Source: Phragmitibacter flavus
GTDB lineage: Bacteria; Verrucomicrobiota; Verrucomicrobiia; Verrucomicrobiales; Verrucomicrobiaceae
Direction: 5' to 3'
Assembly: GCF_005780165.1 (NCBI RefSeq)
Contig: NZ_VAUV01000007.1
Coordinates: 124,001-188,000, forward strand
DNA: 64,000 nt
Below, piece by piece: positions 1-64,000 of this stretch; position 1 is the first letter of the stretch; the number at the start of each line of letters is the position of its first letter. The notes beneath the pieces were generated by a model that searched no databases, was not told the origin of the DNA, and worked only from the letters and a program-made list of their open reading frames with translations. A program made the position numbers and the translations under genes.

Positions 1-716
1 TCACCGGCGCAGGACTACGCGGGGTGGTGGGAGGCAAGGTTTGTTATGTGGGACGGCGGGAGTTGATGGCGAATGGGGATTTTTCGAAGTGGGTGAAGGA
101 GTTGCCCGAGACGCCGTTGGGGTTCAGTGAGGTGTGGGTGTTGAGTCCGGAGGTGCTGGGCAGGATTTTGTTGTTGGACACGATTCGTGAGGACTCGAAG
201 CGGGTGCTGCAAGAATTGAAGGCGGAAGGTTTGCGCACAGTGATGCTGACGGGTGACAGGGCGGGCGCGGCGGAGGAGATTGCACGCGAGTTGGGGTTGG
301 ATGAGGTGCGGGCGGGGTTGCGTCCGGAGGACAAGGTGAAGGCGGTGGAGGAGTTCACCAAACAGGGGCGCAAGGTGGCGATGGTGGGGGATGGGGTGAA
401 TGACGCGCCGAGTCTGGCGGCGGCTTATGTGAGTGTGGCGATGGGCGCGCGCGGCAGTGATGCGGCGCTGGAGCAGAGCGACGTGGTGTTGATGAAGGAC
501 GACATCGGCCGGTTGGTGACGGCACGCGATTTGAGCTTGAGGGCGCGTGCGGTGATTCGGCAGAACCTCGCGATTGCGCTCGGGGCGATCGCTATTGCTT
601 CGGTGGCGTCGCTAGGTGGCTGGTTGCATCTCACGGCAGGGGTGATTGCGCATGAGGGAAGCACGGTGGTGGTGTGCTTGAATAGTTTGCGGTTGTTGTT
701 GCCGCTCAGGAAGTGA
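1..716 (+). CDS. P1B-type heavy-metal ATPase, C-terminal part (partial)
   Basis: Only the C-terminal ~238 residues are present; the frame is open through the left edge, so the true start lies outside the window. The hinge motifs of a P-type ATPase are visible: LTGDR and GDGVNDAPSL of the HAD phosphorylation domain, followed by two closing membrane segments. The last contains HEGST, the transmembrane-8 signature that I recall for the P1B-4 subgroup (Co/Zn/Fe export) rather than the copper or classic Zn/Cd pumps. The metal-binding TM6 motif and DKTG site are not in view, so substrate is inferred. It converges on the diguanylate cyclase with no spacer between the two stop codons. Confidence 0.9.
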   Translation, partial: TGAGLRGVVGGKVCYVGRRELMANGDFSKWVKELPETPLGFSEVWVLSPEVLGRILLLDTIREDSKRVLQELKAEGLRTVMLTGDRAGAAEEIARELGLDEVRAGLRPEDKVKAVEEFTKQGRKVAMVGDGVNDAPSLAAAYVSVAMGARGSDAALEQSDVVLMKDDIGRLVTARDLSLRARAVIRQNLAIALGAIAIASVASLGGWLHLTAGVIAHEGSTVVVCLNSLRLLLPLRK

Positions 717-2078
717 TCAGATCATGGGGCTGAATTCGGGGAGGGGCTTGAGTTTGGTGCGTTTGGCGTGGTAGAGTTGGACGTCGGCCAGATGCAAAAG
801 ATGTTCGAGGGAGGACTGGACCGGGACGGAGGCGAGTCCGATGGAGGCGGCCACATTTAACGAGACACCGGCATTGGTGGTGAGGTGGCTTTCTTGCAGA
901 GTGATTCGAAATGACTGGCACTGTTGGGCGGCGAACTGGGAGGAGTTGGAGGAGGAAACGGCGAGGAACTCGTCGCCTCCGATTCGAAATAGTTCCCACT
1001 GATGCTGAAGCTGTTTGCGGGCGAGGCTGGCGATGTGGCGGATGGCATGGTCGCCCGTGACGTGACCGTGGACGTCGTTGATGCGTTTGAGATCGTTGAG
1101 GTCAATGAACATGACCTGGAGCATGGCGTCGGGACTGGGATGCCGCTTTTGCTGGTTCTCGATGAATCGTTCGAGGGCTCGGCGGTTGCCGAGTCCGGTC
1201 AGTCCGTCCTGCATCGAGAGGCGGCGCAGTTCACTTTCGAGACGCAGGGTTTGCAGCATCGCGGCCATGCTTTTTTGGGCAACGAGAAGGCGGACGTTGA
1301 GGTGATCGGGAGTGATGGGTTTGAGGATGAAATCGTCGGCCCCCACATCGAGAATGCGGTTGAGATTGGCGGCACGGGAATCGGTGGTGAAGATGAGCAG
1401 ATGGTGGCGGGAGCGAAGGCCGGTGGCCCGCAGTTGGCGGCAGAATTCGAGGCCTTTCATTTCGCCAAGCATCAGACCAAAGACCACCAGCGAGGGGTTA
1501 CAGGTGCGCAGGTGATCGAGTGCTGCAGAGGCGGTCGAGAAGCGGATGACGTCGAGACTTTGATGTTGGGCAACGAACTCGACGAGCTTCATCGCGACGA
1601 GATCCTCACCGACCAGCACGAGCGGGGAGATGTGGCCCTGGGCAGAGGGAAGGCGGGCGTAGGGGGCGTGGGATGGGGGTTCTGAGGGGTGCGGATGAGA
1701 TTGGGTGGGTTGGGCGCGTTGGTAGATTCGGAGGGTTTGAATCATTCGATCAACGGCGCTGGTGAGGGTCTGAACGGCGAGATCAAGTTGATGCGTCGAT
1801 TGGGATTGAAAGAGGTTTTGAATGAGCCGGCTGGTCTCAAGAATGTGGTCGGATTGATAGACGAGACAGCTGCTGCGCAGGCGGCACATGGAATGGTCGA
1901 CCTGGTGCTGATTGCCCTTCTGGAAGGCGAGGTTGAGGTCGGTTAGGCACTTTACCGACTCGTCGATGACGAGGTCGACCAGCTGGTGGAACAGGTGTCG
2001 CCCAGTGTCTTCGGACCACGACAGGGACGTGGTGTAGTCGGTTTCGTTAAGGGCCGTTCGGAGTTTGAGATGGGACAT
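717..2078 (-). CDS. Diguanylate cyclase with degenerate receiver, last gene of bcs operon
   Basis: 453 residues. About residues 25-115 form a helical region with an HPt-like stretch around H62. Residues 152-265 are a receiver-like domain that keeps the late lysine (LKP) but has glycine (G201) where the phosphoacceptor aspartate is expected. Residues 285-450 form a GGDEF domain with an intact active site (GGDEF at 367-371). The inhibitory RxxD I-site expected just upstream is replaced by QHQW. It should make c-di-GMP from two GTP. It lies 60 bp downstream of bcsC on the same strand, so it is probably cotranscribed and may feed the BcsA PilZ domain. No membrane segment is seen. Confidence 0.9.
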   Translation of the reverse strand: MSHLKLRTALNETDYTTSLSWSEDTGRHLFHQLVDLVIDESVKCLTDLNLAFQKGNQHQVDHSMCRLRSSCLVYQSDHILETSRLIQNLFQSQSTHQLDLAVQTLTSAVDRMIQTLRIYQRAQPTQSHPHPSEPPSHAPYARLPSAQGHISPLVLVGEDLVAMKLVEFVAQHQSLDVIRFSTASAALDHLRTCNPSLVVFGLMLGEMKGLEFCRQLRATGLRSRHHLLIFTTDSRAANLNRILDVGADDFILKPITPDHLNVRLLVAQKSMAAMLQTLRLESELRRLSMQDGLTGLGNRRALERFIENQQKRHPSPDAMLQVMFIDLNDLKRINDVHGHVTGDHAIRHIASLARKQLQHQWELFRIGGDEFLAVSSSNSSQFAAQQCQSFRITLQESHLTTNAGVSLNVAASIGLASVPVQSSLEHLLHLADVQLYHAKRTKLKPLPEFSPMI

Positions 2079-2138
2079 GAAGCGGGATTCCGGGGTTCAT
2101 GCAGCGAGTGGGGCGCGGCGCTAAGAAAGTTGATTTGT

Positions 2139-4676
2139 TTATTGCCAGGGTCGGGTGAGGTCGAGGACGTGGAGGGCGCGACGTTTTTCGAAGTGGTAGG
2201 TGAGTCCGAGCGAGATGGACAGTTCGTCGTAGTTGGAGGTGCGGGCGGCGAGCATGTTTCCCCACAAGCTCCACGAGTCACCGAGCAGATAGGTGCCCTG
2301 GAAGGAAATGTAGCCAATAAAGGAGCTGTCAGTGGTGCTGGGGTAGGTGCCGGTGGAGTCGCCTTCGAGGGGGAAGATGGAGGAGGAGTCTTGATCGGCG
2401 CGTTGAAATCCGGCCCCCATGCTGCCGCCGAAGAGGACGTCTTTGCCGAGTTCGGACATGAAGTCGGCTTTGAGGAAAACCTGCACGTGGTTCTGCGGGC
2501 TGAAGTAGCCGCCGTGGCCAAAGGTGTATTGGTTCAGGTTGCGGGCGAAGGTGCTGTAGGTGAGCAGGGGGCCGACGCGGAAGTAGCTGAAATCGTTGAC
2601 CTTGATGGGGCGCACGATGGAGGCGGTGAGTCCGAAGTGGCCGTTGTCGGGCACGTTGGTGCCGAAGTAGTTGGCGGCTTTGATGGTGCCGGTGAAGAGG
2701 CTTTTTTCGTTGATCCAGTGACTGAGTTCGCCCTGCACCCCGGCGGCGCGGACTCCGCCCCAGGAGAGCTGGTTGACTTCATCCCGAAAGCCGACGGCGG
2801 AGAGGGAGGATTCCATGACGGGGTCGACGAACGCGCGGAGTGTCCATTTGCCTTCATCGTGATCGCGGCTGATGGAGGCGGAACCGAGGATGCTGGTTTC
2901 GACGTTGCTGTTGGTTTGCAGCACGCCAAACGAGATGGAGGGATTCCACAGCGACTCCCACTCAAAGGTGAAGCGCGCGGCGACACCACTGAAACTTTGA
3001 CCGGCGGCTTCGAGGATGCCGTTGTTGTTGGGATTGGAGATTAAGGCTCCGCCATCCCAGAAGTATTGAATGACGTCGGCCTGGAAATACCCTTCCTTGG
3101 TGGGGATGCGGGCGATGACGCGAGGGGCACCGATGACGTCGGTCTGGCGTTCGGTGGTTTCACCGGAGCGGGTGGAGGCGTCGAAACCGAAGAGAATGCT
3201 GGGGGCATCGATGCCGGTGTAGATACCGTAGGTTTGCGGATCGAGTTCGACGGCTTTGCGGATGCGGCCCTGACTGAAGTAGGCGGGGGCGAGGTAGCGG
3301 GTCTGATAAACTTGTTCGAGCGGGCCACCGAAGCGGTCGGCGAGTTCCTTGAGACGGTTCCAGCGGGCAAGTTGGGAGAGAGCGGCGTAGAGGCCTTCGG
3401 CGCTTTCTTCGTCGACACGTTGGGTGTAGAGGTTTTCGAATAAGATGGCGGCGCGTTCGATTTGACCGGCGCGCAGGTTGGACCAGGCGAAAAGCATGGC
3501 TTCACCACGGGTGAGTTGACGGGTTTCGGAGGCTTCTTCGAGGGATTGTGCGGCGGCTCCCGATTGGTTGGACTTGGAGGCGGCCACGGCTTTCTGGATG
3601 AGCACGTTGGCGAGGAGCTGGGACATGCGAGGGTCGGCGTCGGGCTTGAGTCGGGCGATGGCTTCGGCCTGGGCGAGATTACCACGGGAGAACTCGGCCA
3701 TGGCGAGTCCGTAGTAGGCCTCGTTGAGTTCGGGGTCCCATTCGATGGCAAGTTCGAACCAGCTGGAGGCGGTGTCGTAACCGGACTGGCGGTAGCTTGC
3801 CCAACCTAGGGCGGAGGCGAGTCCGGCATCGCGCAGTTCCATGGTTTTGTTGGCGACTTCTTCAAATCGGCCCTGACGCAGCATGAGGCCGTAGTCGACA
3901 ACCGGAACGGGCAGGGGAGTGGCGGTCGGAGGCGGAATGGCGGGCAGGGGGGCTTCGGTGATCTGGGGATCGGGGATCATTTGGGCGTCGGGATAGGTGA
4001 CGCCGCTGTTCGAGCTGGGGCCGGTGTTGGGTAGTTGGGTAACGGGTGCGGCGGGCAAAGGAGGACGGGGGCCGCTGGTGAGAGGCGGCTCGGGGAGACT
4101 GGAGGGGTAACCGTCGCCTTGTCCGATCATGGTGGGGTCTTCTTCGGCGTAAGGGAGATTGCCGGCGAAGAGGCCGGGTTCGACGATGGTGTATGGTTGA
4201 GGTTGTGGCTGTGATTGTGGCTGCGGCTGCGGATACGATGAGGGAGTGGGAACGGACGGGGCTCTTTGTGGAGCGGGTGCGAGTGCGGGAGCTGGGTTGG
4301 CACCGGGATTGGCTTCGACCAGAAGCCATTGTTTGTCGCCGACGGGCATGCCGGCAATTTGCGAGGCGGGGATGACGTAGTAGGTGCGACCATCGATGAC
4401 GGTGGTCATGGGCTGCTGGCTGTGGATGGGAGCAGGCGGAGGCGCGGCGACGGTAGTTTTAATGTTGGGAACGATGGGGGTCGACGTGGATTCGGGCGTT
4501 TCGTTCCCGGTGGTTGGCTGGCGGTGAACGCGGTTGATGCGATCGATTTGAGGAGCGGCGGTTGTTGGTGCAATGGGGTCAAAAGCCCGGGCGTTCTGAG
4601 TCAGGGTGGCGGCGAGGAGGGAGATGGTCGCGAGATGCCGATGCTGGTGCCGTGTGATGGGAGGGATGGAGGTCAT
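2139..4676 (-). CDS. bcsC: Cellulose export outer-membrane protein BcsC (short form)
   Basis: 845 residues from the ATG at 4676, which overlaps the bcsZ stop as ATGA; the longer frame to 4760 would run far into bcsZ. After a signal-like N-terminus come ~250 residues rich in Pro, Gln and Ala, then roughly four or five TPR-like helical repeats (about 290-510). A C-terminal ~330 residues with alternating beta pattern matches the BcsC C-terminal porin domain and ends in Trp-Gln. BcsC of enterobacteria is about 1150 residues with many more TPRs, so this periplasmic scaffold is much shorter. Role: passage of the glucan across periplasm and outer membrane. Assignment rests on operon context plus domain order. 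Confidence 0.82.
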   Translation of the reverse strand: MTSIPPITRHQHRHLATISLLAATLTQNARAFDPIAPTTAAPQIDRINRVHRQPTTGNETPESTSTPIVPNIKTTVAAPPPAPIHSQQPMTTVIDGRTYYVIPASQIAGMPVGDKQWLLVEANPGANPAPALAPAPQRAPSVPTPSSYPQPQPQSQPQPQPYTIVEPGLFAGNLPYAEEDPTMIGQGDGYPSSLPEPPLTSGPRPPLPAAPVTQLPNTGPSSNSGVTYPDAQMIPDPQITEAPLPAIPPPTATPLPVPVVDYGLMLRQGRFEEVANKTMELRDAGLASALGWASYRQSGYDTASSWFELAIEWDPELNEAYYGLAMAEFSRGNLAQAEAIARLKPDADPRMSQLLANVLIQKAVAASKSNQSGAAAQSLEEASETRQLTRGEAMLFAWSNLRAGQIERAAILFENLYTQRVDEESAEGLYAALSQLARWNRLKELADRFGGPLEQVYQTRYLAPAYFSQGRIRKAVELDPQTYGIYTGIDAPSILFGFDASTRSGETTERQTDVIGAPRVIARIPTKEGYFQADVIQYFWDGGALISNPNNNGILEAAGQSFSGVAARFTFEWESLWNPSISFGVLQTNSNVETSILGSASISRDHDEGKWTLRAFVDPVMESSLSAVGFRDEVNQLSWGGVRAAGVQGELSHWINEKSLFTGTIKAANYFGTNVPDNGHFGLTASIVRPIKVNDFSYFRVGPLLTYSTFARNLNQYTFGHGGYFSPQNHVQVFLKADFMSELGKDVLFGGSMGAGFQRADQDSSSIFPLEGDSTGTYPSTTDSSFIGYISFQGTYLLGDSWSLWGNMLAARTSNYDELSISLGLTYHFEKRRALHVLDLTRPWQ

Positions 4677-5782
4677 GGGACAAGCGATTGTTGATGGACG
4701 ATGCGGACGAGCAGAAGGAGGGCGGCGGAATAGTAGCCGTCGGCGGGGTCGACGATCCATTGGTCAGGATCGCGTTCGCGTCCGGTATTCAGCGAGAGTT
4801 CGTAGATGGCGCGGATGCCGGGGAGGGCGGGGTCGTGACCCTCATGGGTTTTGAGGTGGATTTTGCTGGGCAGGTTGGCTTCGGTGAACTGGGTCCAAGA
4901 CGCACGCAGGGCCTGGTTGAGGGCGGGTGTCTGGTTTTGCAGACCGGCCCATTGAAGGTAGAGCGGGATGCGGATGGCGTTGTAACCAAAGACGGGTTCG
5001 TAGCGTTCGGGAAGGGTGATGGGTTTGCCGATTTCCACCCAGTCGGGAGGGAGGTTGAATTTGCCGAACTGCCAGTCGTTGAGCCACTTGATGCCGTCGT
5101 TGATGAGTCGCTGCCAGACTTCGGAATCGACGGGCTGACTGGCGAATTCCTGAAGGGCTGGAAAAACCCAGTAGGAGGGGTTGGTGATGACGGAGTTCTT
5201 TTCAACGAAGCCGACCTGCCCGGGCAGGAGGATGAGCCGGCCATCGAAACCGACCACAATCATATGCTGGCGAAGGTCTTTGATGATGGCGTGTGCGGCT
5301 TCGGTCCACGCAGGATTACCCCACATTCGGGAGGCACGATAAAGCGCCCAGGCGATGAGGATGTCGCCGTCGCTGGCGTTGTTGGGGTCGAGGACTTTGG
5401 GCTCTGCTTTGGTCTCGGTCTCAGAAGATGGGATGCCCCAGCTCCAGGCGAAGAGGCGGTCGGATTCGCGCACTTGAAGATTTTTTTGGGTCCAGTTCCA
5501 GATGGACTCAAACGCGGCGGGATCCTGAAAATAGGTGGCGAGCAACATGCCGTATCCCTGGCCTTCGGAATGGGTGATGTTTTGATTAACGGTGTCGATA
5601 ACACGACCGGAATCGATGAAGTGGCGTTTGAAGACATCCCATTGAATTTGCATGGTGAAGGGGATGGTCGGGGCGGTGGTTTGCGACTTGAGGGGCAGCG
5701 GCAGGGAGAGGAGAAAAAGCAGCAGGACGCAGCTCAACGCTCTTCTGAGGGAAGAGGCGGGGAGTGGTGTTTGCGGGTGCAT
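4673..5782 (-). CDS. bcsZ: Periplasmic endo-1,4-beta-glucanase BcsZ (GH8)
   Basis: 369 residues from the ATG at 5782; an in-frame ATG at 5815 would add 11 residues and overlap bcsB, and neither has a good ribosome site. A hydrophobic signal segment ends near residue 34. The GH8 hallmark HSEGQGYGML holds the expected general acid E73, and NASDGDILIAWAL lies at 135-147. At GYNAIRIPLYL (266-276) an Asn, N268, sits where I recall the E. coli enzyme has the catalytic Asp, so the base may be different. BcsZ trims nascent cellulose in the periplasm and is needed for normal export. It sits between bcsB and bcsC, overlapping bcsC by 4 bp. Confidence 0.93.
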   Translation of the reverse strand: MHPQTPLPASSLRRALSCVLLLFLLSLPLPLKSQTTAPTIPFTMQIQWDVFKRHFIDSGRVIDTVNQNITHSEGQGYGMLLATYFQDPAAFESIWNWTQKNLQVRESDRLFAWSWGIPSSETETKAEPKVLDPNNASDGDILIAWALYRASRMWGNPAWTEAAHAIIKDLRQHMIVVGFDGRLILLPGQVGFVEKNSVITNPSYWVFPALQEFASQPVDSEVWQRLINDGIKWLNDWQFGKFNLPPDWVEIGKPITLPERYEPVFGYNAIRIPLYLQWAGLQNQTPALNQALRASWTQFTEANLPSKIHLKTHEGHDPALPGIRAIYELSLNTGRERDPDQWIVDPADGYYSAALLLLVRIVHQQSLVP

Positions 5783-5792
5783 GAAGTGGTGT

Positions 5793-7940
5793 TTATGAAT
5801 TGCGATTGCCGGCATTGGCGAGTCGGTGGACGAGCAGGGCGAAAAAGAACAGGATGCCCAAGACGATGGCGATCCACGAGTAGCGGATTCCTTGGGTCCA
5901 GCTGGGGAGGGACGTTTGGGCGAGGGAAGGCGATGTCTGGGTCGCTTTGTCCTGGCCGGGTTCGAGATGAGCAGGGAGAGTGGGAAGCATGACCTCGACG
6001 GTTCCGGTGCTGCGGTTGATCCAGGAGACTTGTCCGCTCATGCGCTGCCAGAGAGGGCTGCTGACCCAGTCGGAGACTTTGGTGGCGAGACCGGGTCGGT
6101 CGGGGCCGCTGACAATGAGCCAGTTGGCCTGTTCGAGACTGGAGGGTTTGAGCAGGGCGACGATGAGGCCGTCGTCGCTGGGTGTTTTTGAGACCGGCGG
6201 GATGACATCGGGGATGGTTTCAAAAGCCACGGCGGTGGGACGGCTGCCGTTTGACCAGCGGCTGTGGAGGTCGTCGGTTAATGGTTTGCCAAACAGGGCA
6301 GGAGGCAGGTTGAGGAGGTCGCTGCGGTCGCAGACGGCGATGACTTTCTTGGCATTCGTGGGAAGGCCGAGGGTGAAGCGGGTTTCAAGAAGAAGGGTGT
6401 TGCTGACCTGACTGAGCTTGGCGAGCAGGTTCCAGGTGGCCAGGAGCAGGTCGTGACGGCGGCCCATGATGGCGACGGTGATGCCAGAGCCGTCGGGATT
6501 GGTGACAAACGGGTAAGCGGCGCGGGCGAAGTTTTGCAGGCTGGTATCGGGCTGGAATCGCGAGGCGGGCGGGGCGGTGAAGCGGGATTCTGGGCTGATC
6601 AAAACATGGGGTGGGTTCCAGTCGCTGACGATGCCCGAGGTGTTGGCGAGCTTGAGGTTGGCGTGGTTGAGTCCGGGTTTAAGGAGGGAGGCTGGAATGT
6701 GGAAGTGGAGACTGCCTTGGGCAAGACTCTGGGCTTGCTGGCCTTGTCCGTCCTTTGATCCGTTATAGCGGATGACTTCGCCGTTGAGTTCGAGGACGAG
6801 ATGGGTGTCAGGTGGGGCTTCGCCGAGGAATGAGAGGAGAAGGTCGAGTTCAACGTTGCGGTCGCTGCCATCGTTTTCAGCGACGAGGGCGCTGGTGAGG
6901 AAGTCGAATTTGGCATGCCAGTGATTGTGGATGGAGAGTTCGGTGGTGAGGATGCCGAGGTCTTTGAAGCTGGTGATGGTGCCGGGGAGGATGGGGCTGC
7001 GTCTCACATAGGCGGCAACCTGGGGAAGTCGCAGGCCCTGGATGGTGGCGCCGGGGGTTGAGGGCATCGGCTGGTGGACGAGGCCGAGGGTGATGGCGGC
7101 TTCGAGCACCTCGGCATCATTGCGTCCGGTGACGACAAGGAGGAACCCCTGACCGCAGACGGGACTGGCGCGGAAGAAGAGGCGAGGGCCGGTGACGCGC
7201 TCGATCTCGACGGGTTGCAGGAGGTCGGCGAGTTCGGCAACGGTGCCAATGAGCAGGGTGTCGTTAAGATGGGAGGGCTTTTCGGTCCAATGAACAACGG
7301 GCAAAGTGTTGCCCATGCGAAGGGCGGCTCCTTGGATGGCGAGGGCGGCGGTGCGGGTTTTGATTTCGTTGAGATCTTCTTCCAGTCGGTAGCCGGGGAG
7401 GCAGAGGTGGAGTTGGGGACCGTAGGCGGCCTTGTCGCCGAAGAGGTCGTTGAGCATGCCCAGGGTGGGCACCATGGGCACCCAGGCGCCGGAGATGACG
7501 AGGCGGGTTTCTTTGATGTCGAGGGCCATCTGGCGCAGGCGCAAAGAGATCTCATTGCGACCGGAAAGGATGGCGCGTGGATCGATCTCGAGAACGGTGG
7601 ATTGATCGGCTTGCGGCCATTGGTTGGTAGGCTTGGTGAGCTTGCCGTTGATGCGGATTTCGAGGTCGGATGGCAGGCGGTCGTGGCGACCGGAGACTTC
7701 GATCAAGACGGAGCGGATCTCACGTCGATAGCTGTGAACATAAGTCATGTTCCAGGTATCGGAGGTATGCCAGACGGTTTTCTCGCCGGTGATACGATGG
7801 ACAAAGTCGACGCGGGTGGCCTGATCGCCTTGGGCTGAGGTTTGAGCGTGGCTGAGTGTGAATGGCAGCCATAGCAACAGCATTCCCCACAGGCTTTGCC
7901 TGATGATGTGGTGTTGGGGAATGGTTTTGGCTGGGAGCAT
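5793..7940 (-). CDS. bcsB: Cellulose synthase regulatory/periplasmic subunit BcsB
   Basis: 715 residues from the ATG at 7940; a TTG five codons upstream is the only alternative nearby. A signal sequence (WGMLLLWLPFTLSHAQ) leads into a long periplasmic beta-rich region with two repeated carbohydrate-binding/flavodoxin-like halves, typical of BcsB. A single C-terminal membrane helix at about residues 685-707 (WIAIVLGILFFFALLV) follows, which in the family packs against BcsA. BcsB guides the growing glucan away from the membrane. The name c-di-GMP-binding is historical; binding is by the BcsA PilZ domain. The gene starts 27 bp after the bcsA stop. Confidence 0.93.
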   Translation of the reverse strand: MLPAKTIPQHHIIRQSLWGMLLLWLPFTLSHAQTSAQGDQATRVDFVHRITGEKTVWHTSDTWNMTYVHSYRREIRSVLIEVSGRHDRLPSDLEIRINGKLTKPTNQWPQADQSTVLEIDPRAILSGRNEISLRLRQMALDIKETRLVISGAWVPMVPTLGMLNDLFGDKAAYGPQLHLCLPGYRLEEDLNEIKTRTAALAIQGAALRMGNTLPVVHWTEKPSHLNDTLLIGTVAELADLLQPVEIERVTGPRLFFRASPVCGQGFLLVVTGRNDAEVLEAAITLGLVHQPMPSTPGATIQGLRLPQVAAYVRRSPILPGTITSFKDLGILTTELSIHNHWHAKFDFLTSALVAENDGSDRNVELDLLLSFLGEAPPDTHLVLELNGEVIRYNGSKDGQGQQAQSLAQGSLHFHIPASLLKPGLNHANLKLANTSGIVSDWNPPHVLISPESRFTAPPASRFQPDTSLQNFARAAYPFVTNPDGSGITVAIMGRRHDLLLATWNLLAKLSQVSNTLLLETRFTLGLPTNAKKVIAVCDRSDLLNLPPALFGKPLTDDLHSRWSNGSRPTAVAFETIPDVIPPVSKTPSDDGLIVALLKPSSLEQANWLIVSGPDRPGLATKVSDWVSSPLWQRMSGQVSWINRSTGTVEVMLPTLPAHLEPGQDKATQTSPSLAQTSLPSWTQGIRYSWIAIVLGILFFFALLVHRLANAGNRNS

Positions 7941-7967
7941 GAAAAGGTTTCTCAATGGTCTTTGGGT

Positions 7968-10190
7968 TTAGCGGTCCATGGGGTTGGATCGCATCGAGAA
8001 AAGCTGGCGGAATCCGACCCGCAAATTTCTGGCGTAGCCGAGGAGGGACAGTCGGCCGACGTAGAGAAGGGTGCGAATGATGCCGGGGGCGTGCTCTTGT
8101 CGGCGTTGTTGGAAGTCGACCCACTTTTGGCTGTCGCCATAGAAAAGTCGCACGGCCGTTTCTAGGGTGGTCCAGTCGCCTTGATAAAACCGGGTGCCAA
8201 GCAGTGCCCTGGTGGGGCCGAGGTCGGGGGACATCACTTTGCGAACCATTTCGACTTTGAGCGTGGCGTTCGCACCGATGATTTCGATTTCGGCAGGCTG
8301 GGGGAAGGCGGGATTTTTCAGGGCGTCACGGGCGATGTGAATGCCGCAGCCGGAAGCGGACATGTCGGCGAGGGTGCCCTCAATGATTTCGTCGCCGTGG
8401 CGGATGCGGATGGGGGCCGAGACGGGGAAGCGGGGAGAGGAGCGGAGCTGGCGGGTTTCGGTCATGACGCCCAGGGCGCAGCCGAGCAACGCGAGGTTGA
8501 AACCTACCCAGAAAAGGGTGATCAAAGTGGGGGCAAATTCCGTGTCGGGAAAAGTGAGCAGTTTGTAGACGCCGCGGGTGGCGCAGGCGAGGTTGATGGC
8601 GAGCAGCACGTAAAACGGGATCGCCATTTTGGAGATAAAAGCGCGGTTCAAGGTCTGTGCTTTGGGCGTGACCTTGAACCGGCCGGATTTGGGGCGGAAA
8701 AGTGCCTGAATGACGACGGGGAGGCAGAAAACCGATTGGACCAGTTCGTAGATTTCGGAGATGAGAATCCAGCGGGTGCGTTTAAAAAGATAGTGGGAGA
8801 TGACGATGACCGTCAGCATGTAGGGCACGACGAAGGCGATGAAAGTCTCGTAATAGGCGCGGTAGATTTGCAGGTCGAAGAGCAGGAAGGCGGCGGGTGC
8901 CAGCATGTAAGTGAGCCTCGCGAAGGGAAAGAACCAGAACTGGCAGCTGCTGAGGTAGCAGAGGCGTTGGGCGGCGCTGAGTTTTGACTTGCGGAAGATG
9001 GGACTTTTGAGGCGGAAGATTTGGATCATTCCCTGCGCCCAGCGCATGCGTTGGACAACAAACGCATCCACGGTTTCGGCGGCCAGTCCGGCGATCATGG
9101 GTCTTGCGAGATAGGCGCTGTGGTAACCGCGTGAGTGGAGTTCGATGGCGGTTTCGGCGTCTTCGGTGATGCTCTGGCCGCTGAAACCACCGGTGATGTT
9201 GAGCCATTCACGACGCAGCACGGCGGCGGAGCCGCAGAAGAAGGAGCTGTTCCAGCGGTCGAGGCCCTGCTGGATGTTGCTGTAGAACATTTCGTTCTCG
9301 CTGGGCATGGTGTCGAACGTCATCAGATTGCGTTCGAAGGGGTCGGGATTGAGGAAAAAATGGGGCGTTTGGACGAGGAAGAGTTTGGGGTCTTCGAGGA
9401 AGAATCCGACGGTGTTTTCGAGGAAGTCGGCGGTCGGAACGTGATCGGCGTCGAAAATCACCACGAGGTCGCCATTGGTGTTGGTGAGGCCGATGTTCAG
9501 GTTGCCGGCTTTGGCGTGCTCGTTTCTTTCGCGGGTGAGGTAGGTGGCACCGAGTCGTTGGCAGAGGGCGGTCAGTTCAGCGCGTCGATTTTTAGCCTCC
9601 TCGGCGAGCAGAAGGTCTTTTTGATTGCACTTGGCGTCGGTGCCACCGTCGTCAAGCAGGTAGACATTGACGATGCCGTCGTAACGCATCTGGCGGGCGG
9701 CAACGAGAGTGATGGCGATAAGGTCGGGAGCTTCGTTGTAGCTGGGAACGAGCACATCCACCGAGGGAAGTTGGGCGGGATCTTTGCCGGTGAGCGGGAT
9801 GGATTCGCGTTTTTTGGGATTGGCGTTGACCGTGAAGGTCATCATGATGAAAGCGATGCCATAACATTCGGCGAACAGAAGGATGACGGCGCAGGTATAG
9901 CTGACCGGGTCGTGATACTCCATGGTGGTGCTTAGCCGCCAGACGAAGTAGCGGATCACAGTGAATCCCCCAATGGCAAGGATGAGGATGCGGATGAAGG
10001 GAGTTTCAGGCAGGAATCGTAGGACAAGCAAGGTGGCTGCCAGAATGCCTGCGAGGGCCATCTGGTTCTGAACGTCGGCTTCGGCATTGGCCAGCAGAAC
10101 CGCCGCCAGACCGGCAATCAGCGCGAGAGCGATGGAGAATGAGGATGCAGAAGGAGCGGTTGAGGAGGATGTCGGACCAGATTGGGTCAT
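7968..10190 (-). CDS. bcsA: Cellulose synthase catalytic subunit BcsA (UDP-forming)
   Basis: 740 residues. N-terminal membrane helices are followed by a GT2 domain with all processive-synthase motifs: DDG at 180-182, DAD at 247-249, FFCG near 317, TED at 342-344 and QRMRW at 380-384. Further membrane helices follow, then a cytosolic PilZ domain with RSSPR (583-587, the RxxxR motif) and DMSASG (609-614, DxSxxG). It polymerises UDP-glucose into beta-1,4-glucan and extrudes it; the intact PilZ motifs imply activation by c-di-GMP. First gene of bcsA-B-Z-C-diguanylate cyclase. No bcsQ, bcsE or bcsG is seen beside it. Confidence 0.97.
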   Translation of the reverse strand: MTQSGPTSSSTAPSASSFSIALALIAGLAAVLLANAEADVQNQMALAGILAATLLVLRFLPETPFIRILILAIGGFTVIRYFVWRLSTTMEYHDPVSYTCAVILLFAECYGIAFIMMTFTVNANPKKRESIPLTGKDPAQLPSVDVLVPSYNEAPDLIAITLVAARQMRYDGIVNVYLLDDGGTDAKCNQKDLLLAEEAKNRRAELTALCQRLGATYLTRERNEHAKAGNLNIGLTNTNGDLVVIFDADHVPTADFLENTVGFFLEDPKLFLVQTPHFFLNPDPFERNLMTFDTMPSENEMFYSNIQQGLDRWNSSFFCGSAAVLRREWLNITGGFSGQSITEDAETAIELHSRGYHSAYLARPMIAGLAAETVDAFVVQRMRWAQGMIQIFRLKSPIFRKSKLSAAQRLCYLSSCQFWFFPFARLTYMLAPAAFLLFDLQIYRAYYETFIAFVVPYMLTVIVISHYLFKRTRWILISEIYELVQSVFCLPVVIQALFRPKSGRFKVTPKAQTLNRAFISKMAIPFYVLLAINLACATRGVYKLLTFPDTEFAPTLITLFWVGFNLALLGCALGVMTETRQLRSSPRFPVSAPIRIRHGDEIIEGTLADMSASGCGIHIARDALKNPAFPQPAEIEIIGANATLKVEMVRKVMSPDLGPTRALLGTRFYQGDWTTLETAVRLFYGDSQKWVDFQQRRQEHAPGIIRTLLYVGRLSLLGYARNLRVGFRQLFSMRSNPMDR

Positions 10191-10374
10191 GAAAAGGAGA
10201 TGATGGCCGCCGCTCCCTTGAGTGAAAACACGAGCAAGGTGGTGGCTGCCATCGGGATGGGATTATGCAGTTAAGGACAGGTGGATGGGGAAGAATAGGT
10301 GAAGGCGAAACGGAGAATTAGTGAACTACCTGCCTGCAGCTTGAAAAGTTACTTGCTGCTTCGCAAAAAAACAT

Positions 10375-10388
10375 TGTCCTTTAGGACA
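10375..10388. promoter_or_regulatory. Palindrome TGTCCT-TT-AGGACA, candidate operator
   Basis: Perfect 6-bp arms around a TT spacer, about 185 bp upstream of bcsA and 210 bp upstream of the regulator gene. The half-site context CATTGTCCTTT (10372-10382) recurs exactly at 14701-14711, upstream of the PEP-CTERM protein gene. A two-fold site of this size fits a LuxR/NarL-type helix-turn-helix dimer; binding is inferred. Confidence 0.5.
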
Positions 10389-10396
10389 GATTGATT

Positions 10397-10412
10397 TCGG
10401 CAATTGTGCCGA
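10397..10412. promoter_or_regulatory. Palindrome TCGGCA-ATTG-TGCCGA, candidate operator
   Basis: Perfect 6-bp inverted repeat with a self-complementary-like ATTG centre, 23 bp (centre to centre) from the neighbouring TGTCCT/AGGACA palindrome, close to two helical turns. It could be a second regulator site or part of the same complex site. No matching copy was noticed elsewhere in the window. Confidence 0.4.
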
Positions 10413-10596
10413 TGCTTTTTTGCGTTAGCAAGCTAAAATGGCCCAATCGTTTTGGATGGCGTGAAAGAGCACGTTGTTTCCACCAGGCAGGAGACGGAGA
10501 ACAGACACTTTATTCTTGGTGAATCCCGTGCTGTAATGGAGGCGAATCAGTTGAGGGGGCAAGGCGAAGTCACCTATTCGATTTCAATGTATTGAT

Positions 10597-11259
10597 ATGA
10601 GCTACCGAGCAGACCATTTTTCCAGAAGTGTTCAAGAGTGCGTCTATGTGTTGGATGATGACCAGTTGCTGGTCCGGCTGATAGCACACATTTTGGAGAA
10701 CGAAGGCTACCAGGTGTTGTCGTATACTTGTCCGCTGGAATTCTTAAAGCTACGGTCGACAGCTCCAATTTGTTGTTTGTTGGTGGATTTGGAGATGCCT
10801 GGTATGAGGGGTTTACAGGTGCAGAAGGAGATCAAGGATCGCGGTTGGACGATGCCGCTGATTTTCATGTCGGCGCATGGAAGCATCGGAGAGGCGACGG
10901 AAGCGATGAAGTTGGGGGCCGTGGATTTTCTGGAAAAGCCCATGGTGGATCAGCGACTAGTGTCCGTGGTGGAGGATGCGCTGGAATCCTGCCGACAACG
11001 GAATCGGATGGTGGGTGAACTGAATGAGGCGCGTGACTGGCTGGACAACATGACGGAACGAGAGAAGGAGGTGATGAAGCTGCTTCTAGCAGGCTACATC
11101 AACAAGCAGGTGGCGGCGACTTTGGGGATTACAGAACGCACGGTCAAGGCGCACAGGGCGAGCATCATGGAGAAATCGGGAGTGGATTCGCTGGCGTTGC
11201 TGGTGCCACTGGCGATGAAGTCGGGTCTGACCACGGAATCCCGGGTGGTGATGAGCTGA
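10597..11259 (+). CDS. FixJ/LuxR-type response regulator (copy 1)
   Basis: 220 residues: an N-terminal receiver with acidic pocket (VLDDD), phosphoacceptor Asp in LLVDLEMPG, and the conserved Thr/Ser and Lys positions (MSAHG, LEKPM). A C-terminal LuxR-type helix-turn-helix follows (MTEREKEVMKLL; recognition segment ITERTVKAHRASIMEK). It is a DNA-binding transcription regulator, expected to be phosphorylated by a histidine kinase. It is divergent from bcsA and ends 9 bp from the convergent kinase gene at 11269-13353, a plausible partner. The output domain is nearly the same as that of the regulator at 14953-15630, so the two probably recognise similar DNA. Confidence 0.92.
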   Translation: MSYRADHFSRSVQECVYVLDDDQLLVRLIAHILENEGYQVLSYTCPLEFLKLRSTAPICCLLVDLEMPGMRGLQVQKEIKDRGWTMPLIFMSAHGSIGEATEAMKLGAVDFLEKPMVDQRLVSVVEDALESCRQRNRMVGELNEARDWLDNMTEREKEVMKLLLAGYINKQVAATLGITERTVKAHRASIMEKSGVDSLALLVPLAMKSGLTTESRVVMS

Positions 11260-11268
11260 ATGACGCGA

Positions 11269-13353
11269 TCAAGACTTGTCCGGCAGCGGCCCCGTCGGGA
11301 ATGTGACGGTCACTCGGGTGCCGCCTTCTTCCGGGCTTTCAACGATGAGCTGGCCATCAGCTGCGCGGATGAGGTCGTGGCAGAGGGTGAGTCCGACGCC
11401 GATGCCAGATTCACCAGAGGTGCCTTCGGTGCTGGTTCCTGGCCCTGCGAACAAGGCTTTCAGGCGGTCGGGTGGAATGCCGACGCCGTGATCGCGGATG
11501 GTGACGGTGATGGTTTGGTCATCGTCGGATCTCCAGGCCGTGACATCGATGGTCGAACCCGGGTGGGAGTATTTGATGGCGTTGCCAAGGAGATTGCGAA
11601 GAATCACCTGAGGGAGTGAGTGGGGGACTTTTGCGTGCAGATCGGTTGGAATGGAATGGTTGAGGGTGATGCGTTTCCGGTCGGCATTTTCCCTGAGGTC
11701 ATTCCAGGCGAGGAGCAGCGAGGAACTTAGGTTGACGCTCTTGTTTTTGGTCTGCTGGCGCTCGAGTTGGGATCGGCCCCAGGTGAGGAGGTTGGTGAGC
11801 AGGTCGAGCTGGAGGCGGCAAGCCTGGCTGACTTTGGCTGCCCAGTCGGTGATTTCGTTTTGTTGGAAGGTGGGGTCGTATTTGATGAGGCGGGCGAGGG
11901 AGTCGAGGGAGATGGCGGGTCCACGAAGGTCATGGCCGATGATGGCGAGGACGCGGTCGCGATCCTGGACGGCGTTTTTGAGTTGTTCGCTGAGTTGTTG
12001 CAGTTCCTGGGTGCGGCGAAGGACGTCGGCTTCGAGGTCGGTGGAGTAGTTGATGTGGAGCAAGTAGTGTTCTTCGCGGGTGAGGCGGCTGCGATAGATG
12101 AGGCAGAAGGAGAGGAGGATGAGGCTGAGCGCGTTGCCGATGAGGACGAAAAGGCACCGCTGGTCGACCCAGGCGACGGAATCATGCTCGAGGATGTGGT
12201 AGACGCTGAGCCCCGCACCGTAGGGCACGCAGGCGAGGACGAAGAAGAGACCGAGGGCACCGCCGCGTCGCCAATTTCGGGCGGCAGCCGTCATCAGGAG
12301 AAAGAATCCCAGCCATCCAAAGACTCCCAGGATGAACATGAATATCGGAAGGATGGTTGGAAAAAATCCCGCCACTGGCGTGAGGGGAATGAACATCCAG
12401 ATTTTCGCATTGAGCTGCAGGAGCCGGTCGATGGAGGGATCGGTGCGTTTGGTAGACAGCAGGGCGCGGATGAACTGGAAAAGGAAAGGGACGGAGGCGC
12501 AGATGAGAACGCCAGCGAGGATTTCGGCGATGGGGAGGGGGCTGAAAGGGAGGTGCAGGCTGAGGGCGTTGCGACCAAGCATGGTGCCGAGCCCATGGAG
12601 GAAGACGAACATGAAAAAATGCCATTGTTCGGGCTGTCGATGAAGGGCGAAGCGGAAATAACCATGTGCAGCGACGGTGAGCCAGGTGAAGGAGTAGCAG
12701 GCGAAGGCGGCGTAGAAAAAACGCTCCCAGCTGAGGTAGTGGTCAAGCATGGGCCACCAGAGAAACTTGGAGGGCATGCGATGGTAGTCGGTGACGAGGA
12801 GATAAGCCCGCTTGGTCTCTCCCGGCATGAGGGTGACGTTGAACGCATGCCAACGGAGCGGATACTCAAGCCCCTGCTGCGGCCATGGCGGACCTGCCTT
12901 CGAGGAGGTCCAGGTTCCGTCGGTTTCGCGTTGGTAAAGGACGGCATCGTCATACACACGGCGGATGAGATCAAAAACGCCGTGCTGAAAGCGGTCGGTG
13001 GGATTGGTGAAATCGAGTCGAAACCAGCGTTGATTGTGAGCTTTTTGATTGAGCTGGTCTGCCTTTTTTGAGGGAGGCAACGGCACGAAGATGCCGGTGG
13101 AGTCCAGCACAATGACTTCCTCCAACGTGTGCGTGACCTGCGGGAACTCGTCGGGAAGGTAGGCGGCGCGGACAATATCGGTGTCAGGAATGGTGAGAGC
13201 CCAGCTACCCTTCAGGGTGGCGATGGAAAGGCCGTAAAAACAGGCGCCAACCATGAGAATGATGCACACCAGAATGGCAATGGACATCCACGCCGGCGTA
13301 GGCAGCGGTGACAATTTCATGCCTTCCACAGGCCGGTCAGGCGGGGAGCTCAT
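11269..13353 (-). CDS. Membrane histidine kinase with 7TM-type sensor
   Basis: 694 residues from the ATG at 13353; a TTG at 13383 would add ten. One N-terminal membrane helix, an extracytoplasmic ~170-residue beta-rich domain, then about seven membrane helices (roughly residues 215-425), resembling the 7TMR-DISM layout. A coiled segment leads to a HisKA box (IIGHDLRGPAIS) and a HATPase domain with N box (NLLGNAIKYS) and G boxes (DHGVGIP, GIGVGLTL). There is no receiver. It would sense an envelope signal and pass phosphate to a separate regulator, most likely the convergent gene at 10597 or the paralogue at 14953. Confidence 0.88.
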   Translation of the reverse strand: MSSPPDRPVEGMKLSPLPTPAWMSIAILVCIILMVGACFYGLSIATLKGSWALTIPDTDIVRAAYLPDEFPQVTHTLEEVIVLDSTGIFVPLPPSKKADQLNQKAHNQRWFRLDFTNPTDRFQHGVFDLIRRVYDDAVLYQRETDGTWTSSKAGPPWPQQGLEYPLRWHAFNVTLMPGETKRAYLLVTDYHRMPSKFLWWPMLDHYLSWERFFYAAFACYSFTWLTVAAHGYFRFALHRQPEQWHFFMFVFLHGLGTMLGRNALSLHLPFSPLPIAEILAGVLICASVPFLFQFIRALLSTKRTDPSIDRLLQLNAKIWMFIPLTPVAGFFPTILPIFMFILGVFGWLGFFLLMTAAARNWRRGGALGLFFVLACVPYGAGLSVYHILEHDSVAWVDQRCLFVLIGNALSLILLSFCLIYRSRLTREEHYLLHINYSTDLEADVLRRTQELQQLSEQLKNAVQDRDRVLAIIGHDLRGPAISLDSLARLIKYDPTFQQNEITDWAAKVSQACRLQLDLLTNLLTWGRSQLERQQTKNKSVNLSSSLLLAWNDLRENADRKRITLNHSIPTDLHAKVPHSLPQVILRNLLGNAIKYSHPGSTIDVTAWRSDDDQTITVTIRDHGVGIPPDRLKALFAGPGTSTEGTSGESGIGVGLTLCHDLIRAADGQLIVESPEEGGTRVTVTFPTGPLPDKS

Positions 13354-13383
13354 GAAGCTTTGATACGATTTTCCATTAGCCAA

Positions 13384-13855
13384 GCGAATGAATAGACTCG
13401 CTTATAAGCTACACTTAATGTTGTGGAGAACAACAATAAGGAAATGGGCACTCAAACCGCGTGTCTTAAATCGGTGATGGTGTCGCGATTTTCGCGGCAA
13501 ACCTGCCAAGGCCAATGACCGGTTCGGTCTGGGGCCCCGGCGTTCAGCGGGGAGATGGCATTGGGGCCTCGTTCCAAAGACCAGTCAACGAACCGGTGAT
13601 TTGCGGCTCAGGGCGGGATGGGAGTGAGGTGAGGGAAAAAGAATATTCAACGCCCTGACTGGTGATGAAGCGAACATTGATGGAAGTGTTTCCACCTTTG
13701 CCTGAAGAGGGAAGAACCACATGCGAATGCCCTGGGGGGTTAGACCAAAGGGCATTCGGCATGTGGCAATGGGGGTCGGGGATTTTTAGGGGTTTACGGG
13801 GATTTTTGATGGTAGTCGGGGGAAATGGGTGGGCTTGGGCTTGAGTCTAAACCCC
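13384..13855. other. Intergenic spacer upstream of the 7TM kinase
   Basis: About 470 bp between the kinase start and the PEP-CTERM gene stop. It holds an inverted repeat at 13419-13435 near the kinase start. An open frame at 13544-13762 (minus, 72 codons) has no recognisable domain, signal or ribosome site and I do not call it. The stretch near 13770-13820 has repeated GGGGATTTTT-like words. No RNA gene is seen. Confidence 0.4.
13419..13435. promoter_or_regulatory. Inverted repeat TGTTGT-N5-ACAACA upstream of the kinase
   Basis: Perfect 6-bp arms with a 5-bp spacer (GGAGA), 66 bp upstream of the kinase ATG. The size fits a dimeric helix-turn-helix site. Function is inferred from position only. 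Confidence 0.35.
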
Positions 13856-14635
13856 TCAGCGACGACGGCGGAAGATGCACAGGGCACCTGCGGTGAGGAC
13901 CAGCAGTGCGCCGCTGGGTTCAGGAACAGGGACCACCGGAGGGGTCACAGTGAATTTGCCGACGAGGTGTGCAGTGGCAGATTTGCCCTCTTTCACATGA
14001 AACTGGTCAATGCTGCTAAATCCGTCTCCAGAGACCGTTCCAAAGCCAAGTTGCAGGGAATACGAATTGCCCATGGCATCCTGAAAGTTGAGCGGGGCGG
14101 AGGTGTTGCCCAGCACAATGATGTCGGCATCGGCGTAGGGATCGCCGGTGTTGGTGGTGTTGGTCAGGATTTGGGTGAACACCGTGTTCTGGTCTGGCAG
14201 GCCCGCCGGATTGACGAACGAAAACTCCAGCATGAGGTCGACCGACTCAGCTTCAGTGCCGGCGATGATGGTGCCGTTTTTGTAGTAAAGGTCACCGAGG
14301 GTGAAATAGGTCTCGGGTGAGATCTCGTTGAAATCAAAACCGTTGAATTCCAATTTCGAGGGGTGGCTGTGTTCGTCAGCGGTTCCCCACATGAAGCTTG
14401 AGCCGCCATCATAAATGGACGAGACCATGCCACTGGGACCAGCGGGATTTTGGAATTCGCCTTGCACCGAACCCGTGAAGGCTGATGTTGTGGGGGTGGC
14501 TTGGGCGGAGGCAGTGCCAACGGCCGTGATCCAAGCGAGCAAGAGGGATGCCTTGACGGCATTTCTGGTCAGACGGGACTTGGGGGCGATGGCCGGACGA
14601 AGAGTTTGGTTGGGGGAAGAGGGATTGGGTTTCAT
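13856..14635 (-). CDS. PEP-CTERM exported protein, choice-of-anchor-K-like
   Basis: 259 residues from the ATG at 14635; a TTG three codons upstream is less likely. An Arg/Lys-rich N-terminus leads to a signal helix (ASLLLAWITAVGTASAQ). The ~180-residue body is rich in Gly, Asn, Thr and Asp. The C-terminus is a PEP-CTERM tail: VPEPSG, a hydrophobic helix, then FRRRR. Such tails are recognised by exosortase and mark proteins for the cell surface, often alongside exopolysaccharide production. The body resembles choice-of-anchor K proteins, from memory only. It lies between two FixJ-type regulators and shares an upstream word with bcsA. Confidence 0.82.
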   Translation of the reverse strand: MKPNPSSPNQTLRPAIAPKSRLTRNAVKASLLLAWITAVGTASAQATPTTSAFTGSVQGEFQNPAGPSGMVSSIYDGGSSFMWGTADEHSHPSKLEFNGFDFNEISPETYFTLGDLYYKNGTIIAGTEAESVDLMLEFSFVNPAGLPDQNTVFTQILTNTTNTGDPYADADIIVLGNTSAPLNFQDAMGNSYSLQLGFGTVSGDGFSSIDQFHVKEGKSATAHLVGKFTVTPPVVPVPEPSGALLVLTAGALCIFRRRR

Positions 14636-14952
14636 GTCCGGCAAACAGACACCGATTCAAAAATCGGCGCTATTGCCCATGGGTGACGTGGCCCAAGATG
14701 CATTGTCCTTTCGTGCAAAGGATACATCCAGGGAATTTCGGGACGAAATAAAGTAACCCGTTGAAAATGAAATAAATCCACTAGGTCGTCGCTGTTCGAA
14801 TCGAAGGCGTAAATTAAGTATAAGCGGGTTCAATAGATCGACCGAGCCAGTGTCCGACGGTTGGCCGTCACTGAAAATTCAATCATTTCATCTGACGATA
14901 CAAAGTCTGGCCAAACGCGATCTCATTGTGCGTGTTTTCAGAAAATCCCTCT
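14636..14952. promoter_or_regulatory. Divergent control region between PEP-CTERM gene and regulator copy 2
   Basis: A 317-bp gap between divergent genes. It contains CATTGTCCTTT at 14701-14711 and an imperfect hairpin around it. The half nearer the regulator is AT-rich, fitting a promoter, but I cannot place the boxes. No credible ORF is seen apart from TTG-started extensions of the regulator. Confidence 0.5.
14701..14726. promoter_or_regulatory. Shared word CATTGTCCTTT with imperfect inverted repeat
   Basis: CATTGTCCTTT is identical to 10372-10382 upstream of bcsA. Here it is followed by CGTGC and AAAGGATACA, giving a CCTTT/AAAGG stem rather than the perfect TGTCCT/AGGACA palindrome. It lies about 66 bp upstream of the PEP-CTERM start. 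Both copies sit in a divergent spacer beside a FixJ-type regulator gene, so a common operator is a reasonable inference. Confidence 0.45.
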
Positions 14953-15630
14953 ATGTCCTTAAAGATAGACAGCCATCTAAACCGCTCCGACGTCACCTCC
15001 TCAATCAAACAGAAATTCGTCATGATTCTTGACGATGATGAGTTATTTAGGAGGCTAACCGAGTCTCAATTGAGAAGGCAGGGTTATCAGGTGAGTGCGT
15101 TTGAGAGGTCGGAAGAGCTTTTGCAGACACGGCCGCCTGGGCGCCTCGGGTGCGTTATCATGGATTTGAAGTTGCCTGGAATCAACGGCAGGCAGGCATT
15201 TCGCGAGTTGATCGCCGCCAAGTGGCAGCTGCCGATCATTTTTGTCTCCGCTTTTGCCACCATTCCTACCGTGGTTGATTTGATGAAAAGCGGAGCGGTA
15301 GATTTTTTAGAAAAACCTGTGGAGGACGTCCGACTGCTGCGTTCGGTGGAGCGCGCGATGCGGTTGGCTGAATTGGGAATGAAGCGTCAGACGGAGGCTC
15401 AATCGGCGATGCGGTCGGTGAGGTCGTTGACGGAGCGTGAAAAGGAAGTGCTTACACAGGTGGTTTCGGGAAGGATGAACAAGCAGATTGCTTGTGAACT
15501 GGGGATCAGCGAACGAACCGTGAAGGCGCATCGAGCGAACATCATGGAAAAAGTGGGGGTCGACTCGGTGGCCCGGTTGGTGCCCGTGGCCCTGCAGGCG
15601 GGGATTATGCCATTGCCGATGCCGGATTGA
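14953..15630 (+). CDS. FixJ/LuxR-type response regulator (copy 2)
   Basis: 225 residues from the ATG at 14953; the frame also opens from a TTG at 14926. Receiver with acidic pocket (MILDDDE), phosphoacceptor in CVIMDLKLPG, and the Ser and Lys switch residues (VSAFA, LEKPV). The C-terminal LuxR helix-turn-helix (LTEREKEVLTQV; ISERTVKAHRANIMEK) is almost identical to that of the regulator at 10597-11259, including the MEK-GVDS-A-LVP-A segment after it. The two are clear paralogues. It is divergent from the PEP-CTERM gene. The cognate kinase is not adjacent; the 7TM kinase at 11269 is the nearest candidate. Confidence 0.92.
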   Translation: MSLKIDSHLNRSDVTSSIKQKFVMILDDDELFRRLTESQLRRQGYQVSAFERSEELLQTRPPGRLGCVIMDLKLPGINGRQAFRELIAAKWQLPIIFVSAFATIPTVVDLMKSGAVDFLEKPVEDVRLLRSVERAMRLAELGMKRQTEAQSAMRSVRSLTEREKEVLTQVVSGRMNKQIACELGISERTVKAHRANIMEKVGVDSVARLVPVALQAGIMPLPMPD

Positions 15631-15736
15631 GGAGTAAACCGTTTTTAAGCAGCATCTCTGAAAGCGCCTGATGGGAATGCAGGGAGTGGAGATCGGCAAG
15701 TCACCAAAGGGAGCGATGGCGGGTGATGCCCACCTG

Positions 15737-15942
15737 TCGTCCCGGACGGACGATTTATACCAGCCCGGCATGTAATGCGGGGTGGCGTTTGCGACAGGGG
15801 ATAGCGTCCAACAGGGACGCTTTATTCGCGGAAAGGGGCGGCCTTCAGTGTGCATGATGCGTTCCTTCAGAACGCCAACTCCGATTGTGCAAAACCCGGC
15901 ACCTTGTGCCGGGCTCTTATGAGTCGTCCCGATGGGACGGGG
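15737..15942. repeat. REP/BIME-like composite palindromic element, copy A
   Basis: Modules in order: degenerate TCGTCCCGGACGGACGA; degenerate CCCGGCATGTAATGCGGGG; GCGTCCAACAGGGACGC (15804-15820); GCGTTCCTTCAGAACGC (15859-15875); CCCGGCACCTTGTGCCGGG; and TCGTCCCGATGGGACGGGG at the right end. Order and orientation match copy B at 19161-19364. The left two modules are eroded here. No transposase is encoded inside; REP elements of this sort are usually moved in trans by RAYT (TnpA-REP) enzymes, none of which is in this window. Confidence 0.8.
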
Positions 15943-16086
15943 AGGAGGGGCAATTGGCGTGGATTGGTGAGGCGACACTGGTGCGTTTCGAGCCTCGCAA
16001 TTGAAGATTTTTGAACGATGACAGGATCGGCTTCTTGTCGGTGAATTTGAGAAGGTATATCCCCGAACTTCGATACCATCAGGCGC

Positions 16087-16122
16087 AAAAAAACGGTGCC
16101 ACCTAGAAGGGTGACACCGTTT
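16087..16122 (-). terminator. Rho-independent terminator of glnII
   Basis: Read on the minus strand, AAACGGTG pairs with CACCGTTT around a partly paired interior, and the stem is followed by a run of seven T. It lies about 55 bp downstream of the glnII stop. Confidence 0.85.
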
Positions 16123-16176
16123 GATTAACTGCTCGGATGGAAGATCGCCAGAGGCAATCCTTCATCGATCCGATTC

Positions 16177-17193
16177 TTAGACTTCGACTGAGGCGACGGT
16201 CTTGAGAATGCGGGAGGCGATGGCGTATGGATCGCCTTGGGAGTTCGGACGGCGGTCTTCAAGGTAGCCTTTGTAGCCGTCGTTGACGAAGCTGTGAGGC
16301 ACACGAATGGAAGCGCCGCGGTCGGCGATGCCGTAGCTGAACTTGTCGATGGACTGGGTCTCATGCAGACCGGTGAGGCGCATGTGGTTGTCGGGTCCGT
16401 AGACGGCGATATGCTCGTCTTTGTATTTCTCAAAGGCGGCCATGAGTTTCTCGAAGTATTCTTTGCCGCCGACGGTGCGGAGGTATTCGGTGGAGAAGTT
16501 GGCGTGCATGCCGGAGCCGTTCCAGTCGGTGGCGCCGAGAGGTTTGCAATGGTATTCGATGTCGATTTCGTATTTCTCGCAAAGACGCTGAAGGATGTAG
16601 CGGGCAACCCACATTTCATCGGCGCATTTTTTGGAACCTTTGCCGAAGATCTGGAATTCCCACTGGCCTTTGGCCACTTCGGCGTTGATGCCTTCGTGGT
16701 TGATGCCGGCGTTGAGACAGATGTCGAGGTGTTCTTCGACGATCTGACGGGCAACACTGCCGACGTTGCTGAAACCGACGCCGGTGTAGTAAGGGCCTTG
16801 AGGAGCTGGGTAGCCGAACTCAGGGAAACCGATGGGTTTGCCGTCCTGGTAGAAGAAGTATTCCTGCTCGAAACCGAACCATGCGCCCGGATCGTCAAGG
16901 ATGGTGGCGCGGAAGTTGGTTGGGTGAGGGGTGACTTTGTCGGGCATCATGACTTCGCACATGACGAGCACGCCGTTGATGCGGGTGGAGTCAGGATACA
17001 CGGCGACGGGTTTGAGAACGCAGTCGGAGCTTTTGCCTTCGGCCTGTTGGGTGGAGCTGCCGTCGAAACCCCAGTAAGGAAGTTGTTCGAGGGTGGGGAA
17101 ATCGGCGAATTCTTTGATTTGAGTTTTGCCGCGGAGGTTTGGGACGGGGGTGTAACCGTCGAGCCAGAGGTATTCCAGTTTATATTTGGCCAT
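16177..17193 (-). CDS. glnII: Glutamine synthetase type II (eukaryote-like GSII)
   Basis: 338 residues from MAKYKLEYLW at 17193; the upstream frame to 17247 lacks family similarity. It makes glutamine from glutamate, ammonia and ATP. Length, the LWLDG N-terminus, GFDGSST, FGFEQEYFF, the KGQWEFQIFG metal/ammonia site and TDWNGSGMHANFS match the short GSII family of plants, animals, rhizobia and some actinomycetes, not the ~470-residue GSI. The GSI adenylylation tyrosine region is absent, so control by GlnE is not expected. No nitrogen regulator (glnB, ntrC) adjoins it. It is followed by a strong terminator, so it is probably monocistronic. Confidence 0.96.
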   Translation of the reverse strand: MAKYKLEYLWLDGYTPVPNLRGKTQIKEFADFPTLEQLPYWGFDGSSTQQAEGKSSDCVLKPVAVYPDSTRINGVLVMCEVMMPDKVTPHPTNFRATILDDPGAWFGFEQEYFFYQDGKPIGFPEFGYPAPQGPYYTGVGFSNVGSVARQIVEEHLDICLNAGINHEGINAEVAKGQWEFQIFGKGSKKCADEMWVARYILQRLCEKYEIDIEYHCKPLGATDWNGSGMHANFSTEYLRTVGGKEYFEKLMAAFEKYKDEHIAVYGPDNHMRLTGLHETQSIDKFSYGIADRGASIRVPHSFVNDGYKGYLEDRRPNSQGDPYAIASRILKTVASVEV

Positions 17194-17390
17194 GGATTTG
17201 ATATTGATATGTTGGTTTTGGAGTGCCGAAGGGCGATGGTCCCACACCCGGAATGACCGACTGGGAGACTGGGACTAGGGTAAAGCATGGCGTGTGCCAG
17301 TTGGATAGTGAAATCTTTTTGGGAGGGCGGATTGTCGTGCGTTTTTTCACGAGCTTGCCAGGGGACGGGGATGATGGAAGGATGATGGGA

Positions 17391-17804
17391 ATGCACGAGA
17401 TCAAAGACACACAACGGGCGCTGGTGCGGATTGGGTATGACGGGAGGGTTCACAAGACTTTCCGTGGGCCAAAAGCGGAGGAGCGGTTTGCCAATGAGGT
17501 GCGGGTGTTGCGCTATCTGGAGGAGCGGGGATGTGATTTTGTGCCACGGGTGCTGGAGGTGGATGAGGAGAGTCTGTATATGGTGACGTCGAATTGCGGG
17601 TCGCGGGTGGATCATCTGGGCGAGGCGCGGATGGCGGAGATTTATCAGGAGCTGGAGGGGTTCGGGGTGCGGCATGAGGACGCGTTTTTGCGCAACATCA
17701 CCTACCGGCGTTCGGATGGGCGGTTTTGTGTGATCGATTTTGAATTTGCGACGATTTTGGATGAGGTGAATGACGCTGAGCAAGGAGGCAAGGCCGGTGA
17801 GTGA
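17391..17804 (+). CDS. Minimal atypical protein kinase-like protein
   Basis: 137 residues from the ATG at 17391, which has GGAAGG upstream; other ATGs at 17382 and 17385 are possible. Despite its size it keeps a near-complete kinase skeleton: K22 (VHKTF) and E36 (FANEVRVL) as the N-lobe salt-bridge pair, HED plus N102 (H95-D97-N102, the catalytic loop pattern HxDxxxxN), and DFE at 116-118 in place of DFG. There is no glycine-rich loop. This recalls Bud32/RIO or LPS-kinase-like small kinases. It overlaps the PP2C phosphatase by 8 bp, suggesting a kinase/phosphatase pair acting on one substrate. Substrate unknown. Confidence 0.72.
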   Translation: MHEIKDTQRALVRIGYDGRVHKTFRGPKAEERFANEVRVLRYLEERGCDFVPRVLEVDEESLYMVTSNCGSRVDHLGEARMAEIYQELEGFGVRHEDAFLRNITYRRSDGRFCVIDFEFATILDEVNDAEQGGKAGE

Positions 17805-18639
17805 GGCAAATGAGGGGGCGGGACAGATGGTGCATTGGTCGGGCATGACCCATCGGGGGCGGGTGAGGGCGAACAACGAGGATGCGTTTCTGGCGCTGAC
17901 CTTTGATGCAACAGGGGTGAGGTATTTGGGGAAAATTGGCGAGGCTTCACTGGGGGGGGCGGATTTTGTGTTCGCGGTGAGCGATGGCATGGGCGGGGCG
18001 CAGTCGGGGGAGTATGCGAGCCGGATTGCGGTGGAGAAGATCACCAAGTTGCTGCCGCGCAGTTTTCATCTTTCGGCGCAGCATCTGGCCTCGGGGTTTC
18101 AGGACATTTTGGCGGAGGTGTTTCATGGGATTCATGAAGAGATGACGAGATTGTCGCGGTGTTATGAAGAGTGCCGAGGCATGGGCGCGACGTTGTCTAT
18201 GGCGTGGTTTTCACCGGGATGGATGTATTTTGGTCACATCGGGGACAGCCGGATTTATTATTTGCCAAAGGCGGGCGGGATCAGGCAGGTGACGAATGAC
18301 GACTCGCACGTGGGCTGGCTGCGGAGACAGGGGAAGATCAATGAGCGGGAACAGCGGACGCATCCAAGGAAGAATGTGCTGCAGAAGGCGCTGGGGGCGG
18401 ATCACCAGTTTGTGGAGCCGCAGGTGGGCGCGGTTGGCTGGGAAAAGGGCGACCGGTTTTTGTTATGCACGGATGGTCTCATCGATGGATTGTGGGATCA
18501 CAGTCTGGATGAAGTGTTGCGTCAGCCGGGATCGAAGATGTCGGCAGTGCCGGCGCAGCGGTTGGTGGAGGAGGCGTTGGATGCCTCGGGAAGGGACAAC
18601 ATCACGGCAGTGGTGGTGGAAGTCGGAGGAGACGTGTGA
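17797..18639 (+). CDS. PP2C-family Ser/Thr protein phosphatase
   Basis: 280 residues from the GTG at 17797, chosen because AAGGAGG at 17782-17788 is 8 bp upstream; an ATG at 17770 would add nine residues. It is soluble with the whole PP2C metal-site set: NNEDAF, VSDGMGG, IGDSRIYYL, CTDGL and GRDNIT. It should remove phosphate from Ser/Thr using Mn/Mg. It overlaps the small kinase gene by 8 bp, so the two are translationally coupled. A Fur-type regulator gene follows 50 bp later on the same strand and may be in the same transcript. Confidence 0.93.
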   Translation: MSEANEGAGQMVHWSGMTHRGRVRANNEDAFLALTFDATGVRYLGKIGEASLGGADFVFAVSDGMGGAQSGEYASRIAVEKITKLLPRSFHLSAQHLASGFQDILAEVFHGIHEEMTRLSRCYEECRGMGATLSMAWFSPGWMYFGHIGDSRIYYLPKAGGIRQVTNDDSHVGWLRRQGKINEREQRTHPRKNVLQKALGADHQFVEPQVGAVGWEKGDRFLLCTDGLIDGLWDHSLDEVLRQPGSKMSAVPAQRLVEEALDASGRDNITAVVVEVGGDV

Positions 18640-18689
18640 GGTTTTGAGTTCGATGTTGCAGAGCGGCGGGGATTGGAGGAGTTTGCGGG

Positions 18690-19130
18690 ATGTCTTCCGC
18701 CCGCGCTTCAAAAATGCTTCATGATACGGTGGCCCGCTGCCGGGAGCTGGGTTTGCGGCGAACCTGGGCATTGGAGGAATTGTTGAAGCGGTTGATTGCG
18801 AATTCCAAACCGCAGACGCTGGCGGATTTGGCGGAGGCTCCGGAATTGAAGGATCGATGTGACAAGGCGACGATTTTTAGATTGTTGGTGCGGCTGGAAA
18901 AACACGGGATTTTGCGACGTTTGGGGCTGCATGACCGGTCGGCTTATTACACGCTGATCGAGCCGGGTGAGCACAGCGATTACCTGATCTGCACGCAATG
19001 CGGGGTGATCGAGACGCTGGACATTGCCTGTCCGGTGGAGGCGCTTGAGGCCAGGATTTCGAAGGAATCAGGGTTTAAGAAGCTCTATCATGAGTTGGAG
19101 TTTTTCGGCGTTTGTCCGAAGTGTTTGTAG
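18690..19130 (+). CDS. Fur-family metal-responsive repressor
   Basis: 146 residues with GGAGGA nine bases before the ATG. The N-terminal winged helix contains DKATIFRLLVRLEKHGILRR, the Fur recognition-helix region. The C-terminal dimer domain has HSDYLICTQCG and closes with CPKC, the two Cys pairs of the structural zinc site. Metal specificity (Fe, Zn or peroxide sensing) cannot be fixed from this. A peroxiredoxin, nitroreductase and Dps lie just downstream, which would fit an iron/oxidative-stress regulator, but that is inference. Confidence 0.93.
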   Translation: MSSARASKMLHDTVARCRELGLRRTWALEELLKRLIANSKPQTLADLAEAPELKDRCDKATIFRLLVRLEKHGILRRLGLHDRSAYYTLIEPGEHSDYLICTQCGVIETLDIACPVEALEARISKESGFKKLYHELEFFGVCPKCL

Positions 19131-19160
19131 ATGTAGTCGGGAGGGCGCATTTTGGCCTTT

Positions 19161-19364
19161 CCCGTCCCGTTGGGACGACTAATTAAAGCCCGGCACAGGG
19201 TGCCGGGTTGCGATTGGGATTGGATTGCGTCCTACAGGGACGCTTCATGCGCGGTGCGTGTTGACCCTCAATGCACATGAGGCGTTCCTTCAGAACGCTT
19301 AGATCAATGCGACTAACCCGGCACCCTGTGCCGGGCTAATATGAATCGTCCCGTTGGGACGGGG
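19161..19364. repeat. REP/BIME-like composite palindromic element, copy B (most complete)
   Basis: A left arm with nested hairpins CGTCCCGTTGGGACG and CCCGGCACAGGGTGCCGGG (19161-19207) is mirrored by CCCGGCACCCTGTGCCGGG and CGTCCCGTTGGGACG at the right end (about 19317-19364), forming ~45-bp terminal inverted repeats. Inside are GCGTCCTACAGGGACGC (19227-19243) and GCGTTCCTTCAGAACGC (19282-19298). The element lies between the 3' ends of the Fur and peroxiredoxin genes and could also act as a bidirectional terminator. No ORF inside. Confidence 0.85.
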
Positions 19365-19421
19365 AATTATGCGTTGAATGCTGCCACATTTGTTGGGGGT
19401 TTTGGCTTGCGAAACTTCGAA

Positions 19422-19898
19422 TTACAGAGCGGCGAGGGCGGCTTTGATGGCTTCGAAGTTGGGGAGGTCTTTGGGGGTTTCGGTTTGCTCGGCGTATTGG
19501 ATGGTGCCGGATTGGTCGATCACAAAAGCGGCGCGGGCGGAGGTGTCGCCGATGCCAGCAAGACCGGGGAAGAGGACGTCGTAGGCCTTGGTGGTTTCTT
19601 TGTTGAGGTCGCTCACCAGGGTGATGCCGATGTTCTCTTTGTTGGCCCAAACTTCCTGGGCGAAGGGGCTGTCGACGCTGATGCCGATGACGTTGGCGTT
19701 GAGGTCGGAGTAAGCGCTGAGTCCGGCGGTGATGTCGCAGAATTCCTGGGTGCACACGCCGGTGAAGGCGAGGGGGAAGAAGAGAAGGACGGTGCTTTTG
19801 CTGCCGAAGCTGGCGCTGAGGGTGACATCGACGAGATCGCCGGTGGTTTTGGATTTGAGGGTGAAGTCTGGAGCTTGGGTTCCGATGGAAAGTGGCAT
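19422..19898 (-). CDS. Peroxiredoxin (AhpC/TSA family, PrxQ-like)
   Basis: 158 residues from MPLSIGTQAPDFTL at 19898; the longer frame upstream has no similarity and overlaps the divergent nitroreductase. The active-site segment PLAFTGVCTQEFC has the peroxidatic Cys in the PxxxTxxC context and a second Cys five residues on, the CxxxxC spacing of atypical two-Cys PrxQ/Bcp enzymes. It reduces hydrogen peroxide and alkyl peroxides with thioredoxin. Cytosolic; no signal peptide. It faces away from the nitroreductase gene and ends at the palindromic element. Confidence 0.93.
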   Translation of the reverse strand: MPLSIGTQAPDFTLKSKTTGDLVDVTLSASFGSKSTVLLFFPLAFTGVCTQEFCDITAGLSAYSDLNANVIGISVDSPFAQEVWANKENIGITLVSDLNKETTKAYDVLFPGLAGIGDTSARAAFVIDQSGTIQYAEQTETPKDLPNFEAIKAALAAL

Positions 19899-20024
19899 GG
19901 TGAATTGATGATTTGAGATTGATGACTGATGATGGCGTGGCGAGTGTAGATGGGGATGGGGGCGGGTCAAATGGCTTTGGCTGGGGCTTGACTTTGGGGT
20001 GGAGCCTAGTGAGGTGAGGGGGTG

Positions 20025-20642
20025 ATGTTGAACGATGGTTTTGATGTGCAGGAGATGACGCGGTTGATTCGTCATCGGCGTTCGGTGAAGCCGGTGGACA
20101 TGGATCCGGGTCGGGTCGTGGAGCCTGGCTTGTTGATGGAGTTGTTGGAGAATGCGAACCATGCGCCGACGCATGGATTGACGGAGCCCTGGCGGTTCAC
20201 GATATTTCAGGGTGATGCGCGGGCAGAACTGGCCGGGGTGATGCAGCGGATTTATCGCGAAACGACGCCGGTGAACGAGTTTCGAGAGGACAAGATGCTG
20301 AAGATGGGGCAGAATCCGCTATTGGCTGGAGCGGTGATCAGCATCGGCATGGCGCGGCAGGCGGGAGGCAAGATTCCCGAGATTGAGGAGATCGAGGCGG
20401 TGGCGTGTGCGGTGCAGAACATGCATTTGACGGCGAGTGCGGCGGGATTGGGGGCTTACTGGTCTTCACCGCCATTGGTGGAGACGCGGGAGTTTGTGGA
20501 GTGGCTGGGACTACGGACAGGCGACCGGTGTTTGGGGCTGTTTTATGTGGGTTGGCCGAAGCCGGGTTTTGTGTGGCCGAAAGGTTTGCGCAAACCGGTG
20601 GAGGAGAAGTTGATCTGGCGGGGGGAACTGCGGAGCTCATGA
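20025..20642 (+). CDS. Nitroreductase-family flavoprotein
   Basis: 205 residues from the ATG at 20025 behind a GAGG/GGGG-rich leader. RHRRSVKP and NHAPTHGLTEPWRF are the FMN-binding motifs of the NfsB/YdjA-like nitroreductase fold, and the C-terminal LFYVGWPK segment fits small YdjA-type members. It probably transfers hydride from NAD(P)H to a nitro, quinone or enone acceptor; substrate unknown. It is coupled to the DUF456 gene by a 4-bp ATGA overlap. Confidence 0.9.
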   Translation: MLNDGFDVQEMTRLIRHRRSVKPVDMDPGRVVEPGLLMELLENANHAPTHGLTEPWRFTIFQGDARAELAGVMQRIYRETTPVNEFREDKMLKMGQNPLLAGAVISIGMARQAGGKIPEIEEIEAVACAVQNMHLTASAAGLGAYWSSPPLVETREFVEWLGLRTGDRCLGLFYVGWPKPGFVWPKGLRKPVEEKLIWRGELRSS

Positions 20643-21166
20643 TGGAGGACATTCCATCAATGATGTCGGGAGCCCCGTGGATGGCGTGGGCTTCTTGGGT
20701 GTTGGTGGGGCTGTTGATGCTTGCGGGACTGGCGGGCACGGTGCTGCCAGTGATTCCGGGGCATTTGTTGATTTTTTTGGGGGCGGCGGCGAACAAGTGG
20801 TTGAATCCGGAGCAGTCGATGAGCTGGGGCGGGTTGATCTTGATGTTGTTACTGCTGGTGCTGGCTTACGTGGTGGATTTTTTGAGCGGGGCGTTGGGGG
20901 CGAAGCTTTTTGGAGGGAGCAAGTGGGCTTTCTGGGGGGTGCTGTTGGGGGGATTGGTGGGGCTGTTTTTCGGATTGCCGGGTTTGATCATTGGACCGCT
21001 GGCGGGGGCTTTTGTTTTTGAAGTGCTGTTTGCGAAAAAGCGGTTTACCGCAGCGACAAAGTCGACGGTGGGCACAGCGGTAGGGACCACGGTGGGTTTG
21101 GGGGCGAGATTGTTGATAGGAGTCGGGATGGTGGTGTGGTTTGTGGCGGATGTGTTTTACTTGTGA
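20639..21166 (+). CDS. DUF456 membrane protein
   Basis: 175 residues, from ATG-ATG at 20639 overlapping the nitroreductase stop. Several membrane helices, a TVLPVIPGHLLIFLG first segment, a central YVVDFLSGALGAKLFGGSKWAFWG region and the glycine-rich GLFFGLPGLIIGPLAGAF helix match the DUF456 (YqgC-like) family. The function of the family is not established. The gene is followed directly by the hairpin shared with dps. Confidence 0.85.
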   Translation: MMEDIPSMMSGAPWMAWASWVLVGLLMLAGLAGTVLPVIPGHLLIFLGAAANKWLNPEQSMSWGGLILMLLLLVLAYVVDFLSGALGAKLFGGSKWAFWGVLLGGLVGLFFGLPGLIIGPLAGAFVFEVLFAKKRFTAATKSTVGTAVGTTVGLGARLLIGVGMVVWFVADVFYL

Positions 21167-21170
21167 CATG

Positions 21171-21202
21171 AAAAAGCCACATCCCGAATCGGGATGTGGC
21201 TT
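21171..21202 (-). terminator. Strong terminator hairpin between DUF456 gene and dps
   Basis: A perfect 14-bp stem (AAGCCACATCCCGA with its complement, one-base loop), followed on the minus strand by five T. Best oriented for dps. On the plus strand the T-run is poor, but the stem could still slow read-through from the DUF456 gene. Confidence 0.9.
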
Positions 21203-21237
21203 GGCTTGTGAATTTTTGAACTCGAAGTTCGCTAAAC

Positions 21238-21714
21238 TTATTTGAGGAAGCTGTTGAGCATCCAGAGCGTTTTCTGGTGAGTTTGACGACGCTTGACGGC
21301 GAGGTCTTGAGTTTCGAGATCGTCGGCTTCAGCGGCGGCGTTTTCAACAGCCTTGGCGGCGGCGGTGACTTTTTCGTTGCCATCAATCAGATGGGCCACG
21401 AAGTCCTTGGCGGGAAGGCGACCGACAGGAAGGGTGGAGAGTTCGGAGAGTTCCGCGAGGCGCTCAAGTCCGCCTTCGGAGTAAGCGCCAAGGGCGCGAA
21501 CGCGCTCGGCGATTTCGTCGATGGCAGTGAACAACTCTTCGTATTGAGACTGAAACGCGGTGTGGAGCTGGAAGAAATCGGAGCCTTCGACGTTCCAATG
21601 AGCGAGATGGGTTTGTGCCATCAGCGCGTAGCTGTCGGCGAGGAGTTTTTGAAGCGAAGCCGTTACTGGATCGGCGGAGACTGATGCGGGTGCATTTTTT
21701 GTAGCCATGGTCAT
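21238..21714 (-). CDS. dps: Dps-family ferritin-like DNA-protection protein
   Basis: 158 residues from MTMATKN at 21714 (an ATG two codons later is equally possible). The ferroxidase signature of Dps is present: AHWNVEGSDFFQLHTAF followed by DEIAERVRALG. The protein would form a 12-mer that oxidises and stores iron using peroxide and shields DNA. The N-terminus is short and has one Lys, so DNA binding may be weak. It is flanked by peroxiredoxin, nitroreductase and a Fur-type gene, a local stress-iron cluster. It ends at a strong terminator and is divergent from the small Cys-rich protein gene. Confidence 0.95.
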   Translation of the reverse strand: MTMATKNAPASVSADPVTASLQKLLADSYALMAQTHLAHWNVEGSDFFQLHTAFQSQYEELFTAIDEIAERVRALGAYSEGGLERLAELSELSTLPVGRLPAKDFVAHLIDGNEKVTAAAKAVENAAAEADDLETQDLAVKRRQTHQKTLWMLNSFLK

Positions 21715-21790
21715 AAAAGGTTTAACGTGGGAATTGTCCGTGGTGGATGTCACTTTCGCAAGTCTTTTCCCTGTGCTAGGATTGCATGAA

Positions 21791-21991
21791 ATGGCCAAAA
21801 CTCTTTGCGACTGGAAAAAGCACGAAATCGTTGATGATATCGATGAACTTTTGTTGCTGGTTCGTGATCCACGTTATGTATGTCGAAAATGCGCGAGGGT
21901 GGCTCATTCGGACAAGCATCTTTGCAAGGCGATGGCATTGCCGAAATTGAAGGATCTTGAGTTGGAAATGCTGATGCCAGCAGGTCGCTGA
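21791..21991 (+). CDS. Small Cys-rich (putative zinc-binding) protein
   Basis: 66 residues starting MAKTLCDWKKHEIVDD. The core YVCRKCARVAHSDKHLC has a CxxC pair and a third Cys, with a fourth Cys near the N-terminus (C6), so a treble-clef or ribbon-like zinc site is likely. The order Trp-Lys-Lys, acidic helix, then Cys motif resembles short uncharacterised proteins annotated as hypothetical in several phyla, from memory. Codon use matches the neighbours. It lies between divergent dps and the glycosyltransferase. Function unknown. Confidence 0.65.
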   Translation: MAKTLCDWKKHEIVDDIDELLLLVRDPRYVCRKCARVAHSDKHLCKAMALPKLKDLELEMLMPAGR

Positions 21992-22083
21992 GGTTGATCA
22001 GGTGGGGCTTGCGCTGTGCGTTAGTGGTATTTTTACTTTCGTCGTTGCATGGTTGGCGGGTCGTTGCAAGGGGTGAGGTTCTG

Positions 22084-23736
22084 ATGACTTCTTTGCGCGC
22101 CTGTCTGTTTCTGGTTCTGTTATGGGCCGTGGTTTATTTGCCGGGCCTGGGGAGTCAGGAGATTCGGGGGGAAGAGTGGCGAAGAATTCTTCCGGGGAGG
22201 ACAATGTTGAACACGGGAGAGTGGGTGGTGCCGCAGATCGGTGGGAAGCCTTATTTGAGGAAACCGCCGTTGATCAACTGGATCAGTGCGGCGAGTTTCA
22301 AGGTCACGGGCGTGCAGAATGAGTGGTCGGCGAGATTGCCGAGCGTGCTGACGGTGCTGGCGGCGGCGTTGGGGATGTTTTTGTTGTTGAGGAAAGCGCT
22401 TGGCGGGAAGGCGGCGTTGGTGGGGGCGGTGTTCTTTCTGGGAATGGCGGGGGTGGTGGAGAAGGGTCGGCTGGCGGAATTGGAGATCTATTACATTGCG
22501 TTCACCGGACTGGCGTTTGCGGGGTGGCTGGCGGGTTTGATGCGGACCGTGGGTCGGTGGTGGTCGTGGACGATGGTGGGGGTGTTTTTGGGATTGGGGA
22601 TGTTGATCAAGGGGCCGGTGCATTTGCTGTTCTTTTACACGCTGGTGATTGGTGGATGTTGGGGTGCGGGGCGCTGGCGTGGATTGTTCTCTTTGGCGCA
22701 TGTCTGGGCGCTGGTGCTGTGTCTCGGGATTTTTTCGGCCTGGGCGGTGCCGTTTGCACAGGAGTATGGGAAAATGGTGGGGGTGAGCGCGGGAGAGGTG
22801 TTGGACTATTGGAAGGATCAGATCGCCAGCAGAACCACGTCCAGTTCAGAACCGACGGAAGTGGAAGATGAATCGATGCCGATGGAGGGTTTTCTGACCC
22901 GGGTTCCCGGGGCAGCGGCGTTGTTTTTGCCATGGGTGTTGGTGGCGTTGTTGGGATGGAGGAGGCGGGATCGGGAGAAGGCTTTTGAAGATGAGGATAA
23001 GCGGCGCCTGTTCGTGGGGTTGGTTTGGGGCGCCTTCGCGGGTTGGTTGATCATGATGCTGATGCCGGGGGCGATTTCGAGGTATGTGGCTCCGTTGTTT
23101 GCGCCGGTGGCGATTCTGGCCGGTTGGTTTTTGACGGGATGGTGGTCGGGAAATGGCGGAAACGTGGGAATTTGGTGGAGAAGAGTTTTGCTGGTATTGG
23201 TGGTTCTGGCCGCTGCGGGAACGGTGGTTTTTGGAGTGATGTTGTTGGGGTCGCATGGGGGCGTGGCGGTGCTGGGGATCGTGATGGCGGCTGCGTTGGG
23301 AGTGGGCATCTGGTGGGGACTTCCGCAGGATGCGTCGTTGTTGAAGTTGAGCACCTGGACCACGCTGGCCCTTGGTTTGGGGGCGTTGATGGTGGTGCTG
23401 ATTGATATGAGGCGTGTGGAGATAGTGAAGCCGACGGCGTTGGCGATGCGTGCGGTGATGGAACCGGCGGAAGGGCCGTTGTATTTGTTCCGACTCGGAG
23501 CAACGCCCTATTTGTTTTATCTGCCGGAAGATGCGGTGGAGGTGGTGGATCGGAAAACGATTCCGAAAGGGAAGCTGCGTTGGATGCTGACGGATGCAGA
23601 GTCGTTTGAGCGATATGGCGCGAGATTGCAGCGGGATCACGGCGCGGCGGAGGTGCGCGGAGAATTTTTCGGAACCTGGGGGGCGCGGGAGACGGGGGAA
23701 AAGATGCTGATGATCCGATTTGCCGGAAGCGAGTGA
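22084..23736 (+). CDS. GT39/ArnT-like integral membrane glycosyltransferase
   Basis: 550 residues from the ATG at 22084, preceded by GGGGTGAGG; the frame is open from 21994 and a longer start cannot be excluded. Around ten membrane helices. The first loop LPGLGSQEIRGEEWR and the later KPYLRKPPLINW plus SARLPS segments are the lipid-linked-sugar (GT-C/ArnT, PMT-like) motifs, with Glu in the usual Asp-Glu position. It would transfer a polyprenyl-phosphate sugar to an envelope lipid or protein. Acceptor unknown. A ~220-bp gap without a clear gene precedes the next operon. Confidence 0.85.
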   Translation: MTSLRACLFLVLLWAVVYLPGLGSQEIRGEEWRRILPGRTMLNTGEWVVPQIGGKPYLRKPPLINWISAASFKVTGVQNEWSARLPSVLTVLAAALGMFLLLRKALGGKAALVGAVFFLGMAGVVEKGRLAELEIYYIAFTGLAFAGWLAGLMRTVGRWWSWTMVGVFLGLGMLIKGPVHLLFFYTLVIGGCWGAGRWRGLFSLAHVWALVLCLGIFSAWAVPFAQEYGKMVGVSAGEVLDYWKDQIASRTTSSSEPTEVEDESMPMEGFLTRVPGAAALFLPWVLVALLGWRRRDREKAFEDEDKRRLFVGLVWGAFAGWLIMMLMPGAISRYVAPLFAPVAILAGWFLTGWWSGNGGNVGIWWRRVLLVLVVLAAAGTVVFGVMLLGSHGGVAVLGIVMAAALGVGIWWGLPQDASLLKLSTWTTLALGLGALMVVLIDMRRVEIVKPTALAMRAVMEPAEGPLYLFRLGATPYLFYLPEDAVEVVDRKTIPKGKLRWMLTDAESFERYGARLQRDHGAAEVRGEFFGTWGARETGEKMLMIRFAGSE

Positions 23737-23956
23737 TTTGGCAAGTGACACGTCTTGGGTGGCGGTCTAACATGAACTCCGACATGACAAATTTGCGCAT
23801 GAAGGATCTGGTGAAACGTTTGCTGGCGGATGTTGATTCCGACGGCGGGCGATTTGGATTAAATCGAAACGGACGGAAGAGGCAGTGGTCGAAGGTCGTT
23901 GTTAAAGCATTTCAGGAACACGGAATGAGATGTGCTTGTGTTGAGTGAGTGCGTGA

Positions 23957-25870
23957 ATGAACCATGACATGACCAGCGTCGAAATTCCCCTCTCGAAAAC
24001 CGTTTCGTCAGCTCCGGCGGGGTCGACCTTTTCGGCGGCATCGGCAGCGGTGGTTCGGCGGATGGTGTTGAGGAAGTGGGTGTTGGGATTGGTGGATTCC
24101 TGGTGGTGGATGGTGACGGCTTTGATGATTTTGGTGGGATTGCGATTTCTGTTGGGCAATGACCTTGGCGGAGTGGCTACGGCAGCGGGGTTGATGGGTG
24201 CCTGGGCTTTGGCAGTGCTGTTGTGGGTTTGGGTGAAGCGGCCGGGTGCTTATGCGGCTTTTGCGTTTTGGGACAAAAAGGCGGGAAGAGCGGATGCTTT
24301 TGCGAATGCGTGGTGGCTGGAGCAGCAGGTGGAGCCAAGCATGGGGGGAAGGTTGCATGTCGGAAGGCAGCGGGAATTGCTGGAGTCGGCCTTGAAGTCG
24401 ATGAAGAAGGACATTCCGTTGCCAGATGGCCGGAAGTTGTTATTGCCGCTGCTGGCGTTGGCAGGAATGTTTTTTGTGCCGTCCGTAGGAGGCTGGCGGG
24501 TGGTGGAGCCGGAGCTTTCGGCGGAGGCGAAAAAGCTGGCTGGGACGGAAGGACGGAAGCTTGAGGAGCGGAAGCTGGACGCGGACAAGATGGGCGGATT
24601 AACGGAGGTGGAGAAGGAGGAGGTCAAGAAGCTGCAGCAGAAGGTGGACGAGACGGCGCAGTCGTTGCAGGAGGATGGCTCCAAGAGTGCGCGGGATGTT
24701 TTGTCGGAATTGGAAAAGCGTGCGCGGGATGCGGAACGACTGGCGGAGAAGATGGGTGCGGGGGATGCAGCCTGGGCTTCAGATCAGATGGTGGCGGAGA
24801 TGCGTCGGCATGTGGACACGGCAGAGTTGGGGGATGCTGTGGCGGCCAGAAGTGCGGACAACACGGCCAAGCAGGCGGAGGGTTTGGCGGAGCGATTGAA
24901 TGATGAGAAGTTGACAGAAGAGGCGCGTGAACGGTTTACAGAGACGTTCAAGGAAATTGGCAATGCGGGGTTGCCTGAGGACAAGGAGCGGACGGTGGGT
25001 CAGCATGTGATGGCGGCAGATCGGAACATGACGCAGTCGCTGCCGAAGGAGGCGGGCGGGGAGATGGAGGCGCTGGCAGACAAGATGCGGACGCTGGCAC
25101 AACGGGACAAGGCGCGGGAGCAGTTGGAGAAGCTGGCGCAGCAGTTGCGCGATTCGGGCAGCAGCATTGCCGGTCAGGGTCAGCAGGGGGGGATGCAGGA
25201 GCTGGCGGGGAATTCGGACGAGGGGCAGCAAGGCCAGCAGGGACAGGGTCAGGGGCAGTCGATGACGGCGATGCCGAATGCGCCGTCGATGTCGCCGATG
25301 CAGATGCCGGGGATGGATTCGCAGAATTCGCCGGGGCAGCAAGGGCAGGGTCAGGGGCAACAGGGACAGAAGGCGCAGATGATGACTCCGGTGCCGGGAG
25401 CCGGACAGCAGGGGCAATCAATGGCGGTGATGCCGGGTGGGACTGAGAAACCGAAGGATGGTCAGCCGATGCTGATGGCACCAGTGCCGGGCAGTCCGCC
25501 TCCCCCGCCGGGTCAGCAGCCGAATGCGATGATGATCATGGGGGTGATGCCGGGGATGAGTCAGGGTGGGTTGCAGTCGGGCAACGGAACGACGGATTTG
25601 GGCAAACAACCCGGGGCGGATGGAAAATCGGCGGCGGGTCAGTCGGGAATGGTCAATGCGCAGCGCAACGCGGAAGGGACGTCGAGTGTGCGGACGATTG
25701 AGGGTCAGGCTCGCAAGGAGGAGGCGGGTCGGAGTTCGCAGGAAACGGCGCTGGAGGCGATTGCGGCGGAGGAGAGTGCTCTGGACGATGCTGCGCTGCC
25801 TGCGTCGCGTCGGGAACAGGTGAGGCGGTATTTTAATGAATTAAGAAAACGCTTTGAGCGTGGAAGTTGA
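23957..25870 (+). CDS. Membrane-anchored coiled-coil protein with Gln/Gly/Met-rich tail, first gene of MoxR operon
   Basis: 637 residues. Two membrane helices at about 50-92, a third hydrophobic segment at about 158-172, a charged coiled-coil (about 180-410) and then a low-complexity region rich in Gln, Gly, Met and Pro (about 410-560) before a C-terminal helical tail. Layout and position just before moxR resemble the DUF4175-type proteins that open many MoxR/DUF58/BatA clusters; assignment is by context. The low-complexity part has runs of GQGQ and GQQG and many PMQMPG-like units. Probably in the inner membrane with a long cytosolic or periplasmic arm. 34 bp separate it from moxR. Confidence 0.7.
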   Translation: MNHDMTSVEIPLSKTVSSAPAGSTFSAASAAVVRRMVLRKWVLGLVDSWWWMVTALMILVGLRFLLGNDLGGVATAAGLMGAWALAVLLWVWVKRPGAYAAFAFWDKKAGRADAFANAWWLEQQVEPSMGGRLHVGRQRELLESALKSMKKDIPLPDGRKLLLPLLALAGMFFVPSVGGWRVVEPELSAEAKKLAGTEGRKLEERKLDADKMGGLTEVEKEEVKKLQQKVDETAQSLQEDGSKSARDVLSELEKRARDAERLAEKMGAGDAAWASDQMVAEMRRHVDTAELGDAVAARSADNTAKQAEGLAERLNDEKLTEEARERFTETFKEIGNAGLPEDKERTVGQHVMAADRNMTQSLPKEAGGEMEALADKMRTLAQRDKAREQLEKLAQQLRDSGSSIAGQGQQGGMQELAGNSDEGQQGQQGQGQGQSMTAMPNAPSMSPMQMPGMDSQNSPGQQGQGQGQQGQKAQMMTPVPGAGQQGQSMAVMPGGTEKPKDGQPMLMAPVPGSPPPPPGQQPNAMMIMGVMPGMSQGGLQSGNGTTDLGKQPGADGKSAAGQSGMVNAQRNAEGTSSVRTIEGQARKEEAGRSSQETALEAIAAEESALDDAALPASRREQVRRYFNELRKRFERGS

Positions 25871-25904
25871 AGAAGATTATTACTTTATTTATTTTTTATA
25901 TTTT

Positions 25905-26945
25905 ATGAGTGAAATGAAAACTGCTGATGAAAAAAGTGTGGCTTCTGTGGCGGGATTGGAGGAGGAACTGGTCAAATTTCGGGAGTTGTTCGGGGCGTTA
26001 AAGACGGAGATTCAGAAGGCGATTGTGGGGTATGATGATTTGCTGTCGGACACGTTGATTGCGATTTTTAGCGGGGGTCATGTGTTGCTGGAAGGGGTGC
26101 CGGGATTGGGGAAGACGTTTTTGGTGAGGGTGATTTCCGAAGTGGTGGGGCTTGATCCGGGTAGGGTGCAGTGCACGCCGGATTTGATGCCAGCGGACAT
26201 TTTGGGGACGCACATTGTCAACGAGGATGCGAATGGTCGGAGGGTGTTGTTTTTTGAGAAGGGTCCGGTGTTCAAGAACTTGCTGTTGGTGGATGAGATC
26301 AACCGCGCGACGCCGAAAACGCAGGCGGCTTTGTTGGAGGTGATGCAGGAGCATGCGGTGACGGCGGGTGGGGAGCGTCACAAACTGCCGGAACCATTTT
26401 TTGTTCTGGCAACGCAGAATCCGATGGACATGGAGGGGACTTATCCGCTGCCGGAGGCGCAGTTGGACCGGTTCATGTTCAAGATCAAGGTGCCGTTTCC
26501 GACCTTGGATTCATTGGTGGAAATTTCGCGGCGGACGACGAATTATGATCAACCCGAGCTGAAGATGATCATGACGGGGGCGGAGTTGTTGCGGTTGCAG
26601 AAGGTGCTGACGCAGATTCCGGTGGCGGATCCGATTGCGGCTTATGCTTCGAAGCTGGTGCTGGGGACGCATGCGGATCAGGAGGGCGTGTTGCCGGCGG
26701 TGAAACGGTATGTGTCGTATGGGAGCAGTCCGCGTGGATTGCAGGCGCTGGTGCGGGGGGCGCGGGTGTGGTGTGCGGTGAGGGGCGGAACGGCGGTGAG
26801 CACGGAGGACATTCAGCGCGTGGCACTGGTGGCGTTGCGGCATCGGATGATTCTGAATTTTGAAGGCGAGGCGCAGCAGGTGAAGGTGGATGGACTGGTG
26901 GAGGATTTGTTGAAGCAGGTGGAAACACCGGGTTCAAAAGGATGA
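25905..26945 (+). CDS. MoxR-family AAA+ ATPase
   Basis: 346 residues from the ATG at 25905; the 34-bp spacer before it is strikingly AT-rich (nearly all A/T). Walker A GVPGLGKT, Walker B LLVDEINRA, sensor ATQNP and the FMFKIKV segment are typical of MoxR (AAA_3 plus lid). MoxR proteins act as chaperones that assemble or load cofactors into complexes containing von Willebrand A proteins. The next three genes supply a DUF58 and two vWA proteins, so the partner set is complete in this operon. Confidence 0.95.
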   Translation: MSEMKTADEKSVASVAGLEEELVKFRELFGALKTEIQKAIVGYDDLLSDTLIAIFSGGHVLLEGVPGLGKTFLVRVISEVVGLDPGRVQCTPDLMPADILGTHIVNEDANGRRVLFFEKGPVFKNLLLVDEINRATPKTQAALLEVMQEHAVTAGGERHKLPEPFFVLATQNPMDMEGTYPLPEAQLDRFMFKIKVPFPTLDSLVEISRRTTNYDQPELKMIMTGAELLRLQKVLTQIPVADPIAAYASKLVLGTHADQEGVLPAVKRYVSYGSSPRGLQALVRGARVWCAVRGGTAVSTEDIQRVALVALRHRMILNFEGEAQQVKVDGLVEDLLKQVETPGSKG

Positions 26946-26979
26946 AGGATGAAATGTTTTGAAGGGGAAAGGATGAAGG

Positions 26980-27891
26980 ATGATGAGCGAAAAGTTGGCG
27001 GATGAAGGGCTTTTTGATGCACAATTTCTGGATCGGTTGAGGACGCTGGCGTTGCGGCTGCGGAAACGTCGGGCGTTGATGAAACGCGGGGCGCAGAGCA
27101 CTCCGGCGACGGGGTTTACCAGAGAGTTCAAGGATTACCGGCACTACACGGCGCGGGATGATTTCCGGGCGATTGACTGGCGCTTGTATGCACGGTTGGA
27201 GAAACTTTTTGTGCGGTTGTATGAGGAGGTGCAGGAGCTGCATGTTCATGTGGTGGTGGACACCAGTGCGTCGATGGCATTGCCGTTTGCGGAGAAGCGC
27301 AAGCAGGCGCTGAGGTTTGCGGTGGCGTTGTCGTATTTGGGACTGGCGGGCCAGCATCGGGTGAGTTTGTATCGGATGAGCGACACGACGCGGCAGGAGC
27401 TGGCGCCAATGCGGGGGCAGGGGAACATTGAAAAAGTGATTGGGGCGGTGTCGAAGTGGGAGTGTGAGGGGTTCACGGATTTGGACAAATGTTTCTCAGA
27501 GTTCCGTCCGTCGCGTCAGCGGTATGGGATCATCTTTGTGGTGTCGGATTTTTTCGGAAGGGAAGCAGGCACGGCGGTGGAGGCAGTGCAGCGGGCGGCG
27601 GGTTGGCCTGGGGAGACGCATTTTGTGCAGATCATTCATCCGCAGGAACGGCAACCGGACTTGGAAGGGGAAGTTGAGCTGGCAGATGTGGAAACCGGGG
27701 AGCGGCGCCGCTTCTGGCTGACCAAGCGGGAGGTGAAGGCGTATACGGAGATGTTTGATGCGTTTACGGAGAGTCTGTCGAATGCGTGTGCAGGTCGGCA
27801 GATTGATTTTTTTCAGTGCACCAGTGATGAGCCGTTTGAGGAAAGGTTTCTGGATATGTTGATGAGGGGATCGGCTCTGGCGGGAGGGTGA
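26980..27891 (+). CDS. DUF58 protein with vWA-like fold
   Basis: 303 residues. The N-terminal FKDYRHYTARDDFRAIDWRLYAR is the DUF58 core signature. DTSAS is a MIDAS-type DxSxS metal motif, and the rest follows a vWA-like alternation (FVVSDFFG). No membrane helices. In MoxR clusters this protein is the direct neighbour and presumed client or adaptor of the ATPase. The short upstream spacer carries imperfect GGATGAA repeats. Two consecutive ATGs (26980, 26983) are both possible starts. Confidence 0.92.
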   Translation: MMSEKLADEGLFDAQFLDRLRTLALRLRKRRALMKRGAQSTPATGFTREFKDYRHYTARDDFRAIDWRLYARLEKLFVRLYEEVQELHVHVVVDTSASMALPFAEKRKQALRFAVALSYLGLAGQHRVSLYRMSDTTRQELAPMRGQGNIEKVIGAVSKWECEGFTDLDKCFSEFRPSRQRYGIIFVVSDFFGREAGTAVEAVQRAAGWPGETHFVQIIHPQERQPDLEGEVELADVETGERRRFWLTKREVKAYTEMFDAFTESLSNACAGRQIDFFQCTSDEPFEERFLDMLMRGSALAGG

Positions 27892-28057
27892 AGGAATGAA
27901 ATGACCAATGAACAATTTTCAATGACCAAGGAAATGTCTAATGAACGAAGCATGAATGGCGCTGGCCGATATCCGAAGGGTGAGGGCGCCTCTTGGGGTA
28001 TTGGAGATTCGGGTTTTCCTTGTTCAATGGGATTTGGTCATTAGTCATTTTCCTCCC
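27892..28057. repeat. Short interspersed repeat with AATGACCAATG words inside MoxR operon
   Basis: The 166-bp spacer between the DUF58 and BatA-like genes starts with closely spaced AATGAcc/AATGAac words (27899-27946) and ends with an inverted counterpart (TTGGTCATTAGTCATTT, 28034-28050). AAATGACCAATGA (27899-27911) pairs 12 of 13 with 28038-28050, so the whole spacer could fold into one long hairpin. A frame runs through it from 27956 but has no similarity before the BatA start. Confidence 0.55.
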
Positions 28058-29917
28058 ATGAGTTTCCTAACACCACAATGGCTGCACCTGCTCTGGCTGG
28101 GACTGATCCCGGTGGCGCTGTATCTGTTTCGCAGGAAGGCGAAGCGGGTGCGGGTGTCGACGCTGTTGTTTTTTAGGTCGCTGGCGCGGGAGCATCAGGA
28201 GTCGGCTTGGTTGCGGAGGTTGAAGCGGTTGTTGTCGTTGTTGCTGACGTTGCTGGTGATTTTGATGGCGGTTCTGGCGCTGGGGAGACCGTATCGGGAG
28301 GCGGGTGGGGAAGTGCCGAGGAGTTTGGTAGTGATGCTGGATCGGTCGGCTTCGATGGCGGCAGTGGACGGGGAGGGGATGAGTCGGCTTGAGGTGGCGA
28401 AGGGGCTGTTGAGGGAAAGGTTGAAGGCGTTGCCGGACAATGTGATCACTTCGCTGGTGGTTTATGATGGGAAGGTGGAGGTGGCGCAGTCGAGGAGCAC
28501 CAATCGACGTGAGTTGTTGAGGTTGGTGAACGAGGTGAGGGTGGTGCCGGTGGAAGACAAGGTGGACGGAGCGCTGGCGGTGGCGAAGCGTTTGGGGGCG
28601 TTGGATGCGCCGTCGCAGATCTGGCATGTGAGTGATCGGGCGGCGGAGGGAGCGGTGGGTGATGAAGACTCGAAGTATCGGTTTGTTGATGTGGCTTTGA
28701 AACAGGGTGAGGCGGTGAATGTGGGGATCACGGCGTTTCAGATTCGTCCGGCTCCGATGGCGCGGAATCGTTATGAGGCGTTTGTGGAAGTGGCGGCGTC
28801 GGGTTCGAATGCGGGATTGGTGCAGGTGACGCTGGAGACGAGGCTGGATGGTCGACCGGTGCAGTTGCGGGAGCTGGAAATGGCGCCGGGATCGAGTTCG
28901 CGACTGGTATTGCCATTGGATGGAGGACGGGGTCAGCGGTTGGAGATGGAAGCGAAAGCGAAGGGAGATGTTTTGGCTTGGGATAATTTGGTGATGTCGC
29001 CGCTGCCAGAGGTGCGTCCGCTGGTGGTGGCCTGGCTGGCGAAGGAGCCTGATCCGTTTACAGAACTGGCGTTGTCGTCGTTGCTGGCGGAGGAACGGAT
29101 TCAGGTGTTGAAGGGTGGGGAGAAGGACTGGCCATTGAAGGACAAGCCGGACTTGTATGTGTTTGAGAATTGGGTGCCGGAGACGTGGCCGACGGATCGT
29201 CCGGCGTTGGTATTGAATCCTCCGACGGCATCGGGTCCGGTGCTGGCGCGGCGTTTGGATCTGGCGGTGCCTCATGAGGCGGTGCGGGCGGTGCAGCCGG
29301 AGCATCCGTTGTTGTTTCGGGTGGTGAATGCGCGGGTGGCGGTGACCCAGACGACGGTGCTGAATGTGGCGGAGACGTTGGAGACTTTGTGGATGGCGGG
29401 GAATGAGCCGGTGTTGGTGGCAGGTGAGGCGAATGGTCAGCGATTGGTGATCACGGCGTTTCAGCCTTCCAAGAGCGAGCAACTGGCATTGTTGCCGGCG
29501 TTTCCGTTGCTGGTGGGGAATGCGATTTACTGGTGTGTGGAGGGAAGCGGTGATGCGATGGGGTTGCGGGCCAAGCATACGGGCGGGATGGCGGAGGTGA
29601 AGCCGGGGGAGGTGAAGTGGCAGTGGTGGGATGGGAATGAGTTTGGCGAGACGATGGTGGAGGCGAAGTCGGGCTGGCTGGCGCTGGACCGGGTGGGGTT
29701 GTTTGAGGATGGAGGCGGCGTGATGGGATCGTCGTTGTTGTTGAGTGCGCGGGAGAGTGAGGTGCCGGTGGCGGTGGCCAAGGAATCTGTGATTGTTGAA
29801 GATGGTGAGAAGGAGCGTTGGGCGGTGGGCGGAAGCTGGTGGGCGGTGTTGTTGTGGGGGGTGCTGGGGATGTTGTTGCTGGAAAGTTGGTTGTTTCACC
29901 GGGAGGCGGTGTATTGA
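28058..29917 (+). CDS. BatA-like membrane protein with vWA domain
   Basis: 619 residues from MSFLTPQWLHLLWLG at 28058, the BatA/aerotolerance N-terminus with two membrane helices (about 8-25 and 55-75). A vWA domain follows with MIDAS DRSAS (in VVMLDRSASM), then a long periplasmic beta-rich region and a final membrane helix (WAVLLWGVLGMLLL). Role by family: envelope complex acted on by MoxR; the name aerotolerance comes from Bacteroides. The stop overlaps the next start (TGATG), so translation is coupled. Confidence 0.88.
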   Translation: MSFLTPQWLHLLWLGLIPVALYLFRRKAKRVRVSTLLFFRSLAREHQESAWLRRLKRLLSLLLTLLVILMAVLALGRPYREAGGEVPRSLVVMLDRSASMAAVDGEGMSRLEVAKGLLRERLKALPDNVITSLVVYDGKVEVAQSRSTNRRELLRLVNEVRVVPVEDKVDGALAVAKRLGALDAPSQIWHVSDRAAEGAVGDEDSKYRFVDVALKQGEAVNVGITAFQIRPAPMARNRYEAFVEVAASGSNAGLVQVTLETRLDGRPVQLRELEMAPGSSSRLVLPLDGGRGQRLEMEAKAKGDVLAWDNLVMSPLPEVRPLVVAWLAKEPDPFTELALSSLLAEERIQVLKGGEKDWPLKDKPDLYVFENWVPETWPTDRPALVLNPPTASGPVLARRLDLAVPHEAVRAVQPEHPLLFRVVNARVAVTQTTVLNVAETLETLWMAGNEPVLVAGEANGQRLVITAFQPSKSEQLALLPAFPLLVGNAIYWCVEGSGDAMGLRAKHTGGMAEVKPGEVKWQWWDGNEFGETMVEAKSGWLALDRVGLFEDGGGVMGSSLLLSARESEVPVAVAKESVIVEDGEKERWAVGGSWWAVLLWGVLGMLLLESWLFHREAVY

Positions 29918-32535
29918 TGTTTATGGATTGGGAGTCGCCGTTGATTTTGTTGCTGATTTTGCCCGCGCTGGCGTTTTTGCTGTGGGCAGAGCGTCGTTCG
30001 GCACATCCGATGCCGGCGGGTCGGAAGCGGGTGCTTCTGGTGGTGAGGGCGCTTGGGGTGATGCTGGCGCTGGTGGCGTTGGCGGGCCCGGCGGAGGTGG
30101 TTTTGAGCACGCAACGGGCGGTGGTGCTGGCGGTGGATTGCTCGCAGAGTTTGGGGGAGGAAGGGGTGAAGTCGGCGATGGAGAAAGCACGCGGGGTGCT
30201 GGCGGATTTGCCGGGCGAGGTGGACGTTTCGGTGGTGGGATTTGGGGCGGAGGCGAGGTTGTTGTCGGTTGAAGATTTGAAGGCGGAGGATGGGGGGAAG
30301 TTGCAGGAGTTGATGAAGTTGGGTGGGGCGCAGAGCCAGTATGCGGAGGCCTTGGAATTTGCGCGCGCGATGTTTCCGGCGGGAACGTCTCGGCATGTGG
30401 TGATGATTGGGGACGGGCATGAGACGCGCGGAAGTTTGTTGGACTCGTCGCGGGAGGCGTCGTGGGGTGAGGTGCAGGTGCATGCGGTGCCGGTGGCGGG
30501 GGTGAGGAGGCCGGATGTGAGGTTGAGGTCGCTGACGCCGAATCAGTCGCGATTGCATGAAGGTGCGGCGCTAGCGCTGACGGTGGAAGTGGAGAGTGCG
30601 CTGGATGGGGCGGGGTTGTTGAAACTGTTCGAGAATGGGGTGGAGGTGGAACGACGCAGTGTTGCGGTGAAGACGGGGCAGGTGTTGAAAGAGGTTTTCA
30701 CCAGGCATCCGAACACGCGGAACATTTATAAATATCGGGCGGTTCTGGAGGGTTTTGCTGAGGACACGATGACGGCGAACAATGAGGCACTGGCGATTGT
30801 GGATGTGCGTGGTCGGCTGAGGTTGTTGTATGTGGAAGGGGATCCGTCGGAGGGTCAGTTTTTGATGCAGGCGATGGAGAAGGAAGGGATTCAGCTGGAA
30901 TTGCGCGGGGTGGAGTCGATGCCGACTTCACCGCAGGACTTGAGTGGGTATGATGGAGTGATTCTTTCGGATGTTCCGGCTCACCGGTTGGGCGAGGGGG
31001 CGATGGTGGCAATTCGGGATTATGTGGACAAACTGGGCGGCGGTTTTTTGATGTTGGGCGGGCCAAATTCGTTTGGTGTGGGTGGATATTACCGGACGCC
31101 GATTGAAGATGTGTTGCCGGTAAGGTTGAAGTCGCCGGATGAGGAGGAGAAGCAGAGCAGTGCGCTGGCGCTGGTGATCGACCGGTCGGGTTCGATGGCG
31201 GGGGAGAAGCTGGAGATGGCGAAGAATGCGGCGATCGCGACGGCGGAGGTGTTGACCAGGAATGATTCGATTGGGGTGTTCGCTTTTGACAGCGAGGTGC
31301 ATGTGGTGGTGCCGATGACTAGGTTGACGTCCACGACGGCGGTGGCGGGTCAGATTGCGGGATTGACGAGCGGTGGTGGGACGAACTTGTTGCCCGGGAT
31401 GATTGAGGCGCGGAATCAGCTGCAAAGGGTCAAGGCGAAGATCAAACACATGATCATTCTGAGCGACGGGCAGACCAGTGGTCAGGGTTATGAAGCGCTG
31501 GCGTCGCAATGCAGGGCGGAAGGGACAACGATTTCAACGGTGTCGATTGGCGAAGGCGCGCATGTGGGCTTGATGCAGGCGGTGGCGAGTCTGGGCGGGG
31601 GGCAGTCTTACACAACATTGGATGCGAGCAACATCACGAGGATTTTTACGCAGGACACCTTGATTCACACGGGTCGGATGATTCGCGAGGATGCATTGGA
31701 GCCGCAGATGGTGGAGCGGCATGCGATGCTGGCGGGGTTTGAGAAGTTTGAGCCGCCGCCGTTGCTGGGATATGTGAAGACGTTGAGGAAGAGCACGGCG
31801 CAGGTGCCCTTGGTGACGGATACCGGGGAGCCGTTGCTGGCGCATTGGCGGTATGGTTTAGGCAAGGCGACGGCGTTTACGTCGGATGCGAAGAGTCGGT
31901 GGGCGAGTTTGTGGATCAGTCGCTGGAGTGGGTTTGGGCAGTTTTGGTCGCAAGTGTTGCGGGAGACGGCTCGACCGCCACAAGGTCAGGGCATGGATTT
32001 GCGAACGGAGAATCGCGGCAATGTGACGCGGGTGAGCGTGGATGTATTGCAGGATGCAGGGACGCGGGGCAATGAGGCGGAGGTGACGGCAGAGGTGTTT
32101 CATGTGCCGGCCGATTCGCTGGGGGCGTCAATGGATCCGGTGAAGACGCTGTCATTGCGGCAGTCGGGTCCCGGATTGTATGAGGGAGATTTCGAGCCGG
32201 AAGAGAGTGGCGTTTATCTGGTGCGGGCGCAGAGCGGTGCGCAAATGGTGACGGCGGGCTTGGTGTTTAATCCGAGCAGCGAGGCGAGTTTGGGGACGGT
32301 GAATGACAAGCTGTTGAGGGAGGCGGCGAGACTGACAGGGGGAAGTTATCTGGATGGGGACCTGAAGTTGGAATTGGGTGAGGCGAAAGCACGTCGATAT
32401 GTGGAGCTGTGGCCGTATCTGGTGATGGCGATGCTGGCGTTGTTTTTGGTGGATGTCGCCGTGCGCCGTTGGGAGCATGTGACGGGAGTTGCCGAGATCA
32501 TCGTGGGTTGGTTTTGGGGGAAGCGTAAAGCCTGA
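29917..32535 (+). CDS. Large membrane protein with two vWA domains and glutamine-amidotransferase-like domain
   Basis: 872 residues from the ATG at 29917, overlapping the previous stop by one base. Two N-terminal membrane helices; a first vWA segment (VLAVDCSQSLG, DxSxS kept); a class-I glutamine-amidotransferase-like domain (about 315-390: LLYVEGDPSEGQF, GGGFLMLGGPNSFG, no obvious catalytic Cys-His pair); a second vWA with DRSGSM; then a beta-rich region and a C-terminal membrane helix. This combination is known in planctomycete/verrucomicrobial BatA-type clusters. It likely forms the periplasmic-membrane part of the MoxR-controlled complex. Last gene of the operon; function unknown. Confidence 0.85.
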   Translation: MFMDWESPLILLLILPALAFLLWAERRSAHPMPAGRKRVLLVVRALGVMLALVALAGPAEVVLSTQRAVVLAVDCSQSLGEEGVKSAMEKARGVLADLPGEVDVSVVGFGAEARLLSVEDLKAEDGGKLQELMKLGGAQSQYAEALEFARAMFPAGTSRHVVMIGDGHETRGSLLDSSREASWGEVQVHAVPVAGVRRPDVRLRSLTPNQSRLHEGAALALTVEVESALDGAGLLKLFENGVEVERRSVAVKTGQVLKEVFTRHPNTRNIYKYRAVLEGFAEDTMTANNEALAIVDVRGRLRLLYVEGDPSEGQFLMQAMEKEGIQLELRGVESMPTSPQDLSGYDGVILSDVPAHRLGEGAMVAIRDYVDKLGGGFLMLGGPNSFGVGGYYRTPIEDVLPVRLKSPDEEEKQSSALALVIDRSGSMAGEKLEMAKNAAIATAEVLTRNDSIGVFAFDSEVHVVVPMTRLTSTTAVAGQIAGLTSGGGTNLLPGMIEARNQLQRVKAKIKHMIILSDGQTSGQGYEALASQCRAEGTTISTVSIGEGAHVGLMQAVASLGGGQSYTTLDASNITRIFTQDTLIHTGRMIREDALEPQMVERHAMLAGFEKFEPPPLLGYVKTLRKSTAQVPLVTDTGEPLLAHWRYGLGKATAFTSDAKSRWASLWISRWSGFGQFWSQVLRETARPPQGQGMDLRTENRGNVTRVSVDVLQDAGTRGNEAEVTAEVFHVPADSLGASMDPVKTLSLRQSGPGLYEGDFEPEESGVYLVRAQSGAQMVTAGLVFNPSSEASLGTVNDKLLREAARLTGGSYLDGDLKLELGEAKARRYVELWPYLVMAMLALFLVDVAVRRWEHVTGVAEIIVGWFWGKRKA

Positions 32536-32544
32536 AACGCCGGG

Positions 32545-32802
32545 TTACTTGGTGGTGGGCTTTTTTAGGATGAAGAGGCTGATGGAGAAAAGGACGAGGG
32601 AGGCGATCAACGCGGCGGCGAGGAAGTCGATGCCGGGGAGGAAGCGGTCTTCAAAAGTGGGGTAGGTGAGTTCGAGGATTTCGTCGTATTTGTCGACCTG
32701 GACGGTGGTTCTGGTCCAGCCAAGGTGAGCACCTTTGAGGAACCAGAAGAGGGTGCTGCCAGTGGCGATCAGGGCGGATAGTAGGAAAAGAATGGGACGC
32801 AT
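32545..32802 (-). CDS. Small two-helix membrane protein, unknown function
   Basis: 85 residues, not recognised. An N-terminal helix (ILFLLSALIATGSTLFWFL) and a C-terminal helix (FLAAALIASLVLFSISLFIL) flank a ~35-residue polar loop with YDEILELTYPTFEDRF. It starts 23 bp beyond the yceI terminator hairpin, so it may be transcribed from its own promoter or by read-through. It converges on the vWA operon with a 9-bp spacer. Confidence 0.6.
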   Translation of the reverse strand: MRPILFLLSALIATGSTLFWFLKGAHLGWTRTTVQVDKYDEILELTYPTFEDRFLPGIDFLAAALIASLVLFSISLFILKKPTTK

Positions 32803-32825
32803 GGTTGGGGAGTGAAGTGGAGATG

Positions 32826-32856
32826 AAAAAGCCGCGACATGGGGATGTCACGGCTT
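32826..32856 (-). terminator. Terminator of the yceI-like gene
   Basis: AAGCCGCGACAT and ATGTCACGGCTT form an 11-of-12 stem with a GGGG loop; the minus-strand copy ends in TTTTT. It sits 26 bp past the stop of the YceI gene. Confidence 0.85.
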
Positions 32857-32882
32857 GGATTTGAGATGGGAAAGTATCGGGC

Positions 32883-33500
32883 TCAGGCTTTCGGGCTGGC
32901 TCCGGCAATGGCGAGGGTGATTTTGATCTCGTCGGAGACTTTGTCGGTGGGGGCTTCGGTGTTGATGCCGAAGTCGCTGCGCTTGACGACGAATTCGCTG
33001 CGGATGACGAGGAGGTCGCCTTCGGTGCCGGGGAGACGGGCGGAGAGTTTGCCGGGAAGGAGGGTGACGGTGACAGGGATGGAGATTTCTTTTTCCACGC
33101 CGTTGAGGAGGAATTTGCCGCTGACGGTGGCGCTGTGTTTGTTGCCTTCCGCTTTGTGATCGCTGAGTTTGTCGAGGGAGAATTTGATGGTGGTGTTTTT
33201 GGCGGTGTTGAGCCATTTTTCGCCATGCATGTGCTCCTTCATGACAGGGTTGCCGACGGTGAGGGAGGTGGCGTCGATGACGATTTCACCCTTGGTGGCT
33301 TCAGGTTTTTCGAGGTCGATGGTCACGGTGCCGGAGACGCCGTTGGCGGTGCCGCTGATGGTTTCGAGCGGGGCATCAAGGAGGAAGGTGGCGTGATTGA
33401 CGCCTTTGGCATCGGTGAAGTCGAAGGTCTGCGGGGCGGCATGGGCGAGACTGAGGGTGCTGGCGAATGCGAGGGTGGTGAGAAGGTGAAGGTGTTTCAT
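32883..33500 (-). CDS. YceI-family periplasmic lipid-binding protein
   Basis: 205 residues with a clean signal peptide (LLTTLAFASTLSLAHA). The mature protein is a beta-rich lipocalin-like YceI domain: HATFLLD near the start, NPVMKEHMHGEKWLN in the middle, and RSEFVVKRSDFGIN near the end. YceI proteins bind polyisoprenoid or amide lipids in the periplasm and are often induced by base or stress. It stands alone with its own terminator. Confidence 0.9.
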   Translation of the reverse strand: MKHLHLLTTLAFASTLSLAHAAPQTFDFTDAKGVNHATFLLDAPLETISGTANGVSGTVTIDLEKPEATKGEIVIDATSLTVGNPVMKEHMHGEKWLNTAKNTTIKFSLDKLSDHKAEGNKHSATVSGKFLLNGVEKEISIPVTVTLLPGKLSARLPGTEGDLLVIRSEFVVKRSDFGINTEAPTDKVSDEIKITLAIAGASPKA

Positions 33501-33705
33501 GGTCTGATGAATGTTTTGATTGGGTTGTAGCGCGCCGAATGAACGGGCTTCCTTACGAAACGTATGGGGCTGGCGGCTGGTTTCGAATTTTCTGGTGTGG
33601 CAGGGGGTCTGAGGTTGGTGGAGGCCGCAAATATTGCTGTGGTTCAGTGTTTGACCCTGCTGGGAGCCGGACTAGACTGCGTTTTGCTTCAAACTTATTT
33701 TTCTT

Positions 33706-35556
33706 ATGTGTGGCATCGTTGGATACATTGGCAATCGTCAGGCGAGTCCGATCCTTTTGGACGGGTTGCGCAGGCTTGAATATCGTGGATATGATTCTGC
33801 GGGGATGGCTTTGCAGAATGGCGATGGACTGAATGTATTGCGACGGGCGGGGCGGATCGAAAGTTTGCGGCAACTGGTGGCGGAGAAGGATCCGCAGGGG
33901 AAGGTGGGGATCAGTCACACGCGTTGGGCCACCCACGGGGCGGCAACCGATGAGAATGCGCACCCGCATTTGGATCAGTCGGGAAGACTGGCGCTGGTGC
34001 ACAACGGGGTGATTGAGAATTATCATCCGCTGCGCGAGGCGATGAAGGCGAAGGGGCATGTGTTTACGTCGGAGACGGACACGGAGGTGTTGGTGCATTT
34101 GATCGGACAAATTTATGACGAGAGCGAGGTGGAGGATGTGGAGCGCAGGTTGGTGGATGCGATGCGTTCGGGGCTGGCACTGGTGAAGGGAACCTATGGG
34201 ATTGCGGCGATTCATGCGGATGCACCGGATATTGTGGTGGGGGCGAGGTTGGGGAGTCCGCTGGTGGTGGGGCTGGGGACGGATGAGCATTTTTTAGCGA
34301 GCGATGTTTCGGCGATCGTCGCGCACACGAGGGATGTGATTTATTTGAATGACTATGACGTGGTGAAGATTTCGGCGGATGGATTTGAGGTGAGTTCCTT
34401 GGAGGGGGCGGCTGCGAAAGTGCTGGTGAGCCGGGTGGATTTTACGGAGGACGAGGCGGAGAAGGGGGATTTTGAGCATTTCATGCTGAAGGAGATTTAT
34501 GAGCAGCCGCAGTCGCTGAGAAATGCGATGCGGGGGAGGCTTTCGCGTGAGGAGGCGACGGCGGTGCTGGGTGGGTTGCAGATGACGCCGCGGGAGCTGC
34601 GGCAGGTGGACCGGATTATTTTGGCGGGGTGTGGGACGGCGTATCATGCGGGGATGGTGGGAGAGTATTTGATCGAGTCGATGGCGAGGATTCCGACGGA
34701 GGTGGAGATCGCGAGTGAATTCCGGTATCGGAATGTGCCGACGGGGAAAAACACTCTGCAGCTAGTGATTTCGCAGAGTGGCGAGACGATTGATACCTTG
34801 GCGGCGTTGCGTGAGGCAAAGCGCAAGGGGATGAAGTGTCTGGGGATTGTGAACAACGTGGCGAGCACGATTGCGCGGGAGACGGACGGGGGGATTTACA
34901 TTCATGCGGGTCCAGAAATCGGGGTGGCGGCGACGAAGAGTTTTACCTCACAGGTGGCGGTGATGACGTTGCTGAGTTTGATGCTGGGGCGGATTCATCA
35001 TTTGAGCAGCACGGATGGGTTGGAGATGATTGAAGAATTGGAGGCGATCCCGGACAAGATCATAAGCATTTTGCAGCAGGCGGATCACATCAAGCAGATC
35101 GCGAACAAGTATGCGAATGCGGAGGGGATGTTGTTCATGGGACGGCAGATGAACTATCCGGTGGCGCTGGAGGGGGCGCTGAAGATGAAGGAGATCAGCT
35201 ACATTTATGCGAGTGGGCATCCGAGTGCGGAGTTGAAGCACGGGGTGATCGCGCTGGTGAAACCAGAGTTGCCAAGTGTGTTTATCGCGCCGCATGATGC
35301 GGTGTTTGAGAAGAACATCAGCAACATTGAAGAGGTGAAGGCGCGCAAGGGCCCCGTCATCGCGGTGGCGACGGAGGGGCATCCGAACATTGAGAATGTG
35401 GCGGATGATGTGATTTATATTCCGCGTTGTCCGTCGTCGTTGAGTCCTTTGCTGACGGTGGTGCCTTTGCAATTGTTGTCCTATTACGTGGCGGTGGCGC
35501 GGGGTTGCGATGTTGATAAACCGCGCAACCTTGCGAAGAGTGTGACGGTTGAATAG
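33706..35556 (+). CDS. glmS: Glutamine--fructose-6-phosphate aminotransferase
   Basis: 616 residues. It makes glucosamine-6-phosphate from fructose-6-phosphate and glutamine, the first step to UDP-GlcNAc for peptidoglycan and LPS. The N-terminal MCGIVGYIG supplies the class-II amidotransferase Cys2; TRWATHG and the GNG-like HNGVIENY follow. Two SIS domains hold GCGTAYHAG, SQSGET and ATKSFTSQ. The C-terminus ends KSVTVE, as expected. The 205-bp leader shows no glmS ribozyme features that I can recognise. A secreted protein gene begins just after the stop. Confidence 0.97.
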   Translation: MCGIVGYIGNRQASPILLDGLRRLEYRGYDSAGMALQNGDGLNVLRRAGRIESLRQLVAEKDPQGKVGISHTRWATHGAATDENAHPHLDQSGRLALVHNGVIENYHPLREAMKAKGHVFTSETDTEVLVHLIGQIYDESEVEDVERRLVDAMRSGLALVKGTYGIAAIHADAPDIVVGARLGSPLVVGLGTDEHFLASDVSAIVAHTRDVIYLNDYDVVKISADGFEVSSLEGAAAKVLVSRVDFTEDEAEKGDFEHFMLKEIYEQPQSLRNAMRGRLSREEATAVLGGLQMTPRELRQVDRIILAGCGTAYHAGMVGEYLIESMARIPTEVEIASEFRYRNVPTGKNTLQLVISQSGETIDTLAALREAKRKGMKCLGIVNNVASTIARETDGGIYIHAGPEIGVAATKSFTSQVAVMTLLSLMLGRIHHLSSTDGLEMIEELEAIPDKIISILQQADHIKQIANKYANAEGMLFMGRQMNYPVALEGALKMKEISYIYASGHPSAELKHGVIALVKPELPSVFIAPHDAVFEKNISNIEEVKARKGPVIAVATEGHPNIENVADDVIYIPRCPSSLSPLLTVVPLQLLSYYVAVARGCDVDKPRNLAKSVTVE

Positions 35557-35559
35557 GTG

Positions 35560-36399
35560 ATGAAGCTTTCCTCCTTCCTCATCATCACGGCATTGGCTTT
35601 TGGGCTGGTGCTGGAGAGTTTGGGTGCGCAGGCGGTGCTGAAGGAGATTCCTGAGCCGGCTTCAGTTTCGGGTGGGGAAATTGGTGGGAAGCCGCCTGAG
35701 GTGGGGGAAATTGGCAATCATACTTTACCGGCGGATTTTTTAGATCGGGTGAGCCTGGAGGCAAAGGCCCGGTGGCGTTCGCTTTATCGTGAAGCGGCGG
35801 CGGCGGCTCCTCCGACGGAGAGGTTGAAGGTGGCTTTCACGCTGGGGGGACTGCTGGCGGACAGTCATCTGGCATTTCAGGCGGGTGATGCGCAGCAGTT
35901 CAAGAACATCAATCAGGACGTATTGAGGTATTGCAGTGCATTGGGATTGGCCGACAAGGTGACGCCGCTGGTGATGAGTGAGAGCAAGATGGCGGAGGGG
36001 CAGGAGTGGGTGGCGGTGAGGCCGATGCTGCATGAAAAACGGACGTTGGTGGAGAAACTTTTGGGGGAGCAGCGGGATGAGGATCAGGCGACGCTGGTGA
36101 ATCTGGGGATGTGGTTCAGGCTTTTTGAGATTTCGACTGATGCGGTGATATCCGATGTGGAGGCAAAGGACCGGATGGTGTGCATTGGGTCAATGGAATT
36201 ACTGGATTCGCTGGCGCTGCGATATGAGACGTTGAGTGAGAAGGCGCGTGAGGATGAGTCGGTGGCGGTGATTGGGAAGATTTTTGGTCAGTTGTTGCGC
36301 AAGTGGCCGTTGGTGGTGGACGGCAAACCGACGGATGAGTTGGTGGGTTTTACGGCGGAGAAGGTGAAGTCGGTGAACGAGAAGCTGACGTTGAAGTGA
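35560..36399 (+). CDS. Predicted secreted protein, unknown function
   Basis: 279 residues from the ATG at 35560, three bases after the glmS stop, so probably cotranscribed. A signal peptide (FLIITALAFGLVLESLGAQA) leads to a helical protein of ~250 residues with no motif I recognise; it is rich in Leu, Glu and Lys and looks all-alpha. No lipobox, no C-terminal anchor. Its place directly behind glmS might hint at an envelope role, but that is weak. Confidence 0.75.
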   Translation: MKLSSFLIITALAFGLVLESLGAQAVLKEIPEPASVSGGEIGGKPPEVGEIGNHTLPADFLDRVSLEAKARWRSLYREAAAAAPPTERLKVAFTLGGLLADSHLAFQAGDAQQFKNINQDVLRYCSALGLADKVTPLVMSESKMAEGQEWVAVRPMLHEKRTLVEKLLGEQRDEDQATLVNLGMWFRLFEISTDAVISDVEAKDRMVCIGSMELLDSLALRYETLSEKAREDESVAVIGKIFGQLLRKWPLVVDGKPTDELVGFTAEKVKSVNEKLTLK

Positions 36400-36493
36400 C
36401 GGCGCAAGATGGGGCGAGGGCGGTGGGTGATGGAGCGGGTTTTCCGCGCATGAGGCTTCCTGACAGGACGCTGGTTCTTCACGAATTGGAAAA

Positions 36494-36541
36494 CTTGGCA
36501 CCTTGTGCCGGGCTGTTATGAGTCGTCCCGTTGGGACGGGG
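36494..36541. repeat. REP-like palindromic element, copy C (right end only)
   Basis: Contains a one-sided TTGGCACCTTGTGCCGGG version of the CCCGGCAC hairpin and then TCGTCCCGTTGGGACGGGG. Spacing and intervening GCTGTTATGAG match copy A almost exactly. The inner and left modules are missing. Again between two convergent genes. Confidence 0.75.
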
Positions 36542-36599
36542 AGACGAGTGACTGAGAAAGCTACGGATGAGCCTTTTTGCGGATTGAGGAGTGATGAGA

Positions 36600-37652
36600 T
36601 CAGAGCTCGCGGGACATGAGGTGATCATCCATGACGAAGCCGTTGCCGATGTCGGAGCAGATGGAGGATTGAAATTGATAACCTTCACGAAGGTAGGCGC
36701 GAATGGCGGCGTGGTTGTTTTTGTTCACGCGCAGCCCTATGGTTTGCAGTTGCTGGGCGGCAGCGGATTGATGGATCCAGCGAAGGGCATGGGCGCCGAC
36801 GCCGTGGCCGTGGTGTTCGGGAAGGAGGTAGAGTTTGTGGAGGAAAGCGGAGGCGTTCGAGGGATTGGGTTCCCAGGCGAGGTAGCCGATGTCGGTTTGG
36901 TCGCGGCGGATGATGGCGTAGTGGATGCCGCGTTCTCGCATTTCCTGGCGAAGGATGTTGGGCTCATACATGGTGTCGAGCATGTAGCGAATTTGCTCCA
37001 TGCTGATGATGGCTGGATAGACGACGGGCCAGATTCGATTGGCGAGGAGGGCGACGCGAGGGAGCTCGTCGGGAGTGATGAGTTCGAAGTCGATGGGCGC
37101 GGGATTTGTCGCGACGAGCTTGGATGGCTGTTGGATCCAGGCAAGCGCATCGAGCCAAGCGGCGGTGTCATCGTTGGGGCTGAGGAGGCGCAGATATTGT
37201 TCGATGTCTGCACGACGGGGTTCGATGATGCCTTCTTCGCGGATTTGTTTTTCGTCACCGGGGAATTCGGCTTCGGGAAGGATTTTACAGGCGAGATACC
37301 AGCAGGCCCAGGCGCGCCAGGTGCGCAGGGTTTTGTGGGGTTCGACCATGCGGGTGGCGAGATGCTGGTAGTGCCGACGCGGGTTGCCGATGAAGGCGTC
37401 ATCGGGACGATGGGTGAGGATCCAAGCAACGGCTTGATAAGGTTGCCAGGGGTTTCGCAGAGAAACTTCGGGAAGGTTGCAGGAGAGGGCGCGATTGATG
37501 AGAAGGAGAGTCTTGGCAGGGAACTGACTCAGCCAGAGGGTTTGGGCGTAGTGAAGGGCGGTGTGGTAAAATTTTTCGCTGCGGTCTTTACCGAGGGCCT
37601 GGATGTCCTCTACCGTGTAGGGACGGTCGGGTGAAGGGAGGAAGGGAACCAT
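36600..37652 (-). CDS. GNAT acetyltransferase fused to an unrecognised N-terminal domain
   Basis: 350 residues from the ATG at 37652. The first ~185 residues (YTVEDIQALGKDRSEKFYHT... with many Trp and His) form a compact alpha-helical domain I do not recognise. The C-terminal ~165 residues are a GNAT fold: YAIIRRDQTDIGYLAWE, LHKLYLLPEHHGHGVGAHAL (acetyl-CoA P-loop) and LRVNKNNHAAIRAYLREGYQ. It acetylates an unknown amine. It lies downstream of moaD on the same strand with a 41-bp spacer holding GGATAAA-like repeats and a palindrome. Confidence 0.8.
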   Translation of the reverse strand: MVPFLPSPDRPYTVEDIQALGKDRSEKFYHTALHYAQTLWLSQFPAKTLLLINRALSCNLPEVSLRNPWQPYQAVAWILTHRPDDAFIGNPRRHYQHLATRMVEPHKTLRTWRAWACWYLACKILPEAEFPGDEKQIREEGIIEPRRADIEQYLRLLSPNDDTAAWLDALAWIQQPSKLVATNPAPIDFELITPDELPRVALLANRIWPVVYPAIISMEQIRYMLDTMYEPNILRQEMRERGIHYAIIRRDQTDIGYLAWEPNPSNASAFLHKLYLLPEHHGHGVGAHALRWIHQSAAAQQLQTIGLRVNKNNHAAIRAYLREGYQFQSSICSDIGNGFVMDDHLMSREL

Positions 37653-37681
37653 CGATGAAAGGATAAAGGATAAGGGATAAA

Positions 37682-37699
37682 GGCTAAAACTTTTTAGCC
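37682..37699. terminator. Palindrome GGCTAAAA-CT-TTTTAGCC at the moaD stop
   Basis: A perfect 8-bp inverted repeat with a CT centre overlapping the moaD stop codon. It could act as a weak terminator between moaD and the GNAT gene. Next to it (37655-37682) are four imperfect GGATAAA units. Confidence 0.35.
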
Positions 37700-37939
37700 G
37701 CCTTGAACCGGCGGCATGATGGCGATTTCGGCGTGGTTGGGGAGCAGGGTTTCGCGGGGGGAGTATTCCTGATTGATGGCGAGAAGGAGGCTTTGATCCC
37801 ACTCTTTCAGGGCGGGCCAGTGCTGGTAGAGTTCTTCGAGGAGGTGGTTGAGGGTGGTGCCGGGCTGGATGGGCCAGGGGGTTTCGGCGGTGCCGGTGAG
37901 GTCTTTGAGGACCGAGAAGAAGAGGACGTTGACCTTCAC
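37694..37939 (-). CDS. moaD: MoaD/ThiS-family sulfur carrier
   Basis: 81 residues starting at the GTG at 37939, which overlaps the hpt stop (GTGA). The beta-grasp pattern (VNVLFFSVLKDLTG, TTLNHLLEELYQHWP, LLLAINQEY, EIAIMPPVQGG) and the C-terminal Gly-Gly identify a ubiquitin-like sulfur carrier. MPPVQGG is typical of MoaD, the small subunit of molybdopterin synthase that is thiocarboxylated by MoeB. No other moa gene is present here, so MoaE must be elsewhere. Being too short and GTG-started, it is easily missed. Confidence 0.85.
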   Translation of the reverse strand: MKVNVLFFSVLKDLTGTAETPWPIQPGTTLNHLLEELYQHWPALKEWDQSLLLAINQEYSPRETLLPNHAEIAIMPPVQGG

Positions 37940-38496
37940 TTGAGGTTGTCGGGGTTGAGGATGCCGATGCAAGGAAGGTTGCGGTAATGGCCCTGGTAGT
38001 CCATGCCGTAGCCGACGACGAACTGGTCTTCGATTTCGAAACCTACGTAGTCGGCGTGGATGTCGGCTTTGCGGCGGGCTTCTTTGTTGAGAAGGACGAC
38101 GGTGCGGAGTTTTTCGGGTTGGAATTCTTCGATGAGACGGTCGCGCACGCTGGCGAGGGTGAGGCCGGTGTCGAGGATGTCGTCGATGAGCAGGACGTGG
38201 GGAGTTTTGAGGGCGAAAGGAAGTTGCTGGGCGAGCTGCAGCCGGCCGCTGCTGGTGGTGCCGCCGTGGTAGCTGCTGACGGTGAGGGTGTGGAGCTGGA
38301 TGGGAATGTCCATGTGGCGGAGGAGGTCGGCCACGAAGAAGAGGGAGCCGTCCATGAGGGCGACGACGCTGAGGTTTCGACCTTCGAAATCGCGATGGAT
38401 CTGATGGGCGAGCTGGGTGACGCGGAGCTGAATTTGAACGGGGTCGATGAGGACTTGTTCCAGATCGGAAAGAACACCTGCGGTGGAGTGGTTCAT
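37936..38496 (-). CDS. hpt: Hypoxanthine phosphoribosyltransferase
   Basis: 186 residues from MNHSTAGV at 38496; a start at 38535 would overlap the divergent pdxH. It salvages hypoxanthine/guanine with PRPP. VALMDGSLFFVADLLR is the first loop, VSSYHGGTTSSG the flexible loop, VLLIDDILDTGLTL the PRPP-binding signature, and DYVGFEIEDQFVVGYGMDY the purine-site end, all standard. Coupled to moaD by the GTGA overlap. Divergent from pdxH with a short shared promoter space (~33 bp). Confidence 0.95.
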   Translation of the reverse strand: MNHSTAGVLSDLEQVLIDPVQIQLRVTQLAHQIHRDFEGRNLSVVALMDGSLFFVADLLRHMDIPIQLHTLTVSSYHGGTTSSGRLQLAQQLPFALKTPHVLLIDDILDTGLTLASVRDRLIEEFQPEKLRTVVLLNKEARRKADIHADYVGFEIEDQFVVGYGMDYQGHYRNLPCIGILNPDNLK

Positions 38497-38529
38497 GTGG
38501 TAGGTTTGGTTGACTACTTCCTCTCTCAA

Positions 38530-39183
38530 ATGCAATCTGATGGCAAACCAAATCTGGCCGATCTTCGGCTGAACTATGTGAAAGGCGATTTGCTGGAGGC
38601 GGAGATTCCGGGCGATCCGCTGGAGTTGTTTGCGCGATGGATGGAGGATGCGCTGGCGGCGGGGGTGGTCGAGCCGAATGCGATGACCCTGGCGACGGTT
38701 TCGGCGGAGGGACAGCCCTCGGCGCGCACGGTTTTATTGAAAGGGTTGGATGGACGCGGGTTTTCGTTTTTCACCAACTATGGGAGTCGGAAGGGACGCG
38801 AACTGGAGGGGAATGCGAAGGCGGGGCTGGTGTTTTTTTGGAAGGAATGTGAGCGGCAGGTTTGTGTGCGGGGAGTGGTGACGAAATTGGGTCGCGAGGA
38901 GTCCGAGGTTTATTTCAAGAGCCGACCCTATGGAAGTCAAATTGGGGCCTGGGTGAGTGAGCAGAGTTCGGTGATTTCGGGGAGGGAATGGCTGGAGGCG
39001 CGCGATTTGGAATTGCGGACGTTGTATCCGGAGGGGCAAGTGCCGCTGCCGGAGGACTGGGGCGGCTTTGTGCTGGCACCGGCAGAGATTGAGTTTTGGC
39101 AGGGGCGTCCGAGCCGCTTGCATGACCGGATTTTGTATCGGCGGGACAGGGAGGGGTGGAAGATGGGACGGTTGAGTCCGTAA
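38530..39183 (+). CDS. pdxH: Pyridoxamine 5'-phosphate oxidase
   Basis: 217 residues from MQSDGKPNLADLRLNY at 38530. It oxidises PNP/PMP to pyridoxal phosphate with FMN. Family motifs: ARTVLLKGLDGRGFSFFTNYGSRK (FMN phosphate site), KSRPYGSQIGAWVS, and the C-terminal EFWQGRPSRLHDR followed by WKMGRLSP. The full length matches E. coli PdxH. It starts only ~33 bp from the divergent hpt gene and ends 15 bp from the convergent PEP-CTERM gene. Confidence 0.97.
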   Translation: MQSDGKPNLADLRLNYVKGDLLEAEIPGDPLELFARWMEDALAAGVVEPNAMTLATVSAEGQPSARTVLLKGLDGRGFSFFTNYGSRKGRELEGNAKAGLVFFWKECERQVCVRGVVTKLGREESEVYFKSRPYGSQIGAWVSEQSSVISGREWLEARDLELRTLYPEGQVPLPEDWGGFVLAPAEIEFWQGRPSRLHDRILYRRDREGWKMGRLSP

Positions 39184-39198
39184 CGGCGGGCAAAGAAA

Positions 39199-40167
39199 CT
39201 AGGGTCGACGGCGAACGAGGCAGAGGCTGAGGCCGAGGGCGAACAAGGCGGCGCGGGTGGGTTCGGGGACGGCGGTGGCGATGTCGTTCCAAGAGGTGGA
39301 GATACGGAATTCGTCGAAGGTGACACCACGAGTGGTGGGGGCGGTGGCGGAGCCGTTGGGGGTGCCGGTGACGAAAAGGCTGGAGAGTTCGAAAGCGGCG
39401 TTTTGTGCAACAAAGAAGTCGCCGGTGAAGGACGCGGCGGCGGTGTTGAGGCCTTCAGAGCCTAGCTGGGGGTTGACGTAAAGAGTGAGGGTGTCGACAA
39501 CGGCGTTGGAGGTTTGTTCGACTTTGAGAACCAGGAGATGGGTGGTGTTGGTGGCGAGGGCGGAAGCGGTGTTGGTGACGGTGCCCGCGGTCCCAATCGT
39601 GGTGCTGGTGCTGACGAAGCCGAGTCCGTTGGTGTCGATGCCGAATCCAAAATGGGGTTTCACGCTGCTGCCCAAGGTCTGGGTTTGGAAGAGGATGGGC
39701 TGATTGGCGTCGAAGCTGACGAGGACGCTGAAATAAAGGGTGGAGGGAAGGGCTCCGGTAACGCTGATGTCGCGCGAGTAGGTTTTGGCATCCGGGGCAC
39801 CGGACACTCCGTTGCGAAAAAGAGAGGCGGAGCCGGCGGTGGTGATGAGGCTAATGGAATCCGCGGAGGTGTAGGTGAGGGAAGTGGCTTGGGCGCGGAG
39901 ATAAACGCCACTGCTGGTGAACTGGGCGGTCGTCCACGGGTTTTGGAAGCCGAGGGTGGTGGGGTTTTGTCCGCCGTTGTCGGTGGTGGGGTTGTTAAAA
40001 TCGCGATAGGCAATCGCGATCTGGCGGTAGTCGCCGGTAGTGCGATATTGATCGGATGCTGGAGTGGCTCCACCGCTGGCGAAACCGTCGTGGACGAGGA
40101 TGGCAGCTTTGCCAGGCACGACGAAAGTTACCAGGCCAAGAAGGGTGATGGCTGCGAGGTGTTTCAT
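39199..40167 (-). CDS. PEP-CTERM exported protein
   Basis: 322 residues. Signal peptide AAITLLGLVTFVVPGKAA, a ~270-residue Thr/Ser/Asn-rich beta-type body (FGFGIDTNGLGFVSTSTT, TLTLYVNPQLG, GVTFDEFRIST resembling concanavalin/LamG-type jellyroll strands), and the sorting tail VPEPTRAALFALGLSLCLVRRRP. It is therefore expected to be cut by exosortase and surface-anchored. Its body is unrelated to the other PEP-CTERM protein at 13856. It has 78 bp to the transporter gene upstream on the same strand; cotranscription is possible. Confidence 0.85.
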   Translation of the reverse strand: MKHLAAITLLGLVTFVVPGKAAILVHDGFASGGATPASDQYRTTGDYRQIAIAYRDFNNPTTDNGGQNPTTLGFQNPWTTAQFTSSGVYLRAQATSLTYTSADSISLITTAGSASLFRNGVSGAPDAKTYSRDISVTGALPSTLYFSVLVSFDANQPILFQTQTLGSSVKPHFGFGIDTNGLGFVSTSTTIGTAGTVTNTASALATNTTHLLVLKVEQTSNAVVDTLTLYVNPQLGSEGLNTAAASFTGDFFVAQNAAFELSSLFVTGTPNGSATAPTTRGVTFDEFRISTSWNDIATAVPEPTRAALFALGLSLCLVRRRP

Positions 40168-40245
40168 CGGGGTGATGTTAGTCGATTTTTCGGCAGGTGG
40201 GCGAGATAATTTTTGGGAAGTGGGGGCGGCATGGTCCGGTGATTT

Positions 40246-41802
40246 TCATGGAACGGATTTGGTCACCATGAATTCGGCAAAGGCCCAGCGGCCGATGGTC
40301 CACATGAGGATGGGGATGAGCAGGGCGAAGAGGAGGTCGACCCATAAGCCAGCGCGGAACATTCTGGGGAGGGTCACGAGTCCAGAACCGTAGGCAACGG
40401 CATTGGGCGGGGTGCCGACGGGAAGGGCGAAGTCGGCACTGGCGGCAATGGCAACAGGAACGGCGAGGAGGATGACGGGCTGGTTGATGCCGATGGCGAG
40501 GCCGGAGATGACGGGAAGGAAGGCGGTGGCCGTGGCGGTGTTGCTGGTGAGGGCGGTCGCAACAATCATGACGGCGGTGACGATGAAAACGATCACAAGG
40601 GCGGGCCAGCCGGCCATTCCCTGCATGGCGATGGCGAGGTTTTTGATGACGCCGGTTTTTTCCATGGCGGCGGCGAGGCTGAGTCCGCCTCCGAACAGGA
40701 TGAGGACGTCCCAGGGAAGTTTTTTGAGGCAGGTGTGGTCGAGGACGAAACTGCCGCTGCCTTTGCCGCTGGGGATGAGGAAGAGCAGAAGGGCGCAGCC
40801 GATGGCGATGACTTCATCGGTGATGAGGGCACCGAGCGACCAGGGGTCGGTGGCGATGGCGGGAGGGGGGGCTTTCCACAGTTCACGGCTGATCCACAGG
40901 ACGATGGCGAGACCGAAGACGGCGCAGACGGACCACTCGGCCTGGCTCATGCGACCGAGGCTTTGACGCTGGGTCGTGAGGGCTTCTTTGACGCCGGGCA
41001 CTTCCTGGTTGCTGATGCGGAAGCTGAGCCGGGTGAGGATGAGTTGGACGAGGGGCAGGGAGATAAGGATGAGGGGGACGCCGATGAGCATCCACTGGCC
41101 GAAGCCGATTTCGATGCCGTGCTGATTTTGCAGATGGGCTTTGAGCACGGCGTTGGGCGGAGTGCCGATGAGGGTGCCGATGCCGCCGATGTTGGCTCCG
41201 TAAGCGATGGCGAGGACGAGGGCGGCACCGAGCTCGCGGTTGCCGGGGGTGTCGCCTTGCTGGCTTTTGAGGAGGGCATAGACGCTGACGCCGATGGGGA
41301 GCATCATCATGGCAGTGGCGGAGTTGCTGGTCCACATGCTGAGGAAGGCGGCGGCGCAGAGAAAGCCGAAGAGGATGGAGCGGGGCCGGGTGCCGACGGA
41401 GGCGATGATGTTGAGGGCGATGCGGCGGTGGAGGTTCCATTGCTCCATGGCGATGGCGAGCATGAAGCCGCCCATGAAGAGGTAGATGATGGGGTCGGAA
41501 TAGGGGGCGGCGGCCTGTTTCATGGTGGAGATGCCGAGGAGGGGCAGCATGAGCAGGGGCAGGAGCGCGGTGGCGGGGATGGGGATCGCTTCGGTGATCC
41601 AGAGGGTGGCCATCATGAGGGCGAGGAGGGCGACTTTGCTGCCTTCGGGGCTGAGGCCGAAGACGGGTGGGCCGAGGAACATGCCGATGAGGAAGAGCAT
41701 TGCGAGAATCAGGCCGGAACGATGCCGCCAGCCGAAGCCGTCTTCGATGGGATTGCCGTGTTCGTCATGCACGGAATTTTTTGGTGGATGCGTCTGGCTC
41801 AT
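40246..41802 (-). CDS. DASS/SLC13-family anion:sodium symporter
   Basis: 518 residues with about 11-12 membrane helices. Both substrate-site SNT-like motifs are present (MWTSNSATAMMMLPIG and LTSNTATATAFLP), and both GTPPNAV repeats. This matches the divalent-anion symporters for dicarboxylates, sulfate or phosphate; substrate cannot be decided. The N-terminal ~30 residues are polar and cytosolic. Divergent from the beta-helix protein gene. Confidence 0.92.
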   Translation of the reverse strand: MSQTHPPKNSVHDEHGNPIEDGFGWRHRSGLILAMLFLIGMFLGPPVFGLSPEGSKVALLALMMATLWITEAIPIPATALLPLLMLPLLGISTMKQAAAPYSDPIIYLFMGGFMLAIAMEQWNLHRRIALNIIASVGTRPRSILFGFLCAAAFLSMWTSNSATAMMMLPIGVSVYALLKSQQGDTPGNRELGAALVLAIAYGANIGGIGTLIGTPPNAVLKAHLQNQHGIEIGFGQWMLIGVPLILISLPLVQLILTRLSFRISNQEVPGVKEALTTQRQSLGRMSQAEWSVCAVFGLAIVLWISRELWKAPPPAIATDPWSLGALITDEVIAIGCALLLFLIPSGKGSGSFVLDHTCLKKLPWDVLILFGGGLSLAAAMEKTGVIKNLAIAMQGMAGWPALVIVFIVTAVMIVATALTSNTATATAFLPVISGLAIGINQPVILLAVPVAIAASADFALPVGTPPNAVAYGSGLVTLPRMFRAGLWVDLLFALLIPILMWTIGRWAFAEFMVTKSVP

Positions 41803-41904
41803 GAAGGGGGGAATGCTGGCGCGATGGGGGCGTGGCTGTCAATGTGGAACTTCGGCGGAGCGGTTGATTGCGAGAGTGTCGGGATTCGGAACGTTGGTGT
41901 GGAT

Positions 41905-42519
41905 ATGATTCGATGGTTTCCAACTTGGTGCGCGGTGCTATTTTTTCCAGTGATGGGGTGGGCGCTGGAGGAGTCGGATTTGCAGGGGTTCATTGATGAG
42001 GCAATCAAGGCGGGTGGTGGTGAGGTGGTGGTTCCGCCGGGGGAGTATGTGATCAAGAAGGGATTGAAGTTGGTGGACGGGAAAGGGATTCGACTGGCGG
42101 GGATGGACAAGGAGCGGACGGTGTTGCGCTGGGAGGGGGAAGAGGGCGGATGGCTGATTTCAGTCACAGGTGGGGCCTCGGAGAAGGTGTCGATTGGCAA
42201 GTTGACGCTGGAAGGCGGGAATGGCGTGCTGATCGATGGTGGGAAAGGGGCTGAGGTGAGGGATTGTTTGTTTCAACTAGGGAAAGGGGATGGGGTGCTG
42301 CTGAAGTCGGGAGAGGGGGCGGTGGTGGAGAGTTGTTCGTTCCGGGATATTGCTGGAGTGGGGATCAAGGTGGCGGTGGTTGCGAAGGGAGCAGTGGTGC
42401 AGGGGAATTGGCTGACTCGGTGCGGGACGGGGATCGGGGTTCCTGAGAAAAGCGACGCGTTGGTGTTGAGCAATGAGTTGGTGGATGCGGCAGCGGGCGT
42501 GAAGGCTATGGAAAAGTGA
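41905..42519 (+). CDS. Small secreted right-handed beta-helix protein
   Basis: 204 residues from the ATG at 41905, with signal WCAVLFFPVMGWALE. GGGEVVVPPGEYVIKKGLKL starts a pectate-lyase-like superfamily coil, and about seven coils of GVLIDGG-, GVLLKSG-, GIKVAVV- type follow, with Asn/Cys ladder positions. It is short for a polysaccharide lyase, so either a binding/structural beta-helix or a minimal domain. Its 3' end overlaps comEC by 14 bp in convergent orientation. Confidence 0.78.
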   Translation: MIRWFPTWCAVLFFPVMGWALEESDLQGFIDEAIKAGGGEVVVPPGEYVIKKGLKLVDGKGIRLAGMDKERTVLRWEGEEGGWLISVTGGASEKVSIGKLTLEGGNGVLIDGGKGAEVRDCLFQLGKGDGVLLKSGEGAVVESCSFRDIAGVGIKVAVVAKGAVVQGNWLTRCGTGIGVPEKSDALVLSNELVDAAAGVKAMEK

Positions 42520-44827
42520 GGGGAGGTTGGTCGCCTCGGAAGGGAGTGAGCTGCATTTTTTCGGGCCAGATATCGAGGGTGATGGCTCCGGTCTGGCTTT
42601 GGTCGAGAAGGGTGATGTCGAGTCGGTTGCAGGCTTCGCGAAGGGCGGGGCGGATTTGTTGTTCGATGGGGAACTGGGAGTGGGAGGAGATGATCGCGCG
42701 AGGTTGCACGGCGTGGAGGAATTCGGGAAGCATGGAGTGGTCGTCGGTGTGCTGATTGCGGATGATCAAGTCGCTTTTCAGAGCTTCGGGAGGGAGGGTG
42801 GCGAGGAGATGTTTTTCGGCGTTGAACCCGGCGTCGTTGCACCAAAGAATACGGTGTTTGCCAATGTGGAGGCGGGCGATGAGGGCGTTGTCGTCGGCTC
42901 TGGAACTTCGCCAGTTGTTTGGCGGGAAGAGGATTTCGATGTGGGCGGGGAGGGTGGGATCGGTGGTGATGAGGAGGGGTTTAGGCGCGGTGATTTGTTG
43001 CCAGTTACCGATGGTGTTGGTGTTCGGACGTTTGAAAGGGGCGCTGATCTCACGCAGGCCGTAGTAAGTTTGCAGGGAGGGGGTGCCGCCTTGGTGGGCA
43101 CTGTCGGCGTGGCTGATGAGAAGGTGGTCGATACGGTTGATGCCTTGATGGTGAAGGAAAGGTTGGAGGATGAACGGGAACTGACGGATGGACCCGGTGT
43201 CGAGAAGCCAGTTGGTGTTGCCGACGCGAAGATGATTGGCGGCATCGCCCCCGGGGATGCGCAGCACGGTGAGCTGGGCGGGGGGACGAGGAAGGAGGTC
43301 GAGAGAAGGGACGTAGATATGACCGCCAGGGACGAAGGCGAAGAAGTTGGCCATCCAGAGAATGGCGGTGGCGGATTGTTGACTGATCCAGGCGAGGGTT
43401 GGTTGGATGAGGGAGAAGATCGGTCCGGCGAGGATGAGGCGGCTGATGGTGAGCGATAGGACCACGACGGACCAGGGAACGAGGAACAGATTGGCGATGA
43501 GGCCGATGGGAGTGAGGGTGTTGAAATGGTAGAGAATGAGGGGGACGCTGCCGATCCAGGCGGAGGCGGAGACGCTCAAGGTGCCGGCAATGGATTGACG
43601 GATTTTCCAGATGGCCTGCTGCGGGAGGCTGAGCAGGTTTTTCGGAATGAAGGGGTCGGGTTCGGTCCAGGGACGAAGGGGGCGCGAGAAAAACTCGTTC
43701 AAAATGGCGATGGAGGCGAGGACGCCAAAGGAGAGCTGGAAGCCGGCACCGAAGAGCTGATCGGTGTTGAGAAGGAAAAGGATGAGAGCGGAGGCACCGA
43801 GGGTGTTGAGGAGATCGGACCGGCGATTGGCGGTCATGCCGAGAAGAAGCACGGTGGCCATGATGGCGGATCGGACGGCGGAAGGGGGGAGGCCGGTGAT
43901 GAAGGTGTAGCCGAACAGCAGGGGGATCAGGAGGGGCGGTTGCATGCCGCGCGAGATGCCGAGGCAGCGCAGGAAAAACCAGAAAATCATGCCGATGATG
44001 GCAACGTGCAGGCCGCTGACGGCGAAGATGTGGAGGGTGCCGCTGAGCCGGAAGGGGATTTGCATTTCCGGGGTGGCGGTGTCGGAGGTGCCGAGGGTCA
44101 TGGCGAGCAGCACGACAAGCTCGGGGGCGTCGGGTGGGACGTGCTGACTTAGGGAGTCGATGATCCAGGTGCGGCAACGTTCGGAGGTTTCGATGAGTTT
44201 GGATTTGAAGTCCCAAGTGAACGGGGCGGCGGTGAGAACATGGGCGACCTGAAATTGACCGATGAGGCCGAGTCGGAGATCGTAATCGGGTTTGTTAAAC
44301 TGGCCGGGATTGTCGGGTGGTAGCGGCAGTTGCATCCAGCCAGTGCAGCGGTAATGGCCGACTTTGAGGGTGACACCCGATTCGAGGCGCAAGGAGAAGT
44401 AGGCGGGCCGGGCGTTGGGAATGGTGTGGCCAGGGGCGTGGATACTGGTGGCGCGAAACAGGGCTTCGCCGGGTTCAAAGCCGGGAAGGCTGCGACGCAG
44501 GGGTTGTTCGATGACTCCTTCGATTTCGACCCAGGTGGGAGCGGGCTGCTGGTGGAGCCACTGGTGCCAGGGGTGATGGCGGGTGCTTTGAAGTCGGTGA
44601 CCGTGGGCCAGCGTGGCGAGGACGAGGACGAACGGAAGTGCAGAGATCCAGGTGCGTTTCCAAAGGACAATGGCTCCGAATGTCAGAAGCGAACCGACGA
44701 TGGCAGGAAGTGGCATCCTGCCATTTGGCAGGTGATCGGCAATGAGGATGCCGACAATGGCGGCCAGGGCCATCGCCAACAACGGGCGCGGTTTGCTTAG
44801 TTCACGCCAGAGGGAGTTTTGGTTCAT
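42506..44827 (-). CDS. comEC: ComEC/Rec2-family DNA-uptake channel
   Basis: 773 residues. An N-terminal OB-like periplasmic domain, then a competence domain of about ten helices (LSGTLHIFAVSGLHVAIIGM, the ComEC hallmark; GLPPSAVRSAIMA). The C-terminus is a metallo-beta-lactamase-like domain with LLISHADSAHQGG keeping HxDxxH. It carries single-stranded DNA across the inner membrane during transformation. No comEA or pilus gene is nearby. The TPR protein gene upstream (24 bp away, same strand) may share its transcript. Confidence 0.93.
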   Translation of the reverse strand: MNQNSLWRELSKPRPLLAMALAAIVGILIADHLPNGRMPLPAIVGSLLTFGAIVLWKRTWISALPFVLVLATLAHGHRLQSTRHHPWHQWLHQQPAPTWVEIEGVIEQPLRRSLPGFEPGEALFRATSIHAPGHTIPNARPAYFSLRLESGVTLKVGHYRCTGWMQLPLPPDNPGQFNKPDYDLRLGLIGQFQVAHVLTAAPFTWDFKSKLIETSERCRTWIIDSLSQHVPPDAPELVVLLAMTLGTSDTATPEMQIPFRLSGTLHIFAVSGLHVAIIGMIFWFFLRCLGISRGMQPPLLIPLLFGYTFITGLPPSAVRSAIMATVLLLGMTANRRSDLLNTLGASALILFLLNTDQLFGAGFQLSFGVLASIAILNEFFSRPLRPWTEPDPFIPKNLLSLPQQAIWKIRQSIAGTLSVSASAWIGSVPLILYHFNTLTPIGLIANLFLVPWSVVVLSLTISRLILAGPIFSLIQPTLAWISQQSATAILWMANFFAFVPGGHIYVPSLDLLPRPPAQLTVLRIPGGDAANHLRVGNTNWLLDTGSIRQFPFILQPFLHHQGINRIDHLLISHADSAHQGGTPSLQTYYGLREISAPFKRPNTNTIGNWQQITAPKPLLITTDPTLPAHIEILFPPNNWRSSRADDNALIARLHIGKHRILWCNDAGFNAEKHLLATLPPEALKSDLIIRNQHTDDHSMLPEFLHAVQPRAIISSHSQFPIEQQIRPALREACNRLDITLLDQSQTGAITLDIWPEKMQLTPFRGDQPPLTFP

Positions 44828-44851
44828 CCGTGCTGCCGCAACGGGAGCATT

Positions 44852-45505
44852 CTAGACGCCACCTTGGGCACTTTGTTTGGCTCGCTGGGCCTGAAGCTCC
44901 TTGAACTGAATTTGCTCCAGTTCGTTGATCTTGTGCCGGGCGTTGGCGCTGTGTCGGGTGCCGGGGAAGTTGCCGGCGACCTGCTCCAGAATGTCCTTGG
45001 CATGTTCCCAGGCCTTTTGATGGAAGTAGATGTCGATCATGCGAAACATGAGGAAGGCGGCGTTGTCCTCCGACCAGGCCTTGGCTTCGAGATGGCCTTG
45101 CAGGAAGACGATGGCGTTGTCGGGCTGTTGAAGTTTGTCAGTGTAAATTTTGGAGATTTCGGAGATGGGATAGGGATCATCCGGCTTTTCAGCGATCATT
45201 TTTTTGAATTCGACGATGGCCCCCTCGTAATCACCGGAAGCCATTTTTGCCACGGCTTTCATGCTGCCGTCCTGCTTGACTTCTTCTCCGGAGGAATACA
45301 TGGCGGTGCCCACGGCATCACCGATGCGGGGCAGGACCACCGTGACAAAAAAGATGCCGCCGACGATGGCGAGACTGATGATCGCGATGAGCGGATACAT
45401 GGGGTTCTCCTGCCATTCGGGCGTGCTCCATTTGCTCATGATATAAAGCACGGCCAATGCGAAAAGGCCGGCAATACAAAGGTGGATGACGGTTCGGGTG
45501 CTCAT
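44852..45505 (-). CDS. Membrane-anchored TPR-repeat protein, unknown function
   Basis: 217 residues from MSTRTVIHLCI at 45505. Two membrane helices (about 5-23 and 36-57) are followed by three or four TPR-like helix pairs (ASGDYEGAIVEFKKMIAEKPDDP; QQPDNAIVFLQGHLEAK; QKAWEHAKDILEQVAGNFPGT). It would present a protein-binding scaffold at the inner membrane. It lies 24 bp upstream of comEC on the same strand. The family is not one I can name. Confidence 0.7.
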   Translation of the reverse strand: MSTRTVIHLCIAGLFALAVLYIMSKWSTPEWQENPMYPLIAIISLAIVGGIFFVTVVLPRIGDAVGTAMYSSGEEVKQDGSMKAVAKMASGDYEGAIVEFKKMIAEKPDDPYPISEISKIYTDKLQQPDNAIVFLQGHLEAKAWSEDNAAFLMFRMIDIYFHQKAWEHAKDILEQVAGNFPGTRHSANARHKINELEQIQFKELQAQRAKQSAQGGV

Positions 45506-45849
45506 GATGAGGTGAGATGGTGGTGAGTGAACCATGAACTTAATGAATGGGATGGATCATGGGAAGAAAAAACATGAAACGGTTTCTTCGGGCGTAGGAC
45601 CGGGATGTTTGGCGCGGGTGTTCAAATGATGCCGCAAATGACGGTCAATTGGTGCATCTGGTGAACGATGCTCGAAAGCGGGTGATGAAGTGAACATGTT
45701 GTATTGACGAAGACTTTGCAGAATTCGCTTGAACTCGGAGGGGGTTTTGCTCTAAAAACTTCCCAACATGAGGTGAAGGTGGTTGCAAACTCGTTCATCC
45801 CATGCGCGTTTGATCTCACTCAACGCAAAAAACGTCTGATCCTCACGAC
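45506..45849. promoter_or_regulatory. Divergent spacer upstream of the Gld-like ABC operon
   Basis: A 344-bp gap between the TPR gene (minus) and the ABC ATPase gene (plus). It is less GC-rich than the genes. No credible ORF or RNA is seen, and no clear -10/-35 pair could be fixed. Presumably contains both promoters. Confidence 0.4.
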
Positions 45850-46803
45850 ATGATAAAAGTTAATAACCTCAAAAAAACATTTGGAACCAAGGTCGCCGTT
45901 GATGGGGTGACCTTCAGTGTCGAAAAAGGCGAAGTGCTGGGATTCCTCGGACCCAATGGTGCTGGCAAGTCCACCACCATGCGCATGGTGACGGGGTATT
46001 TTCCTCCAACTGAAGGGGAAATCAGCGTGGGCGGTGTCGACATGCTGACCAATCCCGAGCGGGCGCGTCGCAGCCTGGGTTATCTTCCTGAAAACGCACC
46101 GCTTTATCCTGACATGAGCGTGCTGGGCTTTCTCGGCTTCTGTGCAGAACTGCGTGGTCTTTATGGCGACGCCCGCAAGAAGGCAATTGACCGTGTATTG
46201 GAGACCTGTTTCCTGGAGCCGGTGCGGCATCAGAGTGTCGACACGTTGTCGAAAGGGTATCGGCACCGCACCTGTTTTGCGCAGAGCATCATTCATGATC
46301 CAGAGATCTTGATTCTTGATGAGCCGACCGATGGATTGGACCCCAACCAGAAGCACGAGATCCGCAATCTGATCAAACGCATGGGTCAAAACAAGGCCAT
46401 TGTTTTTTCCACCCACATTCTTGAGGAAGTGGAGGCGGCCTGCACCCGGGCGATCATCATTGACCGTGGCAAGGTGGTGGCGGATGGCACGCCCGATGAA
46501 TTGAAGGAACGGGCACCGGGCGCGAATGCGGTGAGGCTTGCCTTGCGCGGGGTTGCCACTTCAGTTGTGGTCGCGGAACTGGAAAAACTGGTGAGCGTCG
46601 ACAAGGTGGAAGTCACCGAGCGCGGTGAAAACAGCTTCGCAGGCCGTGTGGTTCCCAACCGCAAGGTGAAAGTGGCGGACCTGGCTCGCGAGATCGGTGA
46701 TTTGGTGGCGTCGAAAGCCTGGAAGGTCGAAGAACTGCATCGCGAGGAAGGACGCCTGGATGAGGTGTTCCGGGGGATCACCCGTTCGGATGTTGCGGCT
46801 TGA
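45850..46803 (+). CDS. ABC transporter ATP-binding protein, GldA-like
   Basis: 317 residues. Walker A GPNGAGKST, a signature region LSKGYRHRT (in place of LSGGQ), Walker B ILILDEPTDGLDP and H-loop STHILEE. The C-terminal ~90 residues form the extra domain seen in GldA/NosF/CcmA-type ATPases. It powers the permease encoded next; together with the GldG-like protein and DUF4340 protein it forms the verrucomicrobial Gld-type export module. In Flavobacterium the GldAFG complex is required for gliding; here the substrate is unknown. Confidence 0.92.
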   Translation: MIKVNNLKKTFGTKVAVDGVTFSVEKGEVLGFLGPNGAGKSTTMRMVTGYFPPTEGEISVGGVDMLTNPERARRSLGYLPENAPLYPDMSVLGFLGFCAELRGLYGDARKKAIDRVLETCFLEPVRHQSVDTLSKGYRHRTCFAQSIIHDPEILILDEPTDGLDPNQKHEIRNLIKRMGQNKAIVFSTHILEEVEAACTRAIIIDRGKVVADGTPDELKERAPGANAVRLALRGVATSVVVAELEKLVSVDKVEVTERGENSFAGRVVPNRKVKVADLAREIGDLVASKAWKVEELHREEGRLDEVFRGITRSDVAA

Positions 46804-46908
46804 GTCCGGCATTGCCGTTGTCCGCTGGTTCTCGATGAGCCGGAGACTTTGGCGGCTTCAATTACCAACCCATTTTACTTCTCTAATCAACGTTTTCATT
46901 TTTCTCTT

Positions 46909-47664
46909 ATGAACCCTTCAAAAAACACGCTCGCGATCTTTAAGCGCGAGTTCTTTTCCTACTTCAACTCCCCGGTGGCTTATGTCATCCTGGTGATCTT
47001 CCTGCTGGCGGCTCAGGGCTTTACTTTCTTCCTCGGCAACCGGCTTTTGGAAAGCAATGACGCGTCGCTGACTCATCCGTTCTTCATGTGGCATCCGTGG
47101 ATTTACATGGTGCTGGCCCCTGCGGTGGGGATGAAGTTGTGGTCGGAGGAGCACCGTTTGGGAACGATGGAGTTGTTGATGACGATGCCGCTTTCCCCCT
47201 GGCAGGCGATCTTGGGCAAGTTCCTCGCTGCGGCGGCGGTTTGGGCAATTGCGCTGGCTTTGACATTCCCGGTGGTTTGGACGGTCTCTTATCTCGGTGA
47301 TCCTGATCCAGGTCCGATCATCAGCGCCTATCTTGGCAGCTATCTTTATGCGTTGAGCTGCCTTGCGGTGACGAGTGCGGTAAGTGCCTTCACACGAAGC
47401 CAGGTGATTTGTTTTGTGGTGTCAGTGGCGATCTGTTTGTTGCTGACGGTATTTGGCTGGCCGCAGATTACCGATGCGATTTTGAAGATCGTGCCAAGCT
47501 GGCTGGAGTGGCTGCTGCACCTGGTCTCCTATCTCTGTTTGCTGACGCATTTTTACGAGATGTCCAAGGGTCTCGTGGTGCTCAGCGATGTGCTGTATTT
47601 CCTGAGTGTGATCGCGATTGGACTGATGGTCACGCACTTCGCCATTGAGTCACGTCGCTCATAA
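46909..47664 (+). CDS. ABC-2 permease, GldF-like
   Basis: 251 residues from MNPSKNTLAIFKREF at 46909. Six membrane helices, the KREFFSYFNSPVAYV amphipathic start of ABC-2/GldF permeases, and the MKLWSEEHRLGTMELLMTMPLS coupling-loop signature. Pairs with the ATPase 105 bp upstream. The spacer is long for an operon but has no hairpin. The GldG-like gene begins 45 bp later. Confidence 0.9.
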   Translation: MNPSKNTLAIFKREFFSYFNSPVAYVILVIFLLAAQGFTFFLGNRLLESNDASLTHPFFMWHPWIYMVLAPAVGMKLWSEEHRLGTMELLMTMPLSPWQAILGKFLAAAAVWAIALALTFPVVWTVSYLGDPDPGPIISAYLGSYLYALSCLAVTSAVSAFTRSQVICFVVSVAICLLLTVFGWPQITDAILKIVPSWLEWLLHLVSYLCLLTHFYEMSKGLVVLSDVLYFLSVIAIGLMVTHFAIESRRS

Positions 47665-47709
47665 CCCCGTCGATCACGCTATTTTACGAACGTTCATTTT
47701 TCGATTCCT

Positions 47710-49854
47710 ATGAAAAAATCTACATCCCTGCTGACACTGCTTTTGGTGACCGCGATTGTGGTGGTGCTTAACTACATCGTTGGTGGTTTGCGTTTTGGAA
47801 ACGCACGCGTCGACCTTACTGAGAAGAGCATCTACACCCTTTCGGAAGGCACCAAGAAGATCATCAATGGTCTTAATCCCGACAAGCCGGTGGCGATCCG
47901 TCTCTACGTGACCCGCGATGCCCGCTTGATGCCGCAAGGCGCGCAAAACTACGCCAATACGGTGGAGGATTTGCTGCTGGAGTTTGAGGAGGCCAGCAAT
48001 GGCAAGATCAAGTTGGAGAAAATCGATCCGCGCCCAAACACGGAAGATGAAGATCGTGCCGTGGCGGATGATGTCCGCGGACATGTGGTGAATCCTGAGG
48101 GCGACAAGGCCTATTTTGGATTGGTGGTGCAGTGCCTTCAGCAGAAAGAGGTGCTTGATCCGGGTGATGAAACCAAGCTGGAATACGAAGTGGCGCGTGC
48201 GCTTTCCAAAGTTTCCAAGACCACGCGTCAGGTGATCGGCGTGATGAGTCCGATGCCAATTGCCGGTCCGGAATTCAACTTCCCGGCGATGATGCAGCAG
48301 CAAAATCAGCCGCAACCTTGGTTGGCCATCAAACAGCTGCGTCTCGACTATGATGTGCGCGAAGTGCCTTCTTCGGGTGAGCCGGTGGATGCGGATGTGA
48401 ATGTGCTGCTGGTGCTGCATCCGGCGGACATTTCACCCAAAGCGGAGTTTGCCATTGACCAGTTTCTGCTGCGCGGAGGCAAGGTGATCGCTGCGGTGGA
48501 TCCACAATCTTTGGTGAGCGAGCGTTATAACAACCCGGGTCAACTGGGTCGTGCGCCGTCCACATCGGTGGGTCCCAATTCGGATCTGCCCACGTTGTTT
48601 AAAGCCTGGGGCATTGGTTACAGCAAGAACCTGGTGGTCGCTGACATGACCTTGCGTATGGCGGCAGGACAGGGCCGTGCCCAGCCGACGTTCTTGAACA
48701 TCGGCGGCGAATTTTTGAATCGTGATGAGCTGGTGACCACATCGCTGGATCGGGTGGACATGTATTCGGCGGGTGCCTTCAACATTGAGAAAAAAGAAGG
48801 GCTGACGGCTGCCACTTTGGTGCAGTCATCGGAGAACTCGGAACTGATTGACAGCGCCATTGCGGAAAAGGCGCGCAACGAAGGTCTCACCAACTTCCAG
48901 GCTTCTGGAAAACAACGCAACCTGGTGGTGCGGTTGACTGGCAAATTCCGCACGGCGTTTCCAGATGGTCCGCCACCGGACAAGACACCATCGGACAACA
49001 TGCCCAAACTTCCGGGCGAAACAGGGGGAGCCGAGCAAGACGCTGGGGCACCCGCAACTGCGACGGCAACTGAGGCCAAACCTGCCGCAGAGGCAGCATC
49101 TGCACCGGTGGCTGCGCCTGCTCCTGATCCGACTCCCGCTCCTACCCCTGCTCCGGTGGTTTCCGAACCAGCGACGCCAGCGCCAGCGCCAGCTTCTCCA
49201 CCGGCTCCTGCCCCAGCACCAGAGGTGGCTGCTGAACCTCCGGCTGCTGCACCCGAAACAAAACCGGCTGCTGCAACGGCGGATGCCAAGCCTGCCTACC
49301 TCAAGGAATCCCAGGGCGGTGAAGGGGTGGTGTTTTTGCTGTCGGATGTCGACATGCTTTATGAAGGCACTTATCTCGCTCAAGATCGCAGTGGAAGGAT
49401 GCTGAATGGCAACCTGCCGCTGTTGTTGAACATGGTGGAGATGCTCGCGGGCGGTGTGGATTTGATTGCCGTGCGCAGTCGTGCTTCCACCGGTCGTCCA
49501 TTCACGCGCATCGAAAAACTCAATTCGCAGGTGGAGGCCGAATACCGTCCTCTGATTGAGCAACGCAATCAAAAGCTCAATGAGATTGTGCAGAAGATTG
49601 CTGACATGGGGGGCGTCAAAGAGGAGCAGGGCATGGTGGTGTTGAACATGAACCAGGCCCAGCGCAAGCAGTTGATCGACGAACAGGTGAACATCCAAAA
49701 GGAGGTTCGTGAACTTCAAAAAGCACAAAACCGTCGCAAAGAGCGGCTTGAGATGACCATCACGTTGCTGAACCTGCTGGCCGTGCCGGCGTTGGTGATT
49801 GCGTTTGGGGTGGTGATCGCCGTGCGTCGGCGCGCCATGCAGGCGGCTCGTTGA
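47710..49854 (+). CDS. GldG-like ABC auxiliary protein with Ala/Pro-rich insert
   Basis: 714 residues. An N-terminal helix (LLTLLLVTAIVVVLNYI), then the GldG/DUF4350-type domain (VDLTEKSIYTLSEGT, LYVTRDARLMP), C-terminal coiled segment and a last membrane helix (LLNLLAVPALVIAFGVVIAV). At about residues 435-535 an insert made almost only of Ala, Pro, Thr and Glu interrupts the domain just before the conserved VVFLLSDVDMLYEG. The insert looks like a flexible linker or a recent expansion. Function: extracytoplasmic partner of the permease. Confidence 0.88.
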   Translation: MKKSTSLLTLLLVTAIVVVLNYIVGGLRFGNARVDLTEKSIYTLSEGTKKIINGLNPDKPVAIRLYVTRDARLMPQGAQNYANTVEDLLLEFEEASNGKIKLEKIDPRPNTEDEDRAVADDVRGHVVNPEGDKAYFGLVVQCLQQKEVLDPGDETKLEYEVARALSKVSKTTRQVIGVMSPMPIAGPEFNFPAMMQQQNQPQPWLAIKQLRLDYDVREVPSSGEPVDADVNVLLVLHPADISPKAEFAIDQFLLRGGKVIAAVDPQSLVSERYNNPGQLGRAPSTSVGPNSDLPTLFKAWGIGYSKNLVVADMTLRMAAGQGRAQPTFLNIGGEFLNRDELVTTSLDRVDMYSAGAFNIEKKEGLTAATLVQSSENSELIDSAIAEKARNEGLTNFQASGKQRNLVVRLTGKFRTAFPDGPPPDKTPSDNMPKLPGETGGAEQDAGAPATATATEAKPAAEAASAPVAAPAPDPTPAPTPAPVVSEPATPAPAPASPPAPAPAPEVAAEPPAAAPETKPAAATADAKPAYLKESQGGEGVVFLLSDVDMLYEGTYLAQDRSGRMLNGNLPLLLNMVEMLAGGVDLIAVRSRASTGRPFTRIEKLNSQVEAEYRPLIEQRNQKLNEIVQKIADMGGVKEEQGMVVLNMNQAQRKQLIDEQVNIQKEVRELQKAQNRRKERLEMTITLLNLLAVPALVIAFGVVIAVRRRAMQAAR

Positions 49855-49901
49855 TTGGTTGTTGTTTTGATCTGTTGATTTCCCGTTACTGAATTTTTGT
49901 C

Positions 49902-51143
49902 ATGAAAAAATCTGTTGTTCTCTTTGTATTGCTGGCTGGTCTGGTGGCCTTTGCCGTTTTCTATCAAAATAATCGTGACCAGCGCATGAACTCGGCGCGT
50001 CTGGTGGGCGTGCCGATGCGCGAGTATTTGTTTCCCGAACTGCCGGTGGCGGAGATCCGCAAGATTCGCATTCGAGGGGGTGATGAACAGGTCAATCTGG
50101 AGGTTGATGGCGAACGCTGGGTAGTGAAGGAGCGGAACGGCTACGCGGCGGCTTTCGAAAAAATCAGCAAGGAGGTGGAGGCGATTTCGCAGGTGAAGAT
50201 CAACGGCAAAAACGAGGTCGGGCCGAGTGCTCTGGCGGAGTTGATGCTGCTTCCGCCGGCAGAGAATGTGGACCCCAACACCACGGGTTTGCAGGTGGAG
50301 TTGATGAATGCCAGCGGCGATACTCTGGCGAGTTTTGTGGCGGGTGACTCCACCCGCACGACGGGCGGGGCCAACAGCGGCAACTGGATGGGCGGGGTGG
50401 AGCAGCGGTATGTCAGCACCACCAAGGATGCGAACACGGTTTGGATGATCAATGACATCGTGCAGAGTTTGACGCCTGATCCAAAGCAGTGGCTGAGCAA
50501 AGCGTTCATTGACGTGGCAGGTGTGCAGGGAATTGGGGTGAAGTCGGCAGACCCGGCGAAGACCTGGACGGTGGGCCGGGTGGATGAGAATGGAGCATTT
50601 TCCCTGGAAGGTGCGGCGGCGGGGCAGGCTTTGGATGAAACCGTCACTGCCGGGTTTGGCTCGGTGTTGACCAATCCGGTTTTTTCGGATGTGCATCCTG
50701 CGGAGAAGGCCGCTGAGTTGTTGAAAGACGCGATGGGAGCGACATTGATCACCTTTGACGGTTTCGTTTATGATGTGAGAATCGCACCGAAGAAAGCCGA
50801 AGAAGGCGCGGAAGGGGCCGACACGGTGTATTTTAGTTTTGTGGTGAAGAATGACATTCCAGATGCGCGGCCAACGGTTGAGGGGGAGAAGGAGGAAGAC
50901 AAGAAGATGAAGGATGAGGCTTTTGCGGCGGCGGTCAAGGCAACCAGGGAGAAGCTGGCGAAGGAGAAAGCTTTTGAAGGCTGGGTATTTGAACTGCCAA
51001 AGGCTTCGGTCGAGGTATTGCTCAAATCACGTGCTGAGTTGATTGCCAGCAAGCCTGCGGGAGAAGGTCAGGGACAAGGACCAATGGGACAGCCTGGGCT
51101 TCCATCGAGTGGTCCGTTGGCATTCCCTCCGCCACAACGGTGA
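49902..51143 (+). CDS. DUF4340 protein, last gene of Gld-like operon
   Basis: 413 residues. One N-terminal membrane helix (VVLFVLLAGLVAFAVFY) and a large extracytoplasmic region with repeated beta units (IRKIRIRGGDEQVNLEVDGERWVVKE; WTVGRVDENGAFSLEG), matching DUF4340, which regularly follows GldG-like genes. The tail is Gln/Gly/Pro rich. Begins 47 bp after the GldG-like stop. The role in the complex is not known. Confidence 0.87.
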   Translation: MKKSVVLFVLLAGLVAFAVFYQNNRDQRMNSARLVGVPMREYLFPELPVAEIRKIRIRGGDEQVNLEVDGERWVVKERNGYAAAFEKISKEVEAISQVKINGKNEVGPSALAELMLLPPAENVDPNTTGLQVELMNASGDTLASFVAGDSTRTTGGANSGNWMGGVEQRYVSTTKDANTVWMINDIVQSLTPDPKQWLSKAFIDVAGVQGIGVKSADPAKTWTVGRVDENGAFSLEGAAAGQALDETVTAGFGSVLTNPVFSDVHPAEKAAELLKDAMGATLITFDGFVYDVRIAPKKAEEGAEGADTVYFSFVVKNDIPDARPTVEGEKEEDKKMKDEAFAAAVKATREKLAKEKAFEGWVFELPKASVEVLLKSRAELIASKPAGEGQGQGPMGQPGLPSSGPLAFPPPQR

Positions 51144-51231
51144 CTCTTTAAATCTTCCCACCATTCGAATCCGCTTTCATGGGTGCATTTGATCTTGCAC
51201 CTTGGAGGAAACCCGGCTGTCATGCACGAGC

Positions 51232-53010
51232 ATGAAACCGAGCTGGTTGATATTTCCGCCGCCACTGCGCGTCAGCATTCCATTATTGGTGCTGGCGTTC
51301 AGTCTGGTCTACGATGTGGTCAACACCTGGGTGTTGCTAAGCCGGGAGACCAGAAAGGAATATCGTCGGGTTCAGCGGGTGGCTTTGGCCCAGGCTGCCT
51401 GGCTGAGCGATGCGGTAAAAACTTTTCATCTTTCCGACAACGGCTTTCCTCTGCTTGAACGGGATGTGAGGATGCTGGTGGAGGACAGCAAGGTGCCGAT
51501 GGCGGTGGTTTTTGATGAGAACCTGAGGGTGAAGTATGCCACGCAGAAAGAATGGGTGGGGCAGGATCTTGAGGACTTAGAGGTCAAAAATGAACTGGTC
51601 AATTTGGTGATGGAGGCAGCGAGAACAGGGGGTCCCTTGGTGGCTACGCTATCCAGAACACGGGTCGCGGCAGCGCACCCGTTGGCAGCAAGTGCCAATC
51701 AACCACCGGGCTGGGTAAGTGTGGTGACGCGCGATCCCTCGGAAGCGGTGAGGGAGGAGCAGTGGGACGCAGTCAAGCAGGGCGGGATTTCTGCAATTTT
51801 GCATCTCATTGCGTGTATCGGACTCTGGTGGGTGCTGCACCGGTTTCTGTCCCAGCGCGTGGCGCAGTTGCTGGAAAGCTCGAGGCAGCTCACGGGCGGG
51901 GCAATCAATGCTCAACCCATGTCGGGTCGCGATGAGTTTGCGGAAATCGCAAGGGCATTGCGCGCGAGCGAGGACATTTTCAAACAGATCGTGGAGAACA
52001 TTCGTGATGTGATTTTCATGATGACGGCGGACCGACGGCAGGTGCTTTATGTGAGCCCGGCGTATAACGACATGTGGGGGGCGGACCGTCTTAAGTTTGG
52101 CAGCAATCCGCTGATTTTTTTGGAGCAGGTGGTCGAGGAGGATCGCGAACTGCTTTTAAAAATGCTGGACCCATTCATGCTGGGGAAAAAGATTGTGGAT
52201 TGTGAGTATCGGATTCGCAGGCCGGATGGGGAGATTCGCTGGCTGGAGAGCCGGGCGTTTCCTGTGTTGGACGAACATGGGCGCATGCATCGGATTGCTG
52301 GTTTGACGACGGACGTGACGGAGAGGAAAATGCTCGAGCAGGAGGTGCTGGATATTTCTGAAAAAGAACGTCGGCGCATCGGGCATGATTTGCATGATGA
52401 CGTGTGCCAGCGGTTGGCTGCGGTGAAACTGGGGGTGGAGATGATCGGAGACAAGATTGCTGCCGGGAAGCTGGACGAAGCGCGGCAGATGGCGCAGTCG
52501 AGCAGCAAGCAAATTGGTGAGGCGGCGACGCTGGCGAGGAATCTTGCGAGGGGATTATCGCCGGTGAATTTGGAGGGTGAAGGGTTTTTGCATGCCATCC
52601 AGAAGTTGACGGAAACCTCGCAGCATCTGTATTCAGTGCCAATTCGTCTGGATAGTCCTGACTATCTGCCGATGCAGAATGCCACGACGGCGACTCACTT
52701 GTATCGGATCGCCCAGGAGTTGATCAACAATGCGGCCCGTCATGCGGGGGCGTCGGCGATTGAGGTGCTGTTGCGGGTGGAGGGGTATCAGCTTCGCCTG
52801 CAGGTGGCCAATGACGGCCTTTCATTCAAGGGGGATGAGTCGAGTCAGAAGGACGATGGGATGGGGCTGCGAATCATTCGGTATCGAGCGAATGCCATCG
52901 GGGCCAATTTGCAGTTTCTTCCTCGGAAGGAGCCGAACAGCGGCACAACCGCCATCTGCCTGGTGCCTTTGGCAGCATGCGCGGCTGCCAAAAAAAATGT
53001 GGTGAGTTGA
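51232..53010 (+). CDS. NarL-type sensor histidine kinase with PAS domain
   Basis: 592 residues from MKPSWLIFPPP at 51232; a TTG ten codons upstream is possible. Membrane helix, ~150-residue extracytoplasmic domain, second helix (AILHLIACIGLWWVLH), HAMP (about 215-260), PAS (DVIFMMTADRRQVLYVSP... through TDVTERK), HisKA_3 box (ERRRIGHDLHDDVCQRLAAVKLG) and a HATPase domain with DDGMGLRIIRYRA. It phosphorylates a NarL-type regulator; the gene at 53195 is the obvious partner. Confidence 0.93.
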   Translation: MKPSWLIFPPPLRVSIPLLVLAFSLVYDVVNTWVLLSRETRKEYRRVQRVALAQAAWLSDAVKTFHLSDNGFPLLERDVRMLVEDSKVPMAVVFDENLRVKYATQKEWVGQDLEDLEVKNELVNLVMEAARTGGPLVATLSRTRVAAAHPLAASANQPPGWVSVVTRDPSEAVREEQWDAVKQGGISAILHLIACIGLWWVLHRFLSQRVAQLLESSRQLTGGAINAQPMSGRDEFAEIARALRASEDIFKQIVENIRDVIFMMTADRRQVLYVSPAYNDMWGADRLKFGSNPLIFLEQVVEEDRELLLKMLDPFMLGKKIVDCEYRIRRPDGEIRWLESRAFPVLDEHGRMHRIAGLTTDVTERKMLEQEVLDISEKERRRIGHDLHDDVCQRLAAVKLGVEMIGDKIAAGKLDEARQMAQSSSKQIGEAATLARNLARGLSPVNLEGEGFLHAIQKLTETSQHLYSVPIRLDSPDYLPMQNATTATHLYRIAQELINNAARHAGASAIEVLLRVEGYQLRLQVANDGLSFKGDESSQKDDGMGLRIIRYRANAIGANLQFLPRKEPNSGTTAICLVPLAACAAAKKNVVS

Positions 53011-53136
53011 GTGACGCGGTTTGCAGTTTGAGTGTGCCTCGCAATGGTCTGACGCTGAATAACTTACGAATTTTCTTGCCCGAAACGGCACCAGAAACTT
53101 AAGATCATATTCCCCAGATTAGTATTTGCCTGACCT

Positions 53137-53151
53137 GGATAAGTGTTATCC
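53137..53151. promoter_or_regulatory. Inverted repeat GGATAA-GTG-TTATCC upstream of NarL-type regulator
   Basis: A perfect 6-bp inverted repeat 44 bp upstream of the regulator ATG in the kinase/regulator spacer. The position suits an operator or autoregulatory site; no partner site was seen. Confidence 0.4.
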
Positions 53152-53194
53152 TGATCAAACAAAAACCAAAGACCCTTGTCTATAAGAAACAATT

Positions 53195-53866
53195 ATGAGT
53201 GAGAATCTGCAAAGAGTAGCAATCGTCGATGATCATCCGATGTTGCGTGAAGGTTTCGAGTCGCTGATTGAAAGCCAGCCTGATCTCACGCTTGCGTGGG
53301 CGGCTTGTGACACACAAACAGCGCTGCAGAAGCTGGAAGTGGACAAGCCGGACATGATCATGGTGGATATTTCCTTACCGGGAAGAAATGGGTTGGAGTT
53401 GATCAAAGACGCTTTGGCGCTGCACCCGTCCTTAAATATTTTGGTGATCTCGATGCATGACGAGACCTTTTATGCGCAGCGTGTTTTGAAGGCCGGTGCA
53501 CGGGGATACATCATGAAGGTGGCGGATCGGGAAACGCTTTTGCAGGCGATTCGAACGGTGCTTACCGGCCAGCGGTATGTGAGTCCGGCGATGAGTGCGC
53601 AAATCATGGAAGCGTTTTCGGGATATGGAAGTTCGAAGGCGGTGGACGGAGTTCAGCGTCTCAGTGATCGTGAATTTGAAGTTTTTCAATTGATCAGCGA
53701 AGGCAAGAGCACGCAGCAGATCGGCGACATTCTCAACATCAGCGTAAAAACGGCGGAGGTGCATCGGGCGCACATTCGGGAGAAGCTGAATCTGGAAGAC
53801 GGAGCATCGGTGCTGCGTTTCGCGGTGCGTTGGGCGGAATCGCAAAGACTTGGACTGAGTCTCTAA
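53195..53866 (+). CDS. NarL/FixJ-type response regulator
   Basis: 223 residues. Receiver with IVDDHPMLREGFESLI, phosphoacceptor in MIMVDISLPGRNG, and switch residues (VISMHD, IMKVA). C-terminal LuxR helix-turn-helix (LSDREFEVFQLI, ISVKTAEVHRAHIREKL). Classic NarL architecture, distinct from the two FixJ-type regulators at 10597 and 14953. Partner of the HisKA_3 kinase upstream, separated by 184 bp, so it may have its own promoter near the GGATAA palindrome. Confidence 0.93.
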   Translation: MSENLQRVAIVDDHPMLREGFESLIESQPDLTLAWAACDTQTALQKLEVDKPDMIMVDISLPGRNGLELIKDALALHPSLNILVISMHDETFYAQRVLKAGARGYIMKVADRETLLQAIRTVLTGQRYVSPAMSAQIMEAFSGYGSSKAVDGVQRLSDREFEVFQLISEGKSTQQIGDILNISVKTAEVHRAHIREKLNLEDGASVLRFAVRWAESQRLGLSL

Positions 53867-54090
53867 TGAAGCAAGTCTCGCAGAGCGGGGCTCTCTTCAC
53901 TTGTTAAAAAATCGGAGATTGATCTGGTGGGTCTTGCGCCCGCCTGACTTCTCTGATTTTCTTTTTCCGGGTCTGACCAGGGTGATTTGATCTGCGGATC
54001 GGGCATTTTCAGGAGATCAGAAAGTATTTTTAAAGAATATATTCGATAACTATGGATAATGCGCGAACGTGCTGAGATCTTGATTCAAGA

Positions 54091-56991
54091 ATGGACCCCC
54101 ACGTTCTACATTTTAACAGCGACATTCGTCTCGATGCTGGGAGAGCAGATTCTCATTCGATGCTGGAGGGAAAGGGGGGGCTGAAGTTGGTCGGGGAAAT
54201 CGCCGAACATCCGTCGTCCAGGGAACTGGTCCGGACTTTGAATGAGCGTGTGAATCTGGCGGTGGCGATTGGTGGGGTGGGCATTTGGGAGATTGATTTC
54301 CACAGTGGCCAAATCCTATTTAACGAGCAGATGCATGTCATCTATGCGATTGGAGTGACGGGGTTTCGTGCGCAGGTGCCGCCGGATACGTTTGGAGGAA
54401 GCTTTGCCGAATGGGTGAAGGTGATGCACCCCGAGGATGTGCCGGGTGTTTTGGAAGTGGTTTCACGATTTAAGGAGAACAAGGGCACGGTGGAGTTCGA
54501 GCATCGGATTTTAAGACCATCGGGAGAGGTGCGCTTTGTTCGCTCTCTGGCCCAAGTGCGCTGTGATGAACAGGGCCATGCCATTCGGGCGGTGGGCACC
54601 ACGGTGGATGTGTCAGAGCAGCGGCGGCTGGCGGAGGCATTGGCGAATGAAAAGGAACGTCTGGCTCTGGCAACTCAGGTGGGTGGCAGCGGGGTTTGGG
54701 ATGCGGACATTAAGACAGGGGTATTTTTGTGGGACGAGCGGATGCATGCGATCTATGGCCTGCAACCGGGTCACTTTTGCGGCAGCGTGGAGCAGTGGCT
54801 GTCGATCATTCATCCCGAGGATGTGAGGGAGGTGAAGCGTGATTGGGAGGCGGCGGTTGCGCAGTGTGGGATTTACACTGGTGAATTTCGGATTTTGACT
54901 CCGGGTGGACAGCTGCGACATATTCGTGCTTCGGCGCGGGTGTTTGCCGGATCGGACGGGGCTCCGCTGAAGGCGGTGGGGATCAACTGGGACATCACCG
55001 AGCAGAAGTTGCTGACTGAAGCACTGGTGAGCGAGAAGGAACGTCTTGCGCTGGCGACGCGTGTGGGTGGGATTGGAATTTGGGACGTGGATGTCAGGAC
55101 GCGCCGGATGTGGTGGGATCCACGCATGCACGAAATGTTTGGGGTGACTCCCGAGGAGTTTGGCGGAACGCAGGAGGAGTGGGGGAATGCGTTGCATGCG
55201 GATGATCGCGAAAAGTCGATGAGGCTTTGGACTGAATCGATGATGCAGAACCGCGTGTTTGATTCGGAGTTCCGGATCGTTCAACGCAAGACAGGTGAAG
55301 TTCGGCACATCCGGGCGCTGGCGCGATTTGTCTACGACGAGCAAGGGAATGCGGTGCACAACATCGGGATCAATTGGGATGTGACGGAGGAGCGGCTGGC
55401 GTCTAAGGAAATGCGCCGTGCGAAGGAGGCGGCGGAGGCGGCGGAACGGACGAAAAGCGAGTTCATGGCATCGATCAGTCATGAAATCCGCACGCCGATG
55501 AATGGCATCATTGGCATGGCGGACCTGTTGATGGACACGGATTTGACACCAGGGCAGCGGGAGATGATGGCGGTAATTCAGCGCAGTGGCGACAATCTTT
55601 TGGTGATCATCAATGACATTTTGGATTACGCGAAGATTGAGGCGGGCAAGGTGCGGATTCATGAGGCACCGTTCAGTTTCGAGGCGGCGGTGCAGGAAAC
55701 GTTGCAGCTGTTGGGGCCGCAGGCGAAGCTGAAGAAGATCGCGCTGCATGGGGAGATCGATCCGACGTTGGAGGCGGAGCTGATGGGTGACAGTGGACGG
55801 GTCAAGCAGGTGATTACCAATCTGGTGGGCAACGCGATCAAGTTTACCGAAGTAGGCAGTGTTTCGGTGGTGGCGAGGGCGTTGAGTTCGGTGGATGGCA
55901 CGGTGACCTGTCGGGTCGAGGTGCGGGATACCGGGGTGGGGATTCCGGAGAAAATGCATCCGCATTTGTTCCAACCGTTCAGTCAGGCAGATGGCAGTTC
56001 GACGCGGCGGTTCGGCGGCACGGGGCTTGGATTGGCGATCAGTCACCAACTCGTGGAATTGATGGGAGGACGGATTGGGTTTGAAAGCTGGGAAGGCAAC
56101 GGGACGATGTTCTGGTTTGAGTTGTCGTTGATGTATGCTGACGGGGGAGAAATGGCCTCAACGGTCCATGATGGTGATCCGGTGACGTGGACGGTCCGCG
56201 AGTTTCGTCCGCTTCGTCTTTTGCTGGTGGAGGACAACGAAGCGAACCAGCGGGTGGCGTCGTTGTTGCTGGAGCAGTATGGGCATCAGGTGTCGATCGC
56301 GGGCAATGGGCTGGTGGCGATTGACATGCTGTCGAGAAGGAATTTTGATGCAGTGTTGATGGACTGTCAGATGCCGGAGCTGGATGGTTATGAAACCACA
56401 CGTCGCATTCGTGCCGGCGAGGCGGGACTTTTGAATCCGCACATTCCGATCATTGCATTGACGGCTTCCGGGATGCCGGGGACACGGGAACGTTGCGTTG
56501 CAGCAGGAATGGACGATTATGCGCTGAAGCCCCTGAACCGCAAAGTATTGACCAATGTATTTCACCGTTGCGGCATGACACTATCCAAGGAATCTCTGGC
56601 ATCTGCGGCTTCGCATTCATCTGTGGCGGAAAATTTAGCGCCAATGAATCCGGTGCTCGATCCGGCGCAGCTCGAGCAACTGGGGCAACTGCGTCGTCCG
56701 GACGGCAGTTCGCTTCTCAGGGAGGTGGCGTCGATGATGTTGGCGGAAATGCCGGATCGGTTGACGTCGCTGGCGGAATTTTATCGGAGTGAGCGATTCG
56801 CAGAAATCGGGCCGCTTGCCCACAAGATAGCGGGCAGCTGCGCCAGCATTGGTGCGGTGGCTTTGCGAAAGCGGGCGCAATCGGTCGAGCACGCAGCGCG
56901 TTCGGAACGCTGGCGGCGCATGCCTGAACTCATTGGGTTGATGCATGAGGCGTGGATGGAGCTGGAAGTGGAATTGAAAAAGATGATCTGA
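54091..56991 (+). CDS. Soluble hybrid histidine kinase: 3 PAS, HisKA, HATPase, receiver, HPt
   Basis: 966 residues with no membrane helix. Three tandem PAS domains (about 50-175, 190-305, 320-435) resemble each other closely (repeated VGG-G-W, RMHxxYG, and W...HPED units), pointing to internal duplication. Then HisKA with H464 (SISHEIRTPMNG), HATPase (NLVGNAIKF, DTGVGIP), a receiver with phosphoacceptor D758 (VLMDCQMPELDG), and a C-terminal HPt with H911 (LAHKIAGSCASIGA). A complete intramolecular phosphorelay. Followed after 28 bp by a receiver-only protein. Confidence 0.94.
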   Translation: MDPHVLHFNSDIRLDAGRADSHSMLEGKGGLKLVGEIAEHPSSRELVRTLNERVNLAVAIGGVGIWEIDFHSGQILFNEQMHVIYAIGVTGFRAQVPPDTFGGSFAEWVKVMHPEDVPGVLEVVSRFKENKGTVEFEHRILRPSGEVRFVRSLAQVRCDEQGHAIRAVGTTVDVSEQRRLAEALANEKERLALATQVGGSGVWDADIKTGVFLWDERMHAIYGLQPGHFCGSVEQWLSIIHPEDVREVKRDWEAAVAQCGIYTGEFRILTPGGQLRHIRASARVFAGSDGAPLKAVGINWDITEQKLLTEALVSEKERLALATRVGGIGIWDVDVRTRRMWWDPRMHEMFGVTPEEFGGTQEEWGNALHADDREKSMRLWTESMMQNRVFDSEFRIVQRKTGEVRHIRALARFVYDEQGNAVHNIGINWDVTEERLASKEMRRAKEAAEAAERTKSEFMASISHEIRTPMNGIIGMADLLMDTDLTPGQREMMAVIQRSGDNLLVIINDILDYAKIEAGKVRIHEAPFSFEAAVQETLQLLGPQAKLKKIALHGEIDPTLEAELMGDSGRVKQVITNLVGNAIKFTEVGSVSVVARALSSVDGTVTCRVEVRDTGVGIPEKMHPHLFQPFSQADGSSTRRFGGTGLGLAISHQLVELMGGRIGFESWEGNGTMFWFELSLMYADGGEMASTVHDGDPVTWTVREFRPLRLLLVEDNEANQRVASLLLEQYGHQVSIAGNGLVAIDMLSRRNFDAVLMDCQMPELDGYETTRRIRAGEAGLLNPHIPIIALTASGMPGTRERCVAAGMDDYALKPLNRKVLTNVFHRCGMTLSKESLASAASHSSVAENLAPMNPVLDPAQLEQLGQLRRPDGSSLLREVASMMLAEMPDRLTSLAEFYRSERFAEIGPLAHKIAGSCASIGAVALRKRAQSVEHAARSERWRRMPELIGLMHEAWMELEVELKKMI

Positions 56992-57019
56992 CCATGGTTG
57001 CCAACGGGAATTGTGTGAG

Positions 57020-57415
57020 ATGAAAATTCTGGCAGTTGAAGATGACCCGGTGTCGCTGATGGTGCTTGAAGCATCATTGGTTTCACTTGGGCATGAAGTG
57101 TTGACGGCGATCAATGGGCATGAGGCGTGGGAGGTGCTTTGTCGGCAGTCGATCAGAGTGGTGATCAGTGATTGGGAAATGCCGAGAGTGAATGGCTTGG
57201 AGCTTTGCTCGTTAATCCGGAATCGGCAGAGGCAGGGAGCAGCGCCGGTGCATTTTGTTCTGCTGACAAAATCGACCGCTTCAGAGATGAACCGTGAGAA
57301 GGCTCGTGAGGCCGGAGTGGATGACTTTTTGGAGAAACCGTTTCTTCAGGCAGATTTGGTTCGATGTCTGGCCAACTTGGGGGAAGCGGCAAGCGGGTCC
57401 TGGTCCGTGACCTAG
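57020..57415 (+). CDS. Stand-alone receiver protein
   Basis: 131 residues from MKILAVEDDPVSLMVLE at 57020. A single receiver: acidic pocket EDD, phosphoacceptor in VVISDWEMPRVNG, Thr (LTKST) and Lys (LEKPF). No output domain. It could take phosphate from the HPt of the hybrid kinase 28 bp upstream and act by protein contact. It is the last gene before an AT-rich break. Confidence 0.93.
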   Translation: MKILAVEDDPVSLMVLEASLVSLGHEVLTAINGHEAWEVLCRQSIRVVISDWEMPRVNGLELCSLIRNRQRQGAAPVHFVLLTKSTASEMNREKAREAGVDDFLEKPFLQADLVRCLANLGEAASGSWSVT

Positions 57416-57483
57416 CGCCATTTGCGACGAAGTGCTCCTAAATTGTTAATATAACTTAAAAGTTTGCTTACTTTTCATTATTG

Positions 57484-57495
57484 TTGTAATTACAA
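57484..57495. promoter_or_regulatory. Palindrome TTGTAATTACAA upstream of FHA protein
   Basis: A perfect 12-bp palindrome in an AT-rich 103-bp spacer, 23 bp before the ATG of the FHA protein gene. It may be an operator overlapping the promoter. The surrounding GC content is clearly lower than in the genes. Confidence 0.4.
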
Positions 57496-57518
57496 TTTCG
57501 TAAGATGCCTATTTCAAC

Positions 57519-60134
57519 ATGGCCAAACTGACATTCATCCTTCAGGACGGACAGGAAGTCGAAGTGCTGCTGCGCAAAGAGATCACGATCGGACGCAGTG
57601 AGGACAACGAAGTCGTTGTTGATGCACCTCTGATTTCGGCACGACATGCTTGCGTTAAACGTGCGGGACCTGGAGATTTTGAAGTATGCGACCTGCAGTC
57701 AGAAGGCGGCACTTTTGTGAACGATGAGAGGGTGGATCATCAGGTGCTGGAGCATGGGGACCGTTTGACCTTTGGATTGGTGGAAGCGGTGTTTGCGCGC
57801 GAGACTGAGGATTCTCGATTCGATTGGCTTGAATCCGACGGGGTTGGATTGGAGGAACCGATGGCCGTGAATTTGAACGAGCATGGGCACGGGCACGGGC
57901 GGGCGTCGAAGCTTGAAAAGCTGGATCTGGACATGATTGCTGCCATGGAGCGGGTCGCCGCCTGTGAGGCTGAGTTGTCGACCAAGGAGAACAGGCTTGT
58001 GGAAGTCCGATCGACGCTCACGCAGGCGGAAGAGATCAGCCGTGATCTTCTGGATGAGTTGCAGGTGTTGGAGACGCGCAGGGACACGCTGATGGGGCAG
58101 TTGAGGGATGCGCATGGCAGGCTTGAGGCAATGCAGGCGGCTTTTACACAGGCGGAGGAAGGGCGCGCAATGCATGAGGAAAGACTGGTGGGATTGAAGG
58201 AGGAGATATTGCAGGCGGAAGAGGCGCGCGCTGTTGCGGTGGATAATCGCGCCAGGGCCGAGGCTGATTTTGCGGTGGAGCATGAACGGTTGGAGGAGAT
58301 GCGTCGGGAGGCGAATGATGCGGGCGAACGGCTGGTAGTGGTCACCGGACAATTGCAACAAGTGACGGAGGAGGAGCGGCGCAGAGGCGATGAGGTGGAA
58401 CGGTTGCTGGAAGAAGAGCAGCGCCTGGTGGCAATGACGGCGGACATGGCTGAGGTGGAAGCACAGCTTGATCGCAAACAGAGGGCATTCTCGGAACTGA
58501 ATGCCGAGTTTGATTTGAAGCATGATCAGTGGCTGGAGTTGTTGAATCAGCATGAAACTTCGGCGGCAGAGTGTGATGAAATGCGGAACAGGCATGCGGA
58601 GACTGCCGTGGCGTTGCAGGCGGTATTGATGCAACGGGATGAGGCCTCCAATAGTTTGGAAGCGATTTGTTCGGAGATAGATGGGGCGGTGACCCGGCTT
58701 GCGGAGGTGTCCGCGGAATTGGTTGGGCGACAGGGTGAGGTGAACGCTTTTCAAGGTCAGCTGGTGCATTTGCAGTCGACACGTGACGCGATTCAGCAGC
58801 GGGTGGATGCCTTGGTGGGCAAGGAGCAGTCATTGATCGAAGCCAGTGCGAAACTGGAACTGGCGATAGCGTCGGAAAGGGAACTGCAGTCCTCTATCGC
58901 GATGCTGACCGCGCAACGTGCGGATGACGAGAGGAACCTCGCCAAGATTACGCTGAGTTTGGAACGGTTGGAGTATGACGCCGAGCATGAAGCGTTGAAG
59001 CTGCGTGATCTGCAAGACCAGACCTCGTCCGAGCAGGGCAGGCTGGTTCAAGTGTCCGAAGAGTTGACCAAGGCGAGCGAAGGTCTGCAATCCGTTTACC
59101 AGGAGACAACTAGGGTTAAACAGGAGCTGGAAGGATGCCGACTGGATCTTGAGACCGAACTGAAGCGATTGACGACGGAAGTCGAGACGATGGCGGTGCG
59201 GCTGGATGAGGTCAGCCAACGCCGCGCAGAGATCGCCCGGCAATGTGAAGAGCTTGCGGATACGGAGCAAAAACTGGGAGGAGTGACGTCTGAGCTCGGA
59301 GACCGGTGCGCGGAGAAGGTGGCGTTGGATCAACGAATCGCGGAACTGATGGAGCAACGTGAGGGCTTGGAGCATTCAGTGGATGGTTTGACCATCAAAG
59401 AGGAGGCTTCGAAAGGGCGGTTGGAAATCTTGTTGCAACGCGAGCAGGCGCTCAAGCAAAGCATCGATTCATTGGGTCAGGAGGAGAGGGTGGATCGTGA
59501 GCGGTTTGAAGCGATTCAACATTTGATTGTTGAGGCAGAACGGGAGAAGCGAGGCCAGGCGGACCGGCTGGAGCGTGAAGTATTGCTGAAGCAGCGTCAG
59601 TTGATTGAGATTGAAGACAAACTGGACCCTCTGCTGCGGTGGAAGGAGACGATGGACCAGAGATATGCGCGTTTGCAGTCGCTGCCCGATTCTTCCGATG
59701 AGGCGAATGCACTTTGGCAGCAACTTGAAGCGGATAAAGTTCAAGCGGGGCAAATTTTTAACCAGTCGGGTGGTTCTGGGACGACTTCGTATCAGCATGG
59801 GCCGGCACTTCGTGGCCACGCCCGTCAACTTGAGGCAAAGATTCGCCGGGATGAAGAACGGCATGCGACCCTGCGACGCAAGGTGGAGCAACTCGAGGCC
59901 GAGGAGACGGAGCGCAGTGGTCGCTTGAGCAATTTGGAGCGGCGTCTTGCCATGCTGCGGGTGGACATCGCGCGGGTGGAGCGGGAGAACGTGGAGCTTG
60001 AATTCGAGGCACCCGAAGCAGTAATCGAGCCTGATGTCGTCAAGGGCAAGGGAGTTTTGGGCAATATCATCGAAGGAGCCAGGACAAAACTTAGGCCGAT
60101 GCGCTCACCGAATCAAGTGGGGGCCCAACGCTGA
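57519..60134 (+). CDS. FHA-domain long coiled-coil protein
   Basis: 871 residues. Residues 1-95 are an FHA phosphothreonine-binding domain with G25-R26, S40, H43 and N68 in place. From about 125 to 800 the protein is almost continuous heptad coiled coil (Glu, Leu, Ala, Arg rich). A short basic tail (LGNIIEGARTKLRP) closes it. No signal or membrane helix, so a cytosolic filament or scaffold recruited by a phosphorylated partner is likely. The phospho-signal could come from a Ser/Thr kinase; a kinase/PP2C pair is at 17391-18639. Function unknown. Confidence 0.85.
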   Translation: MAKLTFILQDGQEVEVLLRKEITIGRSEDNEVVVDAPLISARHACVKRAGPGDFEVCDLQSEGGTFVNDERVDHQVLEHGDRLTFGLVEAVFARETEDSRFDWLESDGVGLEEPMAVNLNEHGHGHGRASKLEKLDLDMIAAMERVAACEAELSTKENRLVEVRSTLTQAEEISRDLLDELQVLETRRDTLMGQLRDAHGRLEAMQAAFTQAEEGRAMHEERLVGLKEEILQAEEARAVAVDNRARAEADFAVEHERLEEMRREANDAGERLVVVTGQLQQVTEEERRRGDEVERLLEEEQRLVAMTADMAEVEAQLDRKQRAFSELNAEFDLKHDQWLELLNQHETSAAECDEMRNRHAETAVALQAVLMQRDEASNSLEAICSEIDGAVTRLAEVSAELVGRQGEVNAFQGQLVHLQSTRDAIQQRVDALVGKEQSLIEASAKLELAIASERELQSSIAMLTAQRADDERNLAKITLSLERLEYDAEHEALKLRDLQDQTSSEQGRLVQVSEELTKASEGLQSVYQETTRVKQELEGCRLDLETELKRLTTEVETMAVRLDEVSQRRAEIARQCEELADTEQKLGGVTSELGDRCAEKVALDQRIAELMEQREGLEHSVDGLTIKEEASKGRLEILLQREQALKQSIDSLGQEERVDRERFEAIQHLIVEAEREKRGQADRLEREVLLKQRQLIEIEDKLDPLLRWKETMDQRYARLQSLPDSSDEANALWQQLEADKVQAGQIFNQSGGSGTTSYQHGPALRGHARQLEAKIRRDEERHATLRRKVEQLEAEETERSGRLSNLERRLAMLRVDIARVERENVELEFEAPEAVIEPDVVKGKGVLGNIIEGARTKLRPMRSPNQVGAQR

Positions 60135-60301
60135 TTTGACAAATGCGAATCCGGCATCAACCGTGTTCCGGTATCCTCAAATCAGCGGAGGAAAAATGCC
60201 GTCTCTGCTGGGTTTCTCGGTTGCATGGCACAATTTGCGCGTCTATTTGAATTAAACCCGCTAATGAATCACTGATTATTTTTTCAACTATTAGCACACC
60301 A

Positions 60302-61354
60302 ATGCCCACCGCACTCATCACCGGGATCACCGGACAAGACGGCTCATATTTAACGGAACAACTACTGGCCAAGGGCTATACGGTGCATGGGATGATTCGC
60401 CGTGCGAGCAACTTCAACACGCAGCGGATTGAGCATTTGCTGAACGATCCCGCCATTCATCGCGAGCGGCTGTTTCTTCATCACGGGGATTTGATTGACT
60501 CCAGCAACTTGAACCGTCTTCTTGAGAAGATTGCGCCTAACGAGGTTTACAATTTGGGGGCACAGAGTCATGTGAAGGTCTCGTTTGAAGTGCCCGAATA
60601 CACGGCAGAAGTGGATGGTGTTGGCACTTTGCGTTTTCTTGATGCCATTAAAGAGACGGGACTGGAAAAGCGGGCTCGCTTTTACCAGGCTTCGACGAGT
60701 GAGCTGTATGGTTTGGTGCAGGAGGTTCCACAAACCGAGAAGACGCCGTTTTACCCCCGCTCGCCTTATGGAGTCGCGAAGTTGTATGCGTATTGGATCG
60801 TGGTGAACTACCGCGAGTCTTATGGCTTGCATGCTTCGAACGGGATCTTGTTTAACCATGAGTCACCCCGTCGTGGAGAGACTTTTGTGACGCGCAAGAT
60901 CACCCGCGCAGCGGGTCGGATCAGCGAAGGATTGCAGGATGTGCTGGAGCTTGGCAACCTTGACTCGCAGCGTGACTGGGGTTTTGCTCCAGAATACACG
61001 GAGATGATGTGGCAGATTTTGCAGCAGCCGGAGCCGGGCGATTATGTTTGTGCGACCAATGAAATGCACACGGTTCGTGAATTTTGCGAACATGCATTCA
61101 GCGCGGTGGGGATTGATTTGACCTTTGAAGGCGAGGGCGTGGATGAGGTCGGACGTGACAAGGATGGAGTGGTGCGGGTGAAGGTTTCGCCGAGCTATTT
61201 CCGTCCGGCTGAGGTGGAGTTGCTGATTGGTGATCCGGCAAAAGCCCGTCAGATTTTAGGTTGGGAGCCGAAGGTGACCTTTAAGGAGTTGGTTCAGATC
61301 ATGGCGAAGTCCGATTTGAAACTGGCGCAGAGGGAAAAGCTTTTGGGAGAGTAG
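60302..61354 (+). CDS. gmd: GDP-mannose 4,6-dehydratase
   Basis: 350 residues. Converts GDP-mannose to GDP-4-keto-6-deoxymannose, the route to GDP-fucose, -rhamnose or -perosamine for surface glycans. NAD-binding [17 protein letters not shown], the TSELYG active-site region, [19 protein letters not shown] (YxxxK), [21 protein letters not shown] and the C-terminal [19 protein letters not shown] are all Gmd-type. No fcl (GDP-fucose synthase) follows, so the end sugar is unknown. It starts after a ~167-bp spacer. Confidence 0.97.
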
Positions 61355-61411
61355 GACGGGGCTGGAAAGAAAGTTTTGTCCAAATCTGACTTCGTCGGAC
61401 TAGAGTGGGTG

Positions 61412-61954
61412 ATGAGCGCACCTGATCCGACGGAGGAGTTTGTTTTTTTGCTGGGCAGACACGAGCGTCTGCTTCGTGGCTACCTGCGCGCGCTAATTCC
61501 GCATGCCCAAGATGCGGATGATGTGTTGCAGGAAACGAAGCTGCGTTTGTGGCGGGCATTTGATCAATTTGAGCGGGGCACCAATTTTGCGGCGTGGTCG
61601 CGCAAGGTGGCATTTCATCAGGTGCTGGCTTTTAGGAAACGCAAGAAGCGCGACCGGCTGGAGTTTTCGGAGCAGTTTTTGAATGTGGTGGCGGATGAGT
61701 ATGAGAATCACGAACCGGTATTGATGCGTCGGGATCAGTTGTTGCAGGAATGCCTGGCGAAGCTGCCGGGGGATCACCGGCAGGTGCTGCATTTGCGATA
61801 TGCAGAGCAGTGTTCGCTGGATGACATGGCGTCGAAGTTGCAGCGGACGGTGGCGGCAATTTATCGTCAGTTGAGCCGGGTGCGGCAGGCGCTTCATCAG
61901 TGTGTGGAAAAATCATTAATGATTGAGGAGGAGGGTTATGAACCAAGATCGTGA
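61412..61954 (+). CDS. ECF RNA polymerase sigma factor (Rhodopirellula/Verrucomicrobium type)
   Basis: 180 residues from MSAPDPTEEFVFLLG at 61412. Region 2 with DADDVLQETKLRLWRAFDQF and region 4 with CSLDDMASKLQRTVAAIYRQLSRVR. The RHERLLRGYLRALIPH N-terminus and QETKLRLW motif match the sigma subfamily typical of Planctomycetes and Verrucomicrobia that is paired with FecR-like membrane proteins. It overlaps that partner by 17 bp. Confidence 0.94.
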   Translation: MSAPDPTEEFVFLLGRHERLLRGYLRALIPHAQDADDVLQETKLRLWRAFDQFERGTNFAAWSRKVAFHQVLAFRKRKKRDRLEFSEQFLNVVADEYENHEPVLMRRDQLLQECLAKLPGDHRQVLHLRYAEQCSLDDMASKLQRTVAAIYRQLSRVRQALHQCVEKSLMIEEEGYEPRS

Positions 61955-63371
61955 GGAAGTGAAAGAAGTTGTTGAGCTGGCGAACCGGATGCTGGACGGG
62001 CGGTTGACAGCGAAAGATCAGGCGAGGTTGGAGCATCTGGTCCTGTCTTCGCAGGAGGCGAGGGTTGCTTATGTGGAGCACCTGCACCTGCACGGAGTTT
62101 TGCAGGAGTCGACATTTCGGCAGGTGGAGACGCTTTCCGAAGTGCTCAAGTTGGAACCCACCGCTTCGATGCCAATTCGCAAGAGACGAGGGTTGCCGCA
62201 TTGGTTGCCGATTGCGGCGGCTTTTGTATTGATGGGATTGGGTTGGGCATTTGGTCGATGGCATGTCCCGACGCAGGTGACCTATGCCCGGTTGGTGGAG
62301 GTGAAAGGAGCGAGGTGGGATGGCAACCGGTTGCCCACCGTGCCGGGCGTGAGCATTGCGGCAGGACGATTGAAACTGGCGGCAGGGCTGGCGACGATTG
62401 AGTTTGATCGGGGTGCTAGAGTGACCATGGAGGGACCGGCGGAGCTGGAGATCGTGAACGCCGAAAAGTGTTTTCTTCATGAAGGAACCCTCACGGCGCA
62501 CGTGCCGCCTCAAGCAGTGGGATTCGTGGTGGATACCAGGCATGCGAGGCTGGTGGATCATGGCACCGATTTCGGGGTGAGTGTTGGCGGGGAAGGCGTG
62601 GCGCAAGTGAGGGTGTTTGATGGCAAGGTGGAGTTGCAGCATCATGTGAGTGGGAGGAGTCTGGAGTTGCTGACGAGGCAGGGGGCTCAAGTGGGAAATG
62701 GCGATTTTGAAAGAAGCGAGCGGGAGGAAGATGACACGGGCGCACTGAGTCGAAGGCATCAGGTCCCGGAGGGGGCCGGGGTGATGATGCTGAGCACGGC
62801 AGAAGGAGGCGGGCGTGCAGGGTATGCATGGTCGCCGGGAACGGATCTGCATTTTTCGAAGCAATTGTTGATCCTCAAATATTGTGATCGACCAAGTTTT
62901 CGACGCAAAGCTTGGTTGGGATTTGATTTGACCAAGCTGGGCGACCGCAAAGTGAAGTCGGCGAATTTGACGCTGATGTTTGAAGCGACGGGTTGGGGTT
63001 ATGCGTCATTGCTGCCCGACGCGGTCTTCGCGGTTTACGGGGTGAATGATGACTCTTTGGATCAATGGCGGTCGGACGATTTGCAGTGGTCCAGTGCCCC
63101 CGCGAACGATGTTGATGGGGCAGGGGCTGACTTGAGCAAGGCGGTGAAACTGGGTTCGTTCACGATGCCGGCGGGGGTGTTGGATGGGGCCTTTTCGCTG
63201 TCTGGAGAGGCGTTGAGAACGTTCTTGAATGATGATCGAAACCGGTTTGCTACTTTGATGGTGGTGCGCGAAACCTCGGAGATTGGAGGTGGCGGTGTGG
63301 TCCACGGTTTTGCCGGCAACGAGCATCCCATGTTGCGTCCCCCGACGCTGTATCTGGAGTTTGAGGAGTGA
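61938..63371 (+). CDS. FecR-like membrane protein with C-terminal DNRLRE-like domain
   Basis: 477 residues from the ATG at 61938 (GAGGAGG upstream), overlapping the sigma gene by 17 bp. N-terminal ~75-residue cytosolic domain of the anti-sigma type, a membrane helix at about 89-105 (WLPIAAAFVLMGLGWAF), a FecR domain (RGARVTMEGPAELEIVN; FVVDTRHARLVDHGTDFGVSV) and a C-terminal beta-rich domain (RKAWLGFDLTKLGDRKVKSANLTL, LRPPTLYLEFEE) resembling DNRLRE/CBM96-type modules. Likely regulates the sigma factor in response to an outside signal, perhaps a carbohydrate. Confidence 0.87.
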   Translation: MNQDREEVKEVVELANRMLDGRLTAKDQARLEHLVLSSQEARVAYVEHLHLHGVLQESTFRQVETLSEVLKLEPTASMPIRKRRGLPHWLPIAAAFVLMGLGWAFGRWHVPTQVTYARLVEVKGARWDGNRLPTVPGVSIAAGRLKLAAGLATIEFDRGARVTMEGPAELEIVNAEKCFLHEGTLTAHVPPQAVGFVVDTRHARLVDHGTDFGVSVGGEGVAQVRVFDGKVELQHHVSGRSLELLTRQGAQVGNGDFERSEREEDDTGALSRRHQVPEGAGVMMLSTAEGGGRAGYAWSPGTDLHFSKQLLILKYCDRPSFRRKAWLGFDLTKLGDRKVKSANLTLMFEATGWGYASLLPDAVFAVYGVNDDSLDQWRSDDLQWSSAPANDVDGAGADLSKAVKLGSFTMPAGVLDGAFSLSGEALRTFLNDDRNRFATLMVVRETSEIGGGGVVHGFAGNEHPMLRPPTLYLEFEE

Positions 63372-63408
63372 GGAATGAAAGGCCCGGGACGGACCTTCTA
63401 CTTTTTGA

Positions 63409-64000
63409 TTAAAATCGGAATTGTTTGGGGCGCTTGGGTTTGCCCATTTTGCCGCCGCCCATGCCGGGCATTCCAGGCATTCCGGCGGGCAGACCTCCGC
63501 CGCCCATCATGCTGCCGGCAAGGTTGCGCATCATGCCTTTGTTTTTCATCATGTTGCGCATCATGTCGAACTGCTTGAGAAGCTGGTTCACCTCCATGAC
63601 GCTGCGACCGCTGCCGTTGGCGATGCGTTTGCGGCGGCTGCCGTTGATGATGTCGGGCTTGGTGCGCTCTTTGGGCGTCATGCTGAGGATGATGGCTTCG
63701 ACGTGGCGGATGCGCTTTTCATCGACGTTCATGTCCTTCATTTTGCTCATGCCGGGGATCATGCCCATGATGCCTTCGAGGGGACCCAGTTTACGCATGA
63801 ACTTCATCTGATTGAGGAAGTCGGTGAAGTCGAACTTGTTTTCCTCCATGCGTTTGGCCATGCGCATGGCTTCGGCTTCATCGATCTGTTCGGCGGCTTT
63901 TTCGACCAGGCTGACGACGTCGCCCATGCCGAGGATGCGCTGGGCCATGCGGTCGGGATGGAAGACTTCGAACTGCTCGATCTTCTCGCCGACACCGATG
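63409..64000 (-). CDS. ffh: Signal recognition particle protein Ffh, C-terminal part (partial)
   Basis: About 197 C-terminal residues, running off the right edge, so the start and most of the GTPase domain are outside. Visible are the end of the G domain (IGVGEKIEQFEVFHPDRMAQ) and the M domain with FDFTDFLNQM, MIPGM, TPKERTKPDIINGSRRKRIANGSG (SRP-RNA binding) and a Met/Gly-rich tail (MMGGGGLPAG, PGMPGMGGG) ending in basic residues. It binds signal peptides and 4.5S RNA to target membrane proteins. It converges on the FecR-like gene with a 37-bp spacer. Confidence 0.96.
   Translation of the reverse strand, partial: IGVGEKIEQFEVFHPDRMAQRILGMGDVVSLVEKAAEQIDEAEAMRMAKRMEENKFDFTDFLNQMKFMRKLGPLEGIMGMIPGMSKMKDMNVDEKRIRHVEAIILSMTPKERTKPDIINGSRRKRIANGSGRSVMEVNQLLKQFDMMRNMMKNKGMMRNLAGSMMGGGGLPAGMPGMPGMGGGKMGKPKRPKQFRF

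Follow-up and report, generated by a model that had tools for sequence, protein, structure and literature searches.

Two divergent intergenic spacers of Phragmitibacter flavus, one between the cellulose synthase gene bcsA and a FixJ-type response regulator gene (FixJ1), the other between a PEP-CTERM protein gene and a second such regulator gene (FixJ2), share the 11-mer CATTGTCCTTT and a cluster of TGTCCT cores. We tentatively interpret the shared word, with somewhat less than even confidence, as a candidate local operator of FixJ1 and FixJ2. This reading is favored because TGTCCT clusters in the two spacers, because one site has the geometry of two inverted heptamers separated by two bases (7-2-7), and because the recognition segments of the two regulators are nearly identical. 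The evidence for an operator is suggestive and limited to one spot in one genome, and it points to gene control of an ordinary kind.

The window analyzed is a 64-kb stretch of contig C7, from a genome of 5.91 Mb in 44 contigs. Its minus strand carries a bcsA-bcsB-bcsZ-bcsC operon for cellulose synthesis (2139–10190), identified by Pfam and NCBIfam matches and comprising bcsA (7968–10190; TIGR03030 CelA, 812.5 bits), bcsB (5793–7955; BcsB match), a bcsZ-like GH8 gene (4673–5815; Glyco_hydro_8 match), and a bcsC-like gene (2139–4760; BCSC_C match). FixJ1 (10597–11259, plus strand) is divergent from bcsA and convergent with a gene for a 7TMR-DISM sensor histidine kinase (11269–13383, minus strand; HATPase_c, 7TMR-DISM_7TM, and 7TMR-DISMED2), a possible partner of FixJ1. 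The PEP-CTERM protein, which has a choice-of-anchor K domain, is encoded at 13856–14644 on the minus strand (NF038131, 145.6 bits; TIGR02595, 21 bits against a cut-off of 16), in an ORF that opens with TTG at 14644 and has an ATG at 14635. Divergent from it is FixJ2 (14953–15630, plus strand), the ORF of which opens with TTG at 14926 and has an ATG at 14953. Both regulators are response regulators with a LuxR/FixJ-type helix-turn-helix (HTH) domain (Response_reg and GerE matches). Each divergent pair is separated by one spacer, of ~400 bp for bcsA/FixJ1 (spacer A) and ~300 bp for PEP-CTERM/FixJ2 (spacer B), and both spacers are AT-richer.

Exact searches found CATTGTCCTTT on the plus strand of both spacers, at 10372–10382 (copy A) and at 14701–14711 (copy B, which precedes the start of the PEP-CTERM gene by 57–66 bp), confirming the coordinates given in the initial annotation, which had reported the word in two divergent control regions beside FixJ-type genes. 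That annotation counted two copies and missed a third at 44662–44672 on the minus strand, inside an ORF of ComEC type (42506–44827; Pfam Competence), where its occurrence is presumably due to chance. These three are the only copies in the 5.9-Mb genome, every one of them within the window, and the reversed control word occurs once. Among the 68 genomes of the family, 45 contain CATTGTCCTTT, and we examined one locus per genome in 29 of the 44 others that do; the word lay within an ORF at 29 of 29 loci, as against two of three copies lying in spacers in P. flavus.

It is possible, if doubtful, that two AT-richer spacers merely happen to share an 11-mer, short palindromes being ordinary in such DNA. 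Three copies per genome are ordinary for a family in which so many genomes have the word, and the third copy falls within the comEC-like gene. A shared word of at least 11 bp was obtained in 104 of 2,000 dinucleotide shuffles of the spacer pair and in 1,195 of 20,000 in a second run (~5–6%), and an 11-mer is also common to both members in 14 of the 153 real pairs of intergenic spacers longer than 150 bp in the window. Of the 48 distinct 11-mers found in more than one window spacer, three spacers that carry REP-like repeats contribute 34; the remaining 14, CATTGTCCTTT among them, are about as many as shuffles give on average (12.9). Each spacer would be expected to hold ~0.8 inverted repeats with arms of 6 bp. 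The exact word is by itself weak evidence for an operator.

The TGTCCT core carries more weight than the exact word. It is found in the two spacers at 10274 (minus), 10375 (plus), 10383 (minus), 14704 (plus), and 14954 (plus), two of these being the arms of one palindrome, and with spacer B extended to 14965 no other 6-mer shared by both is as enriched (5 copies vs. 0.27 expected). Against chance, a top shared 6-mer as extreme arose in only 5 of 400 shuffles. A window-based test weighs the other way, 14 of the 153 real pairs having a top 6-mer at least as extreme. With two A/T positions added (TGTCCTWW), five of the seven copies in the window fall in the two spacers. The longer TGTCCTTWA has 23 copies in the 5.9-Mb genome, three of them at the locus, and its reversed control 67.

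Site A (10374–10389) is a candidate 7-2-7 operator, TTGTCCT-TT-AGGACAG, composed of inverted heptamers with 2 bp between them. It contains the perfect palindrome TGTCCT-TT-AGGACA (10375–10388), and TGTCCTNNAGGACA, which lies within it, has no other exact occurrence in the genome. Around copy B is site B (14704–14724), an imperfect dyad, TGTCCTTT-cgtgc-AAAGGATA, with 8-bp arms set 5 bp apart and hence lacking the 7-2-7 spacing. The earlier description of one perfect and one imperfect palindrome was borne out, the second dyad being the longer. Based on these unequal dyad lengths (14 bp at site A and 21 bp at site B), one dimer could not occupy both sites alike. Single candidate heptamers are present at 10274–10280 on the minus strand (CTGTCCT), within the promoter region or leader of bcsA, and at 14953–14959 on the plus strand (ATGTCCT), overlapping the FixJ2 start codon.

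The joint occurrence of these features also argues against chance. A shared 11-mer with a 6-bp inverted repeat within it was obtained in 53 of 20,000 shuffles, and in 7 of 20,000 when at least five TGTCCT cores were required in addition, under joint criteria that, like the other statistics, were chosen post hoc after the word was known. Among the 153 real pairs, five have an 11-mer in common as well as the inverted repeat, namely the pair of bcsA/FixJ1 and PEP-CTERM/FixJ2 spacers, one more pair involving spacer A, and three REP-like pairs. Against an operator, 3 of 60 permuted half-sites (the real half-site counted) had as many sites with at most three mismatches in the spacers, which were slightly clipped, spacer B ending at 14965 and the 14954 site being excluded. 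The ORFs used to define spacers and to place motif copies are the longest non-overlapping set, a crude choice that labels nearly everything coding; in the set behind the spacer-pair statistics, the bcsZ frame (4673–5815) and a 356-aa frame (16177–17247) were displaced by others. The output of a codon-usage gene caller was strand-biased and was discarded.

A further point against chance is the gene context, each spacer lying beside one of two paralogous regulators whose recognition helices are alike. FixJ1 and FixJ2 are 44% identical, and FixJ2 is the best-scoring paralogue of FixJ1 among the candidates scored. Their DNA-binding domains had been described as near-identical, which is too strong for the HTH domains overall (64% identity over 56 columns, with 13.5% of the homologue pairs compared having DNA-binding domains at least as alike). 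In the recognition segment, 13 of 14 residues are identical, a likeness reached by 41 of 990 homologue pairs. The nearest solved relatives of the two proteins by sequence are FixJ (5xso) and 1yio, a PDB entry with the title “response regulatory protein” which we take to be StyR. Lys175, Val176, and His179 of StyR are put forward as DNA contacts in PMC5874301, and both FixJ1 and FixJ2 have the residues K-A-A at these positions. This triad was seen in 3 of 45 aligned proteins, FixJ1 and FixJ2 included, and the three other paralogues examined from the same genome differ from it. Based on the recognition segments and the common triad, FixJ1 and FixJ2 may well read similar DNA, a point weakened by the 7-bp greater length of the site-B dyad.

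An old local duplication of the regulator genes together with their spacers, leaving the word as a functionless ancestral remnant, would also explain why, within the genome, each of the two regulators is the other's best-scoring partner, and why the distances from the word to the two start codons are comparable (225 bp for FixJ1, 252 bp for FixJ2). We consider this explanation barely credible, as an unselected 11-mer should not survive at 44% protein identity, and the longest word common to the spacers is CATTGTCCTTT itself.

Site A is also one arm of a T-shaped dyad of ~83 bases (10351–10433), which has an outer stem with A/T tracts and two inner hairpins and is terminator-like on both strands. 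The minus strand of segment 10335–10440 folds with −35.2 kcal/mol (z = −4.9, 0 of 200 shuffles as stable), ranking fifth by z among 242 intergenic segments for which the window was scored, and a terminator scan found two opposed terminator-like hairpins at 10374–10420. Site A might accordingly be an RNA or terminator element instead of an operator, its likeness to site B being accidental, which we regard as unlikely. On the minus strand, the hairpin (TGTCCTAAAGGACA, then ATGTTTTTTT) could attenuate the bcsA leader; its plus-strand counterpart (TCGGCAATTGTGCCGA, then TGCTTTTTT) faces FixJ1. The stability of the fold and the matches on both strands speak for such an element, as does an intergenic TGTCCTTTA on another contig (C6, L167:4369), which is likewise a hairpin arm followed by a U-run. 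However, the stems are short (−5.9 kcal/mol on the minus strand), the U-runs begin three bases past the stem, and the six terminator-like matches in the region are no excess over shuffles (4.3, sd 2.1). Moreover, Rfam returned nothing relevant for 10150–15000, its two matches being far below gathering scores, and there is no second copy of the 121-bp site-A segment in the genome and no relative to compare for covariation. The operator and RNA-element readings of site A are mutually compatible.

Three other identities for the region were rejected. A known riboswitch was dismissed on the Rfam result, and a mobile repeat at site A on the lack of a second copy, two short and weak matches (E values of 0.03 and 0.6) being chance-like. 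A leader peptide, with AAAGGACAATG as ribosome site and start, was set aside on visual inspection, the ribosome site and start being too close together.

The exact palindrome TGTCCT-TT-AGGACA does not occur elsewhere in the genome. Allowing one mismatch gave 11 places, nine in ORFs and two outside, and allowing up to two gave 200 sites genome-wide versus 129 for the control. With free spacing of 0–30 bases, there were five palindromes genome-wide versus four for the reversed control; two lay outside ORFs, namely site A itself and a palindrome within a REP-like spacer on C20, and three lay in ORFs. Similarly, 18 of the 20 TGTCCTTWA copies away from the locus are in ORFs and two in spacers. A cluster of three copies on C8 was discounted as coding (LVKDI) in two large ORFs. 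The two intergenic copies are that on C6 with its U-run and one on C26 between a gene for a VWA-domain protein and a DNA-alkylation-repair-like gene, and no link to FixJ or PEP-CTERM genes was seen at either.

Of the 126 PEP-CTERM motif matches in the genome, 117 are above the cut-off (150 of 220 candidates scored); 2 of 14 control genomes also gave matches above it in this search. By position, only 1 of the 117 is in a gene with CATTGTCCTTT upstream. A regulon in the usual sense, with several dispersed targets, is not supported. The small regulon proposed in the initial annotation is therefore reduced to its local part: a shared operator is plausible given the five cores, the one 7-2-7 inverted pair and the matching recognition helices, whereas the unique palindrome, the location in ORFs of 9 of 11 and 18 of 20 further copies, and the single PEP-CTERM gene speak against a wider set of targets.

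The locus has no syntenic counterpart for FixJ1, FixJ2, BcsA, or the PEP-CTERM protein among the relatives searched. Searches with BcsA (E ≤ 1e-80 or 1e-100) matched a single genome of the 68 in the family and 4 of the 386 in the order; at E ≤ 1e-80, the remaining 67 genomes of the family gave no match. The three other BcsA loci of the order had no FixJ-like neighbor and no intergenic TGTCCT in the stretches examined, one of them reaching only 277 bases beyond bcsA on its upstream side. Searches of the family, the order, and GTDB contigs returned no orthologous bcsA/FixJ1 spacer. The best-scoring match of FixJ1 was 40% identical in the 68 family genomes (own genome excluded) and 36–38% in GTDB contigs, and that of FixJ2 40% in the 386 order genomes. 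The PEP-CTERM protein had matches in 58 of 386 order genomes, and 30 loci were examined, the P. flavus one included. No FixJ-like gene was present within ~1.5 kb of the homologue at the 29 others, and TGTCCT was near the assumed start (from 300 bp before it to 60 bp after it) at 3 of 29, the upstream stretch being shorter than 300 bp at 6 of 29 and the starts doubtful for two loci (L188 and L190).

If the shared word is a local operator, CATTGTCCTTT would be the visible part of half-sites recognized by the DNA-binding domains of FixJ1 and FixJ2, each half-site being a YTGTCCT heptamer. From the sequence features of the locus, we infer binding, phosphorylation by the neighboring kinase, the direction of control, and cross-regulation, as follows. 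In the bcsA/FixJ1 spacer, the inverted pair at 10374–10389 would be gripped by a phosphorylated dimer, and the heptamers at 10274–10280 and 14703–14709, as well as the ATGTCCT at the FixJ2 start, would be bound more weakly or cooperatively. FixJ1 would act on its own gene and on bcsABZC, and FixJ2 on its own gene and on the PEP-CTERM gene, with cross-talk between their targets. A more elaborate version, which is improbable as a whole, is a local two-promoter circuit in which duplicated FixJ regulators with the same target cross-regulate the cellulose operon and the exosortase-sorted protein, and in which the bcsA operator lies in the T-shaped leader, such that the bound regulator and the RNA fold (attenuation) compete for one sequence.

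Should the cores prove to be operators, FixJ-type regulators would be candidates for connecting cellulose export with a PEP-CTERM surface protein, and the locus would offer a simple DNA word for laboratory testing; in other respects, it would be an ordinary case of operators adjoining regulator genes. A thin check of open PMC found no paper linking cellulose export and PEP-CTERM proteins via FixJ-type regulators. A sigma-54 control motif of PEP-CTERM genes is described for Proteobacteria in PMC1569441; as the table row of Verrucomicrobium spinosum in that paper contains no Prs proteins, the control of such genes outside Proteobacteria was left open there.

According to the same paper, the two-component regulator PrsK/PrsR of Proteobacteria is tied to PEP-CTERM genes and to a shared upstream motif (PMC1569441), and the present locus is similar in having a two-component regulator and a common upstream motif near a PEP-CTERM gene. 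It differs in that PrsR is given there as a sigma-54-interacting regulator of NtrC type, whereas the Pfam matches of FixJ1 and FixJ2 comprise receiver and HTH-type domains only, and in that, here, CATTGTCCTTT is upstream of the gene of just 1 of 117 PEP-CTERM motifs.

Regulators of the StyR/TodT type have the same domain order as FixJ1 and FixJ2 and an alignable recognition helix, with 1yio as the nearest solved structure. Their contact triad differs, K-V-H in StyR versus K-A-A here, and StyR-like regulators may recognize ATAAACN4GTTTAT (PMC5874301).

The geometry of site A has a parallel in NarL. According to PMC4549865, NarL output domains bind as a dimer to inverted heptamers two bases apart (7-2-7), and NarL promoters also carry single-heptamer sites. 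The NarL heptamer, TACCCCT, is distinct from the candidate YTGTCCT, and site B departs from the 7-2-7 spacing. Site A likewise consists of inverted heptamers with a 2-bp gap and has single heptamers nearby, and its minus strand has the core CCTAAAGG in common with an engineered NarL site, TACCCCTAAAGGGGTA (PMC4549865).

With up to two mismatches, the palindrome TGTCCTNNAGGACA, a candidate FixJ-type operator in the bcsA/FixJ1 spacer, was found at 200 sites in the source genome versus 129 for its reversed control, an excess that may be due to composition. The majority of the 11-mers common to spacers of the window (34 of 48) are attributable to REP-like intergenic repeats with the palindromes CCGTCCCAACGGGA and GGCACCTTGTGCCGGGC, located at 15631–16124, 19131–19421 and 36400–36599, and also near position 4560 of a separate stretch of DNA, L180.

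Directly upstream of the bcsA start is a 19-bp imperfect inverted repeat (10202–10253), and the bcsA leader strand (10195–10300) has a folding z-score of −3.6. The bcs operon (2139–10190) looks rare within its group. Homologue searches identified BcsA in one of 68 family genomes and four of 386 order genomes, suggesting that the operon was either gained by transfer or widely lost.

The interval that separates the histidine kinase gene from the 3′ end of the PEP-CTERM gene contains a very stable hairpin region (13684–13820; z about −5.5 on both strands), which is probably a terminator. A six-frame search of the source genome identified at least 117 PEP-CTERM motifs above the family cut-off (150 of 220 candidates scored), as compared with the 65 given for Verrucomicrobium spinosum in PMC1569441, which were obtained by other means.
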